Shown here: in pieces, positions 1-64,000 of the stretch | Layout of the letters: every line of letters starts with the position of its first letter | How positions within the stretch are numbered: the first letter of the stretch is position 1 | From: Argonema antarcticum A004/B2 | GTDB lineage: Bacteria > Cyanobacteriota > Cyanobacteriia > Cyanobacteriales > Aerosakkonemataceae | Length of the DNA: 64,000 nt | Direction: 5' to 3' | Assembly: GCF_023333585.1 (NCBI RefSeq) | Contig: NZ_JAIQZN010000031.1 | Span: forward strand, 1-64,000 | Made by a program: the position numbers and the translations under genes | Notes under the pieces: generated by a model | Told to the model about the DNA's origin: nothing | Database searches by the model: none | The model's input: the letters and a program-made list of their open reading frames with translations, nothing else

Positions 1-73
1 GATGGGGTGCTGCCGACAGTCCCAGATGAAACAGGAAGTTTTTGTTAATGAATGTTAGCAAAAATCGAACGGC

Positions 74-400
74 TTAATGCTTAATCGCCTCACGTTGAGA
101 ATAAATTTCTTCCAAAAGCAGGTCGCGGAGTTCGTCAGTAATATCATCGGGAGGATTGCCAGCCAGCGCCCGTCCAATCAGACGTTCTGCATCACGAAGT
201 TCACTACACTCGATCGCAAGCACTGCTGCACTGCGATGTAAAACCGAGCGAGTTGGTTCTAAGTCAAATCGATCGGCAACTAGATCCGCTGCCGCCCGTT
301 CTTTGGTAAAAGCAGCCCTAGAGAGCGCGATAACCGTCTCAGCATCTAGCTTGAACTTAAAACCCAGAAGTGGGGGGCTGCTTCCGGCACTAAATACCAT
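74..400 (-). CDS. Small conserved cyanobacterial protein, function unknown
   Basis: A protein of about 108 residues. I chose the ATG at 400 because it overlaps the end of the upstream gene by 11 bp, as in a coupled operon; the frame is open further upstream but that stretch is antisense to the neighbour. The sequence is helical, with a core around ERLIGRALAGNPPDDITDEL that resembles the last part of a family I remember from many cyanobacteria, where a longer protein ends in a similar segment. It may therefore be a shortened relative. No catalytic motif is visible and no function is assigned. Confidence 0.55.
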   Translation of the reverse strand: MVFSAGSSPPLLGFKFKLDAETVIALSRAAFTKERAAADLVADRFDLEPTRSVLHRSAAVLAIECSELRDAERLIGRALAGNPPDDITDELRDLLLEEIYSQREAIKH

Positions 401-617
401 TCTCATCCAGATAGGCTTTAATCCCCGCTTCCAGATCCTGAAACGCCTCTTCCATGCTGGGATAGCTGTCTTTGCCTTCATAAACGGTTCCGCCCCAATC
501 GTATGCCCGAACAAAGGACGAAATTACCTCATGCTCCCCAATTTCAATCCAGCCAATTTCTTCAACAAATCGATGGATGGTTGGGTATTGTTTTTCAAAG
601 GTTTTAGATTTTGGCAT
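390..617 (-). CDS. Small conserved cyanobacterial protein (75 aa), function unknown
   Basis: The protein starts with MPKSKTFEKQYPTI and carries a core EEIGWIEIGEHE, then YEGKDSYPSMEEAFQDLE. I recognise this pattern from short acidic proteins common in cyanobacterial genomes, all uncharacterised. It is the first gene of a two-gene minus-strand unit, with the 74-400 gene overlapping its end. No membrane segment or catalytic motif is seen. Confidence 0.65.
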   Translation of the reverse strand: MPKSKTFEKQYPTIHRFVEEIGWIEIGEHEVISSFVRAYDWGGTVYEGKDSYPSMEEAFQDLEAGIKAYLDENGI

Positions 618-882
618 TGGTCTTTACTAATTCGAGCGCCTTCCAAAATTTTATAGGCTTTGGGCAATCGCTTCGGTAGCATTCTGGTTCTTGGTTCTCC
701 AGCCCTTCCCACTTCATATTAATGAATTTTAAAAAGCCAGCTTTTCAAGGATAATCAAATTTTGGCTTAATGCCTAACAAAATCATAATTTAATACATAC
801 AAATAATAAAAATATCAATCTTAGCCGCTAACGCGAATTATTAATATAGTTTGATTTAAAACAACAAAATCTTAGCATTTAT

Positions 883-2679
883 ATGACTACTTTCCCACAT
901 AGCATCCCAATACCCGTGGTGGAATACGAGCTAATTACCAACCCTTCGAGACTATCTGAAGTCCTGCTACCTCTACTGAAAGCTCGCGTTCTCGCCATAG
1001 ACACGGAAACCACCGGGTTAGACCCACTGAGCGATCGCATTCGACTCATCCAAATAGCAATCCCCAAACATCCAGTAGTAATTATCGACTTAGCTGCTAT
1101 TTCAATCCACAAACTTTCCCCTTTGAAACAACTTTTAAATAATAATGCTGTCAAAGTATTTCAGAATGGTAAGTTCGACTGGCAGGTATTAGAAATAGCC
1201 GGATTAAGACCAAAAGGGCCATTTTTTGATGTCATGTTAGCCAGTCAAGTTCTGCGATCGGGCCTTAAAAAAGACCACGATCTAAAATCTTTGGCTCTGG
1301 AATTTTTAGGCATTAAACTTGATAAAAGCCTACAATCGAGTAACTTTGCAGGAAAACTTTCAACTTCTCAATTAGAATATGCAGCTTTGGATGCTTTTAT
1401 CCTGCTGAAACTGAGAGCGCGGCTAATTTCTAAATTGCGAAATGCCAGGTTACTAGAAACTGCCAAAATGGAATTTGCAGCGATGCCTGCTGTTGCTGAA
1501 ATGGAATTAAATGGAATGCTACTGGATGTACAAGAGTGGCATTTACTCAGTGAAGAACTAAACCAAAAAAAGCAAACAACACTGGCAGAATTAGTAAAAG
1601 CTGGTCTAAAACCAGCCCCTAGCGCACAACTTTCCCTATTTCCAGAGATAACGGAAACTATCAACCCCCGCTCGTCAACACAAGTTTTAAACGCTCTTCA
1701 CGCCCTTAATATTCCCATTCAATCAACCAGCAAAAGCGAACTTATTCCTCTTGCTCGTCAATACCCAATTATCCAGTTGTTGCTAAATTATCGGAAATTA
1801 GCATCTTTGTGTTCCAACTTTGCTGAAGCATTACCGAAACACATTCATCCGATAACTGGAAGAATTCACCCCAGCTATCGACAATGCGGTGCGCGTTCAG
1901 GACGCTTCAGTTGCAAAAAGCCAAACCTACAAAACGTTCCCAGAAATTGTACGGCTAAGGGAATGCGTACTTGCTTTATTTCCGCTCCAGGTTATCAAAT
2001 TATCAAAGCTGATTACAGCCAAATCGAGCTAAGGATTGTCGCTGAAATATCTGGCGATCGGCGAATGCTTGATGCCTACTCTAAAGGTGAAGATTTGCAT
2101 ACTTTAACGGCATCTTTGATTACGGGTAAAACATTAGAGGAGGTAACTTCAGAAGATAGACGCATTGCTAAATCAGTTAATTTCGGATTAATTTACGGCA
2201 TGGGTGCTGCCAAATTGCAAGCTTATGCTGAGGAAAAGTATGATGTCCTTTTGACTTTCGAGGAAGCTAAACAATTCAGAATACGATTCTTTCAAGCTTA
2301 TTCTGGAGTTAAAAGATGGCACGAGAGAATTAGGAGAACGGTGTATGTAAAAGATATCAAGCAAATCCGTACAATTGGCGGACGCAGAAGACGGTGGTCT
2401 AAGAAACCCAGGCTTTCCGAGTTGCTAAATCACCCGGTTCAAGGAACTTCGGCTGATATGTTGAAAGTTGCGATCGCTCGTCTGTTCAAAGTGCTACCAA
2501 AAACTGGAGCTAAGTTAATCGGTGTGGTACATGATGAAATTTTGTTAGAGTGTCCGCAAACAACTTTAAAAAGAACCAGCCACATTCTAAAAAAAGTCAT
2601 GGTGGAAGCAGGGGAGTTGTATTTGCAGCAAGTTCCAGTTGAAGTAGAGGTAACTATTTCTTCGTCGTGGGCAAGTTGA
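883..2679 (+). CDS. Family A DNA polymerase with 3'-5' exonuclease domain
   Basis: A 598-residue protein with two domains. The N-terminal DnaQ-like exonuclease has Exo I DTETTGLD (D40, E42), Exo II NGKFDW (D99) and Exo III YAALD (Y166, D170), so the nuclease looks intact. The polymerase domain runs from about 300 to the end, with a thumb/palm segment GARSGRF, motif A DYSQIELR (D377), the O-helix RRIAKSVNFGLIYG (426-439) and motif C VHDE (549-552). There is no 5'-3' FEN domain, unlike chromosomal PolA (about 900 residues). This short form is typical of plasmid and phage polymerases, so it probably replicates or repairs the plasmid itself. Confidence 0.93.
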   Translation: MTTFPHSIPIPVVEYELITNPSRLSEVLLPLLKARVLAIDTETTGLDPLSDRIRLIQIAIPKHPVVIIDLAAISIHKLSPLKQLLNNNAVKVFQNGKFDWQVLEIAGLRPKGPFFDVMLASQVLRSGLKKDHDLKSLALEFLGIKLDKSLQSSNFAGKLSTSQLEYAALDAFILLKLRARLISKLRNARLLETAKMEFAAMPAVAEMELNGMLLDVQEWHLLSEELNQKKQTTLAELVKAGLKPAPSAQLSLFPEITETINPRSSTQVLNALHALNIPIQSTSKSELIPLARQYPIIQLLLNYRKLASLCSNFAEALPKHIHPITGRIHPSYRQCGARSGRFSCKKPNLQNVPRNCTAKGMRTCFISAPGYQIIKADYSQIELRIVAEISGDRRMLDAYSKGEDLHTLTASLITGKTLEEVTSEDRRIAKSVNFGLIYGMGAAKLQAYAEEKYDVLLTFEEAKQFRIRFFQAYSGVKRWHERIRRTVYVKDIKQIRTIGGRRRRWSKKPRLSELLNHPVQGTSADMLKVAIARLFKVLPKTGAKLIGVVHDEILLECPQTTLKRTSHILKKVMVEAGELYLQQVPVEVEVTISSSWAS

Positions 2680-2916
2680 AAGCATCTATTGAGGCTATGC
2701 TGGGTAGTGTGGATGGAAGTTCGACTTTCATTACCGTGGATCTAAGAAAGCTAGCTGATGTTCTTGCCCGTCACTCGCTACAGATAATCTTTTCTAAATT
2801 AAGGCTTTCCGATAGGCAGCTGCTCAAAGGGTACCCTATTTTTCCGGATTGCTAGAGTGACCAATGTATAAGGCAGAAAGGAAAGTGCTGTAACAAAGTA
2901 ACAAAGGACACCGGAT

Positions 2917-4206
2917 GTGCCACTAGATGTAAAGAAGTTCTACCAGGTCTGCAATCCAAGCCCTCTTGACTTGAGGAATGCTCAAGAACGTAAGTACTAT
3001 ATCGATTTTTCCTCTGTACGCGGTGGCAATATTATCAAGGAGTTGATGCGAACCATCGACCTCTCACCGAATATGGCAACTTGCCAATTGTTTACAGGAC
3101 ACATCGGCTGTGGCAAATCTACGGAGTTGCAACAACTCAAGGTTGACCTAGAGAAGGAGAACTTTCACGTAGTTTACGTTGAATCCGGCCAAGTTTTGGA
3201 AACGGGGGACGTTGATGTTACCGATATCATGCTGGCGATCGCACAGTCAGTGAGTGAAAGTCTGGAAGCGATTGAAATTAAGCTGAGGACAGGATACTTT
3301 GTTAATCTGTTTCGCGAAATAGCAGGGATTCTGCAAACACCCATTGAAATCGGCGATGTAGAGTTTTCTGTAGGCATTGCCAAGATTACTGCTCAAACTA
3401 AAGATAGCCCTAAGCTTCGCAATCAGTTAAGAGCCTGTTTGGAACCGCGCACGAAAGATATTATTGAGGCGATTAACCACGATATGCTGGCATTGGCTCA
3501 GGAAAAACTCAAGGGGATTGGCAAAATAGGACTGGTAGTAATTGTCGATGGTCTTGACAAATTAACTAACGTGCAGACACAAGTAGGTAGCCTCCTGCCA
3601 GAATATCTATTCGTAGACAGGGGCGAACAGTTAAATCGCCTGAATTGCCATGTCGTCTATACTATTCCGCTCGGGTTGATTTTTTCTAAGTCTTTGCAAA
3701 GACTGACAAATATCTTTGGCGCACACCCCAAGGTATTGCCGATGGTGCCGGTGCAACTCAGACAAGGCGGTGACTGCCCAGAAGGAATGGCGCTGTTGCA
3801 ACAGATGGTAATGGCGAGAGCTTTTCCTGATGCCAATTCGGTGCAGCGGCTCGATTTAATATCCCAGGTTTTTGATAGTCCTGCAACTTTAGAGCGACTG
3901 TGCCGCGTCAGTGGTGGTCATGTGCGGAATTTGCTGATGCTGATCCGCAAGTGTATTGAGGACAAAGATCCACCGCTTTCCCACAATTGCATCGAGAAAG
4001 CGATCCGGGCAAGCTGGAATCAGTTAAACGGCACAATTAACGAGGATGAGTGGGATTTACTGCGTCAAGTGAGGAAAACAAAAACCATAGCAGGACTAGA
4101 ACAATACCAAACTCTCGTGCGTAATTTGTTTGTGTTTGAATATCAAGATGATGATGGGTCTTGGTTTGATGTCAATCCGATTTTGCTAGGAGGGAGAACG
4201 TTTTAG
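2917..4206 (+). CDS. P-loop ATPase, first gene of a three-gene STAND-type operon
   Basis: A 429-residue AAA/STAND-like ATPase. The start is a GTG at 2917 with AAAGGA about nine bases upstream. Walker A is GHIGCGKST (61-69) and Walker B is LVVIVDGLD (206-214). The C-terminal third is helical, with a winged-helix-like look (RLCRVSGGHVRNLLMLIRK). Its end is two bases from the next start, and the third gene follows 17 bp after the second, so the three are one transcription unit. The set probably senses a signal and assembles. Which gene acts as sensor and which as effector is not evident from the sequence. Confidence 0.8.
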   Translation: MPLDVKKFYQVCNPSPLDLRNAQERKYYIDFSSVRGGNIIKELMRTIDLSPNMATCQLFTGHIGCGKSTELQQLKVDLEKENFHVVYVESGQVLETGDVDVTDIMLAIAQSVSESLEAIEIKLRTGYFVNLFREIAGILQTPIEIGDVEFSVGIAKITAQTKDSPKLRNQLRACLEPRTKDIIEAINHDMLALAQEKLKGIGKIGLVVIVDGLDKLTNVQTQVGSLLPEYLFVDRGEQLNRLNCHVVYTIPLGLIFSKSLQRLTNIFGAHPKVLPMVPVQLRQGGDCPEGMALLQQMVMARAFPDANSVQRLDLISQVFDSPATLERLCRVSGGHVRNLLMLIRKCIEDKDPPLSHNCIEKAIRASWNQLNGTINEDEWDLLRQVRKTKTIAGLEQYQTLVRNLFVFEYQDDDGSWFDVNPILLGGRTF

Positions 4207-4208
4207 TT

Positions 4209-5567
4209 ATGGCTAATTTATCAGAGATGGAAATTAACCAGCCTTCGTTGCAGGCTTTGATCAAAGCCATTAAGCTTTCTCAAGGGCAATTTCAACTGAG
4301 GTTGCTGCGGTGCAACTATAAGGATTTGCGCGATCGCATAATCCAACAACTGCGAGAGCAATTTCCTATTGAGATTCGAGAGCTTGTCTTGCCTAAAACT
4401 GTCAAAAGTCTCTACGCAACCATCCAAGCAAACCTGAGAGATGGGCAGACACAAGCCTTGATCGTATCTGGTTTAGAATCAGCTCTCGACCTTGATGCCG
4501 TTCTGGCTTCTAGTAACAATATACGGGAAGAGTTTCGTAATTTTCGATTTCCGCTGCTGGTTTGGGTTAATAATGACCTGTTGCGAAAGTTTTACCGCTT
4601 AGTGCCAGATTTTACGAATTGGGCAACAATAACTGACTTTACTCTTACTCCTGATGAAGTGGAGAAATTGCTCAAACGAAAGGATAAGCAATTATTTGAT
4701 ATCAATTTAAGTGTTAATCCAGAAGATCGCTCAGAACTAGAAGCCGCTAGGCAAGATTTGCTCGAATCTGGAAAAACATTAGTACCCAATTTAGAAGCTA
4801 GTCTGGAATTTGGTTTGGGTTTATGTGCTTTGGAGAATAACCAAATAGATGGTGCCTTAGCCCATTACAATAAAAGCTTGTCTTTTTGGAAGTATAATAA
4901 TAATTTTGAACGGCAAGTAATTTTGCGGCTTAATATAGCTAAATGCTATGAGCTTCAGGCAGAACAAAACCGAGCGAAAAAAGAGCTTTATTTAAAAAAA
5001 GCCATTGACAATCTTCAACAATGCCTTGATTTATTCAACGAAGCGCGACGTACAGATTTAGTTGCTGAGCATATTGGTAAACTCGGCGAAGTTTGGCGAC
5101 GCTTACAAAAATGGAACAAGTTACAGGCTCTTGCTGAAGAAGCCTTGAAATTGCATCAAGATTTTCGTTATTCGAGACAACTAGCTCAAGATTATGGCTT
5201 TTTGGCAGAGGTTGCTTTAAAGAAGGAATCTTGGAAAGAAGCAAAGGAATATGCTGAAAAAGCAATTTCAATTAATGATATAAAACCGACTAAACAGGCT
5301 TTATATCAATTTCTTTTAGCTAATTCACAATTTCATTTAGGTGAATTTGATAAAGCTGTAAGCAACTTAGAGAGTGCCAGAGATAAAAGCGAACCTCACT
5401 CCGATCCACTGCTTTACATTGACATTTTAGAGAAGTTGCGAGCGCTCCGTTTTGAACAAGGGGAATATCGCGAAGCTTTTCGGATTAAGCAAGAAAAAAT
5501 AACAATTGAACATCAGTATGGTTTTCGAGCTTTCATTGGGGCATCTGCGCTACCTTGTAGAAAATAA
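4209..5567 (+). CDS. TPR protein with a degenerate ATPase-like N-terminus
   Basis: A 452-residue protein. The first 160 residues look like an ATPase core without a P-loop: a LLVWVNNDLLRKF strand and LTPDEVEKLL helix resemble the middle of STAND NTPases. From about residue 195 there are repeated helical pairs (ALENNQIDGALAHYNKSL, RLQKWNKLQALAEEALKL, ESWKEAKEYAEKAI) with TPR spacing. It sits between two intact ATPases of the same operon and is probably the adaptor that binds one or both. Confidence 0.75.
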   Translation: MANLSEMEINQPSLQALIKAIKLSQGQFQLRLLRCNYKDLRDRIIQQLREQFPIEIRELVLPKTVKSLYATIQANLRDGQTQALIVSGLESALDLDAVLASSNNIREEFRNFRFPLLVWVNNDLLRKFYRLVPDFTNWATITDFTLTPDEVEKLLKRKDKQLFDINLSVNPEDRSELEAARQDLLESGKTLVPNLEASLEFGLGLCALENNQIDGALAHYNKSLSFWKYNNNFERQVILRLNIAKCYELQAEQNRAKKELYLKKAIDNLQQCLDLFNEARRTDLVAEHIGKLGEVWRRLQKWNKLQALAEEALKLHQDFRYSRQLAQDYGFLAEVALKKESWKEAKEYAEKAISINDIKPTKQALYQFLLANSQFHLGEFDKAVSNLESARDKSEPHSDPLLYIDILEKLRALRFEQGEYREAFRIKQEKITIEHQYGFRAFIGASALPCRK

Positions 5568-5584
5568 AGGGTAAATTCCAAGAA

Positions 5585-8500
5585 ATGACAATTCCAGGTC
5601 GCGAACAAGAAGTTAACGAGTTAATCCAAAGAATTCGCAGTACAGAGCATAACCTGATTGTAATTCACGGTCAGTCAGGAGTCGGCAAAACTTCGATTTT
5701 AAATGCGGGGTTAATGCCTGTACTGCAACAGCAAGTAATTGGTCACTTAGAAACCTTACCAATCATGTTGCGAGTTTATCAAAATTGGGTAGGGGACTTG
5801 GGGAATAATTTGCAAAACGCTGTTAGGAAAGTTAGACCCAATAACTTACCTGGAACTCTTAATTCATTATATGCTATTAGCAAACAGTTGCAAAAAAATA
5901 CAAAACTTAACCTGATGACTGTTTTAATTTTTGACCAGATTGAAGAATTTTTGTTCTCTAAAAATAGAAAGGATAGAAACCTGTTTTATAAGTTTTTGAA
6001 CTATTGTCTACGAATTCCTTTTGTCAAAGTAATTTTGTCGTTGCGCGAAGATTATTTGCATTATTTATTGGAAGTAGAACGTCTCAAAAATTTAACCACA
6101 ATTAGAACCAGGATTTTTGACCCTAATATTCGCTATTATGTGGGTAATTTTTCACGAGAAAATGCTCGATCGGTTTTGCAGAGTTTGACAGACAGATCGC
6201 AGTTTTTTTTGGAGTATAATTTAATTAATAGATTGGTGGAAGATTTAGCTCGCGACGGGGAAGTACGCCCCATTGAGTTGCAAATATTAGGAGCGCAATT
6301 ACAAACAGAAAACATTCAAACTTTAGATAAATATCTTCAGTCTGGCAATCTTACAAACCTGAGAAAGAGATTTCTAGAAGAAGCCGTCACAGATTGCGGT
6401 ACTCCTAATGAAAATGCTGCTCGACTGGTTTTATATCTACTTACAGATGAAAATCAAAAACGTCCTCTGAAAACTCGTGTTGAATTAGCAACGGATTTGA
6501 CAACAGCAAATTTTGAATCAGAAGTCGATCAACTGGATTTTGTTTTAGAGGTTTTAGTGGGTTCAGGGCTTGTTATTGAGTTAAATATTTCCGAAGATTA
6601 TACTAAGCGCTATCAACTGGTTCATGACTATCTAGTTCTTTTCATCCGTCAGTCGCAACAAGCACAAGACTTAGAAAAACGGAGAAAAGAGAGGCAAAAA
6701 CTACAAGAAGCTGAGGAAAAGTTAAAGCGATCGCTACAATGGCAACGGAACTTGGCAATTTGGGGAGGCTCCGTGATGGCTATTCTGGCAGTTATAGCAG
6801 TAATATTTGGTGGGCAAGCAAATTATCAAAGAGAACAAGCACAAATTCAAAGAGAACAAGCACAAATTCAAAGGAAAAAAGCAGAAAGAAACCAGATCTA
6901 TGCTACTAGCAAAACTTCAGAAGCCCTTTTTGCCTCAAATCAAAGATTTGACGCACTCAAAGAAAGCATTAAAGCAGGAAAAGAACTGAAGAAACTGCCT
7001 TTGGCACAAAACGACCGTGAACTTCGCACTCAAGTTCAAACGTCATTACAGCAACCAGTTTACTGGTTAGTAGAACGCAATCGCTTGGAGACACGCCAGG
7101 GTTTGGGTTTGATCTGGGGTGTTACTTTCTCACATAATGGTGAGAGGATTGCCTCAGCTAGTTTTGACAAAACTGTAAATATTTGGCAGCGCGATGGTAA
7201 ACGGCTACAAACCCTCGAAGGGCATAAAGATAAAGTCTTGGGCGTCAGTTTCTCTCCTGACGATAGGAAAATTGCATCAGGTGATTTTGATGGGAGTGTG
7301 ATACTTTGGAAACGGGGCGCTAATGGTGAATTTAGTTTCGAGACAAAACTTGTAGATAAAAAAGATAAAGCGCATGGGGAAGGGGTTTATGCTACGGCTT
7401 TCTCGCCAGACGGTCAGATAATTGCCACCGCTAGTCGGGACAAAACAGTAAAACTATGGAAGCGAGATGGCACTTGGATAAAAACTTTAGACAAACATAC
7501 GGATGGTGTTAATAGTGTGGCTTTTTCACCCGATAGTCAGGTAATTGCCACCGCTAGTAGAGACAAAACGGTGAAACTTTGGACAAGGGAAGGGAATCTA
7601 CTAAAAACTTTCGAGGCCCATAAAGATTACGTCTGGGCTGTAGTTTGGTCGCCAACAAATGGTAATTTAATAGCTACTGCTGGTCGGGATAACTTGGTAA
7701 AACTTTGGCAAGTAAATGTTTCAGAACTCAAAAAATGTCAGAGTAGCAACATAATTTTCAACTCTAGTTGCAGGTCAAGTGGTAAGATTACTTCTACCAG
7801 TAAAGACAAAATAGTGAAGCTTGATAAAGAGTTTCAGGGGCATCGGGATAGGGTTTTAGACGTGAATTTTAGTCCAGATGGCAAGATTATTGCCTCTGCC
7901 AGTCAAGACAAAACCGTGAAGCTTTGGAAGCTTGACGGCACGTTGCTAGCAAATCTCAGCGGGCATACTAATGGGGTTTATTCTGTAAGTTTCTCTCCCG
8001 ACTGTCAAACCCTTGTCTCGTCAAGCGCTGACAACACCATGAAACTTTGGCAGCTTGATAGTAAAAGTGTTTCAGGTAACGGTAAAACCAGTTGTAGTGA
8101 CAGTACCATGCACCGTGGGCAACTAGGAAGCGGTGTGCTAAGAATCCTCAATTCTCATCGCGATAGGGTTAACCAGGTAAGTTTCTCGCCCGATGGTAAA
8201 ATAATTGCTACAGCCAGTCACGATAAAACGGTGAAACTCTGGAAACAGGACGGTACTTTGATACAGACTCTCAGCGGTCATACCGATCAAGTCTTTAGCG
8301 TAAATTTCTCACCCGATGGCGAAATGATTGCCTCAGCTGGCGCTGATAAAGATAAAACAGTGAAACTATGGACAAAAGAAGGCGATCAATTTAAGTTGTT
8401 CCAAACTCTTAAAGGAGCAAAAGATCAAATTTTGAGTGTGAGTTTCTCCCCTGACGGTAAGATGCTGGCTACGGGTAACAGGAAGAAAGATGTAAAAATT

Positions 8501-9175
8501 TGGCTGCGGAATGGCAAGGGTGAGTTTCTCCCACACCAAACCATAAAAGGTCATCGCGATTGGGTAAGGGGTGTAGCTTGGTCACCAAATAGTCGGATTC
8601 TTGCTTCGGCAAGTGATGACAACACAGTAAAGCTTTGGAAGCGGAACAGCAATGGCAAGTTTAGCTTATACAAAACCCTCGAAGGCCAGAATGGACATAA
8701 AAGTTGGGTTTATAGCGTTAGCTTCTCACCTGACGGGCAGCTAATTGCCACAACCAGTAATGACAAGACGGTAAAACTCTGGAAACAGGACGGCACTTAC
8801 ATCACAACTCTGACTGGGCATAACGATGAGGTTAATAGCGTTAGTTTCTCACACGATGGCAAAACGATCGCTACAGCCAGCGATGACAAGACAGTGAAAC
8901 TTTGGAACCGCGATGGGACTTTGCTCAAAACGCTTACTGGGCATAGTGATGAAATATTAAGCGTGAGTTTTTCACCCGATGACAAGACTCTTGCCTTGGG
9001 CAGTGCTGACAAAACTGCGATTCTATGGGATTTGGAAAAGCTAAACAACCTAGACAAGTTAGATGCTCTACTGGACCGCGGTTGCAATTGGCTGCGGGAT
9101 TATTTGAAGAATAACCCGAATGTGAGTCAGAGCGATCACACTCTCTGCGACAACCAAAACCCTCTGAGCAAATAA
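5585..9175 (+). CDS. nSTAND ATPase with 14 WD40 repeats and a membrane segment
   Basis: A 1196-residue protein. Walker A is GQSGVGKTS (29-37), and LIFDQIEEFL is a likely Walker B. A charged coiled coil leads into a hydrophobic helix at about 390-411, then an RE/QIQ-rich helix. From about 508 I count 14 WD40 units ending in KLW or similar, enough for two seven-bladed propellers. Units 5 and 7 carry insertions. The predicted layout is a membrane-tethered ATPase with a large ligand-binding propeller. Cyanobacterial WD40-STAND proteins of this kind are mostly uncharacterised; several bacterial STAND proteins are antiphage sensors. The near-identical blades suggest recent internal duplication. Confidence 0.85.
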   Translation: MTIPGREQEVNELIQRIRSTEHNLIVIHGQSGVGKTSILNAGLMPVLQQQVIGHLETLPIMLRVYQNWVGDLGNNLQNAVRKVRPNNLPGTLNSLYAISKQLQKNTKLNLMTVLIFDQIEEFLFSKNRKDRNLFYKFLNYCLRIPFVKVILSLREDYLHYLLEVERLKNLTTIRTRIFDPNIRYYVGNFSRENARSVLQSLTDRSQFFLEYNLINRLVEDLARDGEVRPIELQILGAQLQTENIQTLDKYLQSGNLTNLRKRFLEEAVTDCGTPNENAARLVLYLLTDENQKRPLKTRVELATDLTTANFESEVDQLDFVLEVLVGSGLVIELNISEDYTKRYQLVHDYLVLFIRQSQQAQDLEKRRKERQKLQEAEEKLKRSLQWQRNLAIWGGSVMAILAVIAVIFGGQANYQREQAQIQREQAQIQRKKAERNQIYATSKTSEALFASNQRFDALKESIKAGKELKKLPLAQNDRELRTQVQTSLQQPVYWLVERNRLETRQGLGLIWGVTFSHNGERIASASFDKTVNIWQRDGKRLQTLEGHKDKVLGVSFSPDDRKIASGDFDGSVILWKRGANGEFSFETKLVDKKDKAHGEGVYATAFSPDGQIIATASRDKTVKLWKRDGTWIKTLDKHTDGVNSVAFSPDSQVIATASRDKTVKLWTREGNLLKTFEAHKDYVWAVVWSPTNGNLIATAGRDNLVKLWQVNVSELKKCQSSNIIFNSSCRSSGKITSTSKDKIVKLDKEFQGHRDRVLDVNFSPDGKIIASASQDKTVKLWKLDGTLLANLSGHTNGVYSVSFSPDCQTLVSSSADNTMKLWQLDSKSVSGNGKTSCSDSTMHRGQLGSGVLRILNSHRDRVNQVSFSPDGKIIATASHDKTVKLWKQDGTLIQTLSGHTDQVFSVNFSPDGEMIASAGADKDKTVKLWTKEGDQFKLFQTLKGAKDQILSVSFSPDGKMLATGNRKKDVKIWLRNGKGEFLPHQTIKGHRDWVRGVAWSPNSRILASASDDNTVKLWKRNSNGKFSLYKTLEGQNGHKSWVYSVSFSPDGQLIATTSNDKTVKLWKQDGTYITTLTGHNDEVNSVSFSHDGKTIATASDDKTVKLWNRDGTLLKTLTGHSDEILSVSFSPDDKTLALGSADKTAILWDLEKLNNLDKLDALLDRGCNWLRDYLKNNPNVSQSDHTLCDNQNPLSK

Positions 9176-9228
9176 AAGCGTCTTTTTTCACCATTTTATA
9201 CTGCAAGTTACAAAGGTACACCGTTCAA

Positions 9229-10797
9229 CTAACCAAACAATTCCTGTAACGGGATAGAAAAACGCGATCGATCCTCTCCACTAGCCGAACGAGCATAAGT
9301 TGCTTGATTGCGAATCGCAAGAATCTGCTCCTCATCCCGCAGCATCGACGGCGTAAACTGATAACGCTGTTGCCGCAAATCCTGCAAAGTCACCTTCAAT
9401 TCATCCGGCTGTTTCCCTTCTACCTGATGGCGATAGTAAATTTCCTCAGCACATTTTCTCACCGCATTGCCAATTTCCGCTGGCGTACAAAGCCTGTAAT
9501 CCCGCAACAAAATCCTCCACTCATCATCCGTCCAAGGCAAAACAGAAGGATGACGAAACTCTGGAAAATATTTTTTCAAATGTAGATTAAAAATCTCGTA
9601 CATCGCCCCTTCGTGAGGCAAATCGACAAAGAAAATATCATCGAATCGACGAATTAATTCCGGCGGTAACATCCCCAAACGGTTAACAGTCGCCACGATA
9701 TAAATTGGGTATTGATGCTCCTGCATCCAAGTTAGTAGCTTCCCCGACAAACGCCTGGAAACCCCACCATCCGCGTTAGAATCCCACCCCGCAAAACCTT
9801 TATCAAAATCATCCCAATAGAGAATAGTAGGACTCAAAGCCTGAGTCAGTTCCAGCAGTTCGCGCAGAGCTAAATCCGGTCTGGGAGAACCGACTAGAGA
9901 ACCCCAGTCAGCAGCTAACAGGGGTACTCCCATCTTCTTAGCCGCTAGTTTAGCACTCAAACTTTTCCCCGTCCCCGGCGGCCCCCAGAGGATCATACCT
10001 TTGGGAAACTTGAGTCCGTATTTCTCTGCTTCTGGACTCAACAAGGAAGCAACTTTTGAGAGCGACTCATCCAATAAGTCTAGACCACCTGCATCCGGTA
10101 CATCCGGCTCGGCAATAAATTCCAGACCCCGCCCCCGCAGCTTATTAACCTTGTGGTCGAGTACCAAACGCGCTAGTTCCTCTAGTGTAGAAGTAAATGC
10201 TAGCGATCGCTCCAATACCAACTCGATTTCACCTTCAGGTAAACCCTGACAAGCTCGAACAAGTGCTGAAGTGTTGCCTTTACCTTCACATAAGAGGTTT
10301 TGAGTGCAAAAAGATGCTACCATCCTTTGCACTGTTTCGCGATCGGGCATGGGGGTAGTCAGCACTGGAATCAAAGGCTGCAAGTTCATCGGTAGCTGGA
10401 TGTAGTTTTCCAGCATTACCCAGAACTGACGAGTGTTAGACCAAGATAAGTGATAATAAGCATTCGCTAATTGGAACAAACGAGCATCGCTAGATTCATC
10501 AAAATCTAATAATCCTTCAAGCAGGTAAATTCCTTCCCCACCCTTTTCTAATAAAAATTGAGTTAGATTCGAGTTTGGTTGCAAGTCAGTATTTTGTAAA
10601 ATGCACTTACCATCCTTAATAACAACTTCCTGCAAGCAGCTATAGCCAGAGTTCCAAAACAGCACTCGCATTTGCAGTTCTTGTCCCCATTGGTAAAACT
10701 GTGCCAATATCCTTGCTCGATCGGTCGTGTAATACTCCAGTCCGACAATCTTGATGCCTCTATTTGCCAAGCCCAGCCAATCATTGATAGTACGCAT
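9229..10797 (-). CDS. Ycf46-like AAA ATPase
   Basis: A 522-residue protein with an N-terminal domain of about 250 residues and a C-terminal AAA module. Walker A is GPPGTGKS (272-279), Walker B is ILYWDDFD (325-332), and a LIRRFDD arginine-finger segment follows. Length and layout match Ycf46, a cyanobacterial/plastid AAA protein linked to photosynthetic carbon metabolism, but plasmid copies may act differently. It is convergent with the WD40 gene and transcribed alone. The last residues (EDRSRFSIPLQELFG) are intact, so the gene appears complete. Confidence 0.85.
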   Translation of the reverse strand: MRTINDWLGLANRGIKIVGLEYYTTDRARILAQFYQWGQELQMRVLFWNSGYSCLQEVVIKDGKCILQNTDLQPNSNLTQFLLEKGGEGIYLLEGLLDFDESSDARLFQLANAYYHLSWSNTRQFWVMLENYIQLPMNLQPLIPVLTTPMPDRETVQRMVASFCTQNLLCEGKGNTSALVRACQGLPEGEIELVLERSLAFTSTLEELARLVLDHKVNKLRGRGLEFIAEPDVPDAGGLDLLDESLSKVASLLSPEAEKYGLKFPKGMILWGPPGTGKSLSAKLAAKKMGVPLLAADWGSLVGSPRPDLALRELLELTQALSPTILYWDDFDKGFAGWDSNADGGVSRRLSGKLLTWMQEHQYPIYIVATVNRLGMLPPELIRRFDDIFFVDLPHEGAMYEIFNLHLKKYFPEFRHPSVLPWTDDEWRILLRDYRLCTPAEIGNAVRKCAEEIYYRHQVEGKQPDELKVTLQDLRQQRYQFTPSMLRDEEQILAIRNQATYARSASGEDRSRFSIPLQELFG

Positions 10798-10949
10798 ATA
10801 ACGTCAGAAAACATTCACCCGCTACTATCTCGATTAACCCACTTTTAGTTATGTTTGCCATCAACCAACTGTCTAACAATAACTAACCTTGTTTCTAGTT
10901 CTTACGGATGATTATCCTATTTAAATAATCGACCGGGTTACCGATTTTA

Positions 10950-11007
10950 TTAGATTAAGAAATTATCACTTACAATTAAATAATTTAATTGTAATAAAAT
11001 AATCTAA
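10950..11007. repeat. Nested AT-rich inverted repeat
   Basis: An inner perfect palindrome TTACAATTAAAT / ATTTAATTGTAA with one central base spans 10970-10994. An outer pair TTAGATTA (10950-10957) and TAATCTAA (11000-11007) encloses it. There is no T-run and it lies 80 bp before the next start, so a protein-binding or unwinding site fits better than a terminator. Confidence 0.6.
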
Positions 11008-11021
11008 CAAATTGAATTGAA
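11005..11021 (+). promoter_or_regulatory. Shared upstream box TAACAAATTGAATTGAA, copy 1
   Basis: The 17-bp sequence TAACAAATTGAATTGAA lies 66 bp before the start of the 245-residue gene. It recurs exactly at 11974-11990 before the next gene, and in weaker form near 12568 before the third. It may be a promoter or operator element common to the three genes. Confidence 0.45.
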
Positions 11022-11086
11022 TCATGTAATTTGATAGCGCCTAGCGGCGCAGATAGCCACGAAGTAGTTTAATTAAATCAAACTTC

Positions 11087-11824
11087 ATGGCTACTACAAC
11101 TGCTAAAAACGGCTCGCGTTCATCAAATGGGGCGAGTCAATCAAATGGCAAAAGCAATGGCACTGCTGCTAACTTGAAAACTGCGCCGACAGTCTCTCAA
11201 CCAAATGGCAAAATCAATGGCGCTGCTGCTAACTTGAAAAGTCCGCCGACTATCTCCCAATCCAATGGAAACCGTCGCCCGACGACAAGTGTAGAAGAAC
11301 AAGCAGATGCACTTTTAGCCCGCGTCCGAACTACTATCCTCAAAAAGTTTGGAGTCAAAATTCAGCTTCGAGAAAAACGCCTTCAAACCAAAATAGGTCA
11401 TGCTACTAAAGAAAAAATTGGTTTGGATATTGCCGCGCAGTTGAAAAAAAACGGCAAGACAATGAATTGGCAACGTTGGAATAACGAAGTGTTTCCAGCC
11501 TTATTCGGACAACCGGATGCACTACGCCACGATGTCGAAGTCATTGCTCTTGTTATGGCAAAACTGTACGACGTTTTCGAGCTTAGCCCTCAAGAAGCGA
11601 TTAAAGGTTTAGTCAAATTCAACCAAGAATCGCTTGCTAAGCGTAACAGCTATAACAAGCAAGATGAGTCTGATGATGAAGATGATTTTGACGATTTAGA
11701 AGATGATGAAGATGACGAAGAAGATCTGGATGAGGACAGCGAAGAAGACTCGGACATTGAGGAAGAAGATGATTCCGATGCTGAAGATGAAGAAGAAGAA
11801 GATGAAGAGGAAGACTTAGAATAA
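11087..11824 (+). CDS. Protein with N-terminal repeats and a long acidic tail
   Basis: A 245-residue protein of unknown function in three parts. Residues 1-65 are low complexity, with two copies of a unit around NGKxNGxAANLK. Residues 66-190 form a folded domain (KEKIGLDIAAQLKKNGKTMNW). The last 50 residues are almost all Asp/Glu. An acidic tail of this kind can mimic DNA or bind basic proteins, but that is inference. The start at 11087 begins MATTT, like the related 12661 gene (MATAT). A strong hairpin terminator follows. Confidence 0.7.
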   Translation: MATTTAKNGSRSSNGASQSNGKSNGTAANLKTAPTVSQPNGKINGAAANLKSPPTISQSNGNRRPTTSVEEQADALLARVRTTILKKFGVKIQLREKRLQTKIGHATKEKIGLDIAAQLKKNGKTMNWQRWNNEVFPALFGQPDALRHDVEVIALVMAKLYDVFELSPQEAIKGLVKFNQESLAKRNSYNKQDESDDEDDFDDLEDDEDDEEDLDEDSEEDSDIEEEDDSDAEDEEEEDEEEDLE

Positions 11825-11873
11825 TCTGCTGCGATCGTATTCGCTTTTTACCTTGTCTGATTTCCTATTGTAA

Positions 11874-11908
11874 ATTACTCTGCTAAAAAACAGCAGAGTA
11901 ATTTTTTT
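11874..11908 (+). terminator. Rho-independent terminator
   Basis: A perfect 11-bp stem (ATTACTCTGCT / AGCAGAGTAAT) with an A-rich seven-base loop is followed by a run of Ts. It ends the 11087-11824 transcript. Confidence 0.9.
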
Positions 11909-11973
11909 CTGCTGTCAGTCCCAGGATGAACTAAAGTAACGATATTTCTATCACAGTTAAGGAATAAATTTAA

Positions 11974-12008
11974 TAACAAATTGAATTGAAAAAGCAGCGA
12001 TCGCTGCT
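11974..12008 (+). promoter_or_regulatory. Shared box copy 2 plus 16-bp palindrome
   Basis: The box TAACAAATTGAATTGAA (11974-11990) is followed directly by AGCAGCGATCGCTGCT (11993-12008), a perfect palindrome containing a HIP1 core. A near-identical element GCAGCGATTGCTGC (12607-12620) precedes the paralogous gene at 12661. Position and conservation suggest an operator or leader element shared by the paralogues. Confidence 0.5.
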
Positions 12009-12046
12009 GTGGATGCGAATTAACCTGAATTAAGGAAAACTGCAAA

Positions 12047-12478
12047 ATGATTGTAACTGAAAAAGCTCGCAAAACGAATACAGCTAACACTACCAATGCT
12101 CAGAAGACTCACGTTAAAGCGCTCGACAAGTGCATCAACTATAACGATAAACTGCGTTTGATGGTGCTGGAAGTTTTAAGGGAAGAATCAGGACGAGAGC
12201 TTGCCAATGAAGCTCGTTTTAACGGCGGCGAATTTGACTGGGAAGCGCACAACGGTCAGTTTCGTAAGGATTACAGCGAAACGCCTCTAAAAGAATTGAT
12301 GCGTGCCGCACGCACCTTGTACGGATTGGCTGACATGAACGCAATTCGCGATCGCCGCGCCAAGCATCGAGGCATCCGCAGCGAACGGATTGCCCGGAGC
12401 GAAATTGGAGCCACATCAAAGTCGCAATATTTGGATAAGGATGCCGATGTTGATGATGAAATTGACGATTTAGAATAA
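12047..12478 (+). CDS. Unknown plasmid protein, paralogue of 12661-12993
   Basis: A 143-residue protein with AAGGA ten bases before the ATG. The core (MVLEVLREESGREL, DWEAHNGQFRKDY, LKELMRAARTLYGLADMNAIRDRRAKH) is shared almost residue for residue with the next gene, so the two arose by tandem duplication. This copy has an extra C-terminal tail ending in acidic DVDDEIDDLE, recalling the 245-residue acidic protein upstream. The RDRRAKHRG helix is basic and could contact nucleic acid. Function unknown. Confidence 0.75.
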   Translation: MIVTEKARKTNTANTTNAQKTHVKALDKCINYNDKLRLMVLEVLREESGRELANEARFNGGEFDWEAHNGQFRKDYSETPLKELMRAARTLYGLADMNAIRDRRAKHRGIRSERIARSEIGATSKSQYLDKDADVDDEIDDLE

Positions 12479-12518
12479 GTTGCCCAAGCAACTAAAATTC
12501 AAAAATAGCTAATAACTA

Positions 12519-12560
12519 TTTCCCCACTACCGTTATTTTTGGAGTGGGGAAGTTTTTTTT
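12519..12560 (+). terminator. Rho-independent terminator
   Basis: A 9-bp stem TTCCCCACT / AGTGGGGAA (12520-12528 and 12543-12551) is followed by eight Ts, directly after the 12047 gene. Confidence 0.9.
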
Positions 12561-12567
12561 ACCAATC

Positions 12568-12623
12568 TAACTATTAAATTGAATAACTAAAAGTTTAATT
12601 CCAAATGCAGCGATTGCTGCTGT
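12568..12623 (+). promoter_or_regulatory. Shared leader, copy 3 (degenerate)
   Basis: A weaker form of the box (TAACTATTAAATTGAATA) is followed by GCAGCGATTGCTGCTGT, one mismatch from the palindrome at 11993-12008. The order of elements matches the leader of the paralogue at 12047. Confidence 0.4.
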
Positions 12624-12660
12624 GTCGATGAAAAGTAAAACCGAATTAAAGGTAATACCA

Positions 12661-12993
12661 ATGGCTACTGCAACTGTAACTCGCAAGCAAACTGTAACCA
12701 AAGCGCTCGATCGGGTAATTTCAATCGACGAGAAACGGCGTTTGATGCTAATTGAAGTATTGCGAGAAGAAAGCGGACGCGAACTGGAAGCTCAAGCTCG
12801 TTTTAGCAATGGCGAAATTGAATTTGACTGGAAAGAACATAACTCTCAATTCCGAATTGATTACGCCGATGCTAGTCTGAAAGAACTTCTGGAATATGCC
12901 CGAAAATTGTATGGCTTAGCTGACATCGATGCAGTGCGCGAACGACGCGCCAAACACAAAGCCCAAATCCGCGCACGCCTCGAACGAAATTAA
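12661..12993 (+). CDS. Unknown plasmid protein, paralogue of 12047-12478
   Basis: A 110-residue protein. I chose the ATG at 12661 because AAAGG lies eight bases upstream and the N-terminus then matches its paralogue; the frame is open from 12622. The shared core includes LREESGREL, FDWKEHNSQF, LKELLEYARKLYGLAD and VRERRAKHKAQ. The acidic tail of the paralogue is missing. It is followed by its own terminator, so all three genes in this run are separate transcripts. Confidence 0.75.
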   Translation: MATATVTRKQTVTKALDRVISIDEKRRLMLIEVLREESGRELEAQARFSNGEIEFDWKEHNSQFRIDYADASLKELLEYARKLYGLADIDAVRERRAKHKAQIRARLERN

Positions 12994-13023
12994 CAAGCAT
13001 TCTCCGCTCCTTCATAGGTCAAC

Positions 13024-13056
13024 TTCACCTGGCTCAAAAAGTCAGGTGAATTTTTT
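13024..13056 (+). terminator. Rho-independent terminator
   Basis: Stem TTCACCTG / CAGGTGAA (13024-13031, 13043-13050), followed by six Ts. Confidence 0.88.
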
Positions 13057-13150
13057 ACCCCCCACCCACCCCTCCATCGATCGGTATTTGATTCCCCTCA
13101 AATTTTATCGAGCGAATTGATACCGATTTTAGAGGGTAAAAAAAGCCCTA

Positions 13151-13369
13151 CTTATTCCTCCTATTTCCTAGTTATTCCTATTTATCCCTACTTATTCCTA
13201 TTATTTCCTTTTTATTCCTACTTTAGAGCCAAATTTTCAAACTTAATTGCGAATAATTCTCGCTTTTGGAGGGATTTTTTGCACATCCGCACCTACTGAT
13301 TTTAGTCGCTATTCAGGAGCAAGCCATGTCAAACGTGCGTACAAAATCACAAGCTAGGAATTTATACTT
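13151..13369. repeat. Decamer-repeat non-coding locus, copy A
   Basis: Seven consecutive 10-bp units of consensus YTTATTCCTA occupy 13151-13220 in exact register. They are followed by conserved blocks: TTGCGAATAATTCT (13247-13260), TTTTGGAGGGATTTT (13264-13278), TGCACATC and CAAGCCATGTCAA (13320-13332). The whole stretch aligns without a gap to 58640-58858 at an offset of 45,489 bp. No open frame is shared by the copies. The 10-bp period puts repeats on one helical face, as in iterons or RHH/partition sites. An origin, oriT or centromere-like role is possible; I cannot decide among them. Confidence 0.7.
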
Positions 13370-13536
13370 ATTTTAGGTTAGTTTGCACGGTATCTTCGTT
13401 TGTCAATATAAAATTGGATGCTTTCTAATCGCCGCCTCAATTGCTAGGTAGATAGAAAAGTTAGTAAAATCGCGTTGTCTCTGATGCGATCACAACACCC
13501 GCACCCAGCCAAACAGTTAACCAAATAAGATTCCTT

Positions 13537-14238
13537 ATGACCATTGACCCCTTGAGCGATCGCAAAATCATCGATTCCTGGCACAAAAACGCACGTCCTT
13601 GGACGATCGCAGTTCGCCAAGGACAGATATCGAGTCGCAAGCTAGTCACCGATCGCGCGATCGTTGATGCTGTAGTTGAACGATGTCCTAAAAACGTTCT
13701 CGACCTCGGATGCGGCGAAGGTTGGCTGGCGCGTGCATTATCAGCAAAGGGGATCGAAGTTTTGGGAGTCGATGTTGTACCCGAATTAATCGAACAGGCG
13801 CGATCGGCGGTCGGTGGTCGATTCGAGTTACTATCTTATGAGGACATTGCCGCCGGGAAGCTAAACAAGAAATTTGATACAGTAGTCTCTAACTTCGCAC
13901 TACTTGGGAATGAGTCAGTAGTGAGTTTGTTCGCCAAAATGCGATCGCTGCTCAACAAAAATGGATATTTTATCGTTCAAACCATTCATCCACTGATAGG
14001 CTGCGGTGAACACCGATACGAAGATGGATGGCGTTCTGGATCGTGGGACGGATTTAGCAGCGATTTTGAAGATCCTGCTCCTTGGTATTTTCGCACGATC
14101 GGATCGTGGGTTCGTTTGTATTCAGAACACGGCTTTATCCTCGATGAGATACGAGAACCGTTACATCCAGAAACGGGAAAGCCAACATCTGCCATATTTA
14201 TTGGAAAATTAACAGCATCGGCTTTACTGTCTTCCTAG
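13537..14238 (+). CDS. Class I SAM-dependent methyltransferase
   Basis: A 233-residue protein with motif I VLDLGCGEGW (54-63), an acidic residue ending strand 2 (VLGVDVVPE) and a motif IV-like FDTVVSNFALLG. This is the Methyltransf_11/25 pattern used on small molecules; no DNA-methylase (N/D)PP(Y/F) motif is seen. The TGT-like gene starts 69 bp downstream on the same strand, so they are probably co-transcribed. The substrate is unknown. Confidence 0.85.
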   Translation: MTIDPLSDRKIIDSWHKNARPWTIAVRQGQISSRKLVTDRAIVDAVVERCPKNVLDLGCGEGWLARALSAKGIEVLGVDVVPELIEQARSAVGGRFELLSYEDIAAGKLNKKFDTVVSNFALLGNESVVSLFAKMRSLLNKNGYFIVQTIHPLIGCGEHRYEDGWRSGSWDGFSSDFEDPAPWYFRTIGSWVRLYSEHGFILDEIREPLHPETGKPTSAIFIGKLTASALLSS

Positions 14239-14306
14239 TAGTTCTTCGTTAAAAAATGGTGGTTATCACCACCAGCACGTTGAACCAAAAACGGAGAAAA
14301 ATAGAT

Positions 14307-15653
14307 ATGCACTTGCCCAAATATTATGCAGTGCTGGGAAAGGGAGAATATTTAACTATTAATGGGAAAAGGCGGGGAATCTGGGAATACCTCGAACAAC
14401 AACCATCAGGGTGGTTATGCTCTGTAGCAATAAACCGAACTATGATACCGAGAAATTTACCGATTTTTTGGGACTGCGGAGCGGTAAAATACAGGAATGC
14501 AGAAATACCAGTTTTAGGAAAAACGCTGGTAACACCAGCATGGGCAATTGCACAGTACAAAAAAAATTCACCTCATCCTGGCGATCTTATTGCCGCACCA
14601 GATCATATTTTAATCCCCGGTTCAAATCTGCGGTTTCGACGAAGATTCAACCTGCATAGTGCCAAAGAATTCTTAAATTTAGCGCGAGAAGTATTACAGC
14701 AATGTATTCCCATTGCTGTTACTCACGGAATCACAACACACGAAAAAATAGAAACAGCCCGTAATCTATACGAAATGGGATACCCTGCTATAGGTATCGG
14801 TGGCATGGCAATCAACGCCAGCGATATCAAAGGAAACATTGCATCTGTAGCAGCAATTCGAGATCGTTTGCCCAACTGCTATATCCACGTTTTCGGTTTA
14901 TGTTCTCCAGCTTATGCAAAAGCCTGGTCTGAAATTGGTATCAATTCATTTGACGGTTCTAGCTACTTACTAGAAGCTTTTAAAGGCCGATTCTACAAAG
15001 CAAATGGAGGACAAATAACTAAGTATATAGCCGCTTTACCTGGCTCTAAAATTACCATTCCTCTTTGTTATTGTCGTCCGTGTATGCAAATGCGCCAGCA
15101 TGGAATTGAAGCTAGAACCAGCGGTAATCGTTCTGTAAATTTAGCGAGGGTAGCACACAATTTGACTCAATTAATTTTAGCTCAAACCAACGCCATTGTA
15201 AATCGCAGAATTGGCTTAATTGCCTGCGTTAGCAAGAAAAGAAAGGAACCGTCACCAGCTTCAGAATTGTATATTTCTCAATGGTTTAAAGCGGCTAAGA
15301 AGTACATTTTGTCATTGGAAATAGACTATTTTATTCTTAGTGCCAAACACGGTATTCTCCATCCCACCCAGATGATAGAACCTTATGACCAGTCCCTATA
15401 CCATCTATCAGCACCCGAACGCCGCCAATGGTCAGAAATGGTTGTCAAGCAGCTAATAGCGATCGCACCTCCACCAACTGAGTTTATTATCCTTGCTGGA
15501 AAGCGCTACAGAGAGGGCATTATAGAACCACTTCAGAAAGCTGGGTACAATATCACAATACCCCTTCAAGGTCTTGGAATTGGCAAGCAACTCCAATGGT
15601 TAGCTGCTAATACTCCCAGAGAAAAACAGCTTTCTCTATCACTTCTGTCTTAA
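14307..15653 (+). CDS. TGT/DpdA-like transglycosylase fused to a DUF6884 (YaaA-like) domain
   Basis: I prefer the ATG at 14307 (GGAG about ten bases upstream) over 14256, which lacks an SD; numbering here counts from 14256. The N-terminal 310 residues keep the landmarks of tRNA-guanine transglycosylase: FWDCGA (D73), a GIGGMA loop (180-184), a second acidic residue in SFDGSS (D233), and a zinc site C271-x-C273-x2-C276...H301 with nearly the spacing of bacterial TGT. Residues 319-430 (LIACVSKKR, YFILSAKHGILHP, EPYDQSL) match what I remember as DUF6884. DpdA is the TGT relative that inserts 7-deazaguanines into DNA. No other dpd or preQ0 genes are visible in the window. Confidence 0.75.
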   Translation: MHLPKYYAVLGKGEYLTINGKRRGIWEYLEQQPSGWLCSVAINRTMIPRNLPIFWDCGAVKYRNAEIPVLGKTLVTPAWAIAQYKKNSPHPGDLIAAPDHILIPGSNLRFRRRFNLHSAKEFLNLAREVLQQCIPIAVTHGITTHEKIETARNLYEMGYPAIGIGGMAINASDIKGNIASVAAIRDRLPNCYIHVFGLCSPAYAKAWSEIGINSFDGSSYLLEAFKGRFYKANGGQITKYIAALPGSKITIPLCYCRPCMQMRQHGIEARTSGNRSVNLARVAHNLTQLILAQTNAIVNRRIGLIACVSKKRKEPSPASELYISQWFKAAKKYILSLEIDYFILSAKHGILHPTQMIEPYDQSLYHLSAPERRQWSEMVVKQLIAIAPPPTEFIILAGKRYREGIIEPLQKAGYNITIPLQGLGIGKQLQWLAANTPREKQLSLSLLS

Positions 15654-15654
15654 C

Positions 15655-16542
15655 TCAAGATTCAGATTTTTTCTTAGGGTTAAACACGGTTTCAATAGCG
15701 CGATCGACAATTTCTATCGCTTCTGACGGATAATTCGATATAGGAACTTTTCTGCCAGCTAAATTTGGTGGGTTAGTTCCGTATTTTTCTAAGTAATAGT
15801 CGTCTGCAAAACTCTGGATAAGCTGAATTTGTTGGGGATTAGATTTAAGATTCTTTTCCTTAATTCTTTCCGCTATCGTCCAATTTATTTTGCGTTTTGA
15901 GTTATCTTTTGAAGCAGTCTGCTTGAAAGCTGAATTACTATTTGAGCTACCATTGTTACTACCATTATCTGCTTGTAAAGATTCTGGAACACTATCGACA
16001 TTATTCGTTAATAAGTTCGATTCTTCCAGGTTCTCTTGAAAGTAATTTAGCAGAACGGAAATAACAGAACGACGCCACTTCACTTGAACGCCACTCCAAG
16101 CATTTGTAGCTGATGTTGCTAGTAAAGAAATACCGTGTTCTTTACCAGCCTCAGTTAAACTCCAAGTTCTTTTTGCCTCATTTCGTTCTTGATATCCAAG
16201 TTCCACTAATGCTTTATTAACTCGATCTGGTTTGATACTTTTACCTAAGTTTTCTGTAATAATATTGGCTAGTTCTGTAACCGTCATTCCCTCTTCTATG
16301 GGAAAAGCGGCTCCAATTACGGACTTAGCAATTTCCGCCACTTCCTTTAGCTCTGGATACATAGCGGCTAAAGAGTTAAACTTGAATTGGGCGATCGCCA
16401 CTTGATTTAACCCAGCATTTTCCAGCCAGCCAGATAGTTGGTCAATTGTAGAGATAGCAGTAGTAATCTGTTCGGGAGAAGGCATAAAGCTATCAGCAGT
16501 TTTTTTCAGATTACTCCCAATGGGTGTTTGCAGTCTAGCCAT
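15655..16542 (-). CDS. Unknown protein with a winged-helix-like domain
   Basis: A 295-residue protein. The central part (MTVTELANIITENLG, RVNKALVELGYQE, TWSLTEAGKEHGISLL) has the look of the small HTH domain found in phage antirepressor-type proteins. A low-complexity N/S-rich linker near 190-210 precedes a C-terminal domain (YYLEKYGTNPPNLAGRKVP, IEIVDRAIETVF). The gene is convergent with the TGT-like gene, one base apart, and lies 31 bp downstream of the 536-residue gene on the same strand. A DNA-binding or regulatory role is inferred only from the HTH. Confidence 0.65.
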   Translation of the reverse strand: MARLQTPIGSNLKKTADSFMPSPEQITTAISTIDQLSGWLENAGLNQVAIAQFKFNSLAAMYPELKEVAEIAKSVIGAAFPIEEGMTVTELANIITENLGKSIKPDRVNKALVELGYQERNEAKRTWSLTEAGKEHGISLLATSATNAWSGVQVKWRRSVISVLLNYFQENLEESNLLTNNVDSVPESLQADNGSNNGSSNSNSAFKQTASKDNSKRKINWTIAERIKEKNLKSNPQQIQLIQSFADDYYLEKYGTNPPNLAGRKVPISNYPSEAIEIVDRAIETVFNPKKKSES

Positions 16543-16573
16543 TTAGATTTAATGGCGAGACTGCAAACTAAGG

Positions 16574-18184
16574 TTAGATTTCTATGTCGTTAGGCTTGTC
16601 AAATTCTGCATAGTCTTCTGGTAGGATATCACTCTTCTCAGTTATTGCATCTAACCTCTGTGCTACCATTGACCAAAACTCAACGTCTTCAGATAAAATA
16701 CCTCGCGCCAACACTAACTCTTCCCCGCGAACTCTTATTAATTCGCCTCTTCCAGAAGCAGTTAGAGAAGAAACTAAGATATTTTGTGACTCTGTGACCA
16801 TTAAATCGTACAAGTCCCCAAGTCGAATGCAAGTATATTCATCATTTTCTTCCACCCGCTCTGGAAAATGGTTTAATACGTAATCAAAAGCTTTTTGTGC
16901 AATTGGAAGAATAGACTCAGCCATTTCTACTTGCTGAATATCCATTGCTGCTGAGGGAGTTGCATCGGTGCGGAAATCGTCTTCTAACAAATTAGAAGCA
17001 GCAGACACTAACGTTGTAAAAGATGTATCGGACTCCTGAGATTTTTCTTTGATAGCTGTACTCAATTTTTCAGCATTAGCGTAAGACAAAGCACTCTGCA
17101 CTTCACCATCTAGAGTAACTCTTAACACGATGCGATCGCTTTCACTAGAAATCACCCTAATAGCTTCGCCATCTTCTAAAAATGCCGTCCAATCTTCTAT
17201 GATATTGAGCTTCCCTTGCTTTAACTTTTGATTGTTATCCAATAAAATATCAACTAATAGAGTCTCCATTTCTAACCGATGCTGTTCTTCCAAGCTGGAT
17301 AACTGTTCTTCTACTTGGACTTTAGAATTTACACCCTCGTTTTCAATTTCGTCACTTGAATCAATATGAGACTCTAGCAGATTCAATAATTGTCGTCTCA
17401 AATTAGAAGAAGTATTTAAAGCATCCAAGTTTGATTCCTCGCCTTCGCTATCCTCTTGTTTCGGCATTTGATTATCTAAAGATTCTTGCTGTGTAAAAAG
17501 CAAGTCTGTATCAAACTGCTCTACTTTATCGATTGGATAGCTTTCATTATCCAACTCTACCCAATTATCAATTAAAACTTGATTCTCATATAAACCATTG
17601 CGTTTTAGAGGAGTCAAACCCTTTTTATCTGAAATATGAACTTGACGTTCTCGATCTTTGTTTAAATCTATAAAATAGGCTGCGTTAGTTTTGAGTAAGC
17701 TAATCTGAGCGTAGGCATATCTCTCTCCAGCTAAGGACACTGCAAAATCAAGTGCAGCAATACAACCGTGATAGAAATCTTGAGTTTCGTTTGGACAAAT
17801 ACAGTCTTCTTCTATATCAGAATCTAAATTAGCTTCTGCGCCAATTGATTTGAGTTTAGCGATGTAGCTCTTAGACAATCTACGGATGAACGAGTTACGC
17901 TCGCTAATGGCTGGAGTGGAATTCGTATCTGCTTGATAAGAATTGGTTTCTATATCTATAAATTTTGCTATTTTAGCTTGTAATAGACTAAGCGCTCGCA
18001 CTCCGTCTTCTTCATCTATTAGCTTAACTGCTCGGTCGAAGCCAACCAGCAATCCTTGGTAAAAATCTTGGCTTTCTCCTGCTATTGTTTGGTCAGTTGC
18101 TATTTTCTCGAAAAAGGCAAGTCCTATTTGTTTCAGTCTGAAAATATGGTCAGCGGAAAATCTCTGCATGATAGCTAAAGACAT
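16574..18184 (-). CDS. Unknown acidic protein with an internal duplication
   Basis: A 536-residue protein. Two units of about 70 residues repeat in the N-terminal third: the first around residues 8-75 (LKQIGLAFFE, ESQDFYQGLLVGFDRAV, LLQAKIAKFIDIE) and the second around 102-185 (LKSIGAEANL, ETQDFYHGCIAALDFAV, LLKTNAAYFIDLN). The rest is acidic, with a coiled-coil-prone stretch near 265-330. No known domain is recognised. It is first in a two-gene minus-strand unit and diverges from parA across 739 bp. Confidence 0.6.
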   Translation of the reverse strand: MSLAIMQRFSADHIFRLKQIGLAFFEKIATDQTIAGESQDFYQGLLVGFDRAVKLIDEEDGVRALSLLQAKIAKFIDIETNSYQADTNSTPAISERNSFIRRLSKSYIAKLKSIGAEANLDSDIEEDCICPNETQDFYHGCIAALDFAVSLAGERYAYAQISLLKTNAAYFIDLNKDRERQVHISDKKGLTPLKRNGLYENQVLIDNWVELDNESYPIDKVEQFDTDLLFTQQESLDNQMPKQEDSEGEESNLDALNTSSNLRRQLLNLLESHIDSSDEIENEGVNSKVQVEEQLSSLEEQHRLEMETLLVDILLDNNQKLKQGKLNIIEDWTAFLEDGEAIRVISSESDRIVLRVTLDGEVQSALSYANAEKLSTAIKEKSQESDTSFTTLVSAASNLLEDDFRTDATPSAAMDIQQVEMAESILPIAQKAFDYVLNHFPERVEENDEYTCIRLGDLYDLMVTESQNILVSSLTASGRGELIRVRGEELVLARGILSEDVEFWSMVAQRLDAITEKSDILPEDYAEFDKPNDIEI

Positions 18185-18923
18185 AAGCGTTCAGTTACCT
18201 TTAATAAGGCGTATCTCAATAACCAAAGCTATCACGTACTCATTTTGCCATCGGTACGTCTACCGGATTAACTGTGTTTAATCCGAACGATACAGAACAA
18301 AGCGGATACTTTCATTCTATTCTTGTTACCAAAAGCGCGATCGCCTAATTACCACCTGCTATTTGACCCTAACGAATCAAGAAAGGACAAATCTACCATG
18401 TTTTGGTTAAATTACCAAAATCCCTTCTAACCACCTGCTTGCTTCAGTTATCCTATCCTTTACTAACTTCATACCAGCTTTGTCATGTTTTGGTGAAATA
18501 ATCTAGATAAAACTATAGCGGTTTCGGGTTCCGTGTAGTAAATCGCTATCCAGCCAATTCATCTGTGTTTATCTGTGTTCATCTGTGGTTCAAATAAAAA
18601 ACTGTACTCTATCGAGGCGAGACACCGCTGTACAACTTGGGACGCTACAAAAAACAAGTGCAAACGGTATTACTGAAGACAATGCTGCTGCTTCTCCCCA
18701 AAAAAACTATACAATGACACAACTCTAAAAAATATAACGATCATCCTATAGAGGTATCGCGCAAATATGAGAGTATATCTATAGTTATTTTGAACAGTTA
18801 GAGTACAGTGATTCACGCCCAAAGTGAAACCATCCTCAATCTTCATTCAAGCGCAAATCAATTTCCAATCTCAACCGTAGCCTCCTTCACACAGAGTCGA
18901 ACGGTGTGCAATAGGAGAAAAAA
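18185..18923. other. Long divergent intergenic region before parA
   Basis: I see no gene in these 739 bp. They hold three tandem decamer-like units of consensus ATCTGTGTTC near 18560-18590, AT-rich stretches, and a short inverted repeat CACAC / GTGTG flanking GAGTCGAA just before the parA RBS. The last could be a ParA or ParB operator; the rest could hold part of an origin. Confidence 0.45.
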
Positions 18924-19688
18924 ATGTCTAATACTAAGGTAATCTCGCTATTCAATCAAGCGGGTGGGGTGGGTAAAACGACAATTACGCTCAATCTGGG
19001 CTATCAGCTTTCTAAGCGCGGCAATAAGGTTCTTCTCATCGATATCGATCCCCAAGGTTCTCTCACACTCTTCATGGGGATTGACCCCGCTTCCTTAGAA
19101 AAAACTGTATTCGATGCCATCGTCAATGAAGAACCTCTATCCATCCTTAATAAAATTCACGGTATGGATTTGGCTCCCACCAACATTAACCTCAGTGCAG
19201 CCGAAATCCAACTGGTGAACATGGATTTTCGGGAAGTTCGCCTACTTGATGCGATCGCTCCCATTAAGGACAACTACGACTTCATCCTCATCGACTGTCC
19301 TCCCAGTTTAGGACTATTAAGTTATATCAGTTTAGTCGCCGCCACTCATGTCTTAGTCCCGATCGAAACCCATTACAAAGCCTTTGAGGGAACCAACTTG
19401 CTTTTACAAACCGTCGCGAGAATCAGGAAGAAAGGAAACCGTTCCTTACAAATAGCCGGGTTCGTTCCCTCTCGCTACGCCGCGACTAACTCCCAGGACA
19501 AACGCACGCTCAAAGCAATTCAAGAACAATTTGCTCCCGTCGCCCCGGTTTACAGCCCGATCCCCCGAATAACTGCTTTTGTAGATGCGTCAGAAAAACA
19601 AGTACCGCTTGCTGTGTACGAACCCAGGAATGCTGTCATTAGAATATTAGACCAGTTAGCTGCAAAAATGGAGAAACTCAATGCCTAA
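18924..19688 (+). CDS. parA: ParA partition ATPase
   Basis: A 254-residue, type Ib-sized ParA. The deviant Walker A is NQAGGVGKTT (11-20), the A' motif is LLIDIDPQGS, and Walker B is FILIDCPPSLG. The RBS AGGAG (18913-18917) lies six bases before the ATG. There is no N-terminal HTH extension, so autoregulation would rest on ParB or a separate factor. It overlaps parB by 8 bp. Confidence 0.95.
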   Translation: MSNTKVISLFNQAGGVGKTTITLNLGYQLSKRGNKVLLIDIDPQGSLTLFMGIDPASLEKTVFDAIVNEEPLSILNKIHGMDLAPTNINLSAAEIQLVNMDFREVRLLDAIAPIKDNYDFILIDCPPSLGLLSYISLVAATHVLVPIETHYKAFEGTNLLLQTVARIRKKGNRSLQIAGFVPSRYAATNSQDKRTLKAIQEQFAPVAPVYSPIPRITAFVDASEKQVPLAVYEPRNAVIRILDQLAAKMEKLNA

Positions 19689-20604
19689 TAAGAATGACCA
19701 ACCATATAAAGGGAAAGCCAACTTGAACGTTTTATTTGGAGATGATGAGACGGATGAATCGTCGGAGAGGCTATTGAGTATTGACTCGATCGAACTTCCA
19801 GCTTCTCAGCCCCGTCGATACTTTGACGAGCGAGCAATGCAGTCTTTGGTTGAATCTATCAAAGCCGATGGCATCCTCCAACCTTTATTAGTTCGGCCTC
19901 TAAGTGATGGTAATTACGAGCTAATCGCAGGCGAAAGACGCTATAGAGCCGCTCTTGAAATTGGGTTGAAAGAAGTTCCCGTTACTATTCGGGAACTAAC
20001 GGAACAGCAAGCATTACACATAGCCTTGGTTGAGAACCTGCAAAGGGAAGACCTCAATCCGGTAGAAGAAACCGAAGGGATTCTGGAACTGCTTTCCCAT
20101 CACCTTGAATGCTCGACCGATGATGTCAGCAAGCTGCTTTACCGGATGCAAAACAATGTGCAGAGAACGAATGATAACGTTATCATTCAGCCGGAAGCGG
20201 AAACGGTTATTAAGGTTTTCGAGCGGTTAGGGAAGATGGGATGGGAGTCGTTCGTCAGCAATCGGCTTTCTCTTTTGAAGCTTCCAGAAGACATACTAGA
20301 GAAACTTCGAGAAGGAAAAATCGAGTATACGAAGGCAAGAGCGATCGCGAAGGTAAAAGATGAGTCAGCCATAAAAGAGTTACTTGAAGCTGCCATTGCC
20401 GAGAATCTTTCTTTAACTCAGATTAAAGAACGAATTGCAGCCCTCAAAACAGGTACGCCGTCAGAAAAACCTGAAGACGGTCTGAAAAATCAAATTAAAG
20501 AAGCTTTAACGAAAGCTAACAAATCAAAAGTTTGGAGCGACCCTAAAAAGCAGAAACGTCTCCAAAAAATCCTTACCGATCTGGAAGCTTTGTTGGCAAC
20601 TTAG
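19681..20604 (+). CDS. parB: ParB partition protein (CTPase type)
   Basis: A 307-residue protein. The N-terminal ParB/Srx domain has QPRRYFD and GERRYRA, the CTP-binding signature, then HIALVENLQREDLNPVEE. A central HTH and a C-terminal dimer segment follow. Within its coding sequence lies an 18-bp perfect palindrome (20170-20187) that is a candidate parS. A hairpin terminator ends the parAB transcript. Confidence 0.94.
   Translation: MPNKNDQPYKGKANLNVLFGDDETDESSERLLSIDSIELPASQPRRYFDERAMQSLVESIKADGILQPLLVRPLSDGNYELIAGERRYRAALEIGLKEVPVTIRELTEQQALHIALVENLQREDLNPVEETEGILELLSHHLECSTDDVSKLLYRMQNNVQRTNDNVIIQPEAETVIKVFERLGKMGWESFVSNRLSLLKLPEDILEKLREGKIEYTKARAIAKVKDESAIKELLEAAIAENLSLTQIKERIAALKTGTPSEKPEDGLKNQIKEALTKANKSKVWSDPKKQKRLQKILTDLEALLAT
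20170..20187. promoter_or_regulatory. 18-bp perfect palindrome inside parB, candidate parS
   Basis: AATGATAACGTTATCATT is a perfect inverted repeat within parB. ParB sites are palindromes of about this size and often lie close to, or within, the par operon. No second copy was noticed in the window. Confidence 0.4.
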
Positions 20605-20666
20605 AGGACAAATATTCTACCGTACCCATACGAGTTGGAGACAGTAGAAAATTTAAGTCTTTGTGA

Positions 20667-20700
20667 AAAAATGCTCTATCAGCCAATAGGGCATTTTTTT
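20667..20700 (+). terminator. Rho-independent terminator of parAB
   Basis: A stem AATGCTCTAT / ATAGGGCATT (one G-U pair) with loop CAGCCA is followed by seven Ts. Confidence 0.85.
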
Positions 20701-20897
20701 CATCGATCTAGGTCACGGATTAGCAGTGAAATCGTGCAAGGGAACTATCACTTTAGAAAGAGAAGCTGTCTTAAAAATTCTAACTAGCGACAGCAATAAA
20801 TAATAAATCATCTTTTCGGTAGACCTCACGGAATCTGAGCAGTTGATAATTTAGGTTTTAAGAGACGAAAAAAAGAAACGGCAATTCAGACCAAATC

Positions 20898-21467
20898 TTG
20901 CAAAGGTTCATTACTATGTCGCAACCTAACATTCCCTCAAACCATAACCTCCTTCCTAGAACAGCCTACTCAATAACTCCAACTGACTATCTAGCAGACT
21001 TCAAGCAAGCTATAAGCTCTTTCGTGCAAGCTTGGCATAATTATCAGCCGGACGATTCGCTGGCAACCGAAAGAAAACAAGACCTAGAATGGCTAAAGTT
21101 GAAGCTGCGCGATTATCGGCTCAACATTCACAACTCATCCAACAGTTATGAGTTTTGGAAAGGCTTCATGGAAGGCAAATACAACCGAAGAACCTTGTCC
21201 AACCAACCCCCAAAGTCATTAACACAAATTTTAATCAAAGCAATTACATCTACAAAAACACAGCAAACTTACGACTTAGGAGTAGAAGTCGGATGGTGCT
21301 ATGCTCGGCTTAAAGACTACTTGCAGCGTATTAAAAAACAACGAAAGTTGGAAGAAGCTCAACAGCTTCAAGATTATCAGCAAATTTCTAAGTTAATCCA
21401 CCGAACAGACGATACAGACTCACTATTAAGTGTCGGTTGGGTGCGAGAAAGGAAATCTGACAAATGA
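20898..21467 (+). CDS. Unknown protein upstream of a sensor kinase gene
   Basis: A 189-residue protein with no recognised domain, rich in aromatic and basic residues (EFWKGFMEGKYNRR, VGWCYARLKDYLQRIKKQ). It starts MSQPN if the ATG at 20916 is used, or MQRFITMSQPN from 20898. Its stop overlaps the start of the response regulator/kinase gene by 4 bp (ATGA), which points to coupled translation and a shared pathway. Confidence 0.6.
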   Translation: MQRFITMSQPNIPSNHNLLPRTAYSITPTDYLADFKQAISSFVQAWHNYQPDDSLATERKQDLEWLKLKLRDYRLNIHNSSNSYEFWKGFMEGKYNRRTLSNQPPKSLTQILIKAITSTKTQQTYDLGVEVGWCYARLKDYLQRIKKQRKLEEAQQLQDYQQISKLIHRTDDTDSLLSVGWVRERKSDK

Positions 21468-22354
21468 AAAATAAGCCCAGCAAAATTTTGGCAGTTGATG
21501 ATGTAGCCGATAACTTATTTATGATCCAAACCATCCTTTCGGAAGAAGGCTACCACGTCAGTACGAGTTCTAACGGACTTGATGCGATCGCAAGCATCGA
21601 AACATCGCCACCCGACTTAATCCTTCTGGATGTGATGATGCCTAATGTGGACGGTTATGAAGTGACTTTCAGAATTCGCTCTAATCCTCAATTGCCTTTT
21701 ATTCCAATTCTGCTCGTTACCGCTGACGAATCAACGAATATAGCCGATGGACTGGATTTGGGTGCTGATGATTTTGTCTACAAACCAATTGAAGTACAAG
21801 AATTATTGGCTCGCGTTCGCAGTCTTCTCAGGTTGAAGCATAGCATTGATGCGATGCAGGAAATGACAAAGGCAAAAGAGGATTTTGTCTCCCGCCTTAC
21901 CCATGATTTACGAACGCCATTGGTTGCAGCCGATCGAATGTTGTCTCTACTCCACCGGGGGAAATTTGGCGAACTGTCACCCCAGGCGGTAGAAGCCATA
22001 ACGACAGTCAGCGATAGCAATCAAAATTTACTCGCATTAGTCAATACTTTGTTGGAGGTACATCGATTTGAAGCTGGATGCAAAAGATTAGCGATCGCAC
22101 CTTTCAATCTTAACAAGATGATTCGAGAGGTTGTTAAAGAACTGGAACATCTGGCTGTTGAAAAAAACTTGTCTCTAATCTATGAAGACACAACTCCAAT
22201 CAGAATTAGGGGAGATTGCATCGAACTCCGCCGAGTGATAACCAATTTAGTCGGAAAATGGCAAGAACTTTATCGCAACATATCGCTTGTTAACTGCTAC
22301 AATTTAAGGAAATCTCGATGCTTTTTCCTGAAGGTCGTGTTTAGCCATTACTAA
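21464..22354 (+). pseudogene. Receiver-histidine kinase hybrid, truncated in its ATPase domain
   Basis: The receiver domain (1-125) is intact, with D12/D13, phospho-acceptor D56, T86 and K107. HisKA follows with H147 in LTHDLRTPL. The HATPase domain starts (IELRRVITNLVG) but leaves the family pattern at about base 22255, where the N-box NAIKFT should be. A foreign tail of about 30 residues follows, so the ATP lid and G boxes are missing. The kinase cannot be catalytic as encoded, although the receiver and dimerisation parts could still be made. Confidence 0.75.
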
Positions 22355-22513
22355 TGCTTCAGATTTTGACTGGCCTTCACCAAAACCCATAATATTTTGT
22401 GAAGCCAACTTACCCCTATCATTGATATATTCTACAATAGCCGTAATGCCACAAAACCAAGCACCGTTGTTTCGTTCGGTATAGTTTGTTTGCTGATCCA
22501 GTATGCGTGCCAT
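22304..22513 (-). CDS. Small unknown protein (69 aa) inside a broken two-component module
   Basis: The ORF has a clear RBS (GGAG eight bases before the ATG) and protein-like content (GAWFCGITAIVEYINDRG, SKSEALVMAKHDLQEKA). It runs antisense between the truncated kinase and the truncated response regulator, so it probably came with the segment that replaced their junction. The fold could be a small alpha/beta domain; no family is recognised. Confidence 0.6.
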   Translation of the reverse strand: MARILDQQTNYTERNNGAWFCGITAIVEYINDRGKLASQNIMGFGEGQSKSEALVMAKHDLQEKASRFP

Positions 22514-22528
22514 TTCTTTACTCCAATG

Positions 22529-23140
22529 ATTACTTTAAATAATATCATAAGTAATTTGAGAATAGCGCTCATCGATATAGGGCTAACAGGATTAGTGGAT
22601 GGAATTGAGTTAACAAAGAAATTTAAAGAGTTTATCAAAGCTAAAACTTCAAGCCTTGATAAACAGCCAAAAGTTCTGATTTTAACGATGCAGGATAATG
22701 AAGATTCTGTGCTGGCAGCTTTTGCAGCGGGAGCAGATTCTTACTGCATGAAAAATGTCATGTTTGAGAAGCTGGTAGATGCAATTGTGGAAACTCACTC
22801 AGGCGCAAATTGGATCGATTCATCTATTGCCAGAATTGTCTTAACAAGAATGGATAATCCTTTTCAAGAAGCTGCCATTCCCGCTGGTGTTCCAACTATC
22901 CCAATTCATGCTTTAAACCCGGAAGACAAAGAGTTACTTACGGTTAATCCTTTGACTCAACGAGAGAGAGATGTAATCCAGTTAATTGTGGAAGGGTACA
23001 GTAACGAAGAAATTGGTGGGGAACTACATATTTCCTTGGGTACTGTGAAAACTCACGTTCGTAATATTTTAACCAAGTTATCTTGTGACGATCGCACTTC
23101 CGCTGCTGTCCGCGCCCTTCGTGCTGGTTTGGTTAACTAG
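22529..23140 (+). pseudogene. NarL/LuxR-type response regulator lacking its receiver N-terminus
   Basis: Translation from the ATG at 22529 picks up the receiver only at the strand bearing the phospho-acceptor (ALIDIGL, D17), so the acidic pair and first two strands are gone. The rest of the receiver (VLILTMQD, ADSYCMK) and a complete LuxR-type HTH (LTQRERDVIQLIVEG, GTVKTHVRNIL) remain. The HTH could still bind DNA, but normal phosphorylation is unlikely. It was probably the partner of the 21464 kinase. Confidence 0.7.
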
Positions 23141-23159
23141 AGTTGCGGTAATAACCCAC

Positions 23160-23199
23160 GCTATGCGAATGCGCCGAGGCGCTAACGCGCACGCATAGC
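23160..23199. repeat. Inverted repeat after the response regulator
   Basis: GCTATGCG (23160-23167) pairs with CGCATAGC (23192-23199), with GCGC-rich inner arms. There is no T-run. It contains GCTAACGC, also found in other intergenic hairpins of this window, so it may be a dispersed cyanobacterial repeat. Confidence 0.5.
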
Positions 23200-23277
23200 G
23201 ATCGCAATTTTCCAAACAAAGGTCAGAATATGGTACGCTCAAGAGCCGGACATTAAGCTGTGTTAAGGTGTGAGGTA

Positions 23278-23715
23278 GTGATTCCAGAATTTGATGAAAA
23301 CGGCAATCTACCACCTGGAGTTCATTTTTGCGAATGGGAAGAGTTTGTAGAACGATTCGGCACCAACGATCTGAGGTTGCGTTTAATGCGCGGACTGCGA
23401 ATGGCGATGGAGCAACTAAAAGCAGCAGGCTGTAGAACCATTTATATTGATGGTAGCTTTGTTACCAGTGAACCATCCCCAGGCGATTTTGATGCCTGTT
23501 ATGATAATGATACCGTGGATATTGATTATCTCAGAATTAACGCTCCTCGATTACTGAACCATTATGACCGTGCTGGACAGAAAGCTAAATATAGGGGAGA
23601 AATCTTCCCATCACAGCAACCTGTAGGTAATTATGGAAGCAATTCTTTTGAATTTTTTCAGAGTGACATAAGGGGAAATGTTAAAGGTATTATCGCCATA
23701 GATTTAATGAGGTGA
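23278..23715 (+). CDS. DUF6932-like nucleotidyltransferase-fold protein
   Basis: About 145 residues. I chose the GTG at 23278 because it gives the family N-terminus (IPEFDENGNLPPG) and has an AAGG-containing SD; the frame is open from 23260. The core YIDGSFVTSEPSPGDFDACYD resembles the GS...DxD signature of minimal nucleotidyltransferases. It overlaps the frame of the downstream HTH gene and so probably forms a toxin-antitoxin-like pair with it. The assignment to DUF6932 is from memory. Confidence 0.7.
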   Translation: MIPEFDENGNLPPGVHFCEWEEFVERFGTNDLRLRLMRGLRMAMEQLKAAGCRTIYIDGSFVTSEPSPGDFDACYDNDTVDIDYLRINAPRLLNHYDRAGQKAKYRGEIFPSQQPVGNYGSNSFEFFQSDIRGNVKGIIAIDLMR

Positions 23716-23717
23716 GA

Positions 23718-24263
23718 ATGATGATTAAAAATGAATTAGAGTACCAAGTTAGTCAAGAATGGTTAGAGAAGTTTGAAAAATCTATAGCCGCAATAGAAAA
23801 GGATGAAGATAGTAAAAAAAATGACCATGAGCGATGGAAAATGAACCGAGAGACATTACAATGTCATTTAGAGAAATTGCAAGCAGAAATTGCTGAATAT
23901 GACAGGCTAACATCCCATGATAGCCACACGCCAATAGTGCTAACTCTTGATGATATTGATGATTTACCCCAACTCTTGATTAGAGCTAGAATGGCAGCCA
24001 AGCTAAGTCAAAAAGAATTGGCAGATTTAGCTGGTTTGACAGAAGAACAAATTAAACGTTATGAAGATAACGACTATGAAGATGCTAGTTTTCTGGATGT
24101 AAGATTTGTAATTGATGCGCTGGATATCCAAATTCAAAAAGGTGAGTTTCTTGTTCCTTTGGATACCCTCAGAAGAACGCCAGTTACTAAAGAAGAATTA
24201 CTTTCCTCAAATCAGCGTTCTCATAGCCAACAAAGTCAAGAAATGATTGGACAAGTGCAATAA
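23718..24263 (+). CDS. HTH (XRE) protein paired with the DUF6932-like gene
   Basis: I use the ATG at 23718, where GAGGTGAG forms the SD; a GTG at 23712 overlaps the previous stop. Residues 1-65 form a coiled coil. An XRE-type HTH follows (LLIRARMAAKLSQKELADLAGLTEEQIKRYE). The HTH makes it the likely repressor or antitoxin of the pair. Confidence 0.7.
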   Translation: MMIKNELEYQVSQEWLEKFEKSIAAIEKDEDSKKNDHERWKMNRETLQCHLEKLQAEIAEYDRLTSHDSHTPIVLTLDDIDDLPQLLIRARMAAKLSQKELADLAGLTEEQIKRYEDNDYEDASFLDVRFVIDALDIQIQKGEFLVPLDTLRRTPVTKEELLSSNQRSHSQQSQEMIGQVQ

Positions 24264-24570
24264 AAATTTTGCGATCGCATAAACCTCCTCTCAGGTAGTT
24301 GCAGCTTTCTTAGGTATCATATAGTCTTGTCTTCTCTTTATCTGGGGCATAATGGCCATTGGCTCAAACCATTCAGCAAACTGAAAGAGAGGGTGTGCGC
24401 GATCGCTTTTCTTGCGTGGTTTTTACCGTCTCCTCTGGTAATTGCCACTCTGTTTTTTTAGAATGAAACAGCCCTGGGGCCTTGAATGTTTAACCCCCTT
24501 GACATTTTACTCTCAAAATGAGAGAGTGACAATATAGCCAAGAATTTAAATAATCTTGATGGATTTATGA
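24264..24570. other. Intergenic region with a probable gene scrap
   Basis: On the minus strand about 24285-24420 there is a start-less stretch of about 43 codons reading LFQFAEWFEPMAIMPQIK, protein-like but not identified. The inverted repeat before higB lies at the right end. Confidence 0.3.
24510..24524. promoter_or_regulatory. Inverted repeat, candidate HigBA operator
   Basis: CTCTCA-AAA-TGAGAG is a perfect 6-bp inverted repeat 82 bp before higB, next to a TTGACA hexamer (24499-24504). HigA antitoxins bind such palindromes in their own promoter. Confidence 0.5.
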
Positions 24571-24606
24571 TTGTGCGAAAAAGTTTTCTTACCTATCTCA
24601 ATCAAA

Positions 24607-24906
24607 ATGCACCTAATTTCAATTCGCAATCTCCGTAATGATGCAGCTAAGTATCCTGATGTCAGGACGCAGATTGACAAATGGTATGAGATTGTAAAAA
24701 ATGCAGAATGGCAAAATTTAGAAGATGTGCGTAAGGTTTATCGAGATGCTGAGGCAGTAGGAAACTTTACGGTATTTAACATTAAAGGCAACGATTACCG
24801 TCTGATTGTTGGGATTGATTATCAAACGCAGAAGGTTTATTACAAATATTTTTTAACCCATAGCGAATACGACAAAGATGGATGGAAAAATGACCCTTAC
24901 TTTTGA
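24607..24906 (+). CDS. higB: HigB-type mRNA interferase toxin
   Basis: A 99-residue protein if started at the ATG at 24607; the frame is open from 24571 but the family begins near MHLIS. The pattern (IDKWYEIVKNAEWQNLEDV, VGNFTVFNIKGNDYRLIVGIDYQTQKVYYKYFLTHSEYDKDGW) fits the HigB toxin family, which cleaves mRNA on the ribosome. Toxin-first order and overlap with the antitoxin gene are usual for HigBA. Confidence 0.85.
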   Translation: MHLISIRNLRNDAAKYPDVRTQIDKWYEIVKNAEWQNLEDVRKVYRDAEAVGNFTVFNIKGNDYRLIVGIDYQTQKVYYKYFLTHSEYDKDGWKNDPYF

Positions 24907-25288
24907 TCGAAGTGCTTATCAAGCCTTGCTAGCTGAAGTTGCTCCACAGGCAATTGAGACAGAAGCAGAATACGAACGTTTGTTGAAAGTTGTAGAACCG
25001 TTAATTTTTGCCAAAAATCGTACACCGGAGGAGCTAGCTTTACTCGATTTATTAGTAACGCTGATTGAAGTATACGAAACTAAAAACTATCCATTCGAGA
25101 AATCTACTCCATCTGAAATGCTGCAATATGTCATGGAAACGAGCGGCACTAGGCAAGCAGATTTAGTTGGAATAATTGGTTCGAGTGGGGTAGTATCTGA
25201 AGTTGTTAATGGCAAACGTTCGATTAGCAAGGCACAAGCTAAAGCTCTTGGCGAATATTTCAAAGTTTCGCCTAACTTATTTATTTAA
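24890..25288 (+). CDS. higA: HigA-type antitoxin
   Basis: The ATG at 24890 gives MTLTFDRSAYQ, the usual N-terminus; 24878 is also possible. The C-terminal XRE domain (TRQADLVGIIGSSGVVSEVVNGKRSISKAQAKALGEYF) would bind the operator and neutralise HigB. It overlaps the toxin gene by 17 bp. Confidence 0.85.
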   Translation: MTLTFDRSAYQALLAEVAPQAIETEAEYERLLKVVEPLIFAKNRTPEELALLDLLVTLIEVYETKNYPFEKSTPSEMLQYVMETSGTRQADLVGIIGSSGVVSEVVNGKRSISKAQAKALGEYFKVSPNLFI

Positions 25289-25378
25289 TTTTGCATAGCG
25301 ATCGCTATCTGGAGCAAGCATCGCTCTCCCTGGTATGCTCAGGAAAAGCGTCCTCCTTCTCCGTTCCTCTGCACCTAT

Positions 25379-25690
25379 ATGGGTCGTCAGGATAGTGGTA
25401 GAGGTAGACCTTTTCGATTTATCCTCAATCATTCAAGGGCGACGGCTACTAATGTTTATTTGATATTGTATCCTAAACCTGCTCTTGCCAAAGTGCTTTT
25501 AGAGAAGCCAGAATTGCTCAAAGAGGTTTGGCTGGCGCTCGATCGCATTTCTGATGAGACACTGATGGGTGAGGGGCGCGTATATGGAGGTGGGTTGCAT
25601 AAGCTGGAACCGAGGGAATTGGGTAATGCTTTAGCAGAGAAGATTCTTAAGGTTTTACCTGAACGCTCATCGAATGATCTCGTAATCTAA
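25379..25690 (+). pseudogene. C-terminal remnant of a large DNA methyltransferase
   Basis: The 103-residue frame starts MGRQDSGRG and continues with FRFILNHSRATATNVYLILYP and GEGRVYGGGLHKLEPRELGN. This is the C-terminal end of Eco57I-like adenine methylases (often about 500 residues or more). The catalytic NPPY region and SAM motif are absent, so only a scrap of an R-M gene is left. Confidence 0.65.
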
Positions 25691-25996
25691 CGGTGAAGTT
25701 AGCCTGCGGGGTTAGTCTCATCTGATTTCTACTATTAGGCTGCTTAATCCCTTAATTGGGGCGTACCTTAGAGGCTATTTGCAGGATATGATAGCTTGAC
25801 CAAGTAATAGCTTTTTGTTATGTTGTTGGAGTTGAAGCTGTAGCTACAACAATCAGATATATTGATTTCTCAGCGGTACTTCACCTAAAGCTAACTTAAA
25901 AATTAGTATAGCGCTATGCGATGGTGTATTTACAAATACTGAATTTAATCTGTGTGTATTTCAATGTAGTCTATTTCAATCTGTAACTATACCAAC
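25691..25996. other. Intergenic region, nothing recognised
   Basis: AT-rich sequence between the methylase remnant and the end of the STAND gene. I see no ORF with an RBS, no strong hairpin and no repeat. Confidence 0.5.
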
Positions 25997-28522
25997 TTAT
26001 ATCGCTATAAATTCATAAACTCCTTTTCTCCTCTTAGGACCGATAGTACCCAGTTTCGAGAAATTAAAGTTGCAATGATTTAGCTTAGAATTCGAGAGAT
26101 GACCTCTCATTCGAGAACCGAGTAAATTGACAAAATTGAGTGAACAATTGTCTATAACAGTAGAAATTAGCTCAGAATCTCTTAAGTCAGTGTGGTCTAT
26201 CGAGCTTTCTTTGATAGACGCGAAACTTAGATTAGATCTACTCAAGTCAGTATCCTTGATATAGACATTATCAAGATTAGCACCAATCAGATCTGCATCA
26301 TTTAGATTAGCATCTACTAATCTTGCACCACTAAAATTTGCGCAGAATAGGATCGCATTGCGTAAGCTTACGCCACTCAAATCTTGATTCCTAAAGTTAG
26401 CGAAGCTTAAGTTGCACCATTCGCCGTTTCTAGATTCTATTACCTGCTGGACACACTCAGAATTTTCAAATTTAAGATTGTTTTCCAGATAGTCAGTAAA
26501 TGAACCTCTATCCAATATTTTCAACCATAATTCGTCTAAAAAAGTTATATCATCTTCTGCTAGACAAATTCCCCCTTGTATTACTTGGGAGCGTACTGCT
26601 AACAAAAACTTTTCAAGATTCATGCGCACAGAAGCAGTTGTAGTGTGATTTAGCCCTAGATTTTTTTTATATATGTCAAAGGCTTGAATATGAAAATCGA
26701 TCCCTTTTTCCAACAGTCCTTGCTCATCATAAAAGACAGCTAAATCCTCGAAGCTAGCTGCTGTATCAGAATGATCATTCCCAAGTGTGCTTATTCTAAT
26801 CTGAAGAGCCTTTAGGTAATACTTTTCAGCATCTTCATAGCGGCTTTGTTCAAGATAAAAACTAGCTAGATCAGATAATGTAGATGCTACAAGTGTGTTT
26901 TCTTGTCCAAAAACGCTAAATCTAAGATTCAAACTTTGTTCATAAAAGTATTCTATTAAATCAAGCTTATCACGCCAACCTGAGAAATTATCCTGTCCCA
27001 AAATCGCCAAATTATTATAACTGTTCGCTAAGCTAAGACAATCTAATAAAATCGCACTCTGTCTAATTGAAAGAGCTTTTTGAAGCAATAGTTCTGCATC
27101 TGAATGCCGTCGTCTAGCACAATAAATAACTCCTAAGTTATTTAGACTAAGTACTAGATCAGAATGAGTTTCCTCTAGCAAACGCTGGTGAACTTCCAAA
27201 GCTTGTTCTGCTAATGGCTCTGCTTCTTCATATCGCCCTTGCTCATAATAAATACCAGCTAAGGTATTAAAGCTGGCTGCTGTATCAAAATTATCTGTCC
27301 CAAACAATTCTCGCCTAATTCTAAGAGCTTGAATGCAGAGTTTTTCTGCTTCTGAATAATTTTTTTGTGTATAATATAGATTAGCTAGATCATTTAGGCT
27401 TTTAGCTCCGAGCCGCTTGAGTTCACCAGCTTGATTAAAATTTACCAGCTTCAATTGCAGGAAATCTCTAATTAGTGGATGAACCTTGCAAGTTTTCTCA
27501 TCAATACGCTGAACCAAAGAACATTTATAAAGTTGCTTCTTAGCTTTGATAACATCGTTTTCAGACCAATTTAATGATTTAGCAGAGAAGTCTATCAATA
27601 CCCAAGGAACTATATCTAGACCTAAAATCCCTATAATTAGAGCAACGTTCATTGTAAAGCTTTTTAGCTCATCCCAAGTCAGGTCAAAAGCTACTCTAAC
27701 ACCTCGATGAGCAGTCATAATGTACTTCTCTTGCGCTTGTTGATCATCAAGATCTAGTGACTCATCTCTTAATCGCTGCACATCAAGCCGCTTCAGCATC
27801 TCAGAAAAAGACAAATCAAGATCTTCAGCTAGATAGCGACCTATTAATTCAATACCTAGAGGCAAATAGCCTAGTAGTTTACAAATCTCTTCAGCAGCCT
27901 TAGATTCTTTTACCACTCTGTCATACCCAACGATGGCTACCAATAGCTCTACTGAAGATTTTACTGATAAAACATCTAAGGTTAGCTCATAAAAACTTAC
28001 ATCTAAATTTTGCTGACGAGTTGTTAATAAAACACGAAAGCGCTTAGGTAGTCCTTGTAATATCTCTCTGAAATTACTTATATTTGTTATGTCGTCTAGA
28101 ATTAGTAGCGCTTCACCAAATGGTTGCCAATGCTGCAAACACCACTGAGCTTTTCGCAATATGCTAAGAGGTTCTCCTCCTAGTTCTTGAGGGACTTCTA
28201 AATTTAAGTTAAATAGAGCATAATCTAGAATTTGAGAGCTTAAATTAGTCTCCCTAGCTTTTAGCCAACAAACACCTCCTGGATAATCATTCAAATATCG
28301 GGAAGCATATTGAATAGCTAGTTCTGTTTTCCCAATTCCACCCATTCCAGAAACAGCAGAAATCACTACACGATCCCTTCGCTTTAACTTTAACTGTTTA
28401 TGCAAAATTTCAAGTTGAACATCTCGTCCAACAAACTTAGCTACACCAATATAGGGAAGATTCTGTGGAGTATTTAACTTTGTTAACTCCCCTCGACCTG
28501 TTTGGATATCGAGGGGTACGAC
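25997..28522 (-). CDS. STAND (NB-ARC-like) ATPase with TPR and pentapeptide repeats; no usable start of its own
   Basis: The frame encodes 841 residues from 28522. It contains FVGRDVQLEI, the usual STAND entry, then Walker A GMGGIGKT, Walker B LLILDDI, and a winged-helix region. About seven TPR units follow (GRYEEAEPLAEQALEVHQR and similar), then pentapeptide repeats (LVDANLNDADLIGANLDN). The frame has no ATG, GTG or TTG before 28405, and starting at 28405 would cut into the conserved FVGR segment. A -1 frameshift signal at its 5' end joins it to the 28483-29007 ORF, giving a fusion of about 1003 residues. Confidence 0.8.
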   Translation of the reverse strand, partial: VVPLDIQTGRGELTKLNTPQNLPYIGVAKFVGRDVQLEILHKQLKLKRRDRVVISAVSGMGGIGKTELAIQYASRYLNDYPGGVCWLKARETNLSSQILDYALFNLNLEVPQELGGEPLSILRKAQWCLQHWQPFGEALLILDDITNISNFREILQGLPKRFRVLLTTRQQNLDVSFYELTLDVLSVKSSVELLVAIVGYDRVVKESKAAEEICKLLGYLPLGIELIGRYLAEDLDLSFSEMLKRLDVQRLRDESLDLDDQQAQEKYIMTAHRGVRVAFDLTWDELKSFTMNVALIIGILGLDIVPWVLIDFSAKSLNWSENDVIKAKKQLYKCSLVQRIDEKTCKVHPLIRDFLQLKLVNFNQAGELKRLGAKSLNDLANLYYTQKNYSEAEKLCIQALRIRRELFGTDNFDTAASFNTLAGIYYEQGRYEEAEPLAEQALEVHQRLLEETHSDLVLSLNNLGVIYCARRRHSDAELLLQKALSIRQSAILLDCLSLANSYNNLAILGQDNFSGWRDKLDLIEYFYEQSLNLRFSVFGQENTLVASTLSDLASFYLEQSRYEDAEKYYLKALQIRISTLGNDHSDTAASFEDLAVFYDEQGLLEKGIDFHIQAFDIYKKNLGLNHTTTASVRMNLEKFLLAVRSQVIQGGICLAEDDITFLDELWLKILDRGSFTDYLENNLKFENSECVQQVIESRNGEWCNLSFANFRNQDLSGVSLRNAILFCANFSGARLVDANLNDADLIGANLDNVYIKDTDLSRSNLSFASIKESSIDHTDLRDSELISTVIDNCSLNFVNLLGSRMRGHLSNSKLNHCNFNFSKLGTIGPKRRKGVYEFIAI

Positions 28523-29007
28523 TTTTTTGCTAATGCTTTAGACCACTTTCTAAATGTTGGGAAATGTTTCTGCAAAAAGCTTTCTGTATCTAACTCTGCT
28601 TCGTAGGATAAACTAACAAAAGGTGGCAACAGCGACAGTGCCCCCTTCAACTTAGCCGCCGCAGGTACTCCCGGCTTGCTAACTTCGGCATAAATTTTTT
28701 GTAGCCATTCCAGCACCTCATCAGAATATTGCTGGTTGGTTTGCAGTTGCCCCACCTGTTCTACAATCTCGGCAACTACTACTTCTGGTGCTGGCTCTGC
28801 GACGCTGGCTGTCGCTGACTCATTTGCCAAAATCTGCCAATATTCCCTCTCAAATGGTTGCATTTCTTTTTTCAAGTCAGCAATTTGCAACTTAATTCGT
28901 TCCCAGTCATCTGGGGGGCTCGCTGTCAAAGCTCGTTCTTTGCCTGACACCAGTTTCCGATAACGGGCTAAATTTTCCTCAACTTCGCGCAGGCGATTGC
29001 TCGACAT
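28483..29007 (-). CDS. N-terminal adaptor-like protein, 0-frame of the STAND fusion
   Basis: A 174-residue protein. Residues 1-60 are a coiled coil (LREVEENLARYRKLVSGKERAL), then an acidic linker, then a helical domain (AKLKGALSLLPPFVSLSYEAELDTESFLQKHFPTF) that I recall from many cyanobacterial signalling proteins. It ends 12 codons after the slippery heptamer. With no shift it makes the 174-residue product; with a -1 shift it becomes the first 162 residues of the STAND protein. Confidence 0.8.
   Translation of the reverse strand: MSSNRLREVEENLARYRKLVSGKERALTASPPDDWERIKLQIADLKKEMQPFEREYWQILANESATASVAEPAPEVVVAEIVEQVGQLQTNQQYSDEVLEWLQKIYAEVSKPGVPAAAKLKGALSLLPPFVSLSYEAELDTESFLQKHFPTFRKWSKALAKKSYPSISKQVEGS
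28489..28528 (-). promoter_or_regulatory. Programmed -1 frameshift signal (slippery site, spacer, hairpin)
   Basis: On the minus strand the heptamer A AAA AAG (28528-28522) lies in the correct phase of the 174-residue ORF. A 5-nt spacer TCGTA follows, then a perfect 8-bp stem CCCCTCGA / TCGAGGGG (28516-28509 and 28496-28489) with a 12-nt loop. The 0-frame stop TAA follows just after the hairpin. This is the same layout as known bacterial -1 sites such as dnaX. Confidence 0.75.
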
Positions 29008-29065
29008 CTCTAAACTCCAGAACTTTAAAAATCACTATCTCGGTTTTACTCTATTGACACAGGAT

Positions 29066-29749
29066 TTACATCTTAAACTTACGCTTTTCCGGAGATTCTA
29101 CCCAAATCGTACAAAATCCCGACGTAGCTGCACGCCCCGCCACCTCCAAAGTCACCCCCAAACGCAAGACATCCTTTTTACACTCTAAATTAGTCAAACT
29201 ATCCGAATTCCACTTCATCAAATTCCGAGCAAATTTCCCCTCAGCGCTAGTCGCCCACCGCAAAGCCTCCGCCTGCTCCTGAGTCAGATGAACTGCTTCC
29301 CCCGGCGCAAACCCTCCTTGCGACAGAAGCACACCCATCCATCCCATCAAAGCACCGACACCCAACGTCGTCAATAGCACACCCGCCGCCACCACCAAAG
29401 AACGCGCAGATGTCGCCACCTTCGTCAATTCCGTCTGACGCACCAGAGAATTAACAGCCGCAGCAATCTGCCCCTCTTGCTTCTCAACCGCCACCCGTTC
29501 GTAATTCGCCAGCGTCTTATTAATCCGCGCCACCCAGCGAGTAAACGCCAACTCAAAATCCTCCGGTTTCGGACTTTCTCGAATCAGCACTTCCAATCGC
29601 CCCGTAGCCAATAAAATCAGGAATATCGGGTCAGTTGGCTCAATTTTCCCCTTAAAAGCCAACTCCAACACCTTTCGCCGATATTCCTCCGATTGACCCT
29701 CCAGGGCAATATCTAGTAAAGATTTAGTATCAACAGCACCATAGCTCAC
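29066..29749 (-). CDS. DUF6753-like membrane protein of plasmid clusters
   Basis: A 227-residue protein. A soluble helical N-terminus (LLDIALEGQSEEYRRKVLELAFK) leads to a hydrophobic segment at about 117-142 (LVVAAGVLLTTLGVGALMGW) and a C-terminal domain with two cysteines (FCTIWVES). It overlaps the ATPase gene upstream by 4 bp. I remember this family as DUF6753, common beside ParA/MinD-like genes in cyanobacteria; function unknown. It may anchor the ATPase at the membrane. Confidence 0.65.
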   Translation of the reverse strand: MSYGAVDTKSLLDIALEGQSEEYRRKVLELAFKGKIEPTDPIFLILLATGRLEVLIRESPKPEDFELAFTRWVARINKTLANYERVAVEKQEGQIAAAVNSLVRQTELTKVATSARSLVVAAGVLLTTLGVGALMGWMGVLLSQGGFAPGEAVHLTQEQAEALRWATSAEGKFARNLMKWNSDSLTNLECKKDVLRLGVTLEVAGRAATSGFCTIWVESPEKRKFKM

Positions 29750-30591
29750 GGTAACATCCCCGTAGTTTCAAACGCCTCGTAAGCTGACAGAATAAACGAC
29801 TTAATTCGTTGCCTTCCCAACACGCCAAATTCTTGACTATTTCTAGCTAATTCAAACGTAATTCCTCTGGCATCTATGGCATTCCTTTCCCTCGAATAAA
29901 ACTTGGGAAAATCAATCACCTTCACCTCATATTTTTTAACCGCATTCTGCACTTCCTCCATCTCTTCCACAGAACTCCAATCATCCTCCAAACCGCAATT
30001 ACGAACTAAAACGTGAGCAATCCTCTTCTCAAAATGCTGCACCGATTTCAAAAATAACTGCACGCTATCGTAACCGCCCGTACAAACAAACCACTTACAA
30101 AAACTGATTTGCGATTGTTTACCCAAGTCAATCAAATTATTCTTTTCAATCCAATTCGTTACCAATGGATAAACCTGAGCGGGTAAATTCACAATCACGC
30201 TATTCTCAAACGCCCACTCAAAAATTTTGTCAGCCTCGAAAAACTTCTTCTCATCCTCACTAAAAAGCGCCGACCGACAGACACTTTCATAAATCCGAGA
30301 CACATCTGGGTTAGACCTATCCGCATCTACAGCCAAAAAAGGATATTTTTTATCCAGAAAATACTGAATCAAAACCCTAGCAAATAAACTCTTCCCTACA
30401 CCTCCCTTTTCGCCATCAATTAAATGAATCTTAGTTGGGTATTTATCAACACTTTCTAACCCATTTTCGCTCAAACGATTTGGACTTTCTATAATTGCTG
30501 CCATTGATGAATCTCCTGAATTTTCAGCTTCTTCGGTAACAGAATCCACTATTTCAACTTGATATTTCGTTCGCCTATTCCTACTTGCCAT
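29746..30591 (-). CDS. ParA/MinD-like P-loop ATPase
   Basis: A 281-residue protein with the deviant Walker A GEKGGVGKSLFA near residue 60 and DADRSNPDV as the A' motif. It lacks the short spacing of the parAB-type ParA and resembles the TraL/MobD-like ATPases of mobile elements. It lies in a minus-strand cluster with the DUF6753-like and ParM-like genes, so it may move or anchor a complex during transfer or partition. Confidence 0.75.
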   Translation of the reverse strand: MASRNRRTKYQVEIVDSVTEEAENSGDSSMAAIIESPNRLSENGLESVDKYPTKIHLIDGEKGGVGKSLFARVLIQYFLDKKYPFLAVDADRSNPDVSRIYESVCRSALFSEDEKKFFEADKIFEWAFENSVIVNLPAQVYPLVTNWIEKNNLIDLGKQSQISFCKWFVCTGGYDSVQLFLKSVQHFEKRIAHVLVRNCGLEDDWSSVEEMEEVQNAVKKYEVKVIDFPKFYSRERNAIDARGITFELARNSQEFGVLGRQRIKSFILSAYEAFETTGMLP

Positions 30592-30651
30592 GTCGCTACA
30601 CCATAAACTTCATTTCCGCAGGCAATAACTTGCCTGTAGTGTTATAAGCGC

Positions 30652-31119
30652 TCATCTCGAAAAACCCGAATCATCAAACTCTTCACCACCGACTAATTCA
30701 AACAATTTATCTGTAGCAAATCCATCATTTTGAGAATTCCTAGAATCCGATTCGGCATCCACATCATTTTCACCAGTAGCATTCTCTTGCGGTAAAGAAA
30801 ACGTTCTACGAATAGGCGCTTCCCCGCAAAAATTCACCGGATAATCAATCCCCGCTTGGTCGCACAAATACAAAGCGTGCTTCTCCAATGCGTACACCGC
30901 TTTCCTAAACATTCTCTCCAACAGAACCGGATCGATATCCCCTTTTTCCTGATAAGCTAATGCCAGCCAGTAAGCCCGCAATGGCTGAAGCATCATTTCT
31001 CTAGCAGGTAGAAAAAGATTATGCTTAATGTAAGACATTAACAGCCCATGCGCTGTATTTTTTGATGGTTGATACCGCCAAAGAAAATCAACCTTTCCTT
31101 GCTTATCCACGAGTACCAA
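30652..31119 (-). CDS. Small protein coupled to the ParM-like gene
   Basis: A 155-residue protein whose start overlaps the end of the ParM-like gene by 17 bp. The N-terminal 100 residues are helical (AREMMLQPLRAYWLALAYQ), and the tail is acidic and disordered. Its position is that of ParR/StbB adaptors, but I see no clear RHH, so the adaptor role is an inference from context. Confidence 0.55.
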   Translation of the reverse strand: MVLVDKQGKVDFLWRYQPSKNTAHGLLMSYIKHNLFLPAREMMLQPLRAYWLALAYQEKGDIDPVLLERMFRKAVYALEKHALYLCDQAGIDYPVNFCGEAPIRRTFSLPQENATGENDVDAESDSRNSQNDGFATDKLFELVGGEEFDDSGFSR

Positions 31120-32281
31120 CCTCCTGCAAATTTGAATCTTCTGACGAGGAATCAGCTGGTTTAGAAGGATTAGAATTGAACTGCTTTTTCAAAGCACTCC
31201 TAAAGTAGAAAAACATCCCATAAACATCACTCAGCCGATACCCAAAACCATTTTTATCCAAAACTTGTGGAATAGAAATATCCGCATTCCAAATAATCGG
31301 CAGGCGATCGTAATATTCGTTTAATTCCTTTTTCAGGTAATCAGCCGTTCCCCCACAAAACACCAACTCATCGCAATCCGACGGCAAATTTTCATCTAAC
31401 CAACTGGTGAGACTCCGCACGTATTCAGGACGCGCCTCCTTAATCGCTCCGATTATTTGCTGTACTTCCTCAGCCCGTCCCTCCCTGGTACTGCTGCGGG
31501 CCAATCGCATCAAAGGTGCAGCCTTAATCTCAGCCCCCGCTGCTACAATTTCTGGTGTCAGTCGCTCGGCAGTTTGTCCCGAAGTCTTAGTGACTACCTT
31601 CTCCACCATGCGGATAAAGCCCAAATCGCTCATTTTTCCGGGTCTAACATCCCCCCGCTGCACCACCAGCAGACTCGCATTGCGGTAGCCGATCATTGCG
31701 ATCGCACATACCCGCTCTTTCATCGTCGAGCCAAGTTTCTTATTGTGCATCAAATAAATGCCACCGCCCTCCGGCTTGCAGTTAAATACCAACAACTCCA
31801 CACTTACGCGACCCGTCGGCGTCTGATAATCCGCCAAAGCCTCTCGGAGCATTCGCTCGAACCGATTTCGGTCTTCATATTCCCCCGGTGGTAGTAGGGT
31901 TGCGATCGCAGCTGTAAAATTGGCAGGCAACTTCAACTTTTCTTTAATCACCCACAAAGCAGCCAAAGTTTTGTGCAGCGCCCTCTCGTACTTGAGTTCC
32001 GATAACCCCGCATTAGCGTGAAACCTCTGTCTCGCCAGATACCCAACCGCCCGATAGTCGTTCCTAAAAGCAACCCAAGCAGTATTCTGCGGATCTGCTG
32101 ACCCCAACTGGTCTCTGGTATAAGCCAAAATCGACTCTCGCGGTACGGATGCAACTTCCGGTTCCATGCACAAAAGCCGCACTTGCCTGTCCAGTCCCGT
32201 AAAGATAATCTTGGTAATCGACCCTCCATAATCAAATACCACCGTAACATCAGGCTCTTTGTTTGTAATAGTTTTACTCAT
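31103..32281 (-). CDS. ParM/StbA-like actin-fold ATPase
   Basis: A 392-residue protein. The phosphate-1 loop is FDYGGSITKI, a phosphate-2-like segment is AMIGYRNASLLVVQRG, and the adenosine motif is FCGGTADYLKKEL. These are the actin/Hsp70-fold landmarks, and the length fits plasmid ParM relatives. Actin-like ParM filaments push plasmid copies apart. Because the plasmid also has parAB, this could instead organise transfer or a phage-like process. Confidence 0.75.
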   Translation of the reverse strand: MSKTITNKEPDVTVVFDYGGSITKIIFTGLDRQVRLLCMEPEVASVPRESILAYTRDQLGSADPQNTAWVAFRNDYRAVGYLARQRFHANAGLSELKYERALHKTLAALWVIKEKLKLPANFTAAIATLLPPGEYEDRNRFERMLREALADYQTPTGRVSVELLVFNCKPEGGGIYLMHNKKLGSTMKERVCAIAMIGYRNASLLVVQRGDVRPGKMSDLGFIRMVEKVVTKTSGQTAERLTPEIVAAGAEIKAAPLMRLARSSTREGRAEEVQQIIGAIKEARPEYVRSLTSWLDENLPSDCDELVFCGGTADYLKKELNEYYDRLPIIWNADISIPQVLDKNGFGYRLSDVYGMFFYFRSALKKQFNSNPSKPADSSSEDSNLQEVGTRG

Positions 32282-32519
32282 CTCACAAGTTTTTTACTGA
32301 GGTGTAAGGAAAGCTGTCCGTGCAGAAATGCCCTCGCCAATGCCAGTTCCAACCTCAAAAGAAGTCTGGAAAACCGCGACCGTTGGAGAATCCGAACGCA
32401 CTTATTACTTCTTAGCCCTTCTTAAACCTCTCCCCCCTCAACCGATTGTCCGAATCCCACAACCCGTAAAATAGAACTAATGAGGTAGGGCGATCGCCAC
32501 AATGTCATACTGCTCTGCT

Positions 32520-32537
32520 AATGGAAAATTTTCCATT
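32520..32537. repeat. Palindrome AATGGAAAATTTTCCATT, copy 1
   Basis: A perfect 18-bp palindrome just downstream of abiEii and the ParM-like gene start. The same core recurs at 36030-36053 and 58524-58539. Confidence 0.7.
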
Positions 32538-32541
32538 GGAC

Positions 32542-33501
32542 TCAAAGCCGATCGCGTAATTCTTCAAAACAGGCTTCTACCTCTTCCCACGCAGGATAAT
32601 TTCCGTAGCAAAGGCTACTGCATTGCTGTTCGTATTCTCTCTTCAGAGTTTGGCGTAGTTCTCCTGTTGGAAAGAGAGCCAAACTATTCGAGAATTTCAT
32701 CGCTTCCGGTGCATCATAATCTGGAAAATATTCTCTACTGATGCGATCGCTATCCTCTTTAAGCTGGCTGTATTCCTCACTTTGCAGTAGTTCCTGCACT
32801 TCGGACTGTTTGGCTAAACAAAATAAGTCGTAATAATGTCTGGCGTATGCCCCAATTGGTTGCCCATCTTCCTGACTTTTCACTACTTTCGAGTGAATAG
32901 TAAACAATTTTTCAACAAAAGTGCGGCGAAAATCTAGCAATAGCATGGGAAAACTGGATTCATCCTCAGTATCAAGACTTTCGTCAATTTCATGCAAAAA
33001 TTCAGCTATGTAAGAGCAAAGCATCACAGTTTGGGTGGGATACGTACCGCTACGAGTTCCCATCTCTAAAAATACCCGATTAGCGATCGCCTCAATTCCT
33101 ACAAATTGCCGATCGTAGATAAAATAGCTATTGCGATATACTCCCCTCTTTCTTCTTCCCAAAGTTTGTTCCACTCTCAAACCTGGGTGATTTCCCACAG
33201 CACTTTCTATCGCTTCCAATTCTCGGTCTACTCTATTAGCACCCAACGGAGGAATAAACGTTTGTCGATTCAAAAACAGGTCGATATCTTCTGAGAACCG
33301 TTCGATTAACTTCCAACCTTTTGAAAGACTTGTTCCACCTTTAAAAATTACTTGATTCGGCCACTGTGTTGCGACAATTCGCAGTGCCTCAGTGACATAA
33401 TAATCTTTCTCGATGAATTGTTCAGTAAGTCTAAGGGGAGCAAAGTGTTCTCTCGCTGCAATCACAGCATCGCGGAAATCAAGGTGTTCAAATAGTTTCA
33501 C
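32542..33501 (-). CDS. abiEii: AbiEii-type nucleotidyltransferase toxin
   Basis: A 319-residue protein with FKGGTSLSKGWKLIERFSEDIDLFL, the nucleotidyltransferase GS...DxD signature of AbiEii (COG2253). It overlaps the antitoxin gene by 4 bp. AbiE is a type IV toxin-antitoxin and abortive-infection module. Some AbiEii relatives transfer nucleotides to tRNA acceptor stems. Confidence 0.9.
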   Translation of the reverse strand: MKLFEHLDFRDAVIAAREHFAPLRLTEQFIEKDYYVTEALRIVATQWPNQVIFKGGTSLSKGWKLIERFSEDIDLFLNRQTFIPPLGANRVDRELEAIESAVGNHPGLRVEQTLGRRKRGVYRNSYFIYDRQFVGIEAIANRVFLEMGTRSGTYPTQTVMLCSYIAEFLHEIDESLDTEDESSFPMLLLDFRRTFVEKLFTIHSKVVKSQEDGQPIGAYARHYYDLFCLAKQSEVQELLQSEEYSQLKEDSDRISREYFPDYDAPEAMKFSNSLALFPTGELRQTLKREYEQQCSSLCYGNYPAWEEVEACFEELRDRL

Positions 33502-34214
33502 TCAGCTTGCCACTCCTTAGCGTAGCGAAGGTTACTTAACTTACCGAAATCAAATCGAGAGAGTGGATTTAAGCTATTTCGGAGTTTTTCTAGTTCTTGT
33601 GGACTTTTCCTGAGTTCTTGTCCGATCGCTCCTAGCATAGCTCGCACACGCGGCGGTTCCGAAGAAGCAACTGCAACCAACCGTTCAAAGCGATCGCCTT
33701 CTCGAAAATACTCCAACAACCGTCGCTTAGTCTCTGCTGGTGACAACTCGCTCAAATTGCCCCTAGACCTTAAGAAATCAAGCATTGCCGCATCCGTTGC
33801 TTCCAAGTCGTTCCACGTTTGGGGTCTGCGAGTGTGCAGTCGGGTGCGAGATCCGGCGATCGTGCGAGAAACACTGTTTGCTGATGTAGCAAATTCACCT
33901 TGGATGGCGTTTTGAGTCGTAAACCCCAATAAATTAGCCGCACTCACTCCAGCCGGATGTAAATTTTGCTTTGTCAGCAGCTTCTGGATATCGCTTTGAG
34001 AGGGACGACTGCGACCAAATCGAGTCTGACAAGGGCGGTAGTAGAGTCCTTTGCTAACTCGCTCCAAAACTCCATCTGCCGCCAGCCGGGAGAGCGCTTT
34101 GCTCACCGCCGTCGGCGACAGATGGGAGAAATCCGACTGTCGCCAGTAGGCTTCTCCGCCTTCCTCAATTTGTCTGCGAATTAACTCAGCCGTATTAACT
34201 CGACTCCTCTTCAT
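33498..34214 (-). CDS. abiEi: AbiEi-type antitoxin/repressor (DUF6088-like)
   Basis: A 238-residue protein. The N-terminal winged helix (EAYWRQSDFSHLSPTAVSKAL, GVLERVSKGLYYRP) is followed by the C-terminal antitoxin domain. Proteins of this kind repress their own promoter by binding inverted repeats, and a 36-bp palindrome lies 50 bp upstream. Confidence 0.85.
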   Translation of the reverse strand: MKRSRVNTAELIRRQIEEGGEAYWRQSDFSHLSPTAVSKALSRLAADGVLERVSKGLYYRPCQTRFGRSRPSQSDIQKLLTKQNLHPAGVSAANLLGFTTQNAIQGEFATSANSVSRTIAGSRTRLHTRRPQTWNDLEATDAAMLDFLRSRGNLSELSPAETKRRLLEYFREGDRFERLVAVASSEPPRVRAMLGAIGQELRKSPQELEKLRNSLNPLSRFDFGKLSNLRYAKEWQAE

Positions 34215-34263
34215 CGCTCGAAACCCAGGCTTAGTCTTAATTCTATTTTCTAACTTCTTGCTA

Positions 34264-34299
34264 ATATGTCAAGTTTTTTTGCAAAAAAACTTGACATAT
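34264..34299. promoter_or_regulatory. 36-bp perfect palindrome, candidate AbiEi operator
   Basis: The arms run ATATGTCAAG followed by seven T/A, mirrored around a central GC. A TTGACA hexamer lies in each arm, so the palindrome could place a -35 box on both strands. It sits 50 bp before abiEi and about 140 bp before mobC. Confidence 0.6.
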
Positions 34300-34440
34300 C
34301 ATGCTGCTTCCGTCGCCTGAGAAATCAGTCACTTGGCTTACGGGGCGATCGTAAAATGAAAACCTTAAGTTAGAGGCTATGTTCTCTCTAAAGCTAATAG
34401 GCTCAACATAACGAACCATAATTTAAAGCCGAAGTAAATT

Positions 34441-34827
34441 ATGCCCCGGCAAAAACGAATCGAAAAAGTAGGAATACGCTTAACACCAGAAGAATTTAAA
34501 CTAGCAGAAAAAATGGCTAAAGATTTGGAAACCACCGTCAGCGACTTGTTTCGCTACAAAACCTTAAGAAGTCAACAATTTGGACTCGGTAGTGCAACTT
34601 TGTGCCAAAAACTAGCAGAACTCAATTTACGACTCAAACCAATTGCGACAGCTACCGAACAAGCGCTATGGACGAGAGAAGGAATAACCGAGCCAGCAGA
34701 ACTCAAAGAACTTCTTGAAAAAGCCCTCTTCTTACTAAAACAAGTTCAATGGCAACAAATGAATATAAACTTTTCCATTAATTTATATGAAGAAGACGAA
34801 GATTTAGAAGAATGGGAAGCTAGTTAA
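34441..34827 (+). CDS. mobC: MobC-type RHH relaxosome protein
   Basis: A 128-residue protein that begins with an RHH pattern (VGIRLTPEEFKLAEKMAKDL) and continues in a helical segment. It lies 20 bp before the relaxase gene, the usual position of the accessory protein that binds oriT and helps load the relaxase. Confidence 0.8.
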   Translation: MPRQKRIEKVGIRLTPEEFKLAEKMAKDLETTVSDLFRYKTLRSQQFGLGSATLCQKLAELNLRLKPIATATEQALWTREGITEPAELKELLEKALFLLKQVQWQQMNINFSINLYEEDEDLEEWEAS

Positions 34828-34847
34828 TAAAGCTTAGTTTTATAAAA

Positions 34848-36500
34848 ATGATTGGCAAACAAATCATAGGTAAAAGCTTCACGGGACTGCTCAATTACCT
34901 TTTTTCCAAAGAAGGCGCTTCACTGATTGGAGGAAACATGGTAGGAGAGACACCCCAGGAATTAGCAGCTGAATTTCGATTCTCCAAGCAACTGAACCCT
35001 AGAGTGGAAAAACCAGTTTATCATGCCGTCTTGAGCGTTCCCCCTGGTGAATATATACCCGATGCCAAATGGCGGGCGATCGCACTAGACTACCTAGAAG
35101 GAATGGGATTCGATAAAAACCTATTTGCCATTATCCGCCATACAGACCGCGACCACGACCACATTCACATTGCAGCCAGCCGCATCAAATTAGATGAAAA
35201 AGGAACTTGCGTATCCGATAGCTGGAACTATCTACGCAGCGAAAAGTTAATTGAACAATTAGAAGAAAAGTACGACTTGACACCAGCCGATCGAAGTTTT
35301 GATAAAGAACGCCGCTCTCCCACAACTGGCGAACGCCGAAGATTAGCAAGAACAGGGGAAATTAGCACGCGAGAACAACTGCAAACAGCAATTGATTTAG
35401 CGACAGTAGATAGTCCCGCGATCGCTCTTTTAATTGACCGCCTCAGCGAACAAGGCATTAATGTTAAAATAGAACCAACACCCACAGGCGAATTGGGAAT
35501 TAGCTACAAATTAAACGATATAGCTTTTAGCGGCACTCATTTAGGCAAAGCTTACACCTTCCAAGGGCTTCAAAAATATCGAGGAGTCACTTATTATTCT
35601 GAGACTGACATAAATTCAGAAGTTACTGCACAATTACCGATTTCTCAAACAGAAAATAGTAAACCTGATGGGGACGGAAACACAGATAGTGACACTGCTG
35701 GCGATACTGGCATTAATAATATCGAGAACAATACTTTATCTGAGAACTGCAATTTTAACCCAGACACTTACACAATCTCCAAAGTATCTCCAACTGTTGA
35801 ATCAGAAGATGTATCTCAGGATAACCCATTAAATCAAGAGACAAACTCGCCAGACTTAGCCACTCACTGGCAGTCCGTGCGAGAAAGTTTGGTGGAAAAT
35901 ACCTGCTTGCCCCCCGATTTGATCGACCTGCTACACAACAAAGGATGGATAGGCGCAAATGACCAAAACCTTACTGTGTTTACCCTCCGCACGCTTACCG
36001 GAGAGGAAACGGGAAGCTGCACTTTAAGGCCCAATGGAAAATTTTCCATTGGGACTAACGCGGGAACGTCCACTGGAAAACATGACCATAGCGAGAAGGG
36101 CATTTTCTGGATAGCGACTCAAAACGATATTGAAAGAGCCGTCATTGCTAGCGACCCGGTGGAAACGCTGTCTGCGATCGCTCTTGACCCCGAATTCGAT
36201 CGCATACCGACTTTGTACTTAAGCATCGATGCCATATCTTCCTTGCCAACAGAGTTTCTTAAAGACATCTCCGCTATAGCAGTCGGTTTGAAAGGAGATG
36301 AATTTGGCGAAAAATTGTCCAAAGAAATTATCGAAATACTACCTCAAGCCAAGCGAATAAATCCCGGCATTGGTGGATGGAATGAAATACTCGTAGCTCA
36401 GGTTCAAGAAGCTGAAAACCAATCGGATGAAATTGATGAAACAGACGATGTGCCAGAAGAGAGGCTACGCGATCACAGTTCTGGTTTGAGCTTGGATTAA
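34848..36500 (+). CDS. MOBP-type relaxase
   Basis: A 550-residue protein. The relaxase domain has an early LLNYLF tyrosine (Y17) and the metal-binding HxDxxHxHxH signature in HTDRDHDHIHIA (H98-H107). The C-terminal part (LRPNGKFSIG, FWIATQNDIERAVI, IDAISS) resembles a Toprim/DUF3991-like module. The enzyme would nick oriT and lead the transferred strand. A copy of the AATGG palindrome is embedded at 36030-36053, inside the coding sequence. Confidence 0.9.
   Translation: MIGKQIIGKSFTGLLNYLFSKEGASLIGGNMVGETPQELAAEFRFSKQLNPRVEKPVYHAVLSVPPGEYIPDAKWRAIALDYLEGMGFDKNLFAIIRHTDRDHDHIHIAASRIKLDEKGTCVSDSWNYLRSEKLIEQLEEKYDLTPADRSFDKERRSPTTGERRRLARTGEISTREQLQTAIDLATVDSPAIALLIDRLSEQGINVKIEPTPTGELGISYKLNDIAFSGTHLGKAYTFQGLQKYRGVTYYSETDINSEVTAQLPISQTENSKPDGDGNTDSDTAGDTGINNIENNTLSENCNFNPDTYTISKVSPTVESEDVSQDNPLNQETNSPDLATHWQSVRESLVENTCLPPDLIDLLHNKGWIGANDQNLTVFTLRTLTGEETGSCTLRPNGKFSIGTNAGTSTGKHDHSEKGIFWIATQNDIERAVIASDPVETLSAIALDPEFDRIPTLYLSIDAISSLPTEFLKDISAIAVGLKGDEFGEKLSKEIIEILPQAKRINPGIGGWNEILVAQVQEAENQSDEIDETDDVPEERLRDHSSGLSLD
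36030..36053. repeat. AATGG palindrome, copy 2, 24 bp, within the relaxase gene
   Basis: The palindrome is here 24 bp (arms CCCAATGGAAAA / TTTTCCATTGGG). It shares 26 bp of context beginning AAGGCCC with copy 3 near 58518-58541. Confidence 0.7.
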
Positions 36501-36647
36501 CAAATAAATTCTGATATTGCAATTAATGAAAGTGATTTTCAGTTTTCTAATTGTTGATTAATTTTTGAATAAGAGCAAAGATTATTTTTTATTTTCTCGC
36601 TGCTAGCGCAGCCCAACGAGCGCTTTTCATACAAATTATTAAATCCC

Positions 36648-38732
36648 ATGAAGCTGCATTTACCCATTCATTACTTATCGGGGTTAAGCAGAAACAATTG
36701 CCGACTGCTCGGAAAACTTGGCATTATTACAATTCTCGACCTGCTGCTTTACTTCCCCCGCGACTATATCAAGTATAAACGAGTCAAAATATCTGGGTTG
36801 CAAATTGGGGATTCTGTTACTATAGTGGGCAAAATCAAAAAGCACGAAATAATCAGTCCGCCTAAAAATCCTCGGCTCACGATCCAAACACTTATCGTTA
36901 AGGATAAAACAGGTAGCATTGCCTGTAAGCGTTTCTTCAATCATCCTTATTATCAATCTCAACACTGGAGAAACGACCAAATCGCAATGTACCTTAATGG
37001 GAGCATTGTTGCTGTATCGGGCGCAATCAAGGCCGATCGCTATTACGGAAGAATCATAACTTCACCTGAAATTCGATTAATTAACCTGGATGAAGCAAGA
37101 GACACGAAAAACTCAATTATCCCGATTTATCCATTAACAAAAGGAGTCAGCAACGAACTCGTTCAAGATGCAGTATCCTCTGCTTTGGAAGTTCTTGAGT
37201 TACTGATCGACCCCCTACCGCAGGATCTCAGACAGAAACATGGTTTGATGGAATTACAGGAAGCGATCGCTTTTATCCACCAGCCCCCAGGCGAACCCCA
37301 ACTAGAAGCTGCCCGCCGCCGTCTGGTATTTGATGAGTTCTTCTATCTCCAGCTATCGTTTCTTGTGCGTCGCAAGCGAATTTTAGCGCGATCGGCTATT
37401 GCAAAAATAACTCCTGTTGGCTCGCTGCTGGAACAGTTTTACTTTCAACTCCCCTTCTCGCTTACCTCCGCTCAACATCGGGTCATCAACGATATTCTCA
37501 ACGACATGACTTCCAAAACGCCGATGAACCGTCTGGTACAGGGGGATGTCGGTTCTGGTAAAACTGTTGTTGCAGTCGTTGCTATCCTCGCCACCATCCA
37601 ATCTGGCTACCAAACAGCACTCATGGCTCCCACAGAAGTGCTAGCTGAACAACATTATAGGAAGATTACGACGTGGTTTGAACCCCTTGGCGTTTCTGTT
37701 CAATTGCTAACAGGTTCTACCAAAACTGCCAAACGCAGAGAAATCCACGCGCAACTGGAGACAGGCGAACTATCTCTGTTAGTCGGAACTCATGCGCTGC
37801 TGCAAGAAAAAGTCAACTTCGATCGACTCGGTTTGGTGGTGATTGACGAACAACACAGATTTGGGGTGCAGCAGCGGCAAGATTTACTCAACAAGGGAAA
37901 CAGACCTCACGTACTCACGATGACCGCAACTCCCATTCCGCGTACCTTAGCGCTGACTTTGCACGGGGATTTGGATGTCAGTCAGATTGACGAGTTACCC
38001 CCAGGGCGACAGAAGATTCACACCAAAGCGATCGACAAAAGCGCTCCAGCTTATGATTTTATTCATCATCAAGTAATTCAAGGTCGTCAGGCGTACATTA
38101 TTCTTCCCCTGGTCGAAGAATCGGAAAAGCTAGATTTGAGAGCAGCGGTAGCAGAGTACGATCGACTATCAACGGAAATCTTCCCCGAATTTAAGGTAGG
38201 ATTGCTGCACGGTCGGATGACATCTGCCGAGAAAGATGAAGCGCTCAACTCATTCCGCGACAACAAAACCCAAATACTCGTTTCCACCACTGTGGTTGAA
38301 GTGGGTGTGGATGTTCCAAACGCTACAGTCATTTTAATCGACCATGCCGATCGCTTTGGCTTGGCTCAACTGCACCAATTAAGAGGTCGCGTCGGTCGGG
38401 GTTCGCATCGTTCCTATTGTCTGCTGCTCAATACCAGTAAAACAGCAGATGCTAAGGCACGTCTTGAGGTGTTGGAAAAATCCACCGATGGGTTCTTTAT
38501 TTCTGAGATGGATTTGCGACTGCGTGGGCCAGGTGTTGTGATGGGGTATCGCCAGTCGGGTATTTCCGAATTTGCTCTAGCGAATATACTGGATGATGAG
38601 GATTTGCTGAATTTAGCTCGTAAGGTGGCAGTAGCGATCGTCAAAAGTAACCCGAATTTAGAGGGACATCCTTTGATGGTTGCAGAACTTAAAAGGCGGG
38701 GGTTGACGAGTTGGAATAACCCTCTCAATTAA
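36648..38732 (+). CDS. recG: RecG-type ATP-dependent DNA helicase
   Basis: A 694-residue protein. The N-terminal wedge/OB domain (LLYFPRDYIKYKRV) is followed by motif I GDVGSGKT, motif II DEQH in VVIDEQHRFGVQQ, motif III TMTATPIPRTL, and motif VI QLRGRVGRG. These are the RecG signatures. RecG reverses stalled forks and limits R-loop-driven replication. Chromosomal cyanobacterial RecG is longer (about 820 residues), so this is a shorter plasmid-borne version. Confidence 0.92.
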   Translation: MKLHLPIHYLSGLSRNNCRLLGKLGIITILDLLLYFPRDYIKYKRVKISGLQIGDSVTIVGKIKKHEIISPPKNPRLTIQTLIVKDKTGSIACKRFFNHPYYQSQHWRNDQIAMYLNGSIVAVSGAIKADRYYGRIITSPEIRLINLDEARDTKNSIIPIYPLTKGVSNELVQDAVSSALEVLELLIDPLPQDLRQKHGLMELQEAIAFIHQPPGEPQLEAARRRLVFDEFFYLQLSFLVRRKRILARSAIAKITPVGSLLEQFYFQLPFSLTSAQHRVINDILNDMTSKTPMNRLVQGDVGSGKTVVAVVAILATIQSGYQTALMAPTEVLAEQHYRKITTWFEPLGVSVQLLTGSTKTAKRREIHAQLETGELSLLVGTHALLQEKVNFDRLGLVVIDEQHRFGVQQRQDLLNKGNRPHVLTMTATPIPRTLALTLHGDLDVSQIDELPPGRQKIHTKAIDKSAPAYDFIHHQVIQGRQAYIILPLVEESEKLDLRAAVAEYDRLSTEIFPEFKVGLLHGRMTSAEKDEALNSFRDNKTQILVSTTVVEVGVDVPNATVILIDHADRFGLAQLHQLRGRVGRGSHRSYCLLLNTSKTADAKARLEVLEKSTDGFFISEMDLRLRGPGVVMGYRQSGISEFALANILDDEDLLNLARKVAVAIVKSNPNLEGHPLMVAELKRRGLTSWNNPLN

Positions 38733-38810
38733 TAGGTTCTAGCCAGTTTTTTTATAAGAGGGGTGCTGCGATCAATCAGTATTGGGTAAGAAGTGCAAAG
38801 ATTGATACAG

Positions 38811-38841
38811 ACACGGCACTCCCGCCACCGCTGTGCCGTGT
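38811..38841 (+). terminator. Hairpin after recG
   Basis: An 8-bp stem ACACGGCA / TGCCGTGT with a 15-nt loop lies 79 bp after recG. There is no T-run, so it may be a weak terminator or an mRNA-stabilising hairpin. Confidence 0.5.
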
Positions 38842-38932
38842 TAAATCACCGTATGGGATTTAAGAAATTATAAAAAATGTTAAAAACAGCTTTAATGGGA
38901 GAATACTCTAAATTATAGAGTTAAACAGCTGT

Positions 38933-39883
38933 ATGAAAGCTTTATACAATCTTGGAAAACTTAGCTTTATTACAGGGTTGGTTGTAGAAACTGTATATTT
39001 CGCTACCGTAACCTTTGCACAGTCCGTTACCGAACAGCGCATCTGCCGCCAAAGTGGCGAATACGTTGTTTTTGCAAAACATCCTCTCTTTATAAACGCT
39101 GATGTTATAGATAATGTCTTGGAAACAATTCCTGGGCTTCCTGCCATAGCTCGAAACCGATTTGTGAGAGATTTCACCAATACTGATCTTACACATGAAC
39201 ATATTTTCTTTTGTAATAACAGGATGATTGTGGATAACGTTGGGTTTGGCCCCGGCAATAGACCGCTTGTGGAATCCAAAGGTAATGTAATTACAGTTAC
39301 TTTACCAGGCGATCGCTTTAGTTATTCAGCTAACGCGATTAGAACTGGTCAAGAAGGAAATGGTGGTAGAGTAGATAACTTTGTTCCTATTGATAACAAA
39401 CGTTACGATTCTGACACCATTAAAAGTGTTTTAGCTGGTGCTACAGCAATTCTCCCTGACCGTTGTGAGATCCGCAGATCCAATGATGGTATTTATGGAG
39501 GAGTAGTAAATAACTGTCAAGGTTGGACAGCTAAAGTAAGGGAGGCATATTGGAAACGTATATTTGTGGGAACCTGGGAAGCTCAGATATCAAACAATCG
39601 GTATCAAATGCGAGTAACTTGGAACTCAGCAGCCAATCGATATGAAGGAGTACTGACACAGCAAGGGCAGGGATCTCAAGAAGTAGGTTTCTCTATTGGC
39701 GAATTGGGCTGGACAGCAACATTGGCAAGTGACTTAAGCCAAATGAATGAAAAGCAAAAGTGGCGTTGGGGAAGCAATGGAGTATCAACTCGATCTGAGT
39801 GGCGAGATGGAATAGTTGATCTTGATAGAAGTACAGTTGATAACTTAATTGGCTCAACACCTTTTCGTCGAGTAGGCAAGTAA
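38933..39883 (+). CDS. Secreted protein of unknown function
   Basis: A 316-residue protein with an N-terminal signal-like segment (LSFITGLVVETVYFATVTFA) and probable cleavage after AQS. Cysteines are spread through the mature part (three or four). The C-terminal half (VGTWEAQISNNRYQMRVTWN, YEGVLTQQGQGSQEVGFS) looks like a small beta-sandwich or lipocalin-like domain. Promoter and start are isolated from recG by about 200 bp. Not recognised further. Confidence 0.65.
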   Translation: MKALYNLGKLSFITGLVVETVYFATVTFAQSVTEQRICRQSGEYVVFAKHPLFINADVIDNVLETIPGLPAIARNRFVRDFTNTDLTHEHIFFCNNRMIVDNVGFGPGNRPLVESKGNVITVTLPGDRFSYSANAIRTGQEGNGGRVDNFVPIDNKRYDSDTIKSVLAGATAILPDRCEIRRSNDGIYGGVVNNCQGWTAKVREAYWKRIFVGTWEAQISNNRYQMRVTWNSAANRYEGVLTQQGQGSQEVGFSIGELGWTATLASDLSQMNEKQKWRWGSNGVSTRSEWRDGIVDLDRSTVDNLIGSTPFRRVGK

Positions 39884-40010
39884 TAGCTAAAATCGCTGCT
39901 ATCGCTAAGCTACCACCTAAATAAGTTTAAGCAAGTTACAAAATGGTTTTTTTAGTTTTAGGAGAATGCTTAATTGAATCAGGGCAGATGTCTTAGCCCA
40001 CAAGAATTAT

Positions 40011-41000
40011 CTATAAGTAAGAGTTACGGAATTTAGTCTTAGCCATATAAATAGCTTCCTTAACTTTCCATTGTTTGTGAGGCAGTAAGTTTTTAACATT
40101 TTGTAATTGAACTAAGCTTCTATAATCCCCCGTAATTTGGAAAATAACTCTAGCGATCGCCTTACAACAAGCATCAGGATATTTAACAACTTGCAACTCA
40201 GAAAACCGAATCACTACCCAATTTCTCTCTAAGAAAAACCGATTGCGCTGATTGTCTTTGCTCCTATCCACACAATGATGAGGCTTTCCCGTTTTCCCAT
40301 CATAGGGTTCATCAATCTCGATATCTATAGCTAAACCTGTCGCTTGATGAACCAGAATAAAGTCAGCAGTGTAACCAAAAGATGTACCGGGGATAGGAAA
40401 CTCGCCACCCATGCAGAAGTCATAAAACCCATAAAAATAACGACATAAGTAAACAAAGAACTGCTTTTCACTTACCCCTTGTTGTACTTCTCTCTTACCC
40501 TGACTTACAGGCGGTTGAACAATCTCTTTCAATAACCTCTTAAACAGCTTAGAGCGTTTCCGCAACAGAGAAATATATTGCTCGCTTTCCTTACCTTTTG
40601 ACTGCAAGCGACGCAATTGATAACTTTCGTATTCAGCTAACTGTCGTTCATACTCAGCCAGTCGTTGATTGTAGCGATCGCGCACTTGAAAATCAACAAC
40701 TCGCAGATAAGAAAAAGCCGCTACTGCACTAATTAAAGCACATATCAGCGATGACCAAAAAGCTATAACGCTTATACCAAACCGCCAGTTAACCAACATT
40801 AATACCACAACACTGGCTATCCAAAACTGAATCACTAAATAATAACGAGAATTATTGAAAACTGGCAGTCGCGGCGGGAAAGGCTGTTCTATTTTAGGAG
40901 TAGCGTTTTCTGACAAAACTGCTATCGGGTTATCCGCGCAGAACTGACGAATTGAATCGGGGATAAGAATAACCGGATAAAAAGCTTTTATTGAGTTCAT
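40011..41000 (-). CDS. Membrane-anchored PD-(D/E)XK-like nuclease
   Basis: A 329-residue protein. Two transmembrane helices (about 52-73 and 78-99) are followed by a coiled coil (105-160) and a nuclease-like domain with YTADF (D213), then IDIEIDEPYDG (E228) and VIRFSE, the order seen in VSR/DUF559-type nucleases. It overlaps the 40997-43189 gene by 4 bp and follows it. A membrane-tethered nuclease downstream of a nucleotide-sensing protein is the layout of many effector-sensor pairs. The active site call is from motif order only. Confidence 0.65.
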   Translation of the reverse strand: MNSIKAFYPVILIPDSIRQFCADNPIAVLSENATPKIEQPFPPRLPVFNNSRYYLVIQFWIASVVVLMLVNWRFGISVIAFWSSLICALISAVAAFSYLRVVDFQVRDRYNQRLAEYERQLAEYESYQLRRLQSKGKESEQYISLLRKRSKLFKRLLKEIVQPPVSQGKREVQQGVSEKQFFVYLCRYFYGFYDFCMGGEFPIPGTSFGYTADFILVHQATGLAIDIEIDEPYDGKTGKPHHCVDRSKDNQRNRFFLERNWVVIRFSELQVVKYPDACCKAIARVIFQITGDYRSLVQLQNVKNLLPHKQWKVKEAIYMAKTKFRNSYL

Positions 41001-43189
41001 AATTCCACCTCTTGAGAACGAGGCGAATTGCTAAATTGTGCCTGTTCTACTATTGTTTGTTTCCTCTCGATAGCCATCAATTTTGCCGCCAGTTCTGACG
41101 ACGGCGGTGTAGAAGACTTGGCTCGATCGCAGAAATATGTGTAACTCTGAGTTCCCTTTTTATCTGGTTGATACAAAAGGATCTCTTTTCCTTGCGCTAA
41201 TGCTTTATCGATCGCATCCTGAGTCCCCCGCGAACCAGCTACTTGCACCACCAACAACATATCATCTCTACCACTAAGCCGATTGAGCATATCATCATTG
41301 CGCTCGAACAATTGAGCCGGACTTTTGTAATACTCCCGGCTGACCAAATGCACGTCATCAGCCAGACTTAAAAGCTTAAAATAACGGTCTTTTTCCCTCT
41401 GATTCCACACTTTTTCCTGACCTACACAAGGCAAAGAAGCCAATACTTCTATTTTAGGAATTCCAGGCAACAATCCCTGGCGCTGCTGTTTGCGTAGCTT
41501 TATCGCCTCAATCGCACCCCATTGGTCGATTCCCGTCGCCATACCCATTACGAACGTCAGGCGATCGTAATTCAGGGAATGAGCAGTATCAAAAGCAGTT
41601 TTTACCATATCCTTCAAACTATTTTTCGCTTGTTTTTCCCAATCAAGATGCTCCTTAAAATACTTAGCCCGACTGCCTGAAAAAGCAACTGTCATCGTCG
41701 AATCTGCTTCCTTTTGATACAGCCGTAAAGACGACCGTTCGTAAGCCTTAATCAAAGCAGAAATAAACGGACTATCTTTTCCCTTACCTTCCCAGAAACC
41801 ACCGTTAACTCTATGTTCGCAAGTCTCTAACCAAGCGCTACCACCCCGCTTGTCAATTTCTTTAATCAATTCTGGGTATTGATTTAATTTGGTTTCAACA
41901 ATAGAAGCCATTAACTTATCTCGTTCCGGCCCGATCGGACAATTTTGCTTAAAATTTTGATAAGCTTCTTCTGCATCTTTCCAAAACTTATTCCCAAAAA
42001 ATATGGGAAATTTATCTTTAATACCGCTCTGTCCTTTAGTAGCCCAATACTCTGCTACTGTTGTTGGGTTAGTCAAAGACGCTGCCAACCAATCGGGCGA
42101 TTTACTATAAATATTTACTGGGGAAAACAGTCGCTTCCGATTATTCGATTGTCTTTCCACCTCTTCATCAGATGACACATCCGATAAATTATTTTCAGCC
42201 AGGCTCCTACTAATTAAAAAATTTTCCTGCTTTTCTAATGCTCTATCAATGATTGCTTCTTCAAGTACATCGCGAGCATGACATGGTAAATTTTTTGGGC
42301 AAAAACAAGTAAGAACAATAGGCTTTCCTTGTAATAACTTGTCTGCTATTCTATCTACTTCTTGATAAGCCACCGATTTCTTACCTTTCCTCCCTTTGAT
42401 TAATTCCTTATCAAACCAGGATTTGTAGGCTGTTACTGCTCGGTTATGTTCTTCTAGACTGTGATTTTTAACTCGATATTCATAATTACCCAAAGGACTC
42501 CCTTGCAATCCCAATCGAGAAAATTCCCGACCCACATAAATTTTTTCAGCTTGTCTTATCGAATCACGTCCGACAAAACCGTACTGTTTTCCCGTCACTT
42601 TATCTACCACTTGATTTCCCTGACGACTTGTTATCAAACTCTCCAGGTCTGCTCTAGTGCGAGACTCAAAGTTCGGTATCTTACTCTCCTTTGTTAATTC
42701 CTCCAGCCACTGGGAAGGAAGGCGAATATTATCGGGGATATCTTTTCCTTTCCACAAGTTAGCGATGTCAGTATGACTGTAACCTGCCCATCCTGTACCG
42801 AAGGGAGTGCAGACAAACTCTAGCTGAGAATTTGCTTTAGCAAACTCAATTAATTCATCAATTTCTTTGCCTATTTCAGCTAAAGATGTTGAACGCTGTC
42901 GCTTCCAATCAGACTTAGTTTCAATAGCATAGCTATCGCCTTCCTTTCCCTGATGATACCCTCTTCCCTGACCGTAAACGGCACGTAATCCCTTAAATTT
43001 CTCTCCCGGCTGCAATCCAAAACCACGACGCTGAAATAATTTATCTAACTCCTTTTTGTAACTTTCTCCAAACATTTGCAAAGCTACCCCCGCACCGTGA
43101 TAACCAACATTACTACCCCAAACAGGAATTTGGTGATGGCTTAATTTTGCAATATCAATAAAATTCGGAGCCGCTGCCAAATTAACCAT
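40997..43189 (-). CDS. Four-domain protein: macro-like, DUF4326, NADAR-like and SLOG
   Basis: A 730-residue protein. Residues 1-150 resemble the macro-like phage proteins (GYHGAGVALQMF, DSYAIETK, TPFGTGWAGYSHTDIANLW). About 205-325 match DUF4326 (YVGREFSRLG, SPLGNYE, LTCFCPKNLPCHARDVLEE). About 357-485 resemble NADAR (YWATKGQSG, FFGNKFWKDAEEAYQN, FWEGKGKD). From 499 to about 690 there is a YpsA/DUF1273-type SLOG fold (TVAFSGSR, MGMATGIDQWGA, AGSRGTQDAI). All four are tied to ADP-ribose, NAD or nucleotide-derived ligands. It is the first gene of a pair with the membrane nuclease. Confidence 0.7.
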   Translation of the reverse strand: MVNLAAAPNFIDIAKLSHHQIPVWGSNVGYHGAGVALQMFGESYKKELDKLFQRRGFGLQPGEKFKGLRAVYGQGRGYHQGKEGDSYAIETKSDWKRQRSTSLAEIGKEIDELIEFAKANSQLEFVCTPFGTGWAGYSHTDIANLWKGKDIPDNIRLPSQWLEELTKESKIPNFESRTRADLESLITSRQGNQVVDKVTGKQYGFVGRDSIRQAEKIYVGREFSRLGLQGSPLGNYEYRVKNHSLEEHNRAVTAYKSWFDKELIKGRKGKKSVAYQEVDRIADKLLQGKPIVLTCFCPKNLPCHARDVLEEAIIDRALEKQENFLISRSLAENNLSDVSSDEEVERQSNNRKRLFSPVNIYSKSPDWLAASLTNPTTVAEYWATKGQSGIKDKFPIFFGNKFWKDAEEAYQNFKQNCPIGPERDKLMASIVETKLNQYPELIKEIDKRGGSAWLETCEHRVNGGFWEGKGKDSPFISALIKAYERSSLRLYQKEADSTMTVAFSGSRAKYFKEHLDWEKQAKNSLKDMVKTAFDTAHSLNYDRLTFVMGMATGIDQWGAIEAIKLRKQQRQGLLPGIPKIEVLASLPCVGQEKVWNQREKDRYFKLLSLADDVHLVSREYYKSPAQLFERNDDMLNRLSGRDDMLLVVQVAGSRGTQDAIDKALAQGKEILLYQPDKKGTQSYTYFCDRAKSSTPPSSELAAKLMAIERKQTIVEQAQFSNSPRSQEVEL

Positions 43190-43312
43190 AAAACCAGCTT
43201 TGCTTTCAGAACAGTCATCAATTGCTAACCTACAAAAAACTTAGATATTACCCCATCATGCCAAAGAATTACAAATCCCTCTACTTAATTGCCGATGTCA
43301 TCGAATCATAAA

Positions 43313-43334
43313 TGGGCTAACGCCCAGGTTTTTT
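43313..43334 (+). terminator. Small GGGCTAACGCCC hairpin with T-run
   Basis: TGGGC-taac-GCCCA is followed by six Ts at 43329-43334. The same GGGCTAACGCCC occurs at 45223-45234, without a T-run, before the 233-residue gene. The repeat may be a dispersed cyanobacterial intergenic element rather than a true terminator. Confidence 0.45.
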
Positions 43335-43367
43335 GGTGGAAATAATTAAGTTAGTACGTTACTAATC

Positions 43368-43850
43368 ATGCCTACAAATCAACCCAATAATATCCAAAAA
43401 ACTGCCACAGACCGTCTCAAATCCACGCGGGACAAACTGACCAGGAAAATAAAATCCGCATTGAAAACCGCCACACCAAAAGAAACGCTGGAAGTTTGGA
43501 TGCTAATGAAACAGCAGGAACTCAAGAGAACGACCCCTGGATTATCCGAACAGCAGATAGAAAGCGTAGTAAAGTCGCTCATCCTAGAACTAGGTTATGA
43601 CGTTATCGCTACCTCAACTACTCCGCTTAGTGCTACATCGCAAGAATCCAAAGTGCAGACAGACGAAAGCGAAGTGGATGACTTGGATAAGGATAACGAC
43701 ACTGATTTCACTAACGACAATCTTGACGAAGATGAAGATGACTTTTCAGAGGTATCTGAAGAAAAAATTCCCCCTCGCAAGCAACGGGTTCCTGCTTTGA
43801 GAAAAGTTGAAACTTTAAGGGCTTCTACCCGAAATGGAAAGCATTCTTAA
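43368..43850 (+). CDS. Unknown protein with an acidic C-terminal half
   Basis: A 160-residue protein: a basic helical N-terminus (TDRLKSTRDKLTRKIKSALK), a central helix pair (LSEQQIESVVKSLILELG), then a long acidic stretch ending in a short basic tail. It opens the plus-strand run that leads into the PRTRC cassette. Basic-acidic halves suggest a DNA or protein chaperone, but no family is recognised. Confidence 0.6.
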   Translation: MPTNQPNNIQKTATDRLKSTRDKLTRKIKSALKTATPKETLEVWMLMKQQELKRTTPGLSEQQIESVVKSLILELGYDVIATSTTPLSATSQESKVQTDESEVDDLDKDNDTDFTNDNLDEDEDDFSEVSEEKIPPRKQRVPALRKVETLRASTRNGKHS

Positions 43851-43882
43851 ACCATAAAATTGAGACTAGGTTTTACACAACT

Positions 43883-44134
43883 GTGTACCAAAATAAATGT
43901 GAAGCTGACAATAGAACAAATACCCTAGTTCCTTACACTAATACTCCTTTAGTTGAATTAGGGGATTTCAAATCAGACTCTCTAGCACTAATGCCAGAGA
44001 CAGAAAGTAGGGAAGCAGGCGATGAAGAGATTAAACCAGATAGTTTGGAAGAAGAACTCACGCCAGGAACCCTAGCCATACTCGCTCGAATTGAAACTTT
44101 TGATGAATATTTTCATTGCTGTGGAAGGTGGTAA
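43883..44134 (+). CDS. Small acidic protein (83 aa), unknown
   Basis: GTG start at 43883 without a clear SD. The product is acidic (ETESREAGDEEIKPDSLEEEL) and ends three bases before the next start; GGAAGGTGG at its end serves as the SD for that gene. The coupling supports a real gene, but the start is uncertain. Confidence 0.5.
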   Translation: MYQNKCEADNRTNTLVPYTNTPLVELGDFKSDSLALMPETESREAGDEEIKPDSLEEELTPGTLAILARIETFDEYFHCCGRW

Positions 44135-44137
44135 CTA

Positions 44138-44833
44138 ATGTATTTAGCTAAAGATTCGTTAGCCAGATATTCGATTCAAGCAGTCGAACTCTGGAATCAA
44201 TTAGAAAGTGCTGAAACTCCAGAAGAAGAAGAGGCTATTCTCCAAGAAATTTGGGGAAATCAGACAGACCAGGAAATTGCTGCTGATACTCAAGCCGAAC
44301 TAGCAGACCAACTAGATGCTGAAATTTGTGCCGTTAAAGCACGCCTAAAACATTTAGTAGAATTGCATAATAAGGCGATTGAACGACTGGAACGGTGGCG
44401 GAACAGCCTAGATAAAACCCTCCTACAATTTCACTCAATGGGAGTAATTCCCACAGAGATTGTAGGGCGAACTCGTCACATCCGACTCAAGGAAAATCCC
44501 CCAAGTTGCGAAGTGTTAATCAATCCTTGCGACTTGCCAACCGAATACCGAACAGAAAAGCTAGTTGTTACACCCAACAAACGCAAAATCGTAGCCGACT
44601 GGAAACAAGGTATTCCTGTTGATGGTACTCGAATTGAGCGTAAACTCAGAGTTGAATACGGAATCGTACCATCAAATCTGACCTCTGCAACTGAGGTAAT
44701 TTCTAATCGTACTGCTGCATCAAATACTGAAGAGAATCATTCAACTGTAACACCAAATAATGGGCGAAAAGAAAAAGCGATCGCTAAAAACGTTGATGGT
44801 TCTAATAAGAAGGTGAAAGCACGAGTCGGTTAG
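44138..44833 (+). CDS. Gp157-like phage protein
   Basis: A 231-residue protein with an N-terminal acidic helix, a coiled coil (AEICAVKARLKHLVELHNKAIERLERW) and a conserved C-terminal block NPPSCEVLI, LPTEYRTEKLVVTPNKRKIVADWKQGIPVDGTRI. This is the Siphovirus Gp157 pattern, usually found near phage recombination genes. Its role is unknown. The low-complexity tail is plasmid-specific. Confidence 0.75.
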   Translation: MYLAKDSLARYSIQAVELWNQLESAETPEEEEAILQEIWGNQTDQEIAADTQAELADQLDAEICAVKARLKHLVELHNKAIERLERWRNSLDKTLLQFHSMGVIPTEIVGRTRHIRLKENPPSCEVLINPCDLPTEYRTEKLVVTPNKRKIVADWKQGIPVDGTRIERKLRVEYGIVPSNLTSATEVISNRTAASNTEENHSTVTPNNGRKEKAIAKNVDGSNKKVKARVG

Positions 44834-44872
44834 TAGTAAATTCTCAGACAAATATGGGAGGTTTCACTAATA

Positions 44873-44911
44873 GCAGATAGCTGTTATATGGCTATCTGCC
44901 GCACATTTTTT
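44873..44911 (+). terminator. Hairpin with T-run
   Basis: A perfect 9-bp stem GCAGATAGC / GCTATCTGC with a 9-nt loop is followed, after six bases, by TTTTTT. It separates the Gp157-like gene from the downstream run. Confidence 0.7.
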
Positions 44912-44937
44912 GTAATTAATCTAGGATAACTTTATCC

Positions 44938-45210
44938 ATGAAAAAACAAAACAATCATTCGTTCGACATTTCAACATTTGGCAGAATTACTTACCGAATT
45001 TATCGAGGAAAACTTGCCATCTTGATTGAAGAAGGAGACAATCACCTAGATATATCATTTCCCATAAAAGATGGGAGATTATTCGTAATCCTTGGTTCTA
45101 TCAGAGCCGCTGTAGCTGAAGCTATGACCGATTACTTGGAAATAGAAGCCTACGCGGATGAGCCGCTTCTACTACTAAGTGGAGGTTTAGGCAAAAATGA
45201 GTTTAATTAA
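44938..45210 (+). CDS. Small unknown protein (90 aa)
   Basis: Beta-rich sequence (FGRITYRIYRGKLAILIEEG, FPIKDGRLFVILGSI) ending in a helix (AVAEAMTDYLEIEAYA). No family recognised. It lies between a terminator and the PRTRC-like genes and probably starts a separate transcript. Confidence 0.55.
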   Translation: MKKQNNHSFDISTFGRITYRIYRGKLAILIEEGDNHLDISFPIKDGRLFVILGSIRAAVAEAMTDYLEIEAYADEPLLLLSGGLGKNEFN

Positions 45211-45272
45211 CACCGATAAGGGGGGCTAACGCCCAGAAACACTATGACAATTTATTAAATAACACCGCTCAA

Positions 45273-45974
45273 ATGAAATGGTTAACACCAGAAGATGCAG
45301 TCGCCGCTGCTAATTTATCGGTAACGAGTGAAGAATTAATCGAATACACTCTTCAGTCAGAAGATGAAGAAACAATAGAGGAAAGATTTCAAAAAGTTAG
45401 GCTACTATTTGACCGCGCTCGCTGGCTGGCAAAAAAGCCTTATCTAGCTCTACTCTCGCCAGCTAAGGTCAAAAAACAAGTCGCTACTAAATCATCAACC
45501 TCTGCAAGCGATTCAGACTCAATAGATGATGAAAATTGGGCGGAGGAAGATGAAGAAAATGCTCTTTCTGAAACTGAAGAATCGAACAGTTTACAATCCG
45601 AACAACAAGAAGAACCTTATATCTTCGAGAAATGTACCGTCGAACTGCACTTGACATTTAAACCAGATGACGGTAATTCAGAGGGACGGATTGTAATCAT
45701 TTCCGCAAGCAGTCACGGCGACTTTCCTGTTAGTGAAAAGATAAGAGAGTCATCCTTGGGAGAATTAGCACCGCCTCTAAAAGAGCTACTGAAGGAACTT
45801 GTAGCAGATTTTCCCAATCGCCAGGTGCGGCGACAGATTGCTAATGCTCGAAACCAAAAGAAAAGAACCACTAATTCAAATAAACCCAGAAGCGAAGCAA
45901 GTAGCGCCACCGCGTCTACAACTTCTAAAGAGTCTAAAACTACCGGAACGCAACTAACATTATTTGGAATTTGA
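45273..45974 (+). CDS. PRTRC protein E-like (tentative)
   Basis: A 233-residue protein. The N-terminal 65 residues are helical, a highly acidic linker follows, then a beta domain (CTVELHLTFKPD, GRIVIISAS) with a helix resembling the PRTRC E region (LGELAPPLKELLKELV), and a basic tail ending QLTLFGI. It is 27 bp upstream of the Ubl gene. The E assignment rests mostly on position. Confidence 0.5.
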   Translation: MKWLTPEDAVAAANLSVTSEELIEYTLQSEDEETIEERFQKVRLLFDRARWLAKKPYLALLSPAKVKKQVATKSSTSASDSDSIDDENWAEEDEENALSETEESNSLQSEQQEEPYIFEKCTVELHLTFKPDDGNSEGRIVIISASSHGDFPVSEKIRESSLGELAPPLKELLKELVADFPNRQVRRQIANARNQKKRTTNSNKPRSEASSATASTTSKESKTTGTQLTLFGI

Positions 45975-46001
45975 ACAACAACCTACTTTTGAGAGAACAA
46001 A

Positions 46002-46199
46002 ATGACTTCAAAAAAGAAAGTGCTAATTTCCTTTGAGGGACAACAGCATCCTGTTGATGAGGATATAGCAAATGATGATAACGAACTGCGTAAATTGCTA
46101 ACAACTTATTACCCAGATTGCGCCAACGCTGACATCATTAGAAAACCTGGAGAACTGATTACAGTAGCCAAACGCAATGGTTCTAAAGGAGCAAGATAA
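46002..46199 (+). CDS. PRTRC protein C, ubiquitin-like (Prok_Ub)
   Basis: A 65-residue protein. The pattern KVLISFEGQQHPV, LRKLLTTYYPDCANADI, PGELITVAKRNGSKG matches PRTRC protein C, which Pfam groups with prokaryotic ubiquitin-like proteins (from memory). Two strands, a helix and two strands fit a beta-grasp. It ends NGSKGAR; related proteins often stop at TKG, so the last two residues could be a tail removed by the JAMM protein downstream. The next gene starts two bases later. Confidence 0.75.
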   Translation: MTSKKKVLISFEGQQHPVDEDIANDDNELRKLLTTYYPDCANADIIRKPGELITVAKRNGSKGAR

Positions 46200-46201
46200 T
46201 T

Positions 46202-46450
46202 ATGAAAATTACTCCTTTAGAATTTCTCATCAATGCGCCAGAAGAAGTCAATCCCGCACTTTTTATGTGTCGAAAATTGCAACGCTTGGAACTTTCGGGA
46301 GAACTCGATAGCGCGACTATGAAAGAAATGGCAAAAGCTATTGAGTTAGCTATTGAAAAAGGGACAGAGGATGTGAAAGCAGTTGAGCAAACTAAGGAAC
46401 GACTGTTAAATAGTCGTTCTGTAGCTGCGGCAGTTCCAATGGGGTTTTGA
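46202..46450 (+). CDS. Small unknown protein (82 aa) in the PRTRC cassette
   Basis: AAAGGAG lies upstream of the ATG. The product is helical (NPALFMCRKLQRLELSGEL, MKEMAKAIELAIEKG). It sits between the Ubl gene and a 270-residue gene with no gap, so it is probably a cassette partner. It could be a Ubl substrate or a regulator; I see no evidence for either. Confidence 0.55.
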   Translation: MKITPLEFLINAPEEVNPALFMCRKLQRLELSGELDSATMKEMAKAIELAIEKGTEDVKAVEQTKERLLNSRSVAAAVPMGF

Positions 46451-46451
46451 T

Positions 46452-47264
46452 ATGTCAGCAATTTGGAATGCTAAATCCGCTCTGCAAATATTACAGCAAT
46501 GTCAACCAATCATCGATTTTAAATCTGCCACCGATTATTTGTGGACTAAGCTGAATACTTATCAGCTACTTACTCTTTACCAAGAATTGTTTCCTTTAGA
46601 ATGGAAAAAAAGCCAATCCGAACTCTACTCTGAAGATGAAAATCACAGTCCGAAGGAGTTGGAGTTTATTTCGCTAGTTAGCGAACATTTATTTCCCATT
46701 GACGACATGATGATAGAGGGCGCTTATGAAGAACGTCTCTATCAAATTCCTGTCTCGCCTAAAGGAGTAGATTGGCAAGACCATGAAGAAGGAATTGAAG
46801 CATTGCGAAGTGGATGGCAGATATTACTGCCGCTTTCGCAATCAGGTCGATGGTGGTTGGAATCGGTAGCAGGTGATGAAGGGGAATCGTGGTATGAATG
46901 CACTTTTGGATACAGCTTGAAAGACATTGCACATCCCGAAAAAGCTGATTTCAAACTTCTCAAAAGATTAGCCAGTCGTGCTGCATTTCCCATCAGCGCT
47001 TTGCCTACAGCATTAGCACTCCTTGACTTAGAAACGGGCAATATTTGGCTAGACCAAAGTGTTTGCTGCGAAAGTTATTGGAATCGTAATTTTGAATCAA
47101 GACCTTGGACGATTGAAGAGATTAACTTCCTAACAACTGAATGGAAAAAAGCCCTTCAGTTACTAGATAAAGCTGACGAATTAATAGACTGGATTGAATC
47201 AGACCCAAATACCAATTTCTCGCAACTTTTAGCGTTATGGAATCTGACATTGCATCTGAAATAA
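46452..47264 (+). CDS. Unknown cassette protein, possibly PRTRC F-like
   Basis: A 270-residue protein. Tryptophan-rich segments (SAIWNAKSALQI, GRWWLESVAGDEGESWYE, NIWLDQSVCCESYWNR) alternate with helices. It overlaps the PRTRC B gene by 28 bp and the preceding gene ends one base before it. PRTRC F has a similar position in some plasmids, but I cannot confirm the family. Confidence 0.5.
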   Translation: MSAIWNAKSALQILQQCQPIIDFKSATDYLWTKLNTYQLLTLYQELFPLEWKKSQSELYSEDENHSPKELEFISLVSEHLFPIDDMMIEGAYEERLYQIPVSPKGVDWQDHEEGIEALRSGWQILLPLSQSGRWWLESVAGDEGESWYECTFGYSLKDIAHPEKADFKLLKRLASRAAFPISALPTALALLDLETGNIWLDQSVCCESYWNRNFESRPWTIEEINFLTTEWKKALQLLDKADELIDWIESDPNTNFSQLLALWNLTLHLK

Positions 47265-48015
47265 TTCGGGAGATACTGGAGGTTGCCCCCCGAAAATTGT
47301 CTGCTATTCAAGCCGAACTTCTCTTTATTGAGGGCGGTACTTACATTTTTCACTATCAATCGGGGGAGAGTTCCAAGTATAAATGTTTGTCTCCAGCAAC
47401 TCTGCGAGCAGCTTTTGCCAATACCCCGATTGATTCGGGTTGGATAAACCCAGAATTGGGGTTTTTTGTTGAGGTTACTCTCATGGACGTTTTAAACCGA
47501 TTGATTCGGGTTGGATAAACCCAGAATTGGGGATAGTACGTTGGGGAACTGGTAGCGCCGGGGAATGGACAATTAAATTCGTGCCACCTCAGAAACACAA
47601 AATAAATTTATTGGAATCAAAGCACTTGGTTCCTTTACCAGCAATGGTGTTTTTGGGGTTGAAATCTGATTACTGGGTTTGGGCAATTAAAGGCTCGAAA
47701 TTTGACCCGGAAGCAGAAGCTTTTCACGTTCCGCTGCCTAATGTATATTTGCATTCCTATCAACCCTGTGGACGCATCTGCTGGGGAGATAATAAACCAC
47801 CTCTAGCTTCACCCAATACGATTACAAAAGCTTGGGAATTGTTTATCTCTAGTCCTTTCAACGGGCATTTAAGTGACGGCAAATCTAGGGCGCAACCCAG
47901 TGATGTGCGCGTGCAGATACAAAAGGCAGTTAAACGTTCATCTTACCCAGTTAAAGATTTAATTAGCACGAACCAAACAATTGCCAAATTAGTTGCAGCC
48001 ATAACTGATGATTGA
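47237..48015 (+). pseudogene. PRTRC protein B (E2-like, Prok-E2 family), interrupted by a 71-bp insertion
   Basis: The first frame (47237-47518, 93 residues) and the second (47527-48015, 162 residues) are the two parts of one PRTRC B protein. The join should read AFANTPIDSGW...IVRWGTGSAGEW, as in the family. A 71-bp segment flanked by 36-bp direct repeats (47426-47461, 47497-47532) shifts the frame by two; removing one repeat unit restores an unbroken frame of 235 residues, the family's usual size. PRTRC B is grouped with prokaryotic E2-like proteins. A TTG at 47527 could start the C-terminal part alone. Confidence 0.8.
47426..47532. repeat. 36-bp direct repeats flanking a 35-bp unique segment
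   Basis: Two exact copies (47426-47461 and 47497-47532) surround 47462-47496. Both copies contain GATTCGGGTTGGATAAACC. The repeat period is 71 bp. The unique segment has no evident counterpart nearby. Confidence 0.9.
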
Positions 48016-48739
48016 ACTAGCAAACCTGAATCCATACAACCTAGAATTGGTCGATTATAAGATTATCAAACTCGGAAACAATCTGCCGCCTCATTCTAGC
48101 AGTATGTTTGAGTATCTGATTGGAAGCAATGGCATCTTTGCTAGAGCGGTTAGACCGGGATTAGAAGTAATAATTCCGGTGGAACTTTTTACCGCGTCAA
48201 TCAGAGGATTAGAACCAATTGAACCTTTAGTCCGATTAACTCCCGGACGAATTCCTCAGCAGATACTCATCCAAATGTGGAAGGAAAGTTGTATCGCAGC
48301 GCTTGCAGAACCGCCGTTAGAAATCACTTTCCACATTCATCACGTTCAAGAGCAATGGCAACTTGTAATTCCAGAGCAAACGCAAAGTTCTGGTCAATGC
48401 AGAGCGACAGAATACGGTTTAGATTCCTCATACATTAATGCCACTGTAGAGGTACATTCGCACAATCGGATGGCGGCTTTCTTCTCTGGTGCAGATGATG
48501 CAGATGAAGGGGGTTTTCGCATTTTCGCAGTTTTAGGGAAAGTGACTGAATCGAGTGCTGAAATTATTTGCCGAGTGGGAGTTTATCGGCAATTCTGGCA
48601 CGTTCCGGCTGACTGGATATTTGAATTGCCTAGTTTTATTGTAGATGTCACAGTTGGCGGAGAAAAAGACGATTTGATTTCTAATTTTTACTCCTGTTCT
48701 GTTGCGCCATCTTTGTTAGATGACCCTATCGAATTGTAA
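48008..48739 (+). CDS. PRTRC protein A, JAMM/JAB peptidase
   Basis: A 243-residue protein. The C-terminal half has EVHSHNRMAAFFSGADD, an exact HxHx7Sx2D JAMM motif (H150, H152, S160, D163). JAMM proteins remove ubiquitin or process Ubl precursors. The N-terminal domain is typical of PRTRC A. The start overlaps the PRTRC B end by 8 bp, and the E1-like gene follows 22 bp later. Confidence 0.85.
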   Translation: MIELANLNPYNLELVDYKIIKLGNNLPPHSSSMFEYLIGSNGIFARAVRPGLEVIIPVELFTASIRGLEPIEPLVRLTPGRIPQQILIQMWKESCIAALAEPPLEITFHIHHVQEQWQLVIPEQTQSSGQCRATEYGLDSSYINATVEVHSHNRMAAFFSGADDADEGGFRIFAVLGKVTESSAEIICRVGVYRQFWHVPADWIFELPSFIVDVTVGGEKDDLISNFYSCSVAPSLLDDPIEL

Positions 48740-48761
48740 ACAACATTTGGAGATTTACCCC

Positions 48762-49592
48762 ATGTTTAATTATGATTATTTGTCAGCTTCACCTTTGATT
48801 ATCAGACAAACCGATTCGATTGACTTTTGGCTAATTGGGGCGGGAGGAACTGGTTCTTGGCTGTCTTACCATATTGCACGACTGGCACGGAGTTTGGGCA
48901 AGTCGGGGAAGAAGGTGCAATTTGCGATCGCAGATCCCGATATAGTTGAAGAAGCCAACATCAGCAGGCAGGCTTTCTGCGACAAGGAAATTGGACTGCC
49001 CAAGGCGCAGGCTCTAGCTTTGAGATACTCTATAGCTTGGGGAGTGGACGCGACGGCTTTTGTGCAGGAATTTGACCCCAAGTTGATTCGCTATGCCTAC
49101 GACAAGCTGACTATCCTGGTAGGGTGCGTGGATACGGCAGCCGGGAGAGCGGCTATTAACCAGGTTCTTGAGTTAAACCAATTTTACAGCCGTTCTGAAA
49201 TCCCTTGCGTGTGGTATTTGGATTGCGGGAATCATGCCGCAGCCGGACAAATCTTGCTGGGCAGTTCTTTGGAAACTGACCCGGAGTTCTATAATTTTGG
49301 AGGGCTGGGATGCGCGAGGCTACCATCTCCGATGCTTCAGGCTCCTGACCTTTTGAAACCGAAGCCAGAAGAGTTGACAAATAACCTATCTTGTGCTGAG
49401 ATGGTAATGCTGAACTTGCAGAGCGAGAGCGTGAATGTTCGGGTGGCGGCTGAGGCGGCGGATTACCTGTACCGGATGGCTGCGGGGAATCTTAAGCGGT
49501 TTGCGACCTATTTTGATTTGGAGAGTGGGACAGCGCGATCGCTCTGCATTACCCAGCAGTGTATATGGAAAGCGTTTAAGCCCAACTCTTGA
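48762..49592 (+). CDS. PRTRC ThiF-like E1 activating enzyme
   Basis: A 276-residue protein from the ATG at 48762 (GGAG upstream); the frame is open from 48720. The nucleotide-binding loop is LIGAGGTGS (24-32), then ADPDIVEEANISRQ, and VGCVDTAAGR. These are the E1/ThiF signatures for adenylating a Ubl C-terminus. A cysteine in WYLDCGNHAAAGQ could take the thioester. It completes a set of Ubl, E2-like, JAMM and E1-like genes. Confidence 0.88.
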   Translation: MFNYDYLSASPLIIRQTDSIDFWLIGAGGTGSWLSYHIARLARSLGKSGKKVQFAIADPDIVEEANISRQAFCDKEIGLPKAQALALRYSIAWGVDATAFVQEFDPKLIRYAYDKLTILVGCVDTAAGRAAINQVLELNQFYSRSEIPCVWYLDCGNHAAAGQILLGSSLETDPEFYNFGGLGCARLPSPMLQAPDLLKPKPEELTNNLSCAEMVMLNLQSESVNVRVAAEAADYLYRMAAGNLKRFATYFDLESGTARSLCITQQCIWKAFKPNS

Positions 49593-49797
49593 TATTACCT
49601 GAACTAAGTAGTTGGACAAAAGTAAACGATACTGTGTAAACTTTTGTAAAAGTCCCGTAATCCCCGGCAACACGCTGATTGAGCATAAAACAACGCAAGT
49701 TATCCTTGATTTTCTATTCTTGATTAAAAGCATCATTTCTAGGAAAATAGGAATTGATAAATTTAGGTGTACCTCAGCTTTTGTGACAAGAAAACCT

Positions 49798-50175
49798 ATG
49801 GATATTGAATCAATTAAAGTAACTTCCGAAGAAATTGCTCAATTTCGGACTGAATTGGCAGGTTATGCCAGTGCGATCGCGGCATTGGATGTCATCGAAG
49901 AAGAATGTGAGGGGTATCTGGAAGATGCTATCCCATTGTTACTAATGCGAGAAACCAGCACTGAAGCTGATAGATCGCTTAGTGATTTATTGGAAAAATG
50001 CCGTAAGTTTATTTGTCAGGAGGAAGTTAGAGAAGCTCTGGAATCAGGAATGATTGCACCCGCAATAGAGCCGATTTCAATGGGGGCTGGTATTCCTCCG
50101 GGTGTAGCAACGGCGATCGGTATTTGTGCTTTTAAATTGGGAATGAAGAAGGTTTGTGCTGATTGTGCTGACTAA
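49798..50175 (+). CDS. Unknown acidic protein (125 aa)
   Basis: I start at the ATG at 49798 because translation from 49612 gives non-protein-like sequence first. The protein has an acidic helical part (ALDVIEEECEGYLEDAIPLLLMRE), then a Gly/Pro segment (ISMGAGIPPGVATAIG) and ends CADCAD. It overlaps the end of the convergent CHAT gene by 4 bp. Function unknown. Confidence 0.6.
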   Translation: MDIESIKVTSEEIAQFRTELAGYASAIAALDVIEEECEGYLEDAIPLLLMRETSTEADRSLSDLLEKCRKFICQEEVREALESGMIAPAIEPISMGAGIPPGVATAIGICAFKLGMKKVCADCAD

Positions 50176-53100
50176 ATCCCTGTAGCTGTAAAACCTGCCC
50201 AGTAGTAGGGATTGGCAAAGGGATGGGGTTGGCGTTGTCTGATTTGTTTCAATGATTCTTGATATATTGTGCGCTGTCCTGGTCGCAGTGGAGCAAGATA
50301 TTTGTCTATTTGCGATTGATATTGCTCCAGAAATTCGTCTAATTTCTCAATGGTTAAATTCTGCAACCAATCTTGAGCTTCTTTGAGGGCAACTGCTACG
50401 GAAATGTTGAGATTAACATCGAATAAAATCTCATAAAATTTAATCATCAAGAATGAAGTTGATAAATCATTGACTGTCCACAAACTACTGACAACGCTTG
50501 GACTTCCGGCAAATAGAAAACCACTGGGCAAACCAATATATTCATCGCTGATAGACTTGGGATCGATTAATCCGGTTTCGCAAGCGGAAAGGGTGACAAG
50601 GCGACATTGATTGAGGCGAAGTTCAAAGATTTCGCCTAATGTTAAGGGTTCTTGATTCGCTAAAAATAAGGCTGATTTAAGGGGATTATTGGGGTTAAAG
50701 CCTCCATGACAGGAGAAATGATGGCAGTGGTTATTTGAGGATTTTAAGTGAGTGATAATGGTGTTTTTGGTGGCGTTATCTTTGGCAATAATTTGGCTTT
50801 CAGTAAAGAAGTTTGAGAGGATATTAACTTCTAGGTCGGTGTAAAGTAAGTCTTTAGTTGGGTTTTGGATGGCAAACAGTTTATTAAAGTCGGAATGGTG
50901 GAAACTTTGGGCGATTTGTAATAGTTGGCAACTGGGAGCGTATTGTACGCCATTGGGGAATAAATCGTGTAAATCTTGAGCATTTGCTCCTGCCCCAAAC
51001 TTCAAAATGTGGGAGTTAGAGATGGGGAAGGCGTGTAAGGGTAAAATATGTAAAAACCAATGGGGAATAATAATTAAGCGTTTACAAGTATAGGGAATGA
51101 GGGCAAGAATATCATTAATATTTAGGATGTCGGCAAAGGTTTGGAGGAGGTTAGAAAGTTGATTAATCCATTCTGTCTTGCCTGTTTCGGAGTAGTAAAG
51201 CTCCACATAATTAATGATCGCATCACCTAATTGATTTCTCTCATCTTCTGAAGATTGCCAAACTTTAATATCTCCATTAGCAGATACCACAAAGGCTAAT
51301 ATTTTCTCGCCTGTGATATACCACTGTAGCAAACAGGTTTCTGCATCGGTTAAAGCCTTAATCTTTGTAAATGGGATCGGCTCAACTTTTTGAGTAAGGC
51401 TAAAAAGAGGATCAATCGGTTTAATTTCTCTCTCAATAAAGCTATCTAATTCTTGTTGATATTGCTTTAGATAATTTTGATCTTGAACATAGGGGGTTAG
51501 GTTATCACTACGCATCAACTTTTGATTAATGCTTTGACTTTGTAAGCTCATTTTTTCGTTAACGACTTTTTGCTTTAATTCATTTAATTGCTCAATAATT
51601 TCTTGACTAACACCCTGGGGTTGTAGGTTTTTCTGGGTCATTAATTCGACAAGGTTACGCCCTTTACTGCGTTCAATATATTCTAAGGCTTTCTCTGGTT
51701 GATTAAGATTAAGATGTGCTTGTACAATGCCATGAAAAATATCAATAGCATTAGATAAAACTTCTTGGCGACTTTGGGGATTAAGGGCTTCTAAACGGGC
51801 ATTTTCTACGGCTTTAATGGCGACATGATAGGCTTCTGTGGCGGGTTGCCATTGTTTTTCAGTGTAGTATAAAATGGCTAAATTACGGGCAGTTAGCAAA
51901 CAATCTAAAGGAGTATCTTCTATTGTGCGAATTTTTAAAGCATTGTGATAAAACTTGATTGCTTGCTTTAGATTGTTAGCTTTATCCCCTTTAATTCTGA
52001 AAAGGTAAGCATTACCAAGATTATTTTGCGTGCTTGCCCAATCTTGGGGGAAGTTATCAAAAGTTCTAACTTTTAGAGATTCGGTATAAGCCACGATTGC
52101 TCGTTCTAAATTGTCAGTTTTATCCCCTTTAATTCTGAAAAAGTAAGCATTACCTAAATTATCTTGTGTACTTGCCCAATCTTGAGGAAAACCATCCAAA
52201 GTCCTGACTTTCAATGCTTCTTCAAAACATATAATCGCTTGTTCTAAATTATCAGCTTTATTCCCTCTAATTCTTTGACAGTAAGCACCACCTAAATTGC
52301 TATTTGTTATTGCCCAATCTTGAGGGAAATCATCCAACGTCCTGACTTTCAATGCTTTTTTAAAACATATAATTGCTTGTTCTAAATTATCAGCTTTATC
52401 CCCTCTAAGTCTCTCTGAGTAAGCAACAGCAAGATTATTTTGTGTATTTGCCCAATCTGGGGGAAAAGCATCCAAAGTTCTAACTTTCAATGCTTCTTGA
52501 TAACATATAATCGCTTGTTCTAAATTATCAGCTTTATCCCTCTAATTCTGTTTGAGTAAGCAACAGCTAAATTGTGTTTTGTGGTTGCCCAATCTGGGGG
52601 AAAAGCATCCAAAGTTCTAACTTTCAACGCTTCTTGATAACAGATAATAGCTCGTTCTAAATTATCGGCTTTATTTCCTGTAATTCTATTTGAATAAGCA
52701 TTACCAAGATTATTTTGCGTGCTTGCCCAATCTGGGGGAAAAGAATCAAAAGTCCTAACTTTCAATGCTTCTTTAAAACAGATAATAGCCTGCTCTAAAT
52801 TATCAGCTTTATTACCTCTAATTCTGTTTGAGTAAGCAACAGCTAAATTGTGTTTTGTCCCTGCCCAATCTTGGGAAAATGACTCAAAAGTCAATACATT
52901 CAGTGCTTTTTTATTATAAATGATCGCTTGTTCTAAATTATCAGCTTTATCCCCTCTAATTCTGTTTGAATAGACATTAGCAAGATTACTTATTATCTTA
53001 GCCCAATCATGAGGGAATAATTCAAAAGTTAGCACCTTCAGAGATTCTTGATAATAGATAATCGCTTGTTCTAAATTATCAGCTTTATCCCCTCTAATTC

Positions 53101-53722
53101 TTTTTGAATAAGCAATAGCAAGATTAGTTTGTAATATTGCCCAATCTTGGCGAAATTTTTCAAATGTTAATATCCTTAAGGCTATTTGATATCCTATAAT
53201 AGCAAGTTCTATGTTATTGGCAATGCTGCCGAGAGAATATTGTTCAATTAAGCTACTAAAATCAAAAATAACATCAGCAATATATTCAGATTCTTTTGGA
53301 GCAACGGATGATAGAGTATTTTTTGCCCAACTATCCAGAATTTGTATTAAATTATCATTTAATTTATCAAGATTTTGCGCCCAAAAGGGATAAATCACTT
53401 GAGGATCAGGATTTTCTGAAACTTTTTGTAATATCTCCATCAAGAAATTGAAATAGTCTTGAGGGGTGTTTGCGCTTTCAGTTGGGTTGTTATCCAATAA
53501 CCCTAATGCTTGTGCTAACTGTTGCGCTATATTCATTAACCATTGTGCGTCATTTTCCCTTCCTGCTCTCTCAAGTTGTCGTGCTACCCCTATCATTACC
53601 TCGATCAATCCCTGATCCAATAATTCCTCATTTTCCTGTAAAATTCGGGGTTCATCGCCTTCATTGCAGGATAATAATTGATCAATCAGGTTTAGGTAAG
53701 CTTGGGTGCGTTGTTCATTCAT
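50172..53722 (-). pseudogene. TPR-CHAT protease protein with a 1-bp frameshift
   Basis: Two frames, 52520-53722 (400 residues) and 50172-52490 (772), make one protein of about 1183 residues. The N-terminus is helical, followed by about nine 46-residue TPR-like units (ADNLEQAIICFKEALKVRT). The C-terminal CHAT domain has HHFSCHGGF and LVTLSACETGL, the caspase-like His/Cys pair. The frame breaks where one repeat has CCC in place of the CCCC of its neighbours (52538-52541), so a single base is missing. CHAT-TPR proteins act as proteases in several defence systems. Confidence 0.8.
51960..53200. repeat. Tandem 138-bp repeats within the TPR-CHAT gene
   Basis: Units of 138 bp encode near-identical 46-residue TPR modules. 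The spacing of the GCCCAATC block between 52451 and 52588 is 137 instead of 138, locating the lost base. Confidence 0.75.
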
Positions 53723-53748
53723 GGGTTGGATAACCTCAAAATAGATTT

Positions 53749-53883
53749 TTAATCCCAGACAGTTTTTACTTCCGAAAAATCCGGTAACTTTTCATCTGTT
53801 GCAATCAGGATAGCTTGGTAGTAACTCGCTGTTGCTGCGATAATGCAATGATAAACATCCCCATTTTCAGATAAATTCAGCAT
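53749..53883 (-). pseudogene. PIN-domain toxin remnant
   Basis: A 44-residue frame reads DVYHCIIAATASYYQAILIATDEKLPDF and KTVWD. This is the C-terminal end of a PIN domain (acidic D in the ATDE loop). The N-terminal part with the first acidic residues is missing, cut off by the transposase scrap to the right. Confidence 0.6.
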
Positions 53884-53960
53884 TTTTTGAAAAAAATCCA
53901 GACCTTGTTTTGTGATAAATTAGCCACAAGCGATCAACCATTGCATCATCGACAGCGACC

Positions 53961-54122
53961 ATGTACAGAAAAGTTGAGCCAGTGGCCGCTAGAGCGGCAG
54001 AATTTGAACTGCCGAATGGCTGCAAGCTGGCAGAAGACAACCGTTGGGTAATGATGGCCCAGCTAATCCCGTGGTCATTTTTGTGCTTTTTTGTGTCAAT
54101 TTTTCCACTCTACTCTTTTTAG
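53961..54122 (+). mobile_element. 5' scrap of an IS1182-type transposase gene
   Basis: From the ATG at 53961 the frame reads MYRKVEPVAARAAEFELP, NGCKLAEDNRWVMMAQLIPW, the recognisable N-terminus of an ISNCY/IS1182-like transposase, then diverges after 39 residues and stops at 54122. Only the start of the gene remains; no inverted repeats are found. Confidence 0.65.
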
Positions 54123-54298
54123 AGCCTTACTGATTATTAAAAGTTATCTTTGGACGGGGATTGACCGATCTCAATTTATATATCTGAGGGCTTGATTCCT
54201 TCTGTCATTTTGACTCATGCGATCGCAAACTTATTCAGCAAGCCCTATGTAGTATATGTAGAGTCAGCCTGAACTCTCTTATCAAAATCCATATTCTC

Positions 54299-54622
54299 TC
54301 ATTTTGCGATCGCGTAACGTGCCGTCAGGCGTATCGTTCTCCCCGGTCTGTCCATCAAATCCGCCGGAGCGCTACTGGGACGCACAAACGGGTATTTATC
54401 CTCATCCTCCGGCCCGATCGCCAACTCCACCAACCCAGTATCCTCATCTTCAAACAAAACCGGACTAACCATCGCATCAACCTTTAGATCCATTTCAATC
54501 ACCTCAAAAACACTTCCAACGGTCAACACTTGACCGCATTTCAACCTGCTAACGCTTAGATAGTCCCACCATACCTTTTCACCAATTCCTATTCTAACAC
54601 TTCCAATATTAGGAGAAATCAA
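54299..54622 (-). CDS. Unknown small protein divergent from the polymerase-like gene
   Basis: The TTG at 54622 avoids overlap with the plus-strand gene; the frame is open from 54745. About 107 residues with beta-rich sequence (KVWWDYLSVSRLKCGQVLTVG, SPVLFEDEDTGLVELAIG). It has no recognised family. The divergent start three bases from the polymerase-like gene suggests a shared regulatory region, if it is real. Confidence 0.45.
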   Translation of the reverse strand: MISPNIGSVRIGIGEKVWWDYLSVSRLKCGQVLTVGSVFEVIEMDLKVDAMVSPVLFEDEDTGLVELAIGPEDEDKYPFVRPSSAPADLMDRPGRTIRLTARYAIAK

Positions 54623-54625
54623 CTC

Positions 54626-57600
54626 ATGGTCGCCACAGTTGTTACCGAACAAGGACTCAAGATTCCCGTTTTCGATGCCGCTTACACTGATGCCAAAGGT
54701 CGAAATGCAGGCAAATTTTTCAACAATCCAGAAATCCTGCGCCACTCAATTCTGCAAGCAATGTTTGAGCCAGAAGAACTGCACTCATTAATGATAGTCA
54801 AACTTGACAAATCCAATCCCGACCCTCACCAATTACGCGCCAGCATCCACGACCCAGAAGACGGAATTAAGCGACGCATGATATTCCAATCAGGCAACAG
54901 TTATTACTTTGGTAACGAAACCCTAGCCAAAAAGATAGGAGACTTATTCGTAACCGAAAAAGACACCGCCTGTCGCTACGGTTCCCTTCTCGTCAGCACT
55001 TGTATGTCCGGCGTATCAGAATGCGACCATCTACGACTAAAAATTGTTGATTTCACCGACCCACAATATGCTAAATATCGAACCGGAGACTGTCACGGTG
55101 CAATCAGTTCCGACTTACTCAAAAGCATCGGCGGTGAGAAAAATCGAGCCAGCCAATTTCGTTTCGCTTGGCTACGCAGTTGGAATACAGAAAATACAGA
55201 ATCCACACCCCAAGTCAGCTTTCTAGCTAAAGGAACCCTCCGTCCCGATGACAACTTACTCGACTCCTTAGCCGACTCCAAAGGTAACAAACCCCAACTA
55301 ATTTTAGACCGTTCCAGCATCAAAGGCATCAATAAAAAACAACTCACAGAACTAATTCCTTGTGGCGATTACCAACTACCCAAAGCCATCCTTGGCAATC
55401 GCAAAAACAGTCAAATCGGCATCACCCAAACAAGCTGGCAATCCACCGGAGTTTGGTTCGATGAAGAAGCCCAAAAACAAGACTTAGTACCAGCAGCTAA
55501 AGCCGAAGCTCAAAGACTAGCAGCACTGCAACGCGACCCGATGAAATTGCGCCAAGTCATGATTGAAGATTACGATAAACGCGAGGCATTTTTAGCGCGT
55601 TTAAACGAAAGAAAACTCAAAGAACAACAGGACAAAATATCACCTACAATTGACGACGAAATCAACGGTGATAGTGAAGAAAATACCGAGGATAAAAAGC
55701 GGGAAAGACAGGACATCCAGATGCTAAAAGCCGATAAATTTGGACTAATGATAGGCAGTCCCGAATTCACCAATATGGCAGAAAGGTGGCTGGCATCCAA
55801 ATGGCGAAATCTGGCAACCAGAGGCGCTTTATCAATGACTTCAGCAATGGCTTTACCCTGCGAAGATTTACCTAGAGGTACGGTTTGCGCTCACCATTTA
55901 AAAGCAGGAGAATGCGTTCAAGGTCGATTCCCAATTCTCAACAAAGATGGTCTGAGAATATATCAAAATGTACACGCAAAAAACCTGGAAAATATTCCAG
56001 AAGAAACCCGCACTGTCATGGCGAAAATTAAAGGTGTAATTTGGTTCCATCCCAAAGACTTAGAAAAGTTCCATCAAGGTGATTTTGACGGTGACGAACC
56101 CTTTGGCATCGAATCTCGAAAACTCCCTCACATTGCCCAACAAATCTTACCTCCACAAGACAAATTATTTGACTTCGGGGAAGTGGTACAAGCTGAGAAA
56201 GTTCCCTATACTAAAGCTAAGTATCGAGAAGACGACCCCGAAGTTAGAGAAGGTAAAGTTAAAGCAGGTCAACGCAAATTTACCACCCTAGAACAAATCG
56301 GAGTTGCCAGTTCTCAAAATGAAGTCGGAATCGTCGCTTTAGCCATCGGTAAAGTAGCAGCAGCACTCCCCAACCCCGGCGAAGATGAAAAGCTATTTCT
56401 CAAACAGCAGAAGCGATTTATCGCCGCTCTCAGCATCATGGAACAGTACGAAGTTGACTACCAGAAAAACTCGCTGCGTGGTAAAGATGCTAAAGAAATA
56501 AAAGAGAAAACAGGTTTAAATCCCGATACTTTACTCGAAAAAGTAGATGAATGGTGCGAGAAACATAAAAGCTGCACTTACTTTTTCCAGTATAAAGGAG
56601 ATGACAGACTGTACAAACAATTTCCCATGCCTGCCGACTTCCCCAATGCTGTTTACGTCTTAGCCAAAGAAGCCGTTAATCCTTATTGGGAACAAACGCG
56701 ACTCATCCACCGTAACCGAGATGAATTTCAGCACATTCTTCCCCCAATTCCGGCTCATTTAATCGTGTCAAAAGACAATCGTAAGGAACTAGATGCAGCA
56801 GGCATTGAGTACGAAAAAGAAGGCAAAGAATTGCACGTTCCATATCAGTACAAAAATGCCCTAGTAGAGCGAGAAATCGACTACCGCCACAGCAAAGAAA
56901 ATGATTTACATTGGGAAGAAAACGAATTACAATGGGCGAAAGACTTGGTGCAACGCTTTCAAGAAGACAAAAGTATTATCTACGATCGCACTGGCAACGA
57001 TATCAAAGCTCGAAAAGAGGAAATGGGCAAACTCTATGACAGTTATAGAGCCGAAATTGACGAAATTTGGGATACACCTGACAGAAAAACTAGGGCTGCT
57101 CATGCTTTATTCCAAGCGACCCACACTTCCGATAATTTAAGCAAACATCGGACAATTTGCCAGAAAGTAGCAGAGGAATTAGAAATTACCTTTTCGCTAC
57201 AACAAGACTACGAATTACTGCACGAAGCCTTGCCGCGAGATGTCTACGTTCTCCAAGTTCCTTTCCAAAAAGTGAAAACCAAAGATGGCAGAACCATTGA
57301 CCTACCTAACCAATGGAAAGACGCACTCGATAGCAAAGGAATTGCCTACGAAGCCACTGCTCATCCCGAATTACCGCTAGTTGAATTCGCCTTCAAAAAC
57401 TTACCCCAAAGTATGGTAGCGAAACTTGATGCCAAATACGGAGATAATTCCAACTACCATATCGACACCGACTCTCTGAAAGTAACCAACTACTCCGGTA
57501 ATGAAACCCGACTCCTCATCGTTCCTCCCGTCGATTGTCGGTGGATTGAATCTCAAGATAAAGCAGGTAGAGGCGCACTTGTTTACAAATTATTCATGGA

Positions 57601-58477
57601 TGAAATCTGCCATGCTTTGTCAAATTATCGGGTCAATCAAATAGAAGTTGTTAATGTCAAACATCCCGATAATGACTACTCTGAAGAAGATTTTTCCAAA
57701 TCTAAATGGCAGGAGCAAAAAGTTACTTTGCAAGTGGGAACGATCGATTTACCTCCCACTCACGAAAAGTATTACCGATTTCAAGGCACTCCCATTATCC
57801 AGTTGGACGGAACAAATTTGGGTACATTCTCCCCCGACAGCCCTAAGTTGCCCCCTGGAACTACTTTCGAGGCAACGCTTTCTTCTGATAAGGGTGGTAG
57901 GTCGGTTATGCTGAAGATCGATCAGGAGTCGATCCAGTTGCCTGAAACTCAATTGCCACAAATCGATTCACCTTCTGCCATTGCTCAAAGCGATCGCGCG
58001 GAGTACAGCGCCAAGAGCGATAATGCTACGCATCGCTGTCGCGAACGCACGCCCCAACCACCACAACAAGCTTCAAAATCAGAAACAGCAGTTAATAACG
58101 CAAAACGCGACACCACCAACGCTAAAGCTGACAAATGGCGGCTTTCTCTGCAAGAAACGCTCTTTAGCGTTGTTTCGGAAACCCACAAACAATGTAAATC
58201 GCACCTTCCTTCCGATAGTACCCAACACTTCAAGTTTGGCGATAACCAATGGACGGCTTACGTGCAGCCGAACGGGGATTGCTTTGTCAGAAACGAGTCC
58301 AAGCGCACCGTGTTTAAAGCCAACGTCCACACCGGGGATGTTCAAATTCCCCTGACAGAGCAAGCAGCGGCTCGTTTCCAAGAGATGATAGTGGAGCGAG
58401 AAAAAGCTTTGTCCCAGTCCCGAACTGCGATCGCGCCTGCGTTTGAATCGAAACCGAGGGAGTTGGAAATGGTTTAG
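54626..58477 (+). CDS. Single-chain two-barrel RNA polymerase-like protein (QDE-1/RDR/YonO type)
   Basis: A 1283-residue protein. Residues 484-490 are HQGDFDGD, the DxDGD metal-binding motif (D486, D488, D490) of two-barrel RNA polymerases. It is preceded by a second-barrel-like RFPILNKDGLRIYQN and KGVIWFHPKDLEKF. The first barrel region at 155-235 shows DCHGAISSDLLKSI, QFRF, AKGTLRPDD (K202) and LILDRSSIKG (K233), in the order of the eukaryotic RDR landmarks (G-IS, QIRY, KG, L-RxSMxK). A coiled-coil insertion (287-370) lies between the barrels. The C-terminal 300 residues are unknown. Activity on DNA or RNA cannot be told. Confidence 0.7.
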   Translation: MVATVVTEQGLKIPVFDAAYTDAKGRNAGKFFNNPEILRHSILQAMFEPEELHSLMIVKLDKSNPDPHQLRASIHDPEDGIKRRMIFQSGNSYYFGNETLAKKIGDLFVTEKDTACRYGSLLVSTCMSGVSECDHLRLKIVDFTDPQYAKYRTGDCHGAISSDLLKSIGGEKNRASQFRFAWLRSWNTENTESTPQVSFLAKGTLRPDDNLLDSLADSKGNKPQLILDRSSIKGINKKQLTELIPCGDYQLPKAILGNRKNSQIGITQTSWQSTGVWFDEEAQKQDLVPAAKAEAQRLAALQRDPMKLRQVMIEDYDKREAFLARLNERKLKEQQDKISPTIDDEINGDSEENTEDKKRERQDIQMLKADKFGLMIGSPEFTNMAERWLASKWRNLATRGALSMTSAMALPCEDLPRGTVCAHHLKAGECVQGRFPILNKDGLRIYQNVHAKNLENIPEETRTVMAKIKGVIWFHPKDLEKFHQGDFDGDEPFGIESRKLPHIAQQILPPQDKLFDFGEVVQAEKVPYTKAKYREDDPEVREGKVKAGQRKFTTLEQIGVASSQNEVGIVALAIGKVAAALPNPGEDEKLFLKQQKRFIAALSIMEQYEVDYQKNSLRGKDAKEIKEKTGLNPDTLLEKVDEWCEKHKSCTYFFQYKGDDRLYKQFPMPADFPNAVYVLAKEAVNPYWEQTRLIHRNRDEFQHILPPIPAHLIVSKDNRKELDAAGIEYEKEGKELHVPYQYKNALVEREIDYRHSKENDLHWEENELQWAKDLVQRFQEDKSIIYDRTGNDIKARKEEMGKLYDSYRAEIDEIWDTPDRKTRAAHALFQATHTSDNLSKHRTICQKVAEELEITFSLQQDYELLHEALPRDVYVLQVPFQKVKTKDGRTIDLPNQWKDALDSKGIAYEATAHPELPLVEFAFKNLPQSMVAKLDAKYGDNSNYHIDTDSLKVTNYSGNETRLLIVPPVDCRWIESQDKAGRGALVYKLFMDEICHALSNYRVNQIEVVNVKHPDNDYSEEDFSKSKWQEQKVTLQVGTIDLPPTHEKYYRFQGTPIIQLDGTNLGTFSPDSPKLPPGTTFEATLSSDKGGRSVMLKIDQESIQLPETQLPQIDSPSAIAQSDRAEYSAKSDNATHRCRERTPQPPQQASKSETAVNNAKRDTTNAKADKWRLSLQETLFSVVSETHKQCKSHLPSDSTQHFKFGDNQWTAYVQPNGDCFVRNESKRTVFKANVHTGDVQIPLTEQAAARFQEMIVEREKALSQSRTAIAPAFESKPRELEMV

Positions 58478-58523
58478 TCGAGTGCAGGGGGTTGGAAATT
58501 TGAGGGCGATCCTGGAAGGCCCG

Positions 58524-58539
58524 ATGGAAAATTTTCCAT
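58524..58539. repeat. AATGG palindrome, copy 3 (16-bp core)
   Basis: ATGGAAAATTTTCCAT follows GGCCCG and lies about 40 bp after the polymerase-like gene. Confidence 0.65.
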
Positions 58540-58639
58540 TGAGTTATGTCACTGACTTGTCACACACTTTACTACAAGGATGCCAACTGACTGCTTGTAG
58601 TGAAGCGAAGCCGAAAAAAGCACCTAAAAAAGTAGGTAA

Positions 58640-58858
58640 TTTTGTGCATTTTTTACCTACTTTTTCCTACTATTTCCTCCTACTACCTTTTTTTTCCTAT
58701 TTATTCCTACTTTCGAGCTTTTTTGGTAAACCTTATTGCGAATAATTCTTGTTTTTGGAGGGATTTTATGCACATCTAGCACTACTCGTCTTCCCCTTAG
58801 TTTGGCAGCAAGCCATGTCAATTGTACGCACAAAGGCAAAACTTAAATATTTATACTG
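58640..58858. repeat. Decamer-repeat non-coding locus, copy B
   Basis: Six decamers (consensus TTTTTCCTAC, with one irregular unit) fill 58651-58710. TTGCGAATAATTCT (58736-58749), TTTTGGAGGGATTTT (58753-58767) and CAAGCCATGTCAA (58809-58821) follow at exactly the spacing of copy A (offset 45,489 bp). It lies between the polymerase-like gene and the second mobC-like gene. Confidence 0.7.
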
Positions 58859-59373
58859 TGTTGTAGCTATTCTTGATGCCTGTTGCAGCAGATTCTAGAA
58901 GTTTGGCTAAGGATTATATCCAAATTCCAACAGCGATCGCACCCCTAACCAATCGCCTGTGGGTGCTTGCCCTATTTCGTAAGTGTAGCCAATATCCCAA
59001 AAGCTGAGGGTATAGATGATGCGATCGCCCACTTCCGCCAGCTAAACCAGCCGCCTCTACTGCTGCTAGTGCGTTAGAGCGCTCTCAGCCAAGTGGACGA
59101 TACACCCCATTCCGATAGGTTCCAATTTATCGGAGTTTTGGCCGAATCAAACATAAACCGAAAGAAACAACCTTATTTCAATCGCTATTGCTGAAAATTA
59201 AAGCAATGCCAGCAATGGATAAATTAACGCGAACCTTACAAATCAAGGTTTAGTTACTTCAGTCGTTCTCCGACTCATAAACCTAACAAATACTTGGTTT
59301 AACTAACCATTGCATCGAATAATCCTGGCATCAAATCTCAATACACAACCGCTATTAACTCAACTTAACTAAT
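58859..59373. other. Non-coding region before the second mobC-like gene
   Basis: A minus-strand, start-less run of about 43 codons (58907-59040; AEVGDRIIYTLSFWDIGYTYEIG) is protein-like and probably a gene scrap. Otherwise I see HIP1 sites and a short inverted repeat around CGATA...TATCG (59117-59136). Confidence 0.35.
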
Positions 59374-59769
59374 GTGCTTACAACCACAACTAATCCAACC
59401 AAAACTTTACCGCCCAAAAGCGGACGAACTGAAAACGTTCGAGTACGCTTAACAACCTTAGAAAAGGAAGATTTAACGAAACGGGCAGCAGAAGCAGGCG
59501 AAAAAACCGTCTCTGATTACCTGCGGAAACGCGCTTTTAATTGTGTCTATACCGTACCTGCTATCAACGAACAAGCCTGTGCCGAACTGCGGAAAATGGG
59601 TACGCACCTTTACCAAATGACAAGGTTTGTAGAAAAAGCAGTACAAGCCGGACAAATCCCCATTCAAAGCCTTGAAGTTCTACAAGAATTCAGCAAAACG
59701 CTGGGTGAATATCACCAAGAACTAAGAGGCAAAATCGTCAGTGAATTCCTCACTGAACCAAATACGTAG
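59374..59769 (+). CDS. Second MobC-like RHH protein
   Basis: A 131-residue protein, GTG start. The RHH segment NVRVRLTTLEKEDLTKRAAEAGEKTVSDYLRKRA and the helical segment LRKMGTHLYQMTRFVEKAVQ match mobilisation accessory proteins. It is the first of a plus-strand run of transfer genes and lies downstream of decamer locus B, which it could bind as an oriT-like site. It differs clearly from the 34441 MobC. Confidence 0.72.
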   Translation: MLTTTTNPTKTLPPKSGRTENVRVRLTTLEKEDLTKRAAEAGEKTVSDYLRKRAFNCVYTVPAINEQACAELRKMGTHLYQMTRFVEKAVQAGQIPIQSLEVLQEFSKTLGEYHQELRGKIVSEFLTEPNT

Positions 59770-59789
59770 CTACTTGTAGGAGATTAACA

Positions 59790-61988
59790 ATGCCTACCAA
59801 ATCCACAAGTAAACCCAGACAATTTTCCGCCCCAAAACGCGATTGGTCTGTGCTAACAGCCACAGAACCCAAGCACGTCAAAAGATTAGAGCATATTCAA
59901 GAAACTCTCGATACTGCCATCGAAGCAATCCAAGAAGACGGCGGTATTGAAGACTGGGAAGAGTTCAAAAACTTTATTGAATCCTTCAACAAGCGTCCTG
60001 ACAGAATCAACGAATCTGGAAATCAAAAAGCCAGTATCAGCGTAGACTTAGTTGCTGAAGGAAAAGGTGATGAAGTTTCAGGCTTTGTTTTCTACTTAAC
60101 TAAAGACCCCAGCCATAGAACCAGCGGTGTCTATTTAGTTAAAAACCTCAAACAAGCAGGAGTTGAAACTAAAGAAAATAACAATTACTACACTCCATCT
60201 AATGTGATGGATTTAATCGGACTAGAAGCCAGCGATGAATTAGAAGATGACGAACTTTCAGAAGATTTTGATGACGATTTAACCGATTTAGAAGAAGATG
60301 AAGAACTGCCAAAACCCAATAAAACAGCCAGCAAATTATCTAAATCGAAATCGGCACCTTCTCGCCAGAATACCAAACAATCCCCAAAGCAGGATGAAGA
60401 TGATATTGACCAACTCCTATCCGATGACGAAGATACTCCAATGACAACTGGAGTATTGGGTAAGATAGCTAAAAATCGCCACACCCAAAAATCAATTAAT
60501 AACACCGAACCCCAACAATCCGAACCCAAATATCCCCTGCTTGACTCACTTGAAACTTTCCTCAAAGAAACCGAACATCAGGGCGCGATCGCAACCACCA
60601 GAGGCAGTGAAATCAATGGCATAACCGTAACTGGTTTAACCGTTCAAAGCGCAACTTTAATGGGTCTAATTGGTGCTAAAACTGTTAGCGACTTAATCGA
60701 TTATATCAAACAAGCGAGAGAGAAAGAACAAGCTAACAAACTAGAAGACATCCTCGAACAAATTGACTCATTAAACCAACGAACCGATCGCGTTTCTGTT
60801 CGCGTACAGCAAGCCGATGTCATTGCAGACATGAAAGCAATAGACGATCGCACCGAAAGACTTGCCGAACGCACTAAACAGGTATTAGATCCCCCTGCTA
60901 CAACCCTGCCAGAACACCTCGAAATAGAGGAACACGCCAAAAAAAACGGTTCGCACCATATTAACACTGATGAAATCATAGTCACTCCCACTCAATCCAG
61001 CGCCGTTCAAATAGGAGAAAAAATCGACAATTTAGGGCAAAAACTTGACCCCAAATACAAACAATCGCCACCTCTACAGATAGATAAAGATGCCAACATC
61101 AGCGAACAACTAGACCAAATTCAAAAATATTTAGGCAACCTGTCGAAAAGACTAGACCGCCTAGAAACAATCGTCGATGAACTAGAGCAAAAAATCGCCA
61201 TTAACCCATCCATTGAACAGACTAATTCAAAAACACCTGTGCCTCAAATTACCACACCTAATCCAGCCCTCATAGAAGACGAACCAGAAGATCTTCTTAC
61301 CAAAATCGTGACTCAAACCAAAGTACAACAACAGCGAGAGACGGTAGCAGATTGCTTAGTCAATTATGCCTTCGCTAGCGGACAATCCCCTCAATCGGGA
61401 ATTCCCTTCGATGACGGCGGCATTCTCTATGTTACCGCCGAAAAAAACAAAGTTAATCTTGCTATCAAAGGCAGCGATGGTAACGAAATCTTCTCTGGAA
61501 CCAAAGAAGGCGAACGCTGGAAATTCGCTCAAGACAAATTAACTCCAGAAGAAAGAGATACCATCTTCAAATTACCTCAATCCGAAGCAGAATACGACAA
61601 ACTCGCCACCGCCCAAGCACTCGTTGACAAATTTCAAAACACCTTTCCCAAACGCTTCAGCGGCGAAAAAGACCCCGTATTTCCCTGGCGAGAACCGCGC
61701 CGGGAAGACGGTACTCCTGGGGCGGTCAAATACGAATTTGAAATCTTGGATTTGCCCGACGGTTCTAAACAACTAATCGGAACCGACCCCCGCCAAAGCG
61801 ATGCCCAAGTCTTCGATGCCGTTCTGGTCAAAGGAAAGCCTCCAGACATTCGAGAATCCCACATCTCGATAGAAGAAATGGAAGCTTTAATCGGTTTCCC
61901 AGAGAAAGAAAACACCCACAGCAGAAACTCCCGCAAATATACCCCGCCAGAACAATCAAAAGAAGACGAAAACGAACTACAAGCTTAA
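59790..61988 (+). CDS. Large acidic coiled-coil protein of the transfer region
   Basis: A 732-residue protein. It has a short helical N-terminus, acidic tracts (ELEDDELSEDFDDDLTDLEEDEEL), coiled-coil segments around 300-340 and 440-470 (ISEQLDQIQKYLGNLSKRLDRLETIVDELE), and a C-terminal domain with strands (SGFVFYLTKDP is near the N-terminus; GILYVTAEKNKVNLAIKGSDG and KYEFEILDLPDGS near the C-terminus). Unknown function; its position suggests a structural or coupling role in conjugation. Confidence 0.55.
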   Translation: MPTKSTSKPRQFSAPKRDWSVLTATEPKHVKRLEHIQETLDTAIEAIQEDGGIEDWEEFKNFIESFNKRPDRINESGNQKASISVDLVAEGKGDEVSGFVFYLTKDPSHRTSGVYLVKNLKQAGVETKENNNYYTPSNVMDLIGLEASDELEDDELSEDFDDDLTDLEEDEELPKPNKTASKLSKSKSAPSRQNTKQSPKQDEDDIDQLLSDDEDTPMTTGVLGKIAKNRHTQKSINNTEPQQSEPKYPLLDSLETFLKETEHQGAIATTRGSEINGITVTGLTVQSATLMGLIGAKTVSDLIDYIKQAREKEQANKLEDILEQIDSLNQRTDRVSVRVQQADVIADMKAIDDRTERLAERTKQVLDPPATTLPEHLEIEEHAKKNGSHHINTDEIIVTPTQSSAVQIGEKIDNLGQKLDPKYKQSPPLQIDKDANISEQLDQIQKYLGNLSKRLDRLETIVDELEQKIAINPSIEQTNSKTPVPQITTPNPALIEDEPEDLLTKIVTQTKVQQQRETVADCLVNYAFASGQSPQSGIPFDDGGILYVTAEKNKVNLAIKGSDGNEIFSGTKEGERWKFAQDKLTPEERDTIFKLPQSEAEYDKLATAQALVDKFQNTFPKRFSGEKDPVFPWREPRREDGTPGAVKYEFEILDLPDGSKQLIGTDPRQSDAQVFDAVLVKGKPPDIRESHISIEEMEALIGFPEKENTHSRNSRKYTPPEQSKEDENELQA

Positions 61989-62007
61989 TTTACTTAGGAG
62001 AAAACCA

Positions 62008-62667
62008 ATGCAACACAATTACCAAACCACCAACTTTATGACACACAAACGCCGCCATCCATTCAACCAGTTTATGCGTAAATTCAAACTCAATAGTGCT
62101 GACTTAATATTCATCGCAGTTTGCCTAATTGCAGCAATTTACTTAACCCTCGTTCAGCCTTTATTTGTCAGCGTATTCGGCTGCGCTACTTTACTATTCT
62201 TTGCCCTTTGGCAGATTGTTCGCACTGTTCCCATTCTCGAAAAACTATTAGGCAGCAAAATTCGATATTGGCATTTAGCTACCGCTGTAATTACAGTGAC
62301 AGCTTTACTCAACAACTTCCAAACTCCAGCCCAAGCAATTTTCCTAAGCGGTCTGCAACAATTTATGACCAATCTAGCAACTGAAGCAGGTGCTGCTGGA
62401 GGAGGAACAGCCGTTGATGCTACAACGATAGCTTTAATTTTCAATGCCATCCGAGGCATATTTCTCCTATTAGTAGCCGCCGCCGCTTTATTCGCCTATA
62501 ACCAAGCACAACAAGGAAACGATTGGCGACCAATTGTAACCCAAGTCGCCCTAGCCTTCGGCATAGTTATCGCCATTGATGTTGTCACCTTTTTGTTCGT
62601 CGGCAACGGTACTGGCAGCACAACTGGATTCATCCCAATCCCCCACTTTGTTAGCACAATTATGTAA
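62008..62667 (+). CDS. Multi-spanning membrane protein of the transfer region
   Basis: A 219-residue protein with four or five hydrophobic segments (LIFIAVCLIAAIYLTLV, VFGCATLLFFALWQIV, ATAVITVTALLNN, IFLLLVAAAALFAY, VALAFGIVIAIDVVTFLF). The middle carries a Gly/Ala-rich loop. Size and layout suit a pilin-like or inner-membrane component of a type IV secretion system, but no family is recognised. Confidence 0.6.
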   Translation: MQHNYQTTNFMTHKRRHPFNQFMRKFKLNSADLIFIAVCLIAAIYLTLVQPLFVSVFGCATLLFFALWQIVRTVPILEKLLGSKIRYWHLATAVITVTALLNNFQTPAQAIFLSGLQQFMTNLATEAGAAGGGTAVDATTIALIFNAIRGIFLLLVAAAALFAYNQAQQGNDWRPIVTQVALAFGIVIAIDVVTFLFVGNGTGSTTGFIPIPHFVSTIM

Positions 62668-62694
62668 CTTTTGCAATACTAAAAGGAGTCACCA

Positions 62695-64000
62695 ATGACC
62701 TTAAGAGATCCCGAAAAAGACTTTATCAGAATCAACAAAATCCTGGGAAAACAGGCAAGTATTGGCTTCATTCCTGCCAACCAAATCGCCCCTTGGTTTT
62801 TTCTAACCGTCATTTCATATATATTGACGATGGGTTTTTTCAACTTAGGATTAGGTTGGTTCTTTACAGTCTCACTTTGGTTAATCGTCAGTTGGTGGCT
62901 TCTAACAGGAAATCAACCCCATCTATTCACCGACAAATTACGAAAACCTCCTGGCAACGAGTGGTGCAACGGCGACAGTCTCTACATTTCTCCCATCCCT
63001 TCTCTGCGTCCTACCAGCCTCCAAGGTAAAGCCTACGATTCCCAAATCCGAATCAAGCTAAAACCTAAAATCGTCCCCAATCAATCTGGAGGAAATAGCC
63101 GATTTATGCCATTCCAAAACGAAATTAACCTCTGTTGTTTAGTCGAAATCGATAAAGATGGTAGACAAGTATCGGGAATGCTCCTCAATAACGGTTCAAG
63201 CTACCAACTAATATTCGGATTTCGCACCCAAGGACTCCATAACTTACTTTTCAAAAGCGAAGTATCCAACTTTGCAACTTCCATTGAAGAGGGAATGAAA
63301 GATATCCTTCCCGGTGAAAAAATCACCTTCTGCACTGGTTGCTACAGCGACGATAACGCCAGACGCAAACAGCTTGAAAACTTAGCCGATACTGCTAACC
63401 TTAAACCCGTTTCCGTACTCATCCGAAACGAACAGCGACGCATTCAACAACTAACCCATAAAGGTAGCAGACAAATCTGGGAACAAATCGCTTTCTGCAC
63501 TTGGACAGCCGATGGCGAAGGCGAACAAACTTCTAGAGATTTGATTGGCAAAGCTATTGATGGTGTAAAAAATTTGTGGGATGCACTTCTCGGAACGATT
63601 ACTGGTAACACCCGAATCTATAAAGAACAGTTTTACACCAAACTCTTGCTTAACGCTTTTGAACAAGGATTCATTCGTTGGGAAATTCTCCTAAACACCA
63701 AAATGGGATTAGAAATCGCTCCCATGAATACAGCCGAACTTTGGGAATGGCTTTGGCAACGGTTTAACAATGATGAACCTCCCGCAGTACCTCAAATTGT
63801 CAAATTAACAGAAACATCCACAGGCTATAAACTTAGCGAGAAAAAAACAACAGAAAAACACATTTGTACCGTCTTAATCGAAGGAATTAATGGCGTATCT
63901 TCCTGTCCCGAACATCGCCAAAGTAACAACCGCGTCTATTTAGCAGGAAAAGGTAAAGAATGCGGTGTTTTAACCATGTACGACGCACCCACAGGCTGGA
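62695..64000 (+). CDS. Transfer protein, cut by the window edge
   Basis: AAGGAG lies six bases before the ATG at 62695. More than 435 residues are visible and the frame is open at 64000. Two hydrophobic helices (about 33-75) follow a short cytoplasmic segment, then a large soluble domain (RIKLKPKIVPNQSG, IWEQIAFCTWTADGEGE, YTKLLLNAFEQGFI). The size fits the N-terminus of a VirB4/TraC-like conjugation ATPase, but no Walker A is visible in this part, so the call is tentative. Confidence 0.55.
   Translation, partial: MTLRDPEKDFIRINKILGKQASIGFIPANQIAPWFFLTVISYILTMGFFNLGLGWFFTVSLWLIVSWWLLTGNQPHLFTDKLRKPPGNEWCNGDSLYISPIPSLRPTSLQGKAYDSQIRIKLKPKIVPNQSGGNSRFMPFQNEINLCCLVEIDKDGRQVSGMLLNNGSSYQLIFGFRTQGLHNLLFKSEVSNFATSIEEGMKDILPGEKITFCTGCYSDDNARRKQLENLADTANLKPVSVLIRNEQRRIQQLTHKGSRQIWEQIAFCTWTADGEGEQTSRDLIGKAIDGVKNLWDALLGTITGNTRIYKEQFYTKLLLNAFEQGFIRWEILLNTKMGLEIAPMNTAELWEWLWQRFNNDEPPAVPQIVKLTETSTGYKLSEKKTTEKHICTVLIEGINGVSSCPEHRQSNNRVYLAGKGKECGVLTMYDAPTGW

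Follow-up and report, generated by a model that had tools for sequence, protein, structure and literature searches.

The window analyzed in this study, a stretch of 64,000 nucleotides from a contig of the cyanobacterium Argonema antarcticum A004/B2, carries on its forward strand an intact open reading frame (54626-58477) that starts with ATG and encodes a protein of 1283 residues. A first-pass annotation of this DNA had described DFDGD at residues 486-490 preceded by a series of shorter motifs, and all of them are present in the product: GAIS (158-161), QFR (177-179), KG (202-203), LDRSSIKG (227-234) and DFDGD (56081-56095), whose aspartates are predicted to bind Mg2+. Two further conserved motifs, R-x-P (434-436) and Q-x-x-V-D-x-x-K (607-614; 56444-56467), also line up with YonO, a polymerase of the Bacillus phage SPbeta. 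Its conserved residues, a profile match to YonO and the fold matches of a model of its core identify the protein computationally as a single-chain RNA polymerase of the two-barrel type; the intact reading frame and its dN/dS values were also considered in this assignment. The conserved DFDGD and the predicted core fold thus bear out the original reading of a plasmid-encoded protein of this type.

Conservation was counted over 62 family sequences from open reading frames of loci L001-L049, seven phage contigs and nine further loci, a set that includes duplicates and overlapping pieces. D486, D488, G489 and D490 are identical in all 60 sequences covering the site, which answers the check on DFDGD among homologues proposed in the first-pass annotation. 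Likewise, Q177, R179, K202, G203 and K233 are identical in 59 of 59 covering sequences, K614 in 60 of 60, and Q607 and D611 in 59 of 60. In R-x-P, the proline is kept in 60/60 sequences and the arginine in 52/60. The catalytic-motif columns were also invariant (24/24) in a hand-picked alignment of the window protein and 23 of the 46 family ORFs. Since the motifs are identical across the family set at the covered sites, they represent more than a chance match. In addition, the gene is under purifying selection, with a dN/dS of 0.08-0.17 against seven close orthologues. On the other hand, a paralogue on another contig of the same genome (C36) ends at 685 aa, while its nearest relatives measure around 1200 aa, and therefore copies may decay. 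This could favor the view that the window gene is a relic, either inactive or structural, or that its motifs match by chance, which we regard as highly improbable in light of the invariant catalytic residues, the low dN/dS and the fold matches described below.

A structure model of residues 1-1110 was poor (pLDDT 52). With this model, Foldseek gave no PDB match at E <= 0.001, and the VIA-align Z scores did not exceed 8.4, with QDE-1 and the barrels of beta-prime/Rpb1 making up most of the aligned structures. For this reason, a model of the core was used instead, which is of moderate confidence (pLDDT 63, pTM 0.61; pLDDT 60 in the block just before DFDGD). All 19 PDB matches of the core model at E <= 0.001 in Foldseek were QDE-1 (E 3.2e-10), RDR2 (1.1e-9), or P74 gp62 or gp64 (3e-7 to 1e-6). 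Structure alignment of the same model gave Z 14.6 for RDR2 (306 residues at 4.1 A), 14.4 for gp64, 14.3 for QDE-1 and 14.2-14.5 for gp62, gp64 and gp96, and the matches to these five proteins extend across both barrels. The first predicted double-psi barrel (55007-55408; residues ~128-261), whose strands appear in both structure models, holds K202 (55229-55231) and K233 (55322-55324) within strands, as its two predicted basic residues. The second (55847-56113; residues ~408-496), found in the core model, carries DFDGD in a loop, where it would provide the DxDxD metal-binding aspartates. The model thus places the lysines and aspartates in barrels one and two as had been proposed, and the predicted core matches known two-barrel polymerases. 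Because model confidence is moderate, we regard the presence of two double-psi barrels in one chain as a prediction. Residues 588-616, compared with the bridge helix and the start of the trigger loop, form a long predicted helix ending in QxxVDxxK, with a local pLDDT of only 40-62. Among the structure matches listed there was no PolD, YonO or crAss-like gp66 chain, an absence that excludes nothing.

The second barrel also resembles that of the multisubunit RNA polymerases, which contains NADFDGD (Z 9.2-10.0 to beta-prime/Rpb1 barrels). The best profile match to the host rpoC1 falls on NADFDGDQMAV, with a probability of only 21. In the multisubunit enzyme, however, the two barrels reside in separate subunits, beta and beta-prime. 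Direct searches with the window protein were less informative. An NCBIfam scan of the ORF gave nothing useful, and a PDB search returned one chance match with the single sequence (E 1.7) and nothing useful with a profile.

Among single-chain enzymes, YonO is a proven DNA-dependent RNA polymerase (PMC5467207). The window protein gave no match to the YonO family (phrog_8308) at E <= 1, and the kinship emerges through profile-profile comparison only; the homologue in locus L045 matches phrog_8308 weakly (E 0.024). In hhalign, the family profile aligned co-linearly with YonO (probability 97.0, score 100, 13% identity), whereas the reversed alignment scored 20 and 30 shuffled alignments scored at most 22. 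We relied on these controls, as pairwise hhalign E-values cover a single comparison. The match rests on alignments A1, A2 and A6 and the joint alignment; the long-clade profile A3 alone misses YonO (probability 0.5, score 24) and profile A7 matches it weakly (probability 55). The two proteins share the block order KG, second lysine, RxP, DxDGD, G and VD/ID-xx-K, all in register in the hhalign alignment except the KG lysine, and D611 and K614 align with D625 and K628 of YonO. They differ in their setting, which is phage late genes for YonO and a plasmid transfer region for the window protein. A single-chain two-barrel fold is also common to the predicted core and the Thermus phage polymerases, namely the non-virion enzymes P23-45 gp64 and P74-26 gp62 and the virion enzyme P23-45 gp96, although identity is 10-13% and the hosts of these phages are Thermus. 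As another difference, gp96 forms the N-terminal portion of a longer phage protein, a tail tape measure protein (PMC10770324). Moreover, residues 145-527 match a phage family of unassigned function, phrog_34895 (E 2.3e-15), as do the phage-contig family members of loci L050, L060 and L061. The phage-contig members are 732-808 aa long, compared with 1283 aa for the window protein. Searches of phage records by tblastn yielded nothing useful, and neither did alignments A3 and A7 when run against viral contigs. Corynebacterium phage BFK20, considered as a possible holder of a two-barrel protein, was dropped as its annotation names none, and the unannotated phage record L070 was left out of the analysis.

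The best fold matches to the core are QDE-1 and RDR2, polymerases of eukaryotic RNA silencing. Identity is 11-16% among the matches listed, and the window protein differs from these enzymes in being encoded on a bacterial plasmid. RDRs copy RNA, which weighs against the explanation favored below. These matches, together with defense-type genes in some loci, such as the CD-NTase and SAVED genes in L038, raise the alternative that the window protein copies RNA in the manner of RDRs, producing double-stranded or small RNA for defense or regulation. We find this improbable. The window protein matches neither Pfam RdRP (PF05183) nor any other Pfam family at E <= 1. A PF05183 profile search of its own genome gave a single match, on another contig and below cut-off (E 0.41). 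Furthermore, QDE-1 has been solved with DNA templates too, according to PDB entry titles, and those conserved downstream neighbors to which an identity could be assigned belong to conjugation.

These neighbors lie on the forward strand and support the transfer-region setting. The gene at 59374-59769, previously described as mobC-like, indeed encodes a NikA/MobC-like relaxosome accessory protein (PF21983, E 3.8e-13, above cut-off). It is followed by genes for two conserved proteins, one of 732 aa without a confident family (59790-61988; homologues in 7 of 19 loci) and one of 219 aa and unassigned function (62008-62667; 6 of 19). Next comes a VirB4/TraC-like type IV secretion ATPase gene (62695-64000, continuing to contig position 65901; 8 of 19), whose NCBIfam TraC match (E 3.8e-10) is far below the curated cut-off. 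Upstream, a second NikA-like gene (34441-34827; PF21983, E 1.2e-4, below cut-off) lies beside a MOBP-type relaxase gene (34848-36500; NCBIfam MobB E 1.3e-24 and TraI_MobP E 1.8e-20, both below curated cut-offs). In eight of the 13 clade-I loci, a VirB4-type gene lies 3-6 kb downstream of the polymerase gene; in the other five, none was found within 7.5-10 kb downstream. The clade of the window protein is plasmid-borne. Seven clade-I plasmid records were typed, five as conjugative (MOBP, MPF_T), one as mobilizable and one as non-mobilizable.

No multi-copy promoter-like motif was found in the intergenic DNA of the contig by 12-mer counts or among repeats in window positions 33000-64000, a search that degenerate motifs would escape. 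The most frequent intergenic 12-mers were palindromes, each present in two places. This result, the five clade-I loci with no VirB4 gene in the stretch covered, the moderate core model, the poor model of residues 1-1110 and the failure of profile A3 alone to reach YonO all weigh against the explanation that follows.

Altogether, our computations yielded a predicted two-barrel fold, conserved catalytic residues, purifying selection and linkage to type IV secretion in most loci of the clade. From these data we infer that the protein most likely makes RNA, uses a DNA template, acts independently of sigma factors and has a role in transfer. We thus favor, as the probable explanation, a two-barrel RNA polymerase of conjugative cyanobacterial plasmids with its catalytic residues intact. 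It would copy plasmid DNA into primers or short transcripts that would serve the plasmid's own transfer or establishment, and host sigma factors would not be needed. A bolder and rather unlikely version sees in the protein what virion RNA polymerases are to phages, here for a conjugative plasmid. In that case, it would act on, or travel with, the single strand during its passage through the type IV secretion system, and it would make the first RNA in the recipient without host sigma factors, as primers or leading-region transcripts.

A family-A DNA polymerase is encoded on the same contig (883-2679), and DNA polymerase III subunit genes lie nearby on two other plasmids (L040 and L043). In addition, L049, one of the long homologues, carries a fused RNase H domain (Pfam E 2e-29), an arrangement that would suit the making and removing of primers. 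These data would fit a protein that is mainly a primase, whose task would be to prime the synthesis of complementary strands or plasmid DNA with RNA, and not to transcribe genes. This alternative has perhaps one chance in five, since RNase H was detected by Pfam in only one of five third-clade homologues scanned and not in the window protein, and the YonO and P23-45 enzymes are described as transcribing RNA polymerases (PMC5467207, PMC10770324). For the YonO-like proteins of bacteria, cyanobacteria among them, a different function has been suggested, transcription in response to stress (PMC5467207). Some family members are located on contigs of several megabases, which are therefore probably chromosomes, and this would agree with transcription of host or plasmid genes unconnected with transfer. 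Such a role is not likely for the window protein, as a VirB4-type gene lies downstream in most clade-I loci.

The first-pass annotation had named phages and eukaryotes as holders of single-chain enzymes. This list is incomplete, as published work already mentions such two-barrel polymerases from plasmids as well as phages, along with cyanobacterial YonO-like proteins (PMC5467207). In the literature, we found no link between such a polymerase and conjugation genes.

In conjugation, the enzymes generally held to make the first RNA on incoming DNA are primases, of the host or the plasmid, and the RNA polymerase of the host. If the transfer explanation is true, a set of cyanobacterial plasmids carries its own stripped-down RNA polymerase into conjugation. 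With this family, the branch of the eukaryotic RNA-silencing polymerases also gains many bacterial sequences, which would help to trace its origin, and the plasmid polymerase may represent a simple transcription tool. As a minor observation, the C-terminal tail (57956-58474; residues ~1111-1283) is variable, with a dN/dS of 0.29-0.60 against six orthologues, compared with 0.07-0.15 over alignment columns 1-750.

The predicted fold of the polymerase agrees with the first-pass annotation, which had proposed a single-chain two-barrel RNA polymerase-like protein. Its gene is an uninterrupted reading frame of 1283 residues (window 54626-58477, forward strand), lying on a contig of 72,355 bases in a genome of 7.74 Mb that its relatives mark as cyanobacterial, and searches of Pfam, NCBIfam and PDB sequences with the window protein assigned no family. 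We built a core model of residues 89-710 with 13 sequences (pLDDT 63, pTM 0.61). Both barrels are mostly at pLDDT 73-91, but confidence falls to 46-62 in one loop of barrel one and immediately ahead of DFDGD; a 1110-residue model was poor. When the core model was compared with the PDB by Foldseek, all 19 matches at E <= 0.001 were two-barrel RNA polymerases, namely QDE-1 (best E 3.2e-10), RDR2 (1.1e-9) and the phage proteins P74 gp62 (3.3e-7) and P23-45 gp64 (4.6e-7), with modest TM-scores of 0.29-0.44 by query length. VIA-align gave Z values of 14.6 for RDR2 (306 residues, 4.1 A), 14.5 for gp96, 14.4 for gp64 and 14.3 for QDE-1; multisubunit RNA polymerases match mostly through the second barrel alone (Z 9.2-10.0). 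Of the 11 matches at E <= 0.001 in a viral model library, one is a P23-45 protein and others are phage proteins annotated as RNA dependent RNA polymerase. A nameless protein of the cyanophage MaMV-DC of Microcystis (BFVD A0A075BUT7_2) resembles the core model at E 2.4e-3 and probability 0.94, and is perhaps another two-barrel polymerase.

The putative catalytic residues are strongly conserved. We made a profile alignment of 62 family sequences, drawn from the reading frames of L001-L049, from seven phage contigs and from nine loci of a search of 386 genomes; the set includes duplicates and overlapping pieces. D486, D488, G489 and D490 are invariant in the 60 sequences covering them, as are P436, N448, G568 and K614 (60/60); Q177, R179, K202, G203 and K233 are invariant in 59 of 59; Q607 and D611 are kept in 59/60 and R434 in 52/60. 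A hand-picked alignment of the window protein and 23 of 46 family ORFs, leaving out fragments and near-duplicates, agrees with these counts. From these residues, DFDGD is predicted to bind magnesium and the first-barrel lysines to take part in catalysis. Against seven close orthologues dN/dS is 0.08-0.17, and such low values indicate that the protein is maintained by selection. By region, the ratio is 0.07-0.15 over the first 750 alignment columns and 0.29-0.60 in the C-terminal tail (six values, as one orthologue has no tail).

Kinship with YonO, the polymerase of Bacillus phage SPbeta, is also apparent from profiles. A profile of 15 cyanobacterial proteins (A1) matched a YonO alignment built from the proteins of five phages (SPBc2, Perkons, BUCT082, PMBT24 and TR-TP1) with probability 97.0 and score 100 over window residues of about 57-700, against scores of 20 for the reversed YonO alignment and 22 for the best of 30 column shuffles. 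K233, R434-x-P436, DxDGD, G568, D611 and K614 fall in register, and the KG lysine K202 out of register. Other family profiles matched YonO with probabilities of 95 (A2 and A6) and 55 (A7), a joint 24-row alignment with 97, and the long-protein profile A3 did not match YonO (probability 0.5, score 24). Against host rpoC1, the best match of A1 was the active site NADFDGDQMAV (probability 21), a site that the YonO profile did not find. A PHROG search with the window protein hit phrog_34895, a family of unknown function, at E 2.3e-15; phage-contig member L060 matches in addition phrog_4291, 'RNA-dependent RNA polymerase' (E 7e-4). The annotation of phage phi3T splits yonO (L066, 20904-23811) into two gap-separated frames of 204 and 625 aa.

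The family is found in 15 of 60 related genomes and in 40 of a phylum-wide sample of 386 (A1, E <= 1e-5), the genome of the window being included in both. Genes 84-92% identical occur in Microcoleus, Kamptonema, Planktothrix and one further cyanobacterium, and close relatives are borne by pOSC7112.01 (90%) and a Planktothrix agardhii plasmid (84%). By tblastn (E <= 1e-5), relatives lie in 53 plasmid records, all cyanobacterial, typed as conjugative (25), mobilizable (14) or non-mobilizable (14). The same method found no match in the GenBank phage record collection; shorter relatives are encoded on seven IMG/VR contigs (732-808 aa in the five of these that were measured). A sigma-factor gene near the short polymerase in both contigs scanned for one (L050, 4099-4761; L060, 2420-3070), together with a tape-measure-like gene and a helicase in L056, suggests that these contigs are tailed phages. 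A very long protein follows the short polymerase in L050 (1861 aa), L053 (1951), L056 (1884) and L060 (1429), and those of L050 and L056, the two scanned, had no PHROG matches. A maximum-likelihood tree of 30 rows, arbitrarily rooted, splits in three. Clade I, which holds the window protein, has 12 rows and a support of 100/100; the phage-contig members fall in a clade of short proteins with 5 rows (support 100/98); and the other 13 rows (100/99) form a mixed clade in which proteins are often long, the largest having 2581 aa. Long branches make the placement of L044, L049 and phage L061 unsure.

Downstream of the polymerase, on the same strand, are a NikA-like gene, two conserved genes coding for proteins of unknown function, the gene of a VirB4/TraC-like ATPase and, beyond it, a TrbI-like gene whose match is below cut-off. 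Of the 19 loci compared, 8 have a VirB4 homologue 3-6 kb downstream, and every one of these is among the 13 loci that lie in clade I or are almost identical to a clade I member. None was found within the 7.5-10 kb searched in L033, L035, L042 and L044, and locus L032 stops 7.4 kb downstream, within its copy of the 732-aa gene, one of the two conserved neighbours. Upstream, genes for E2-like (Prok-E2_D), JAB-like (below cut-off) and ThiF proteins stand in a row (47527-49592) that recurs in related plasmids, with ThiF in 7 of 19 loci; such a row is known as a PRTRC cassette. The window also encodes a MOBP-type relaxase (34848-36500) and a family-A DNA polymerase (883-2679). The arrangement of these genes suggests that the polymerase has a role for the plasmid in connection with transfer. 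A second polymerase gene of the same genome (L063, contig C36, 1612-3666; 44% identical) ends at 685 aa, its nearest relatives having about 1200, and is also followed by a VirB4 homologue.

Judging from its residues, the polymerase would most likely extend RNA 3' ends, as YonO (PMC5467207) and the P23-45 RNAPs (PMC10770324) do; in this way it may prime, transcribe or copy RNA. A homologue of 2448 aa on a Gloeothece conjugative plasmid (L049, 9761-17107) is fused to an RNase H domain (residues 2017-2147), the only such fusion in five relatives scanned, which fits a role in primers or hybrid handling. Single-subunit two-barrel RNAPs are listed for phages and fungal linear plasmids in PMC7281927. 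Among the listings of open-licence papers searched, none concerned a link of such a single-chain polymerase to conjugation genes; hence the kind of polymerase is already known and the plasmid-transfer variant, as far as we could see, is apparently new.

Speculatively, a transfer origin could be sought in the 896-base gap between the polymerase and the NikA-like gene (58478-59373). This gap includes a 205-base stretch 73% like 13164-13368, and the palindrome ATGGAAAATTTTCCAT, with further copies at 32521, at 36026-36051 and on other contigs. Upstream of the polymerase, 138-base tandem units (51849-53251) run across two genes, one for a CHAT-domain/TPR protein (50172-52490) and one for a TPR protein (52520-53722).
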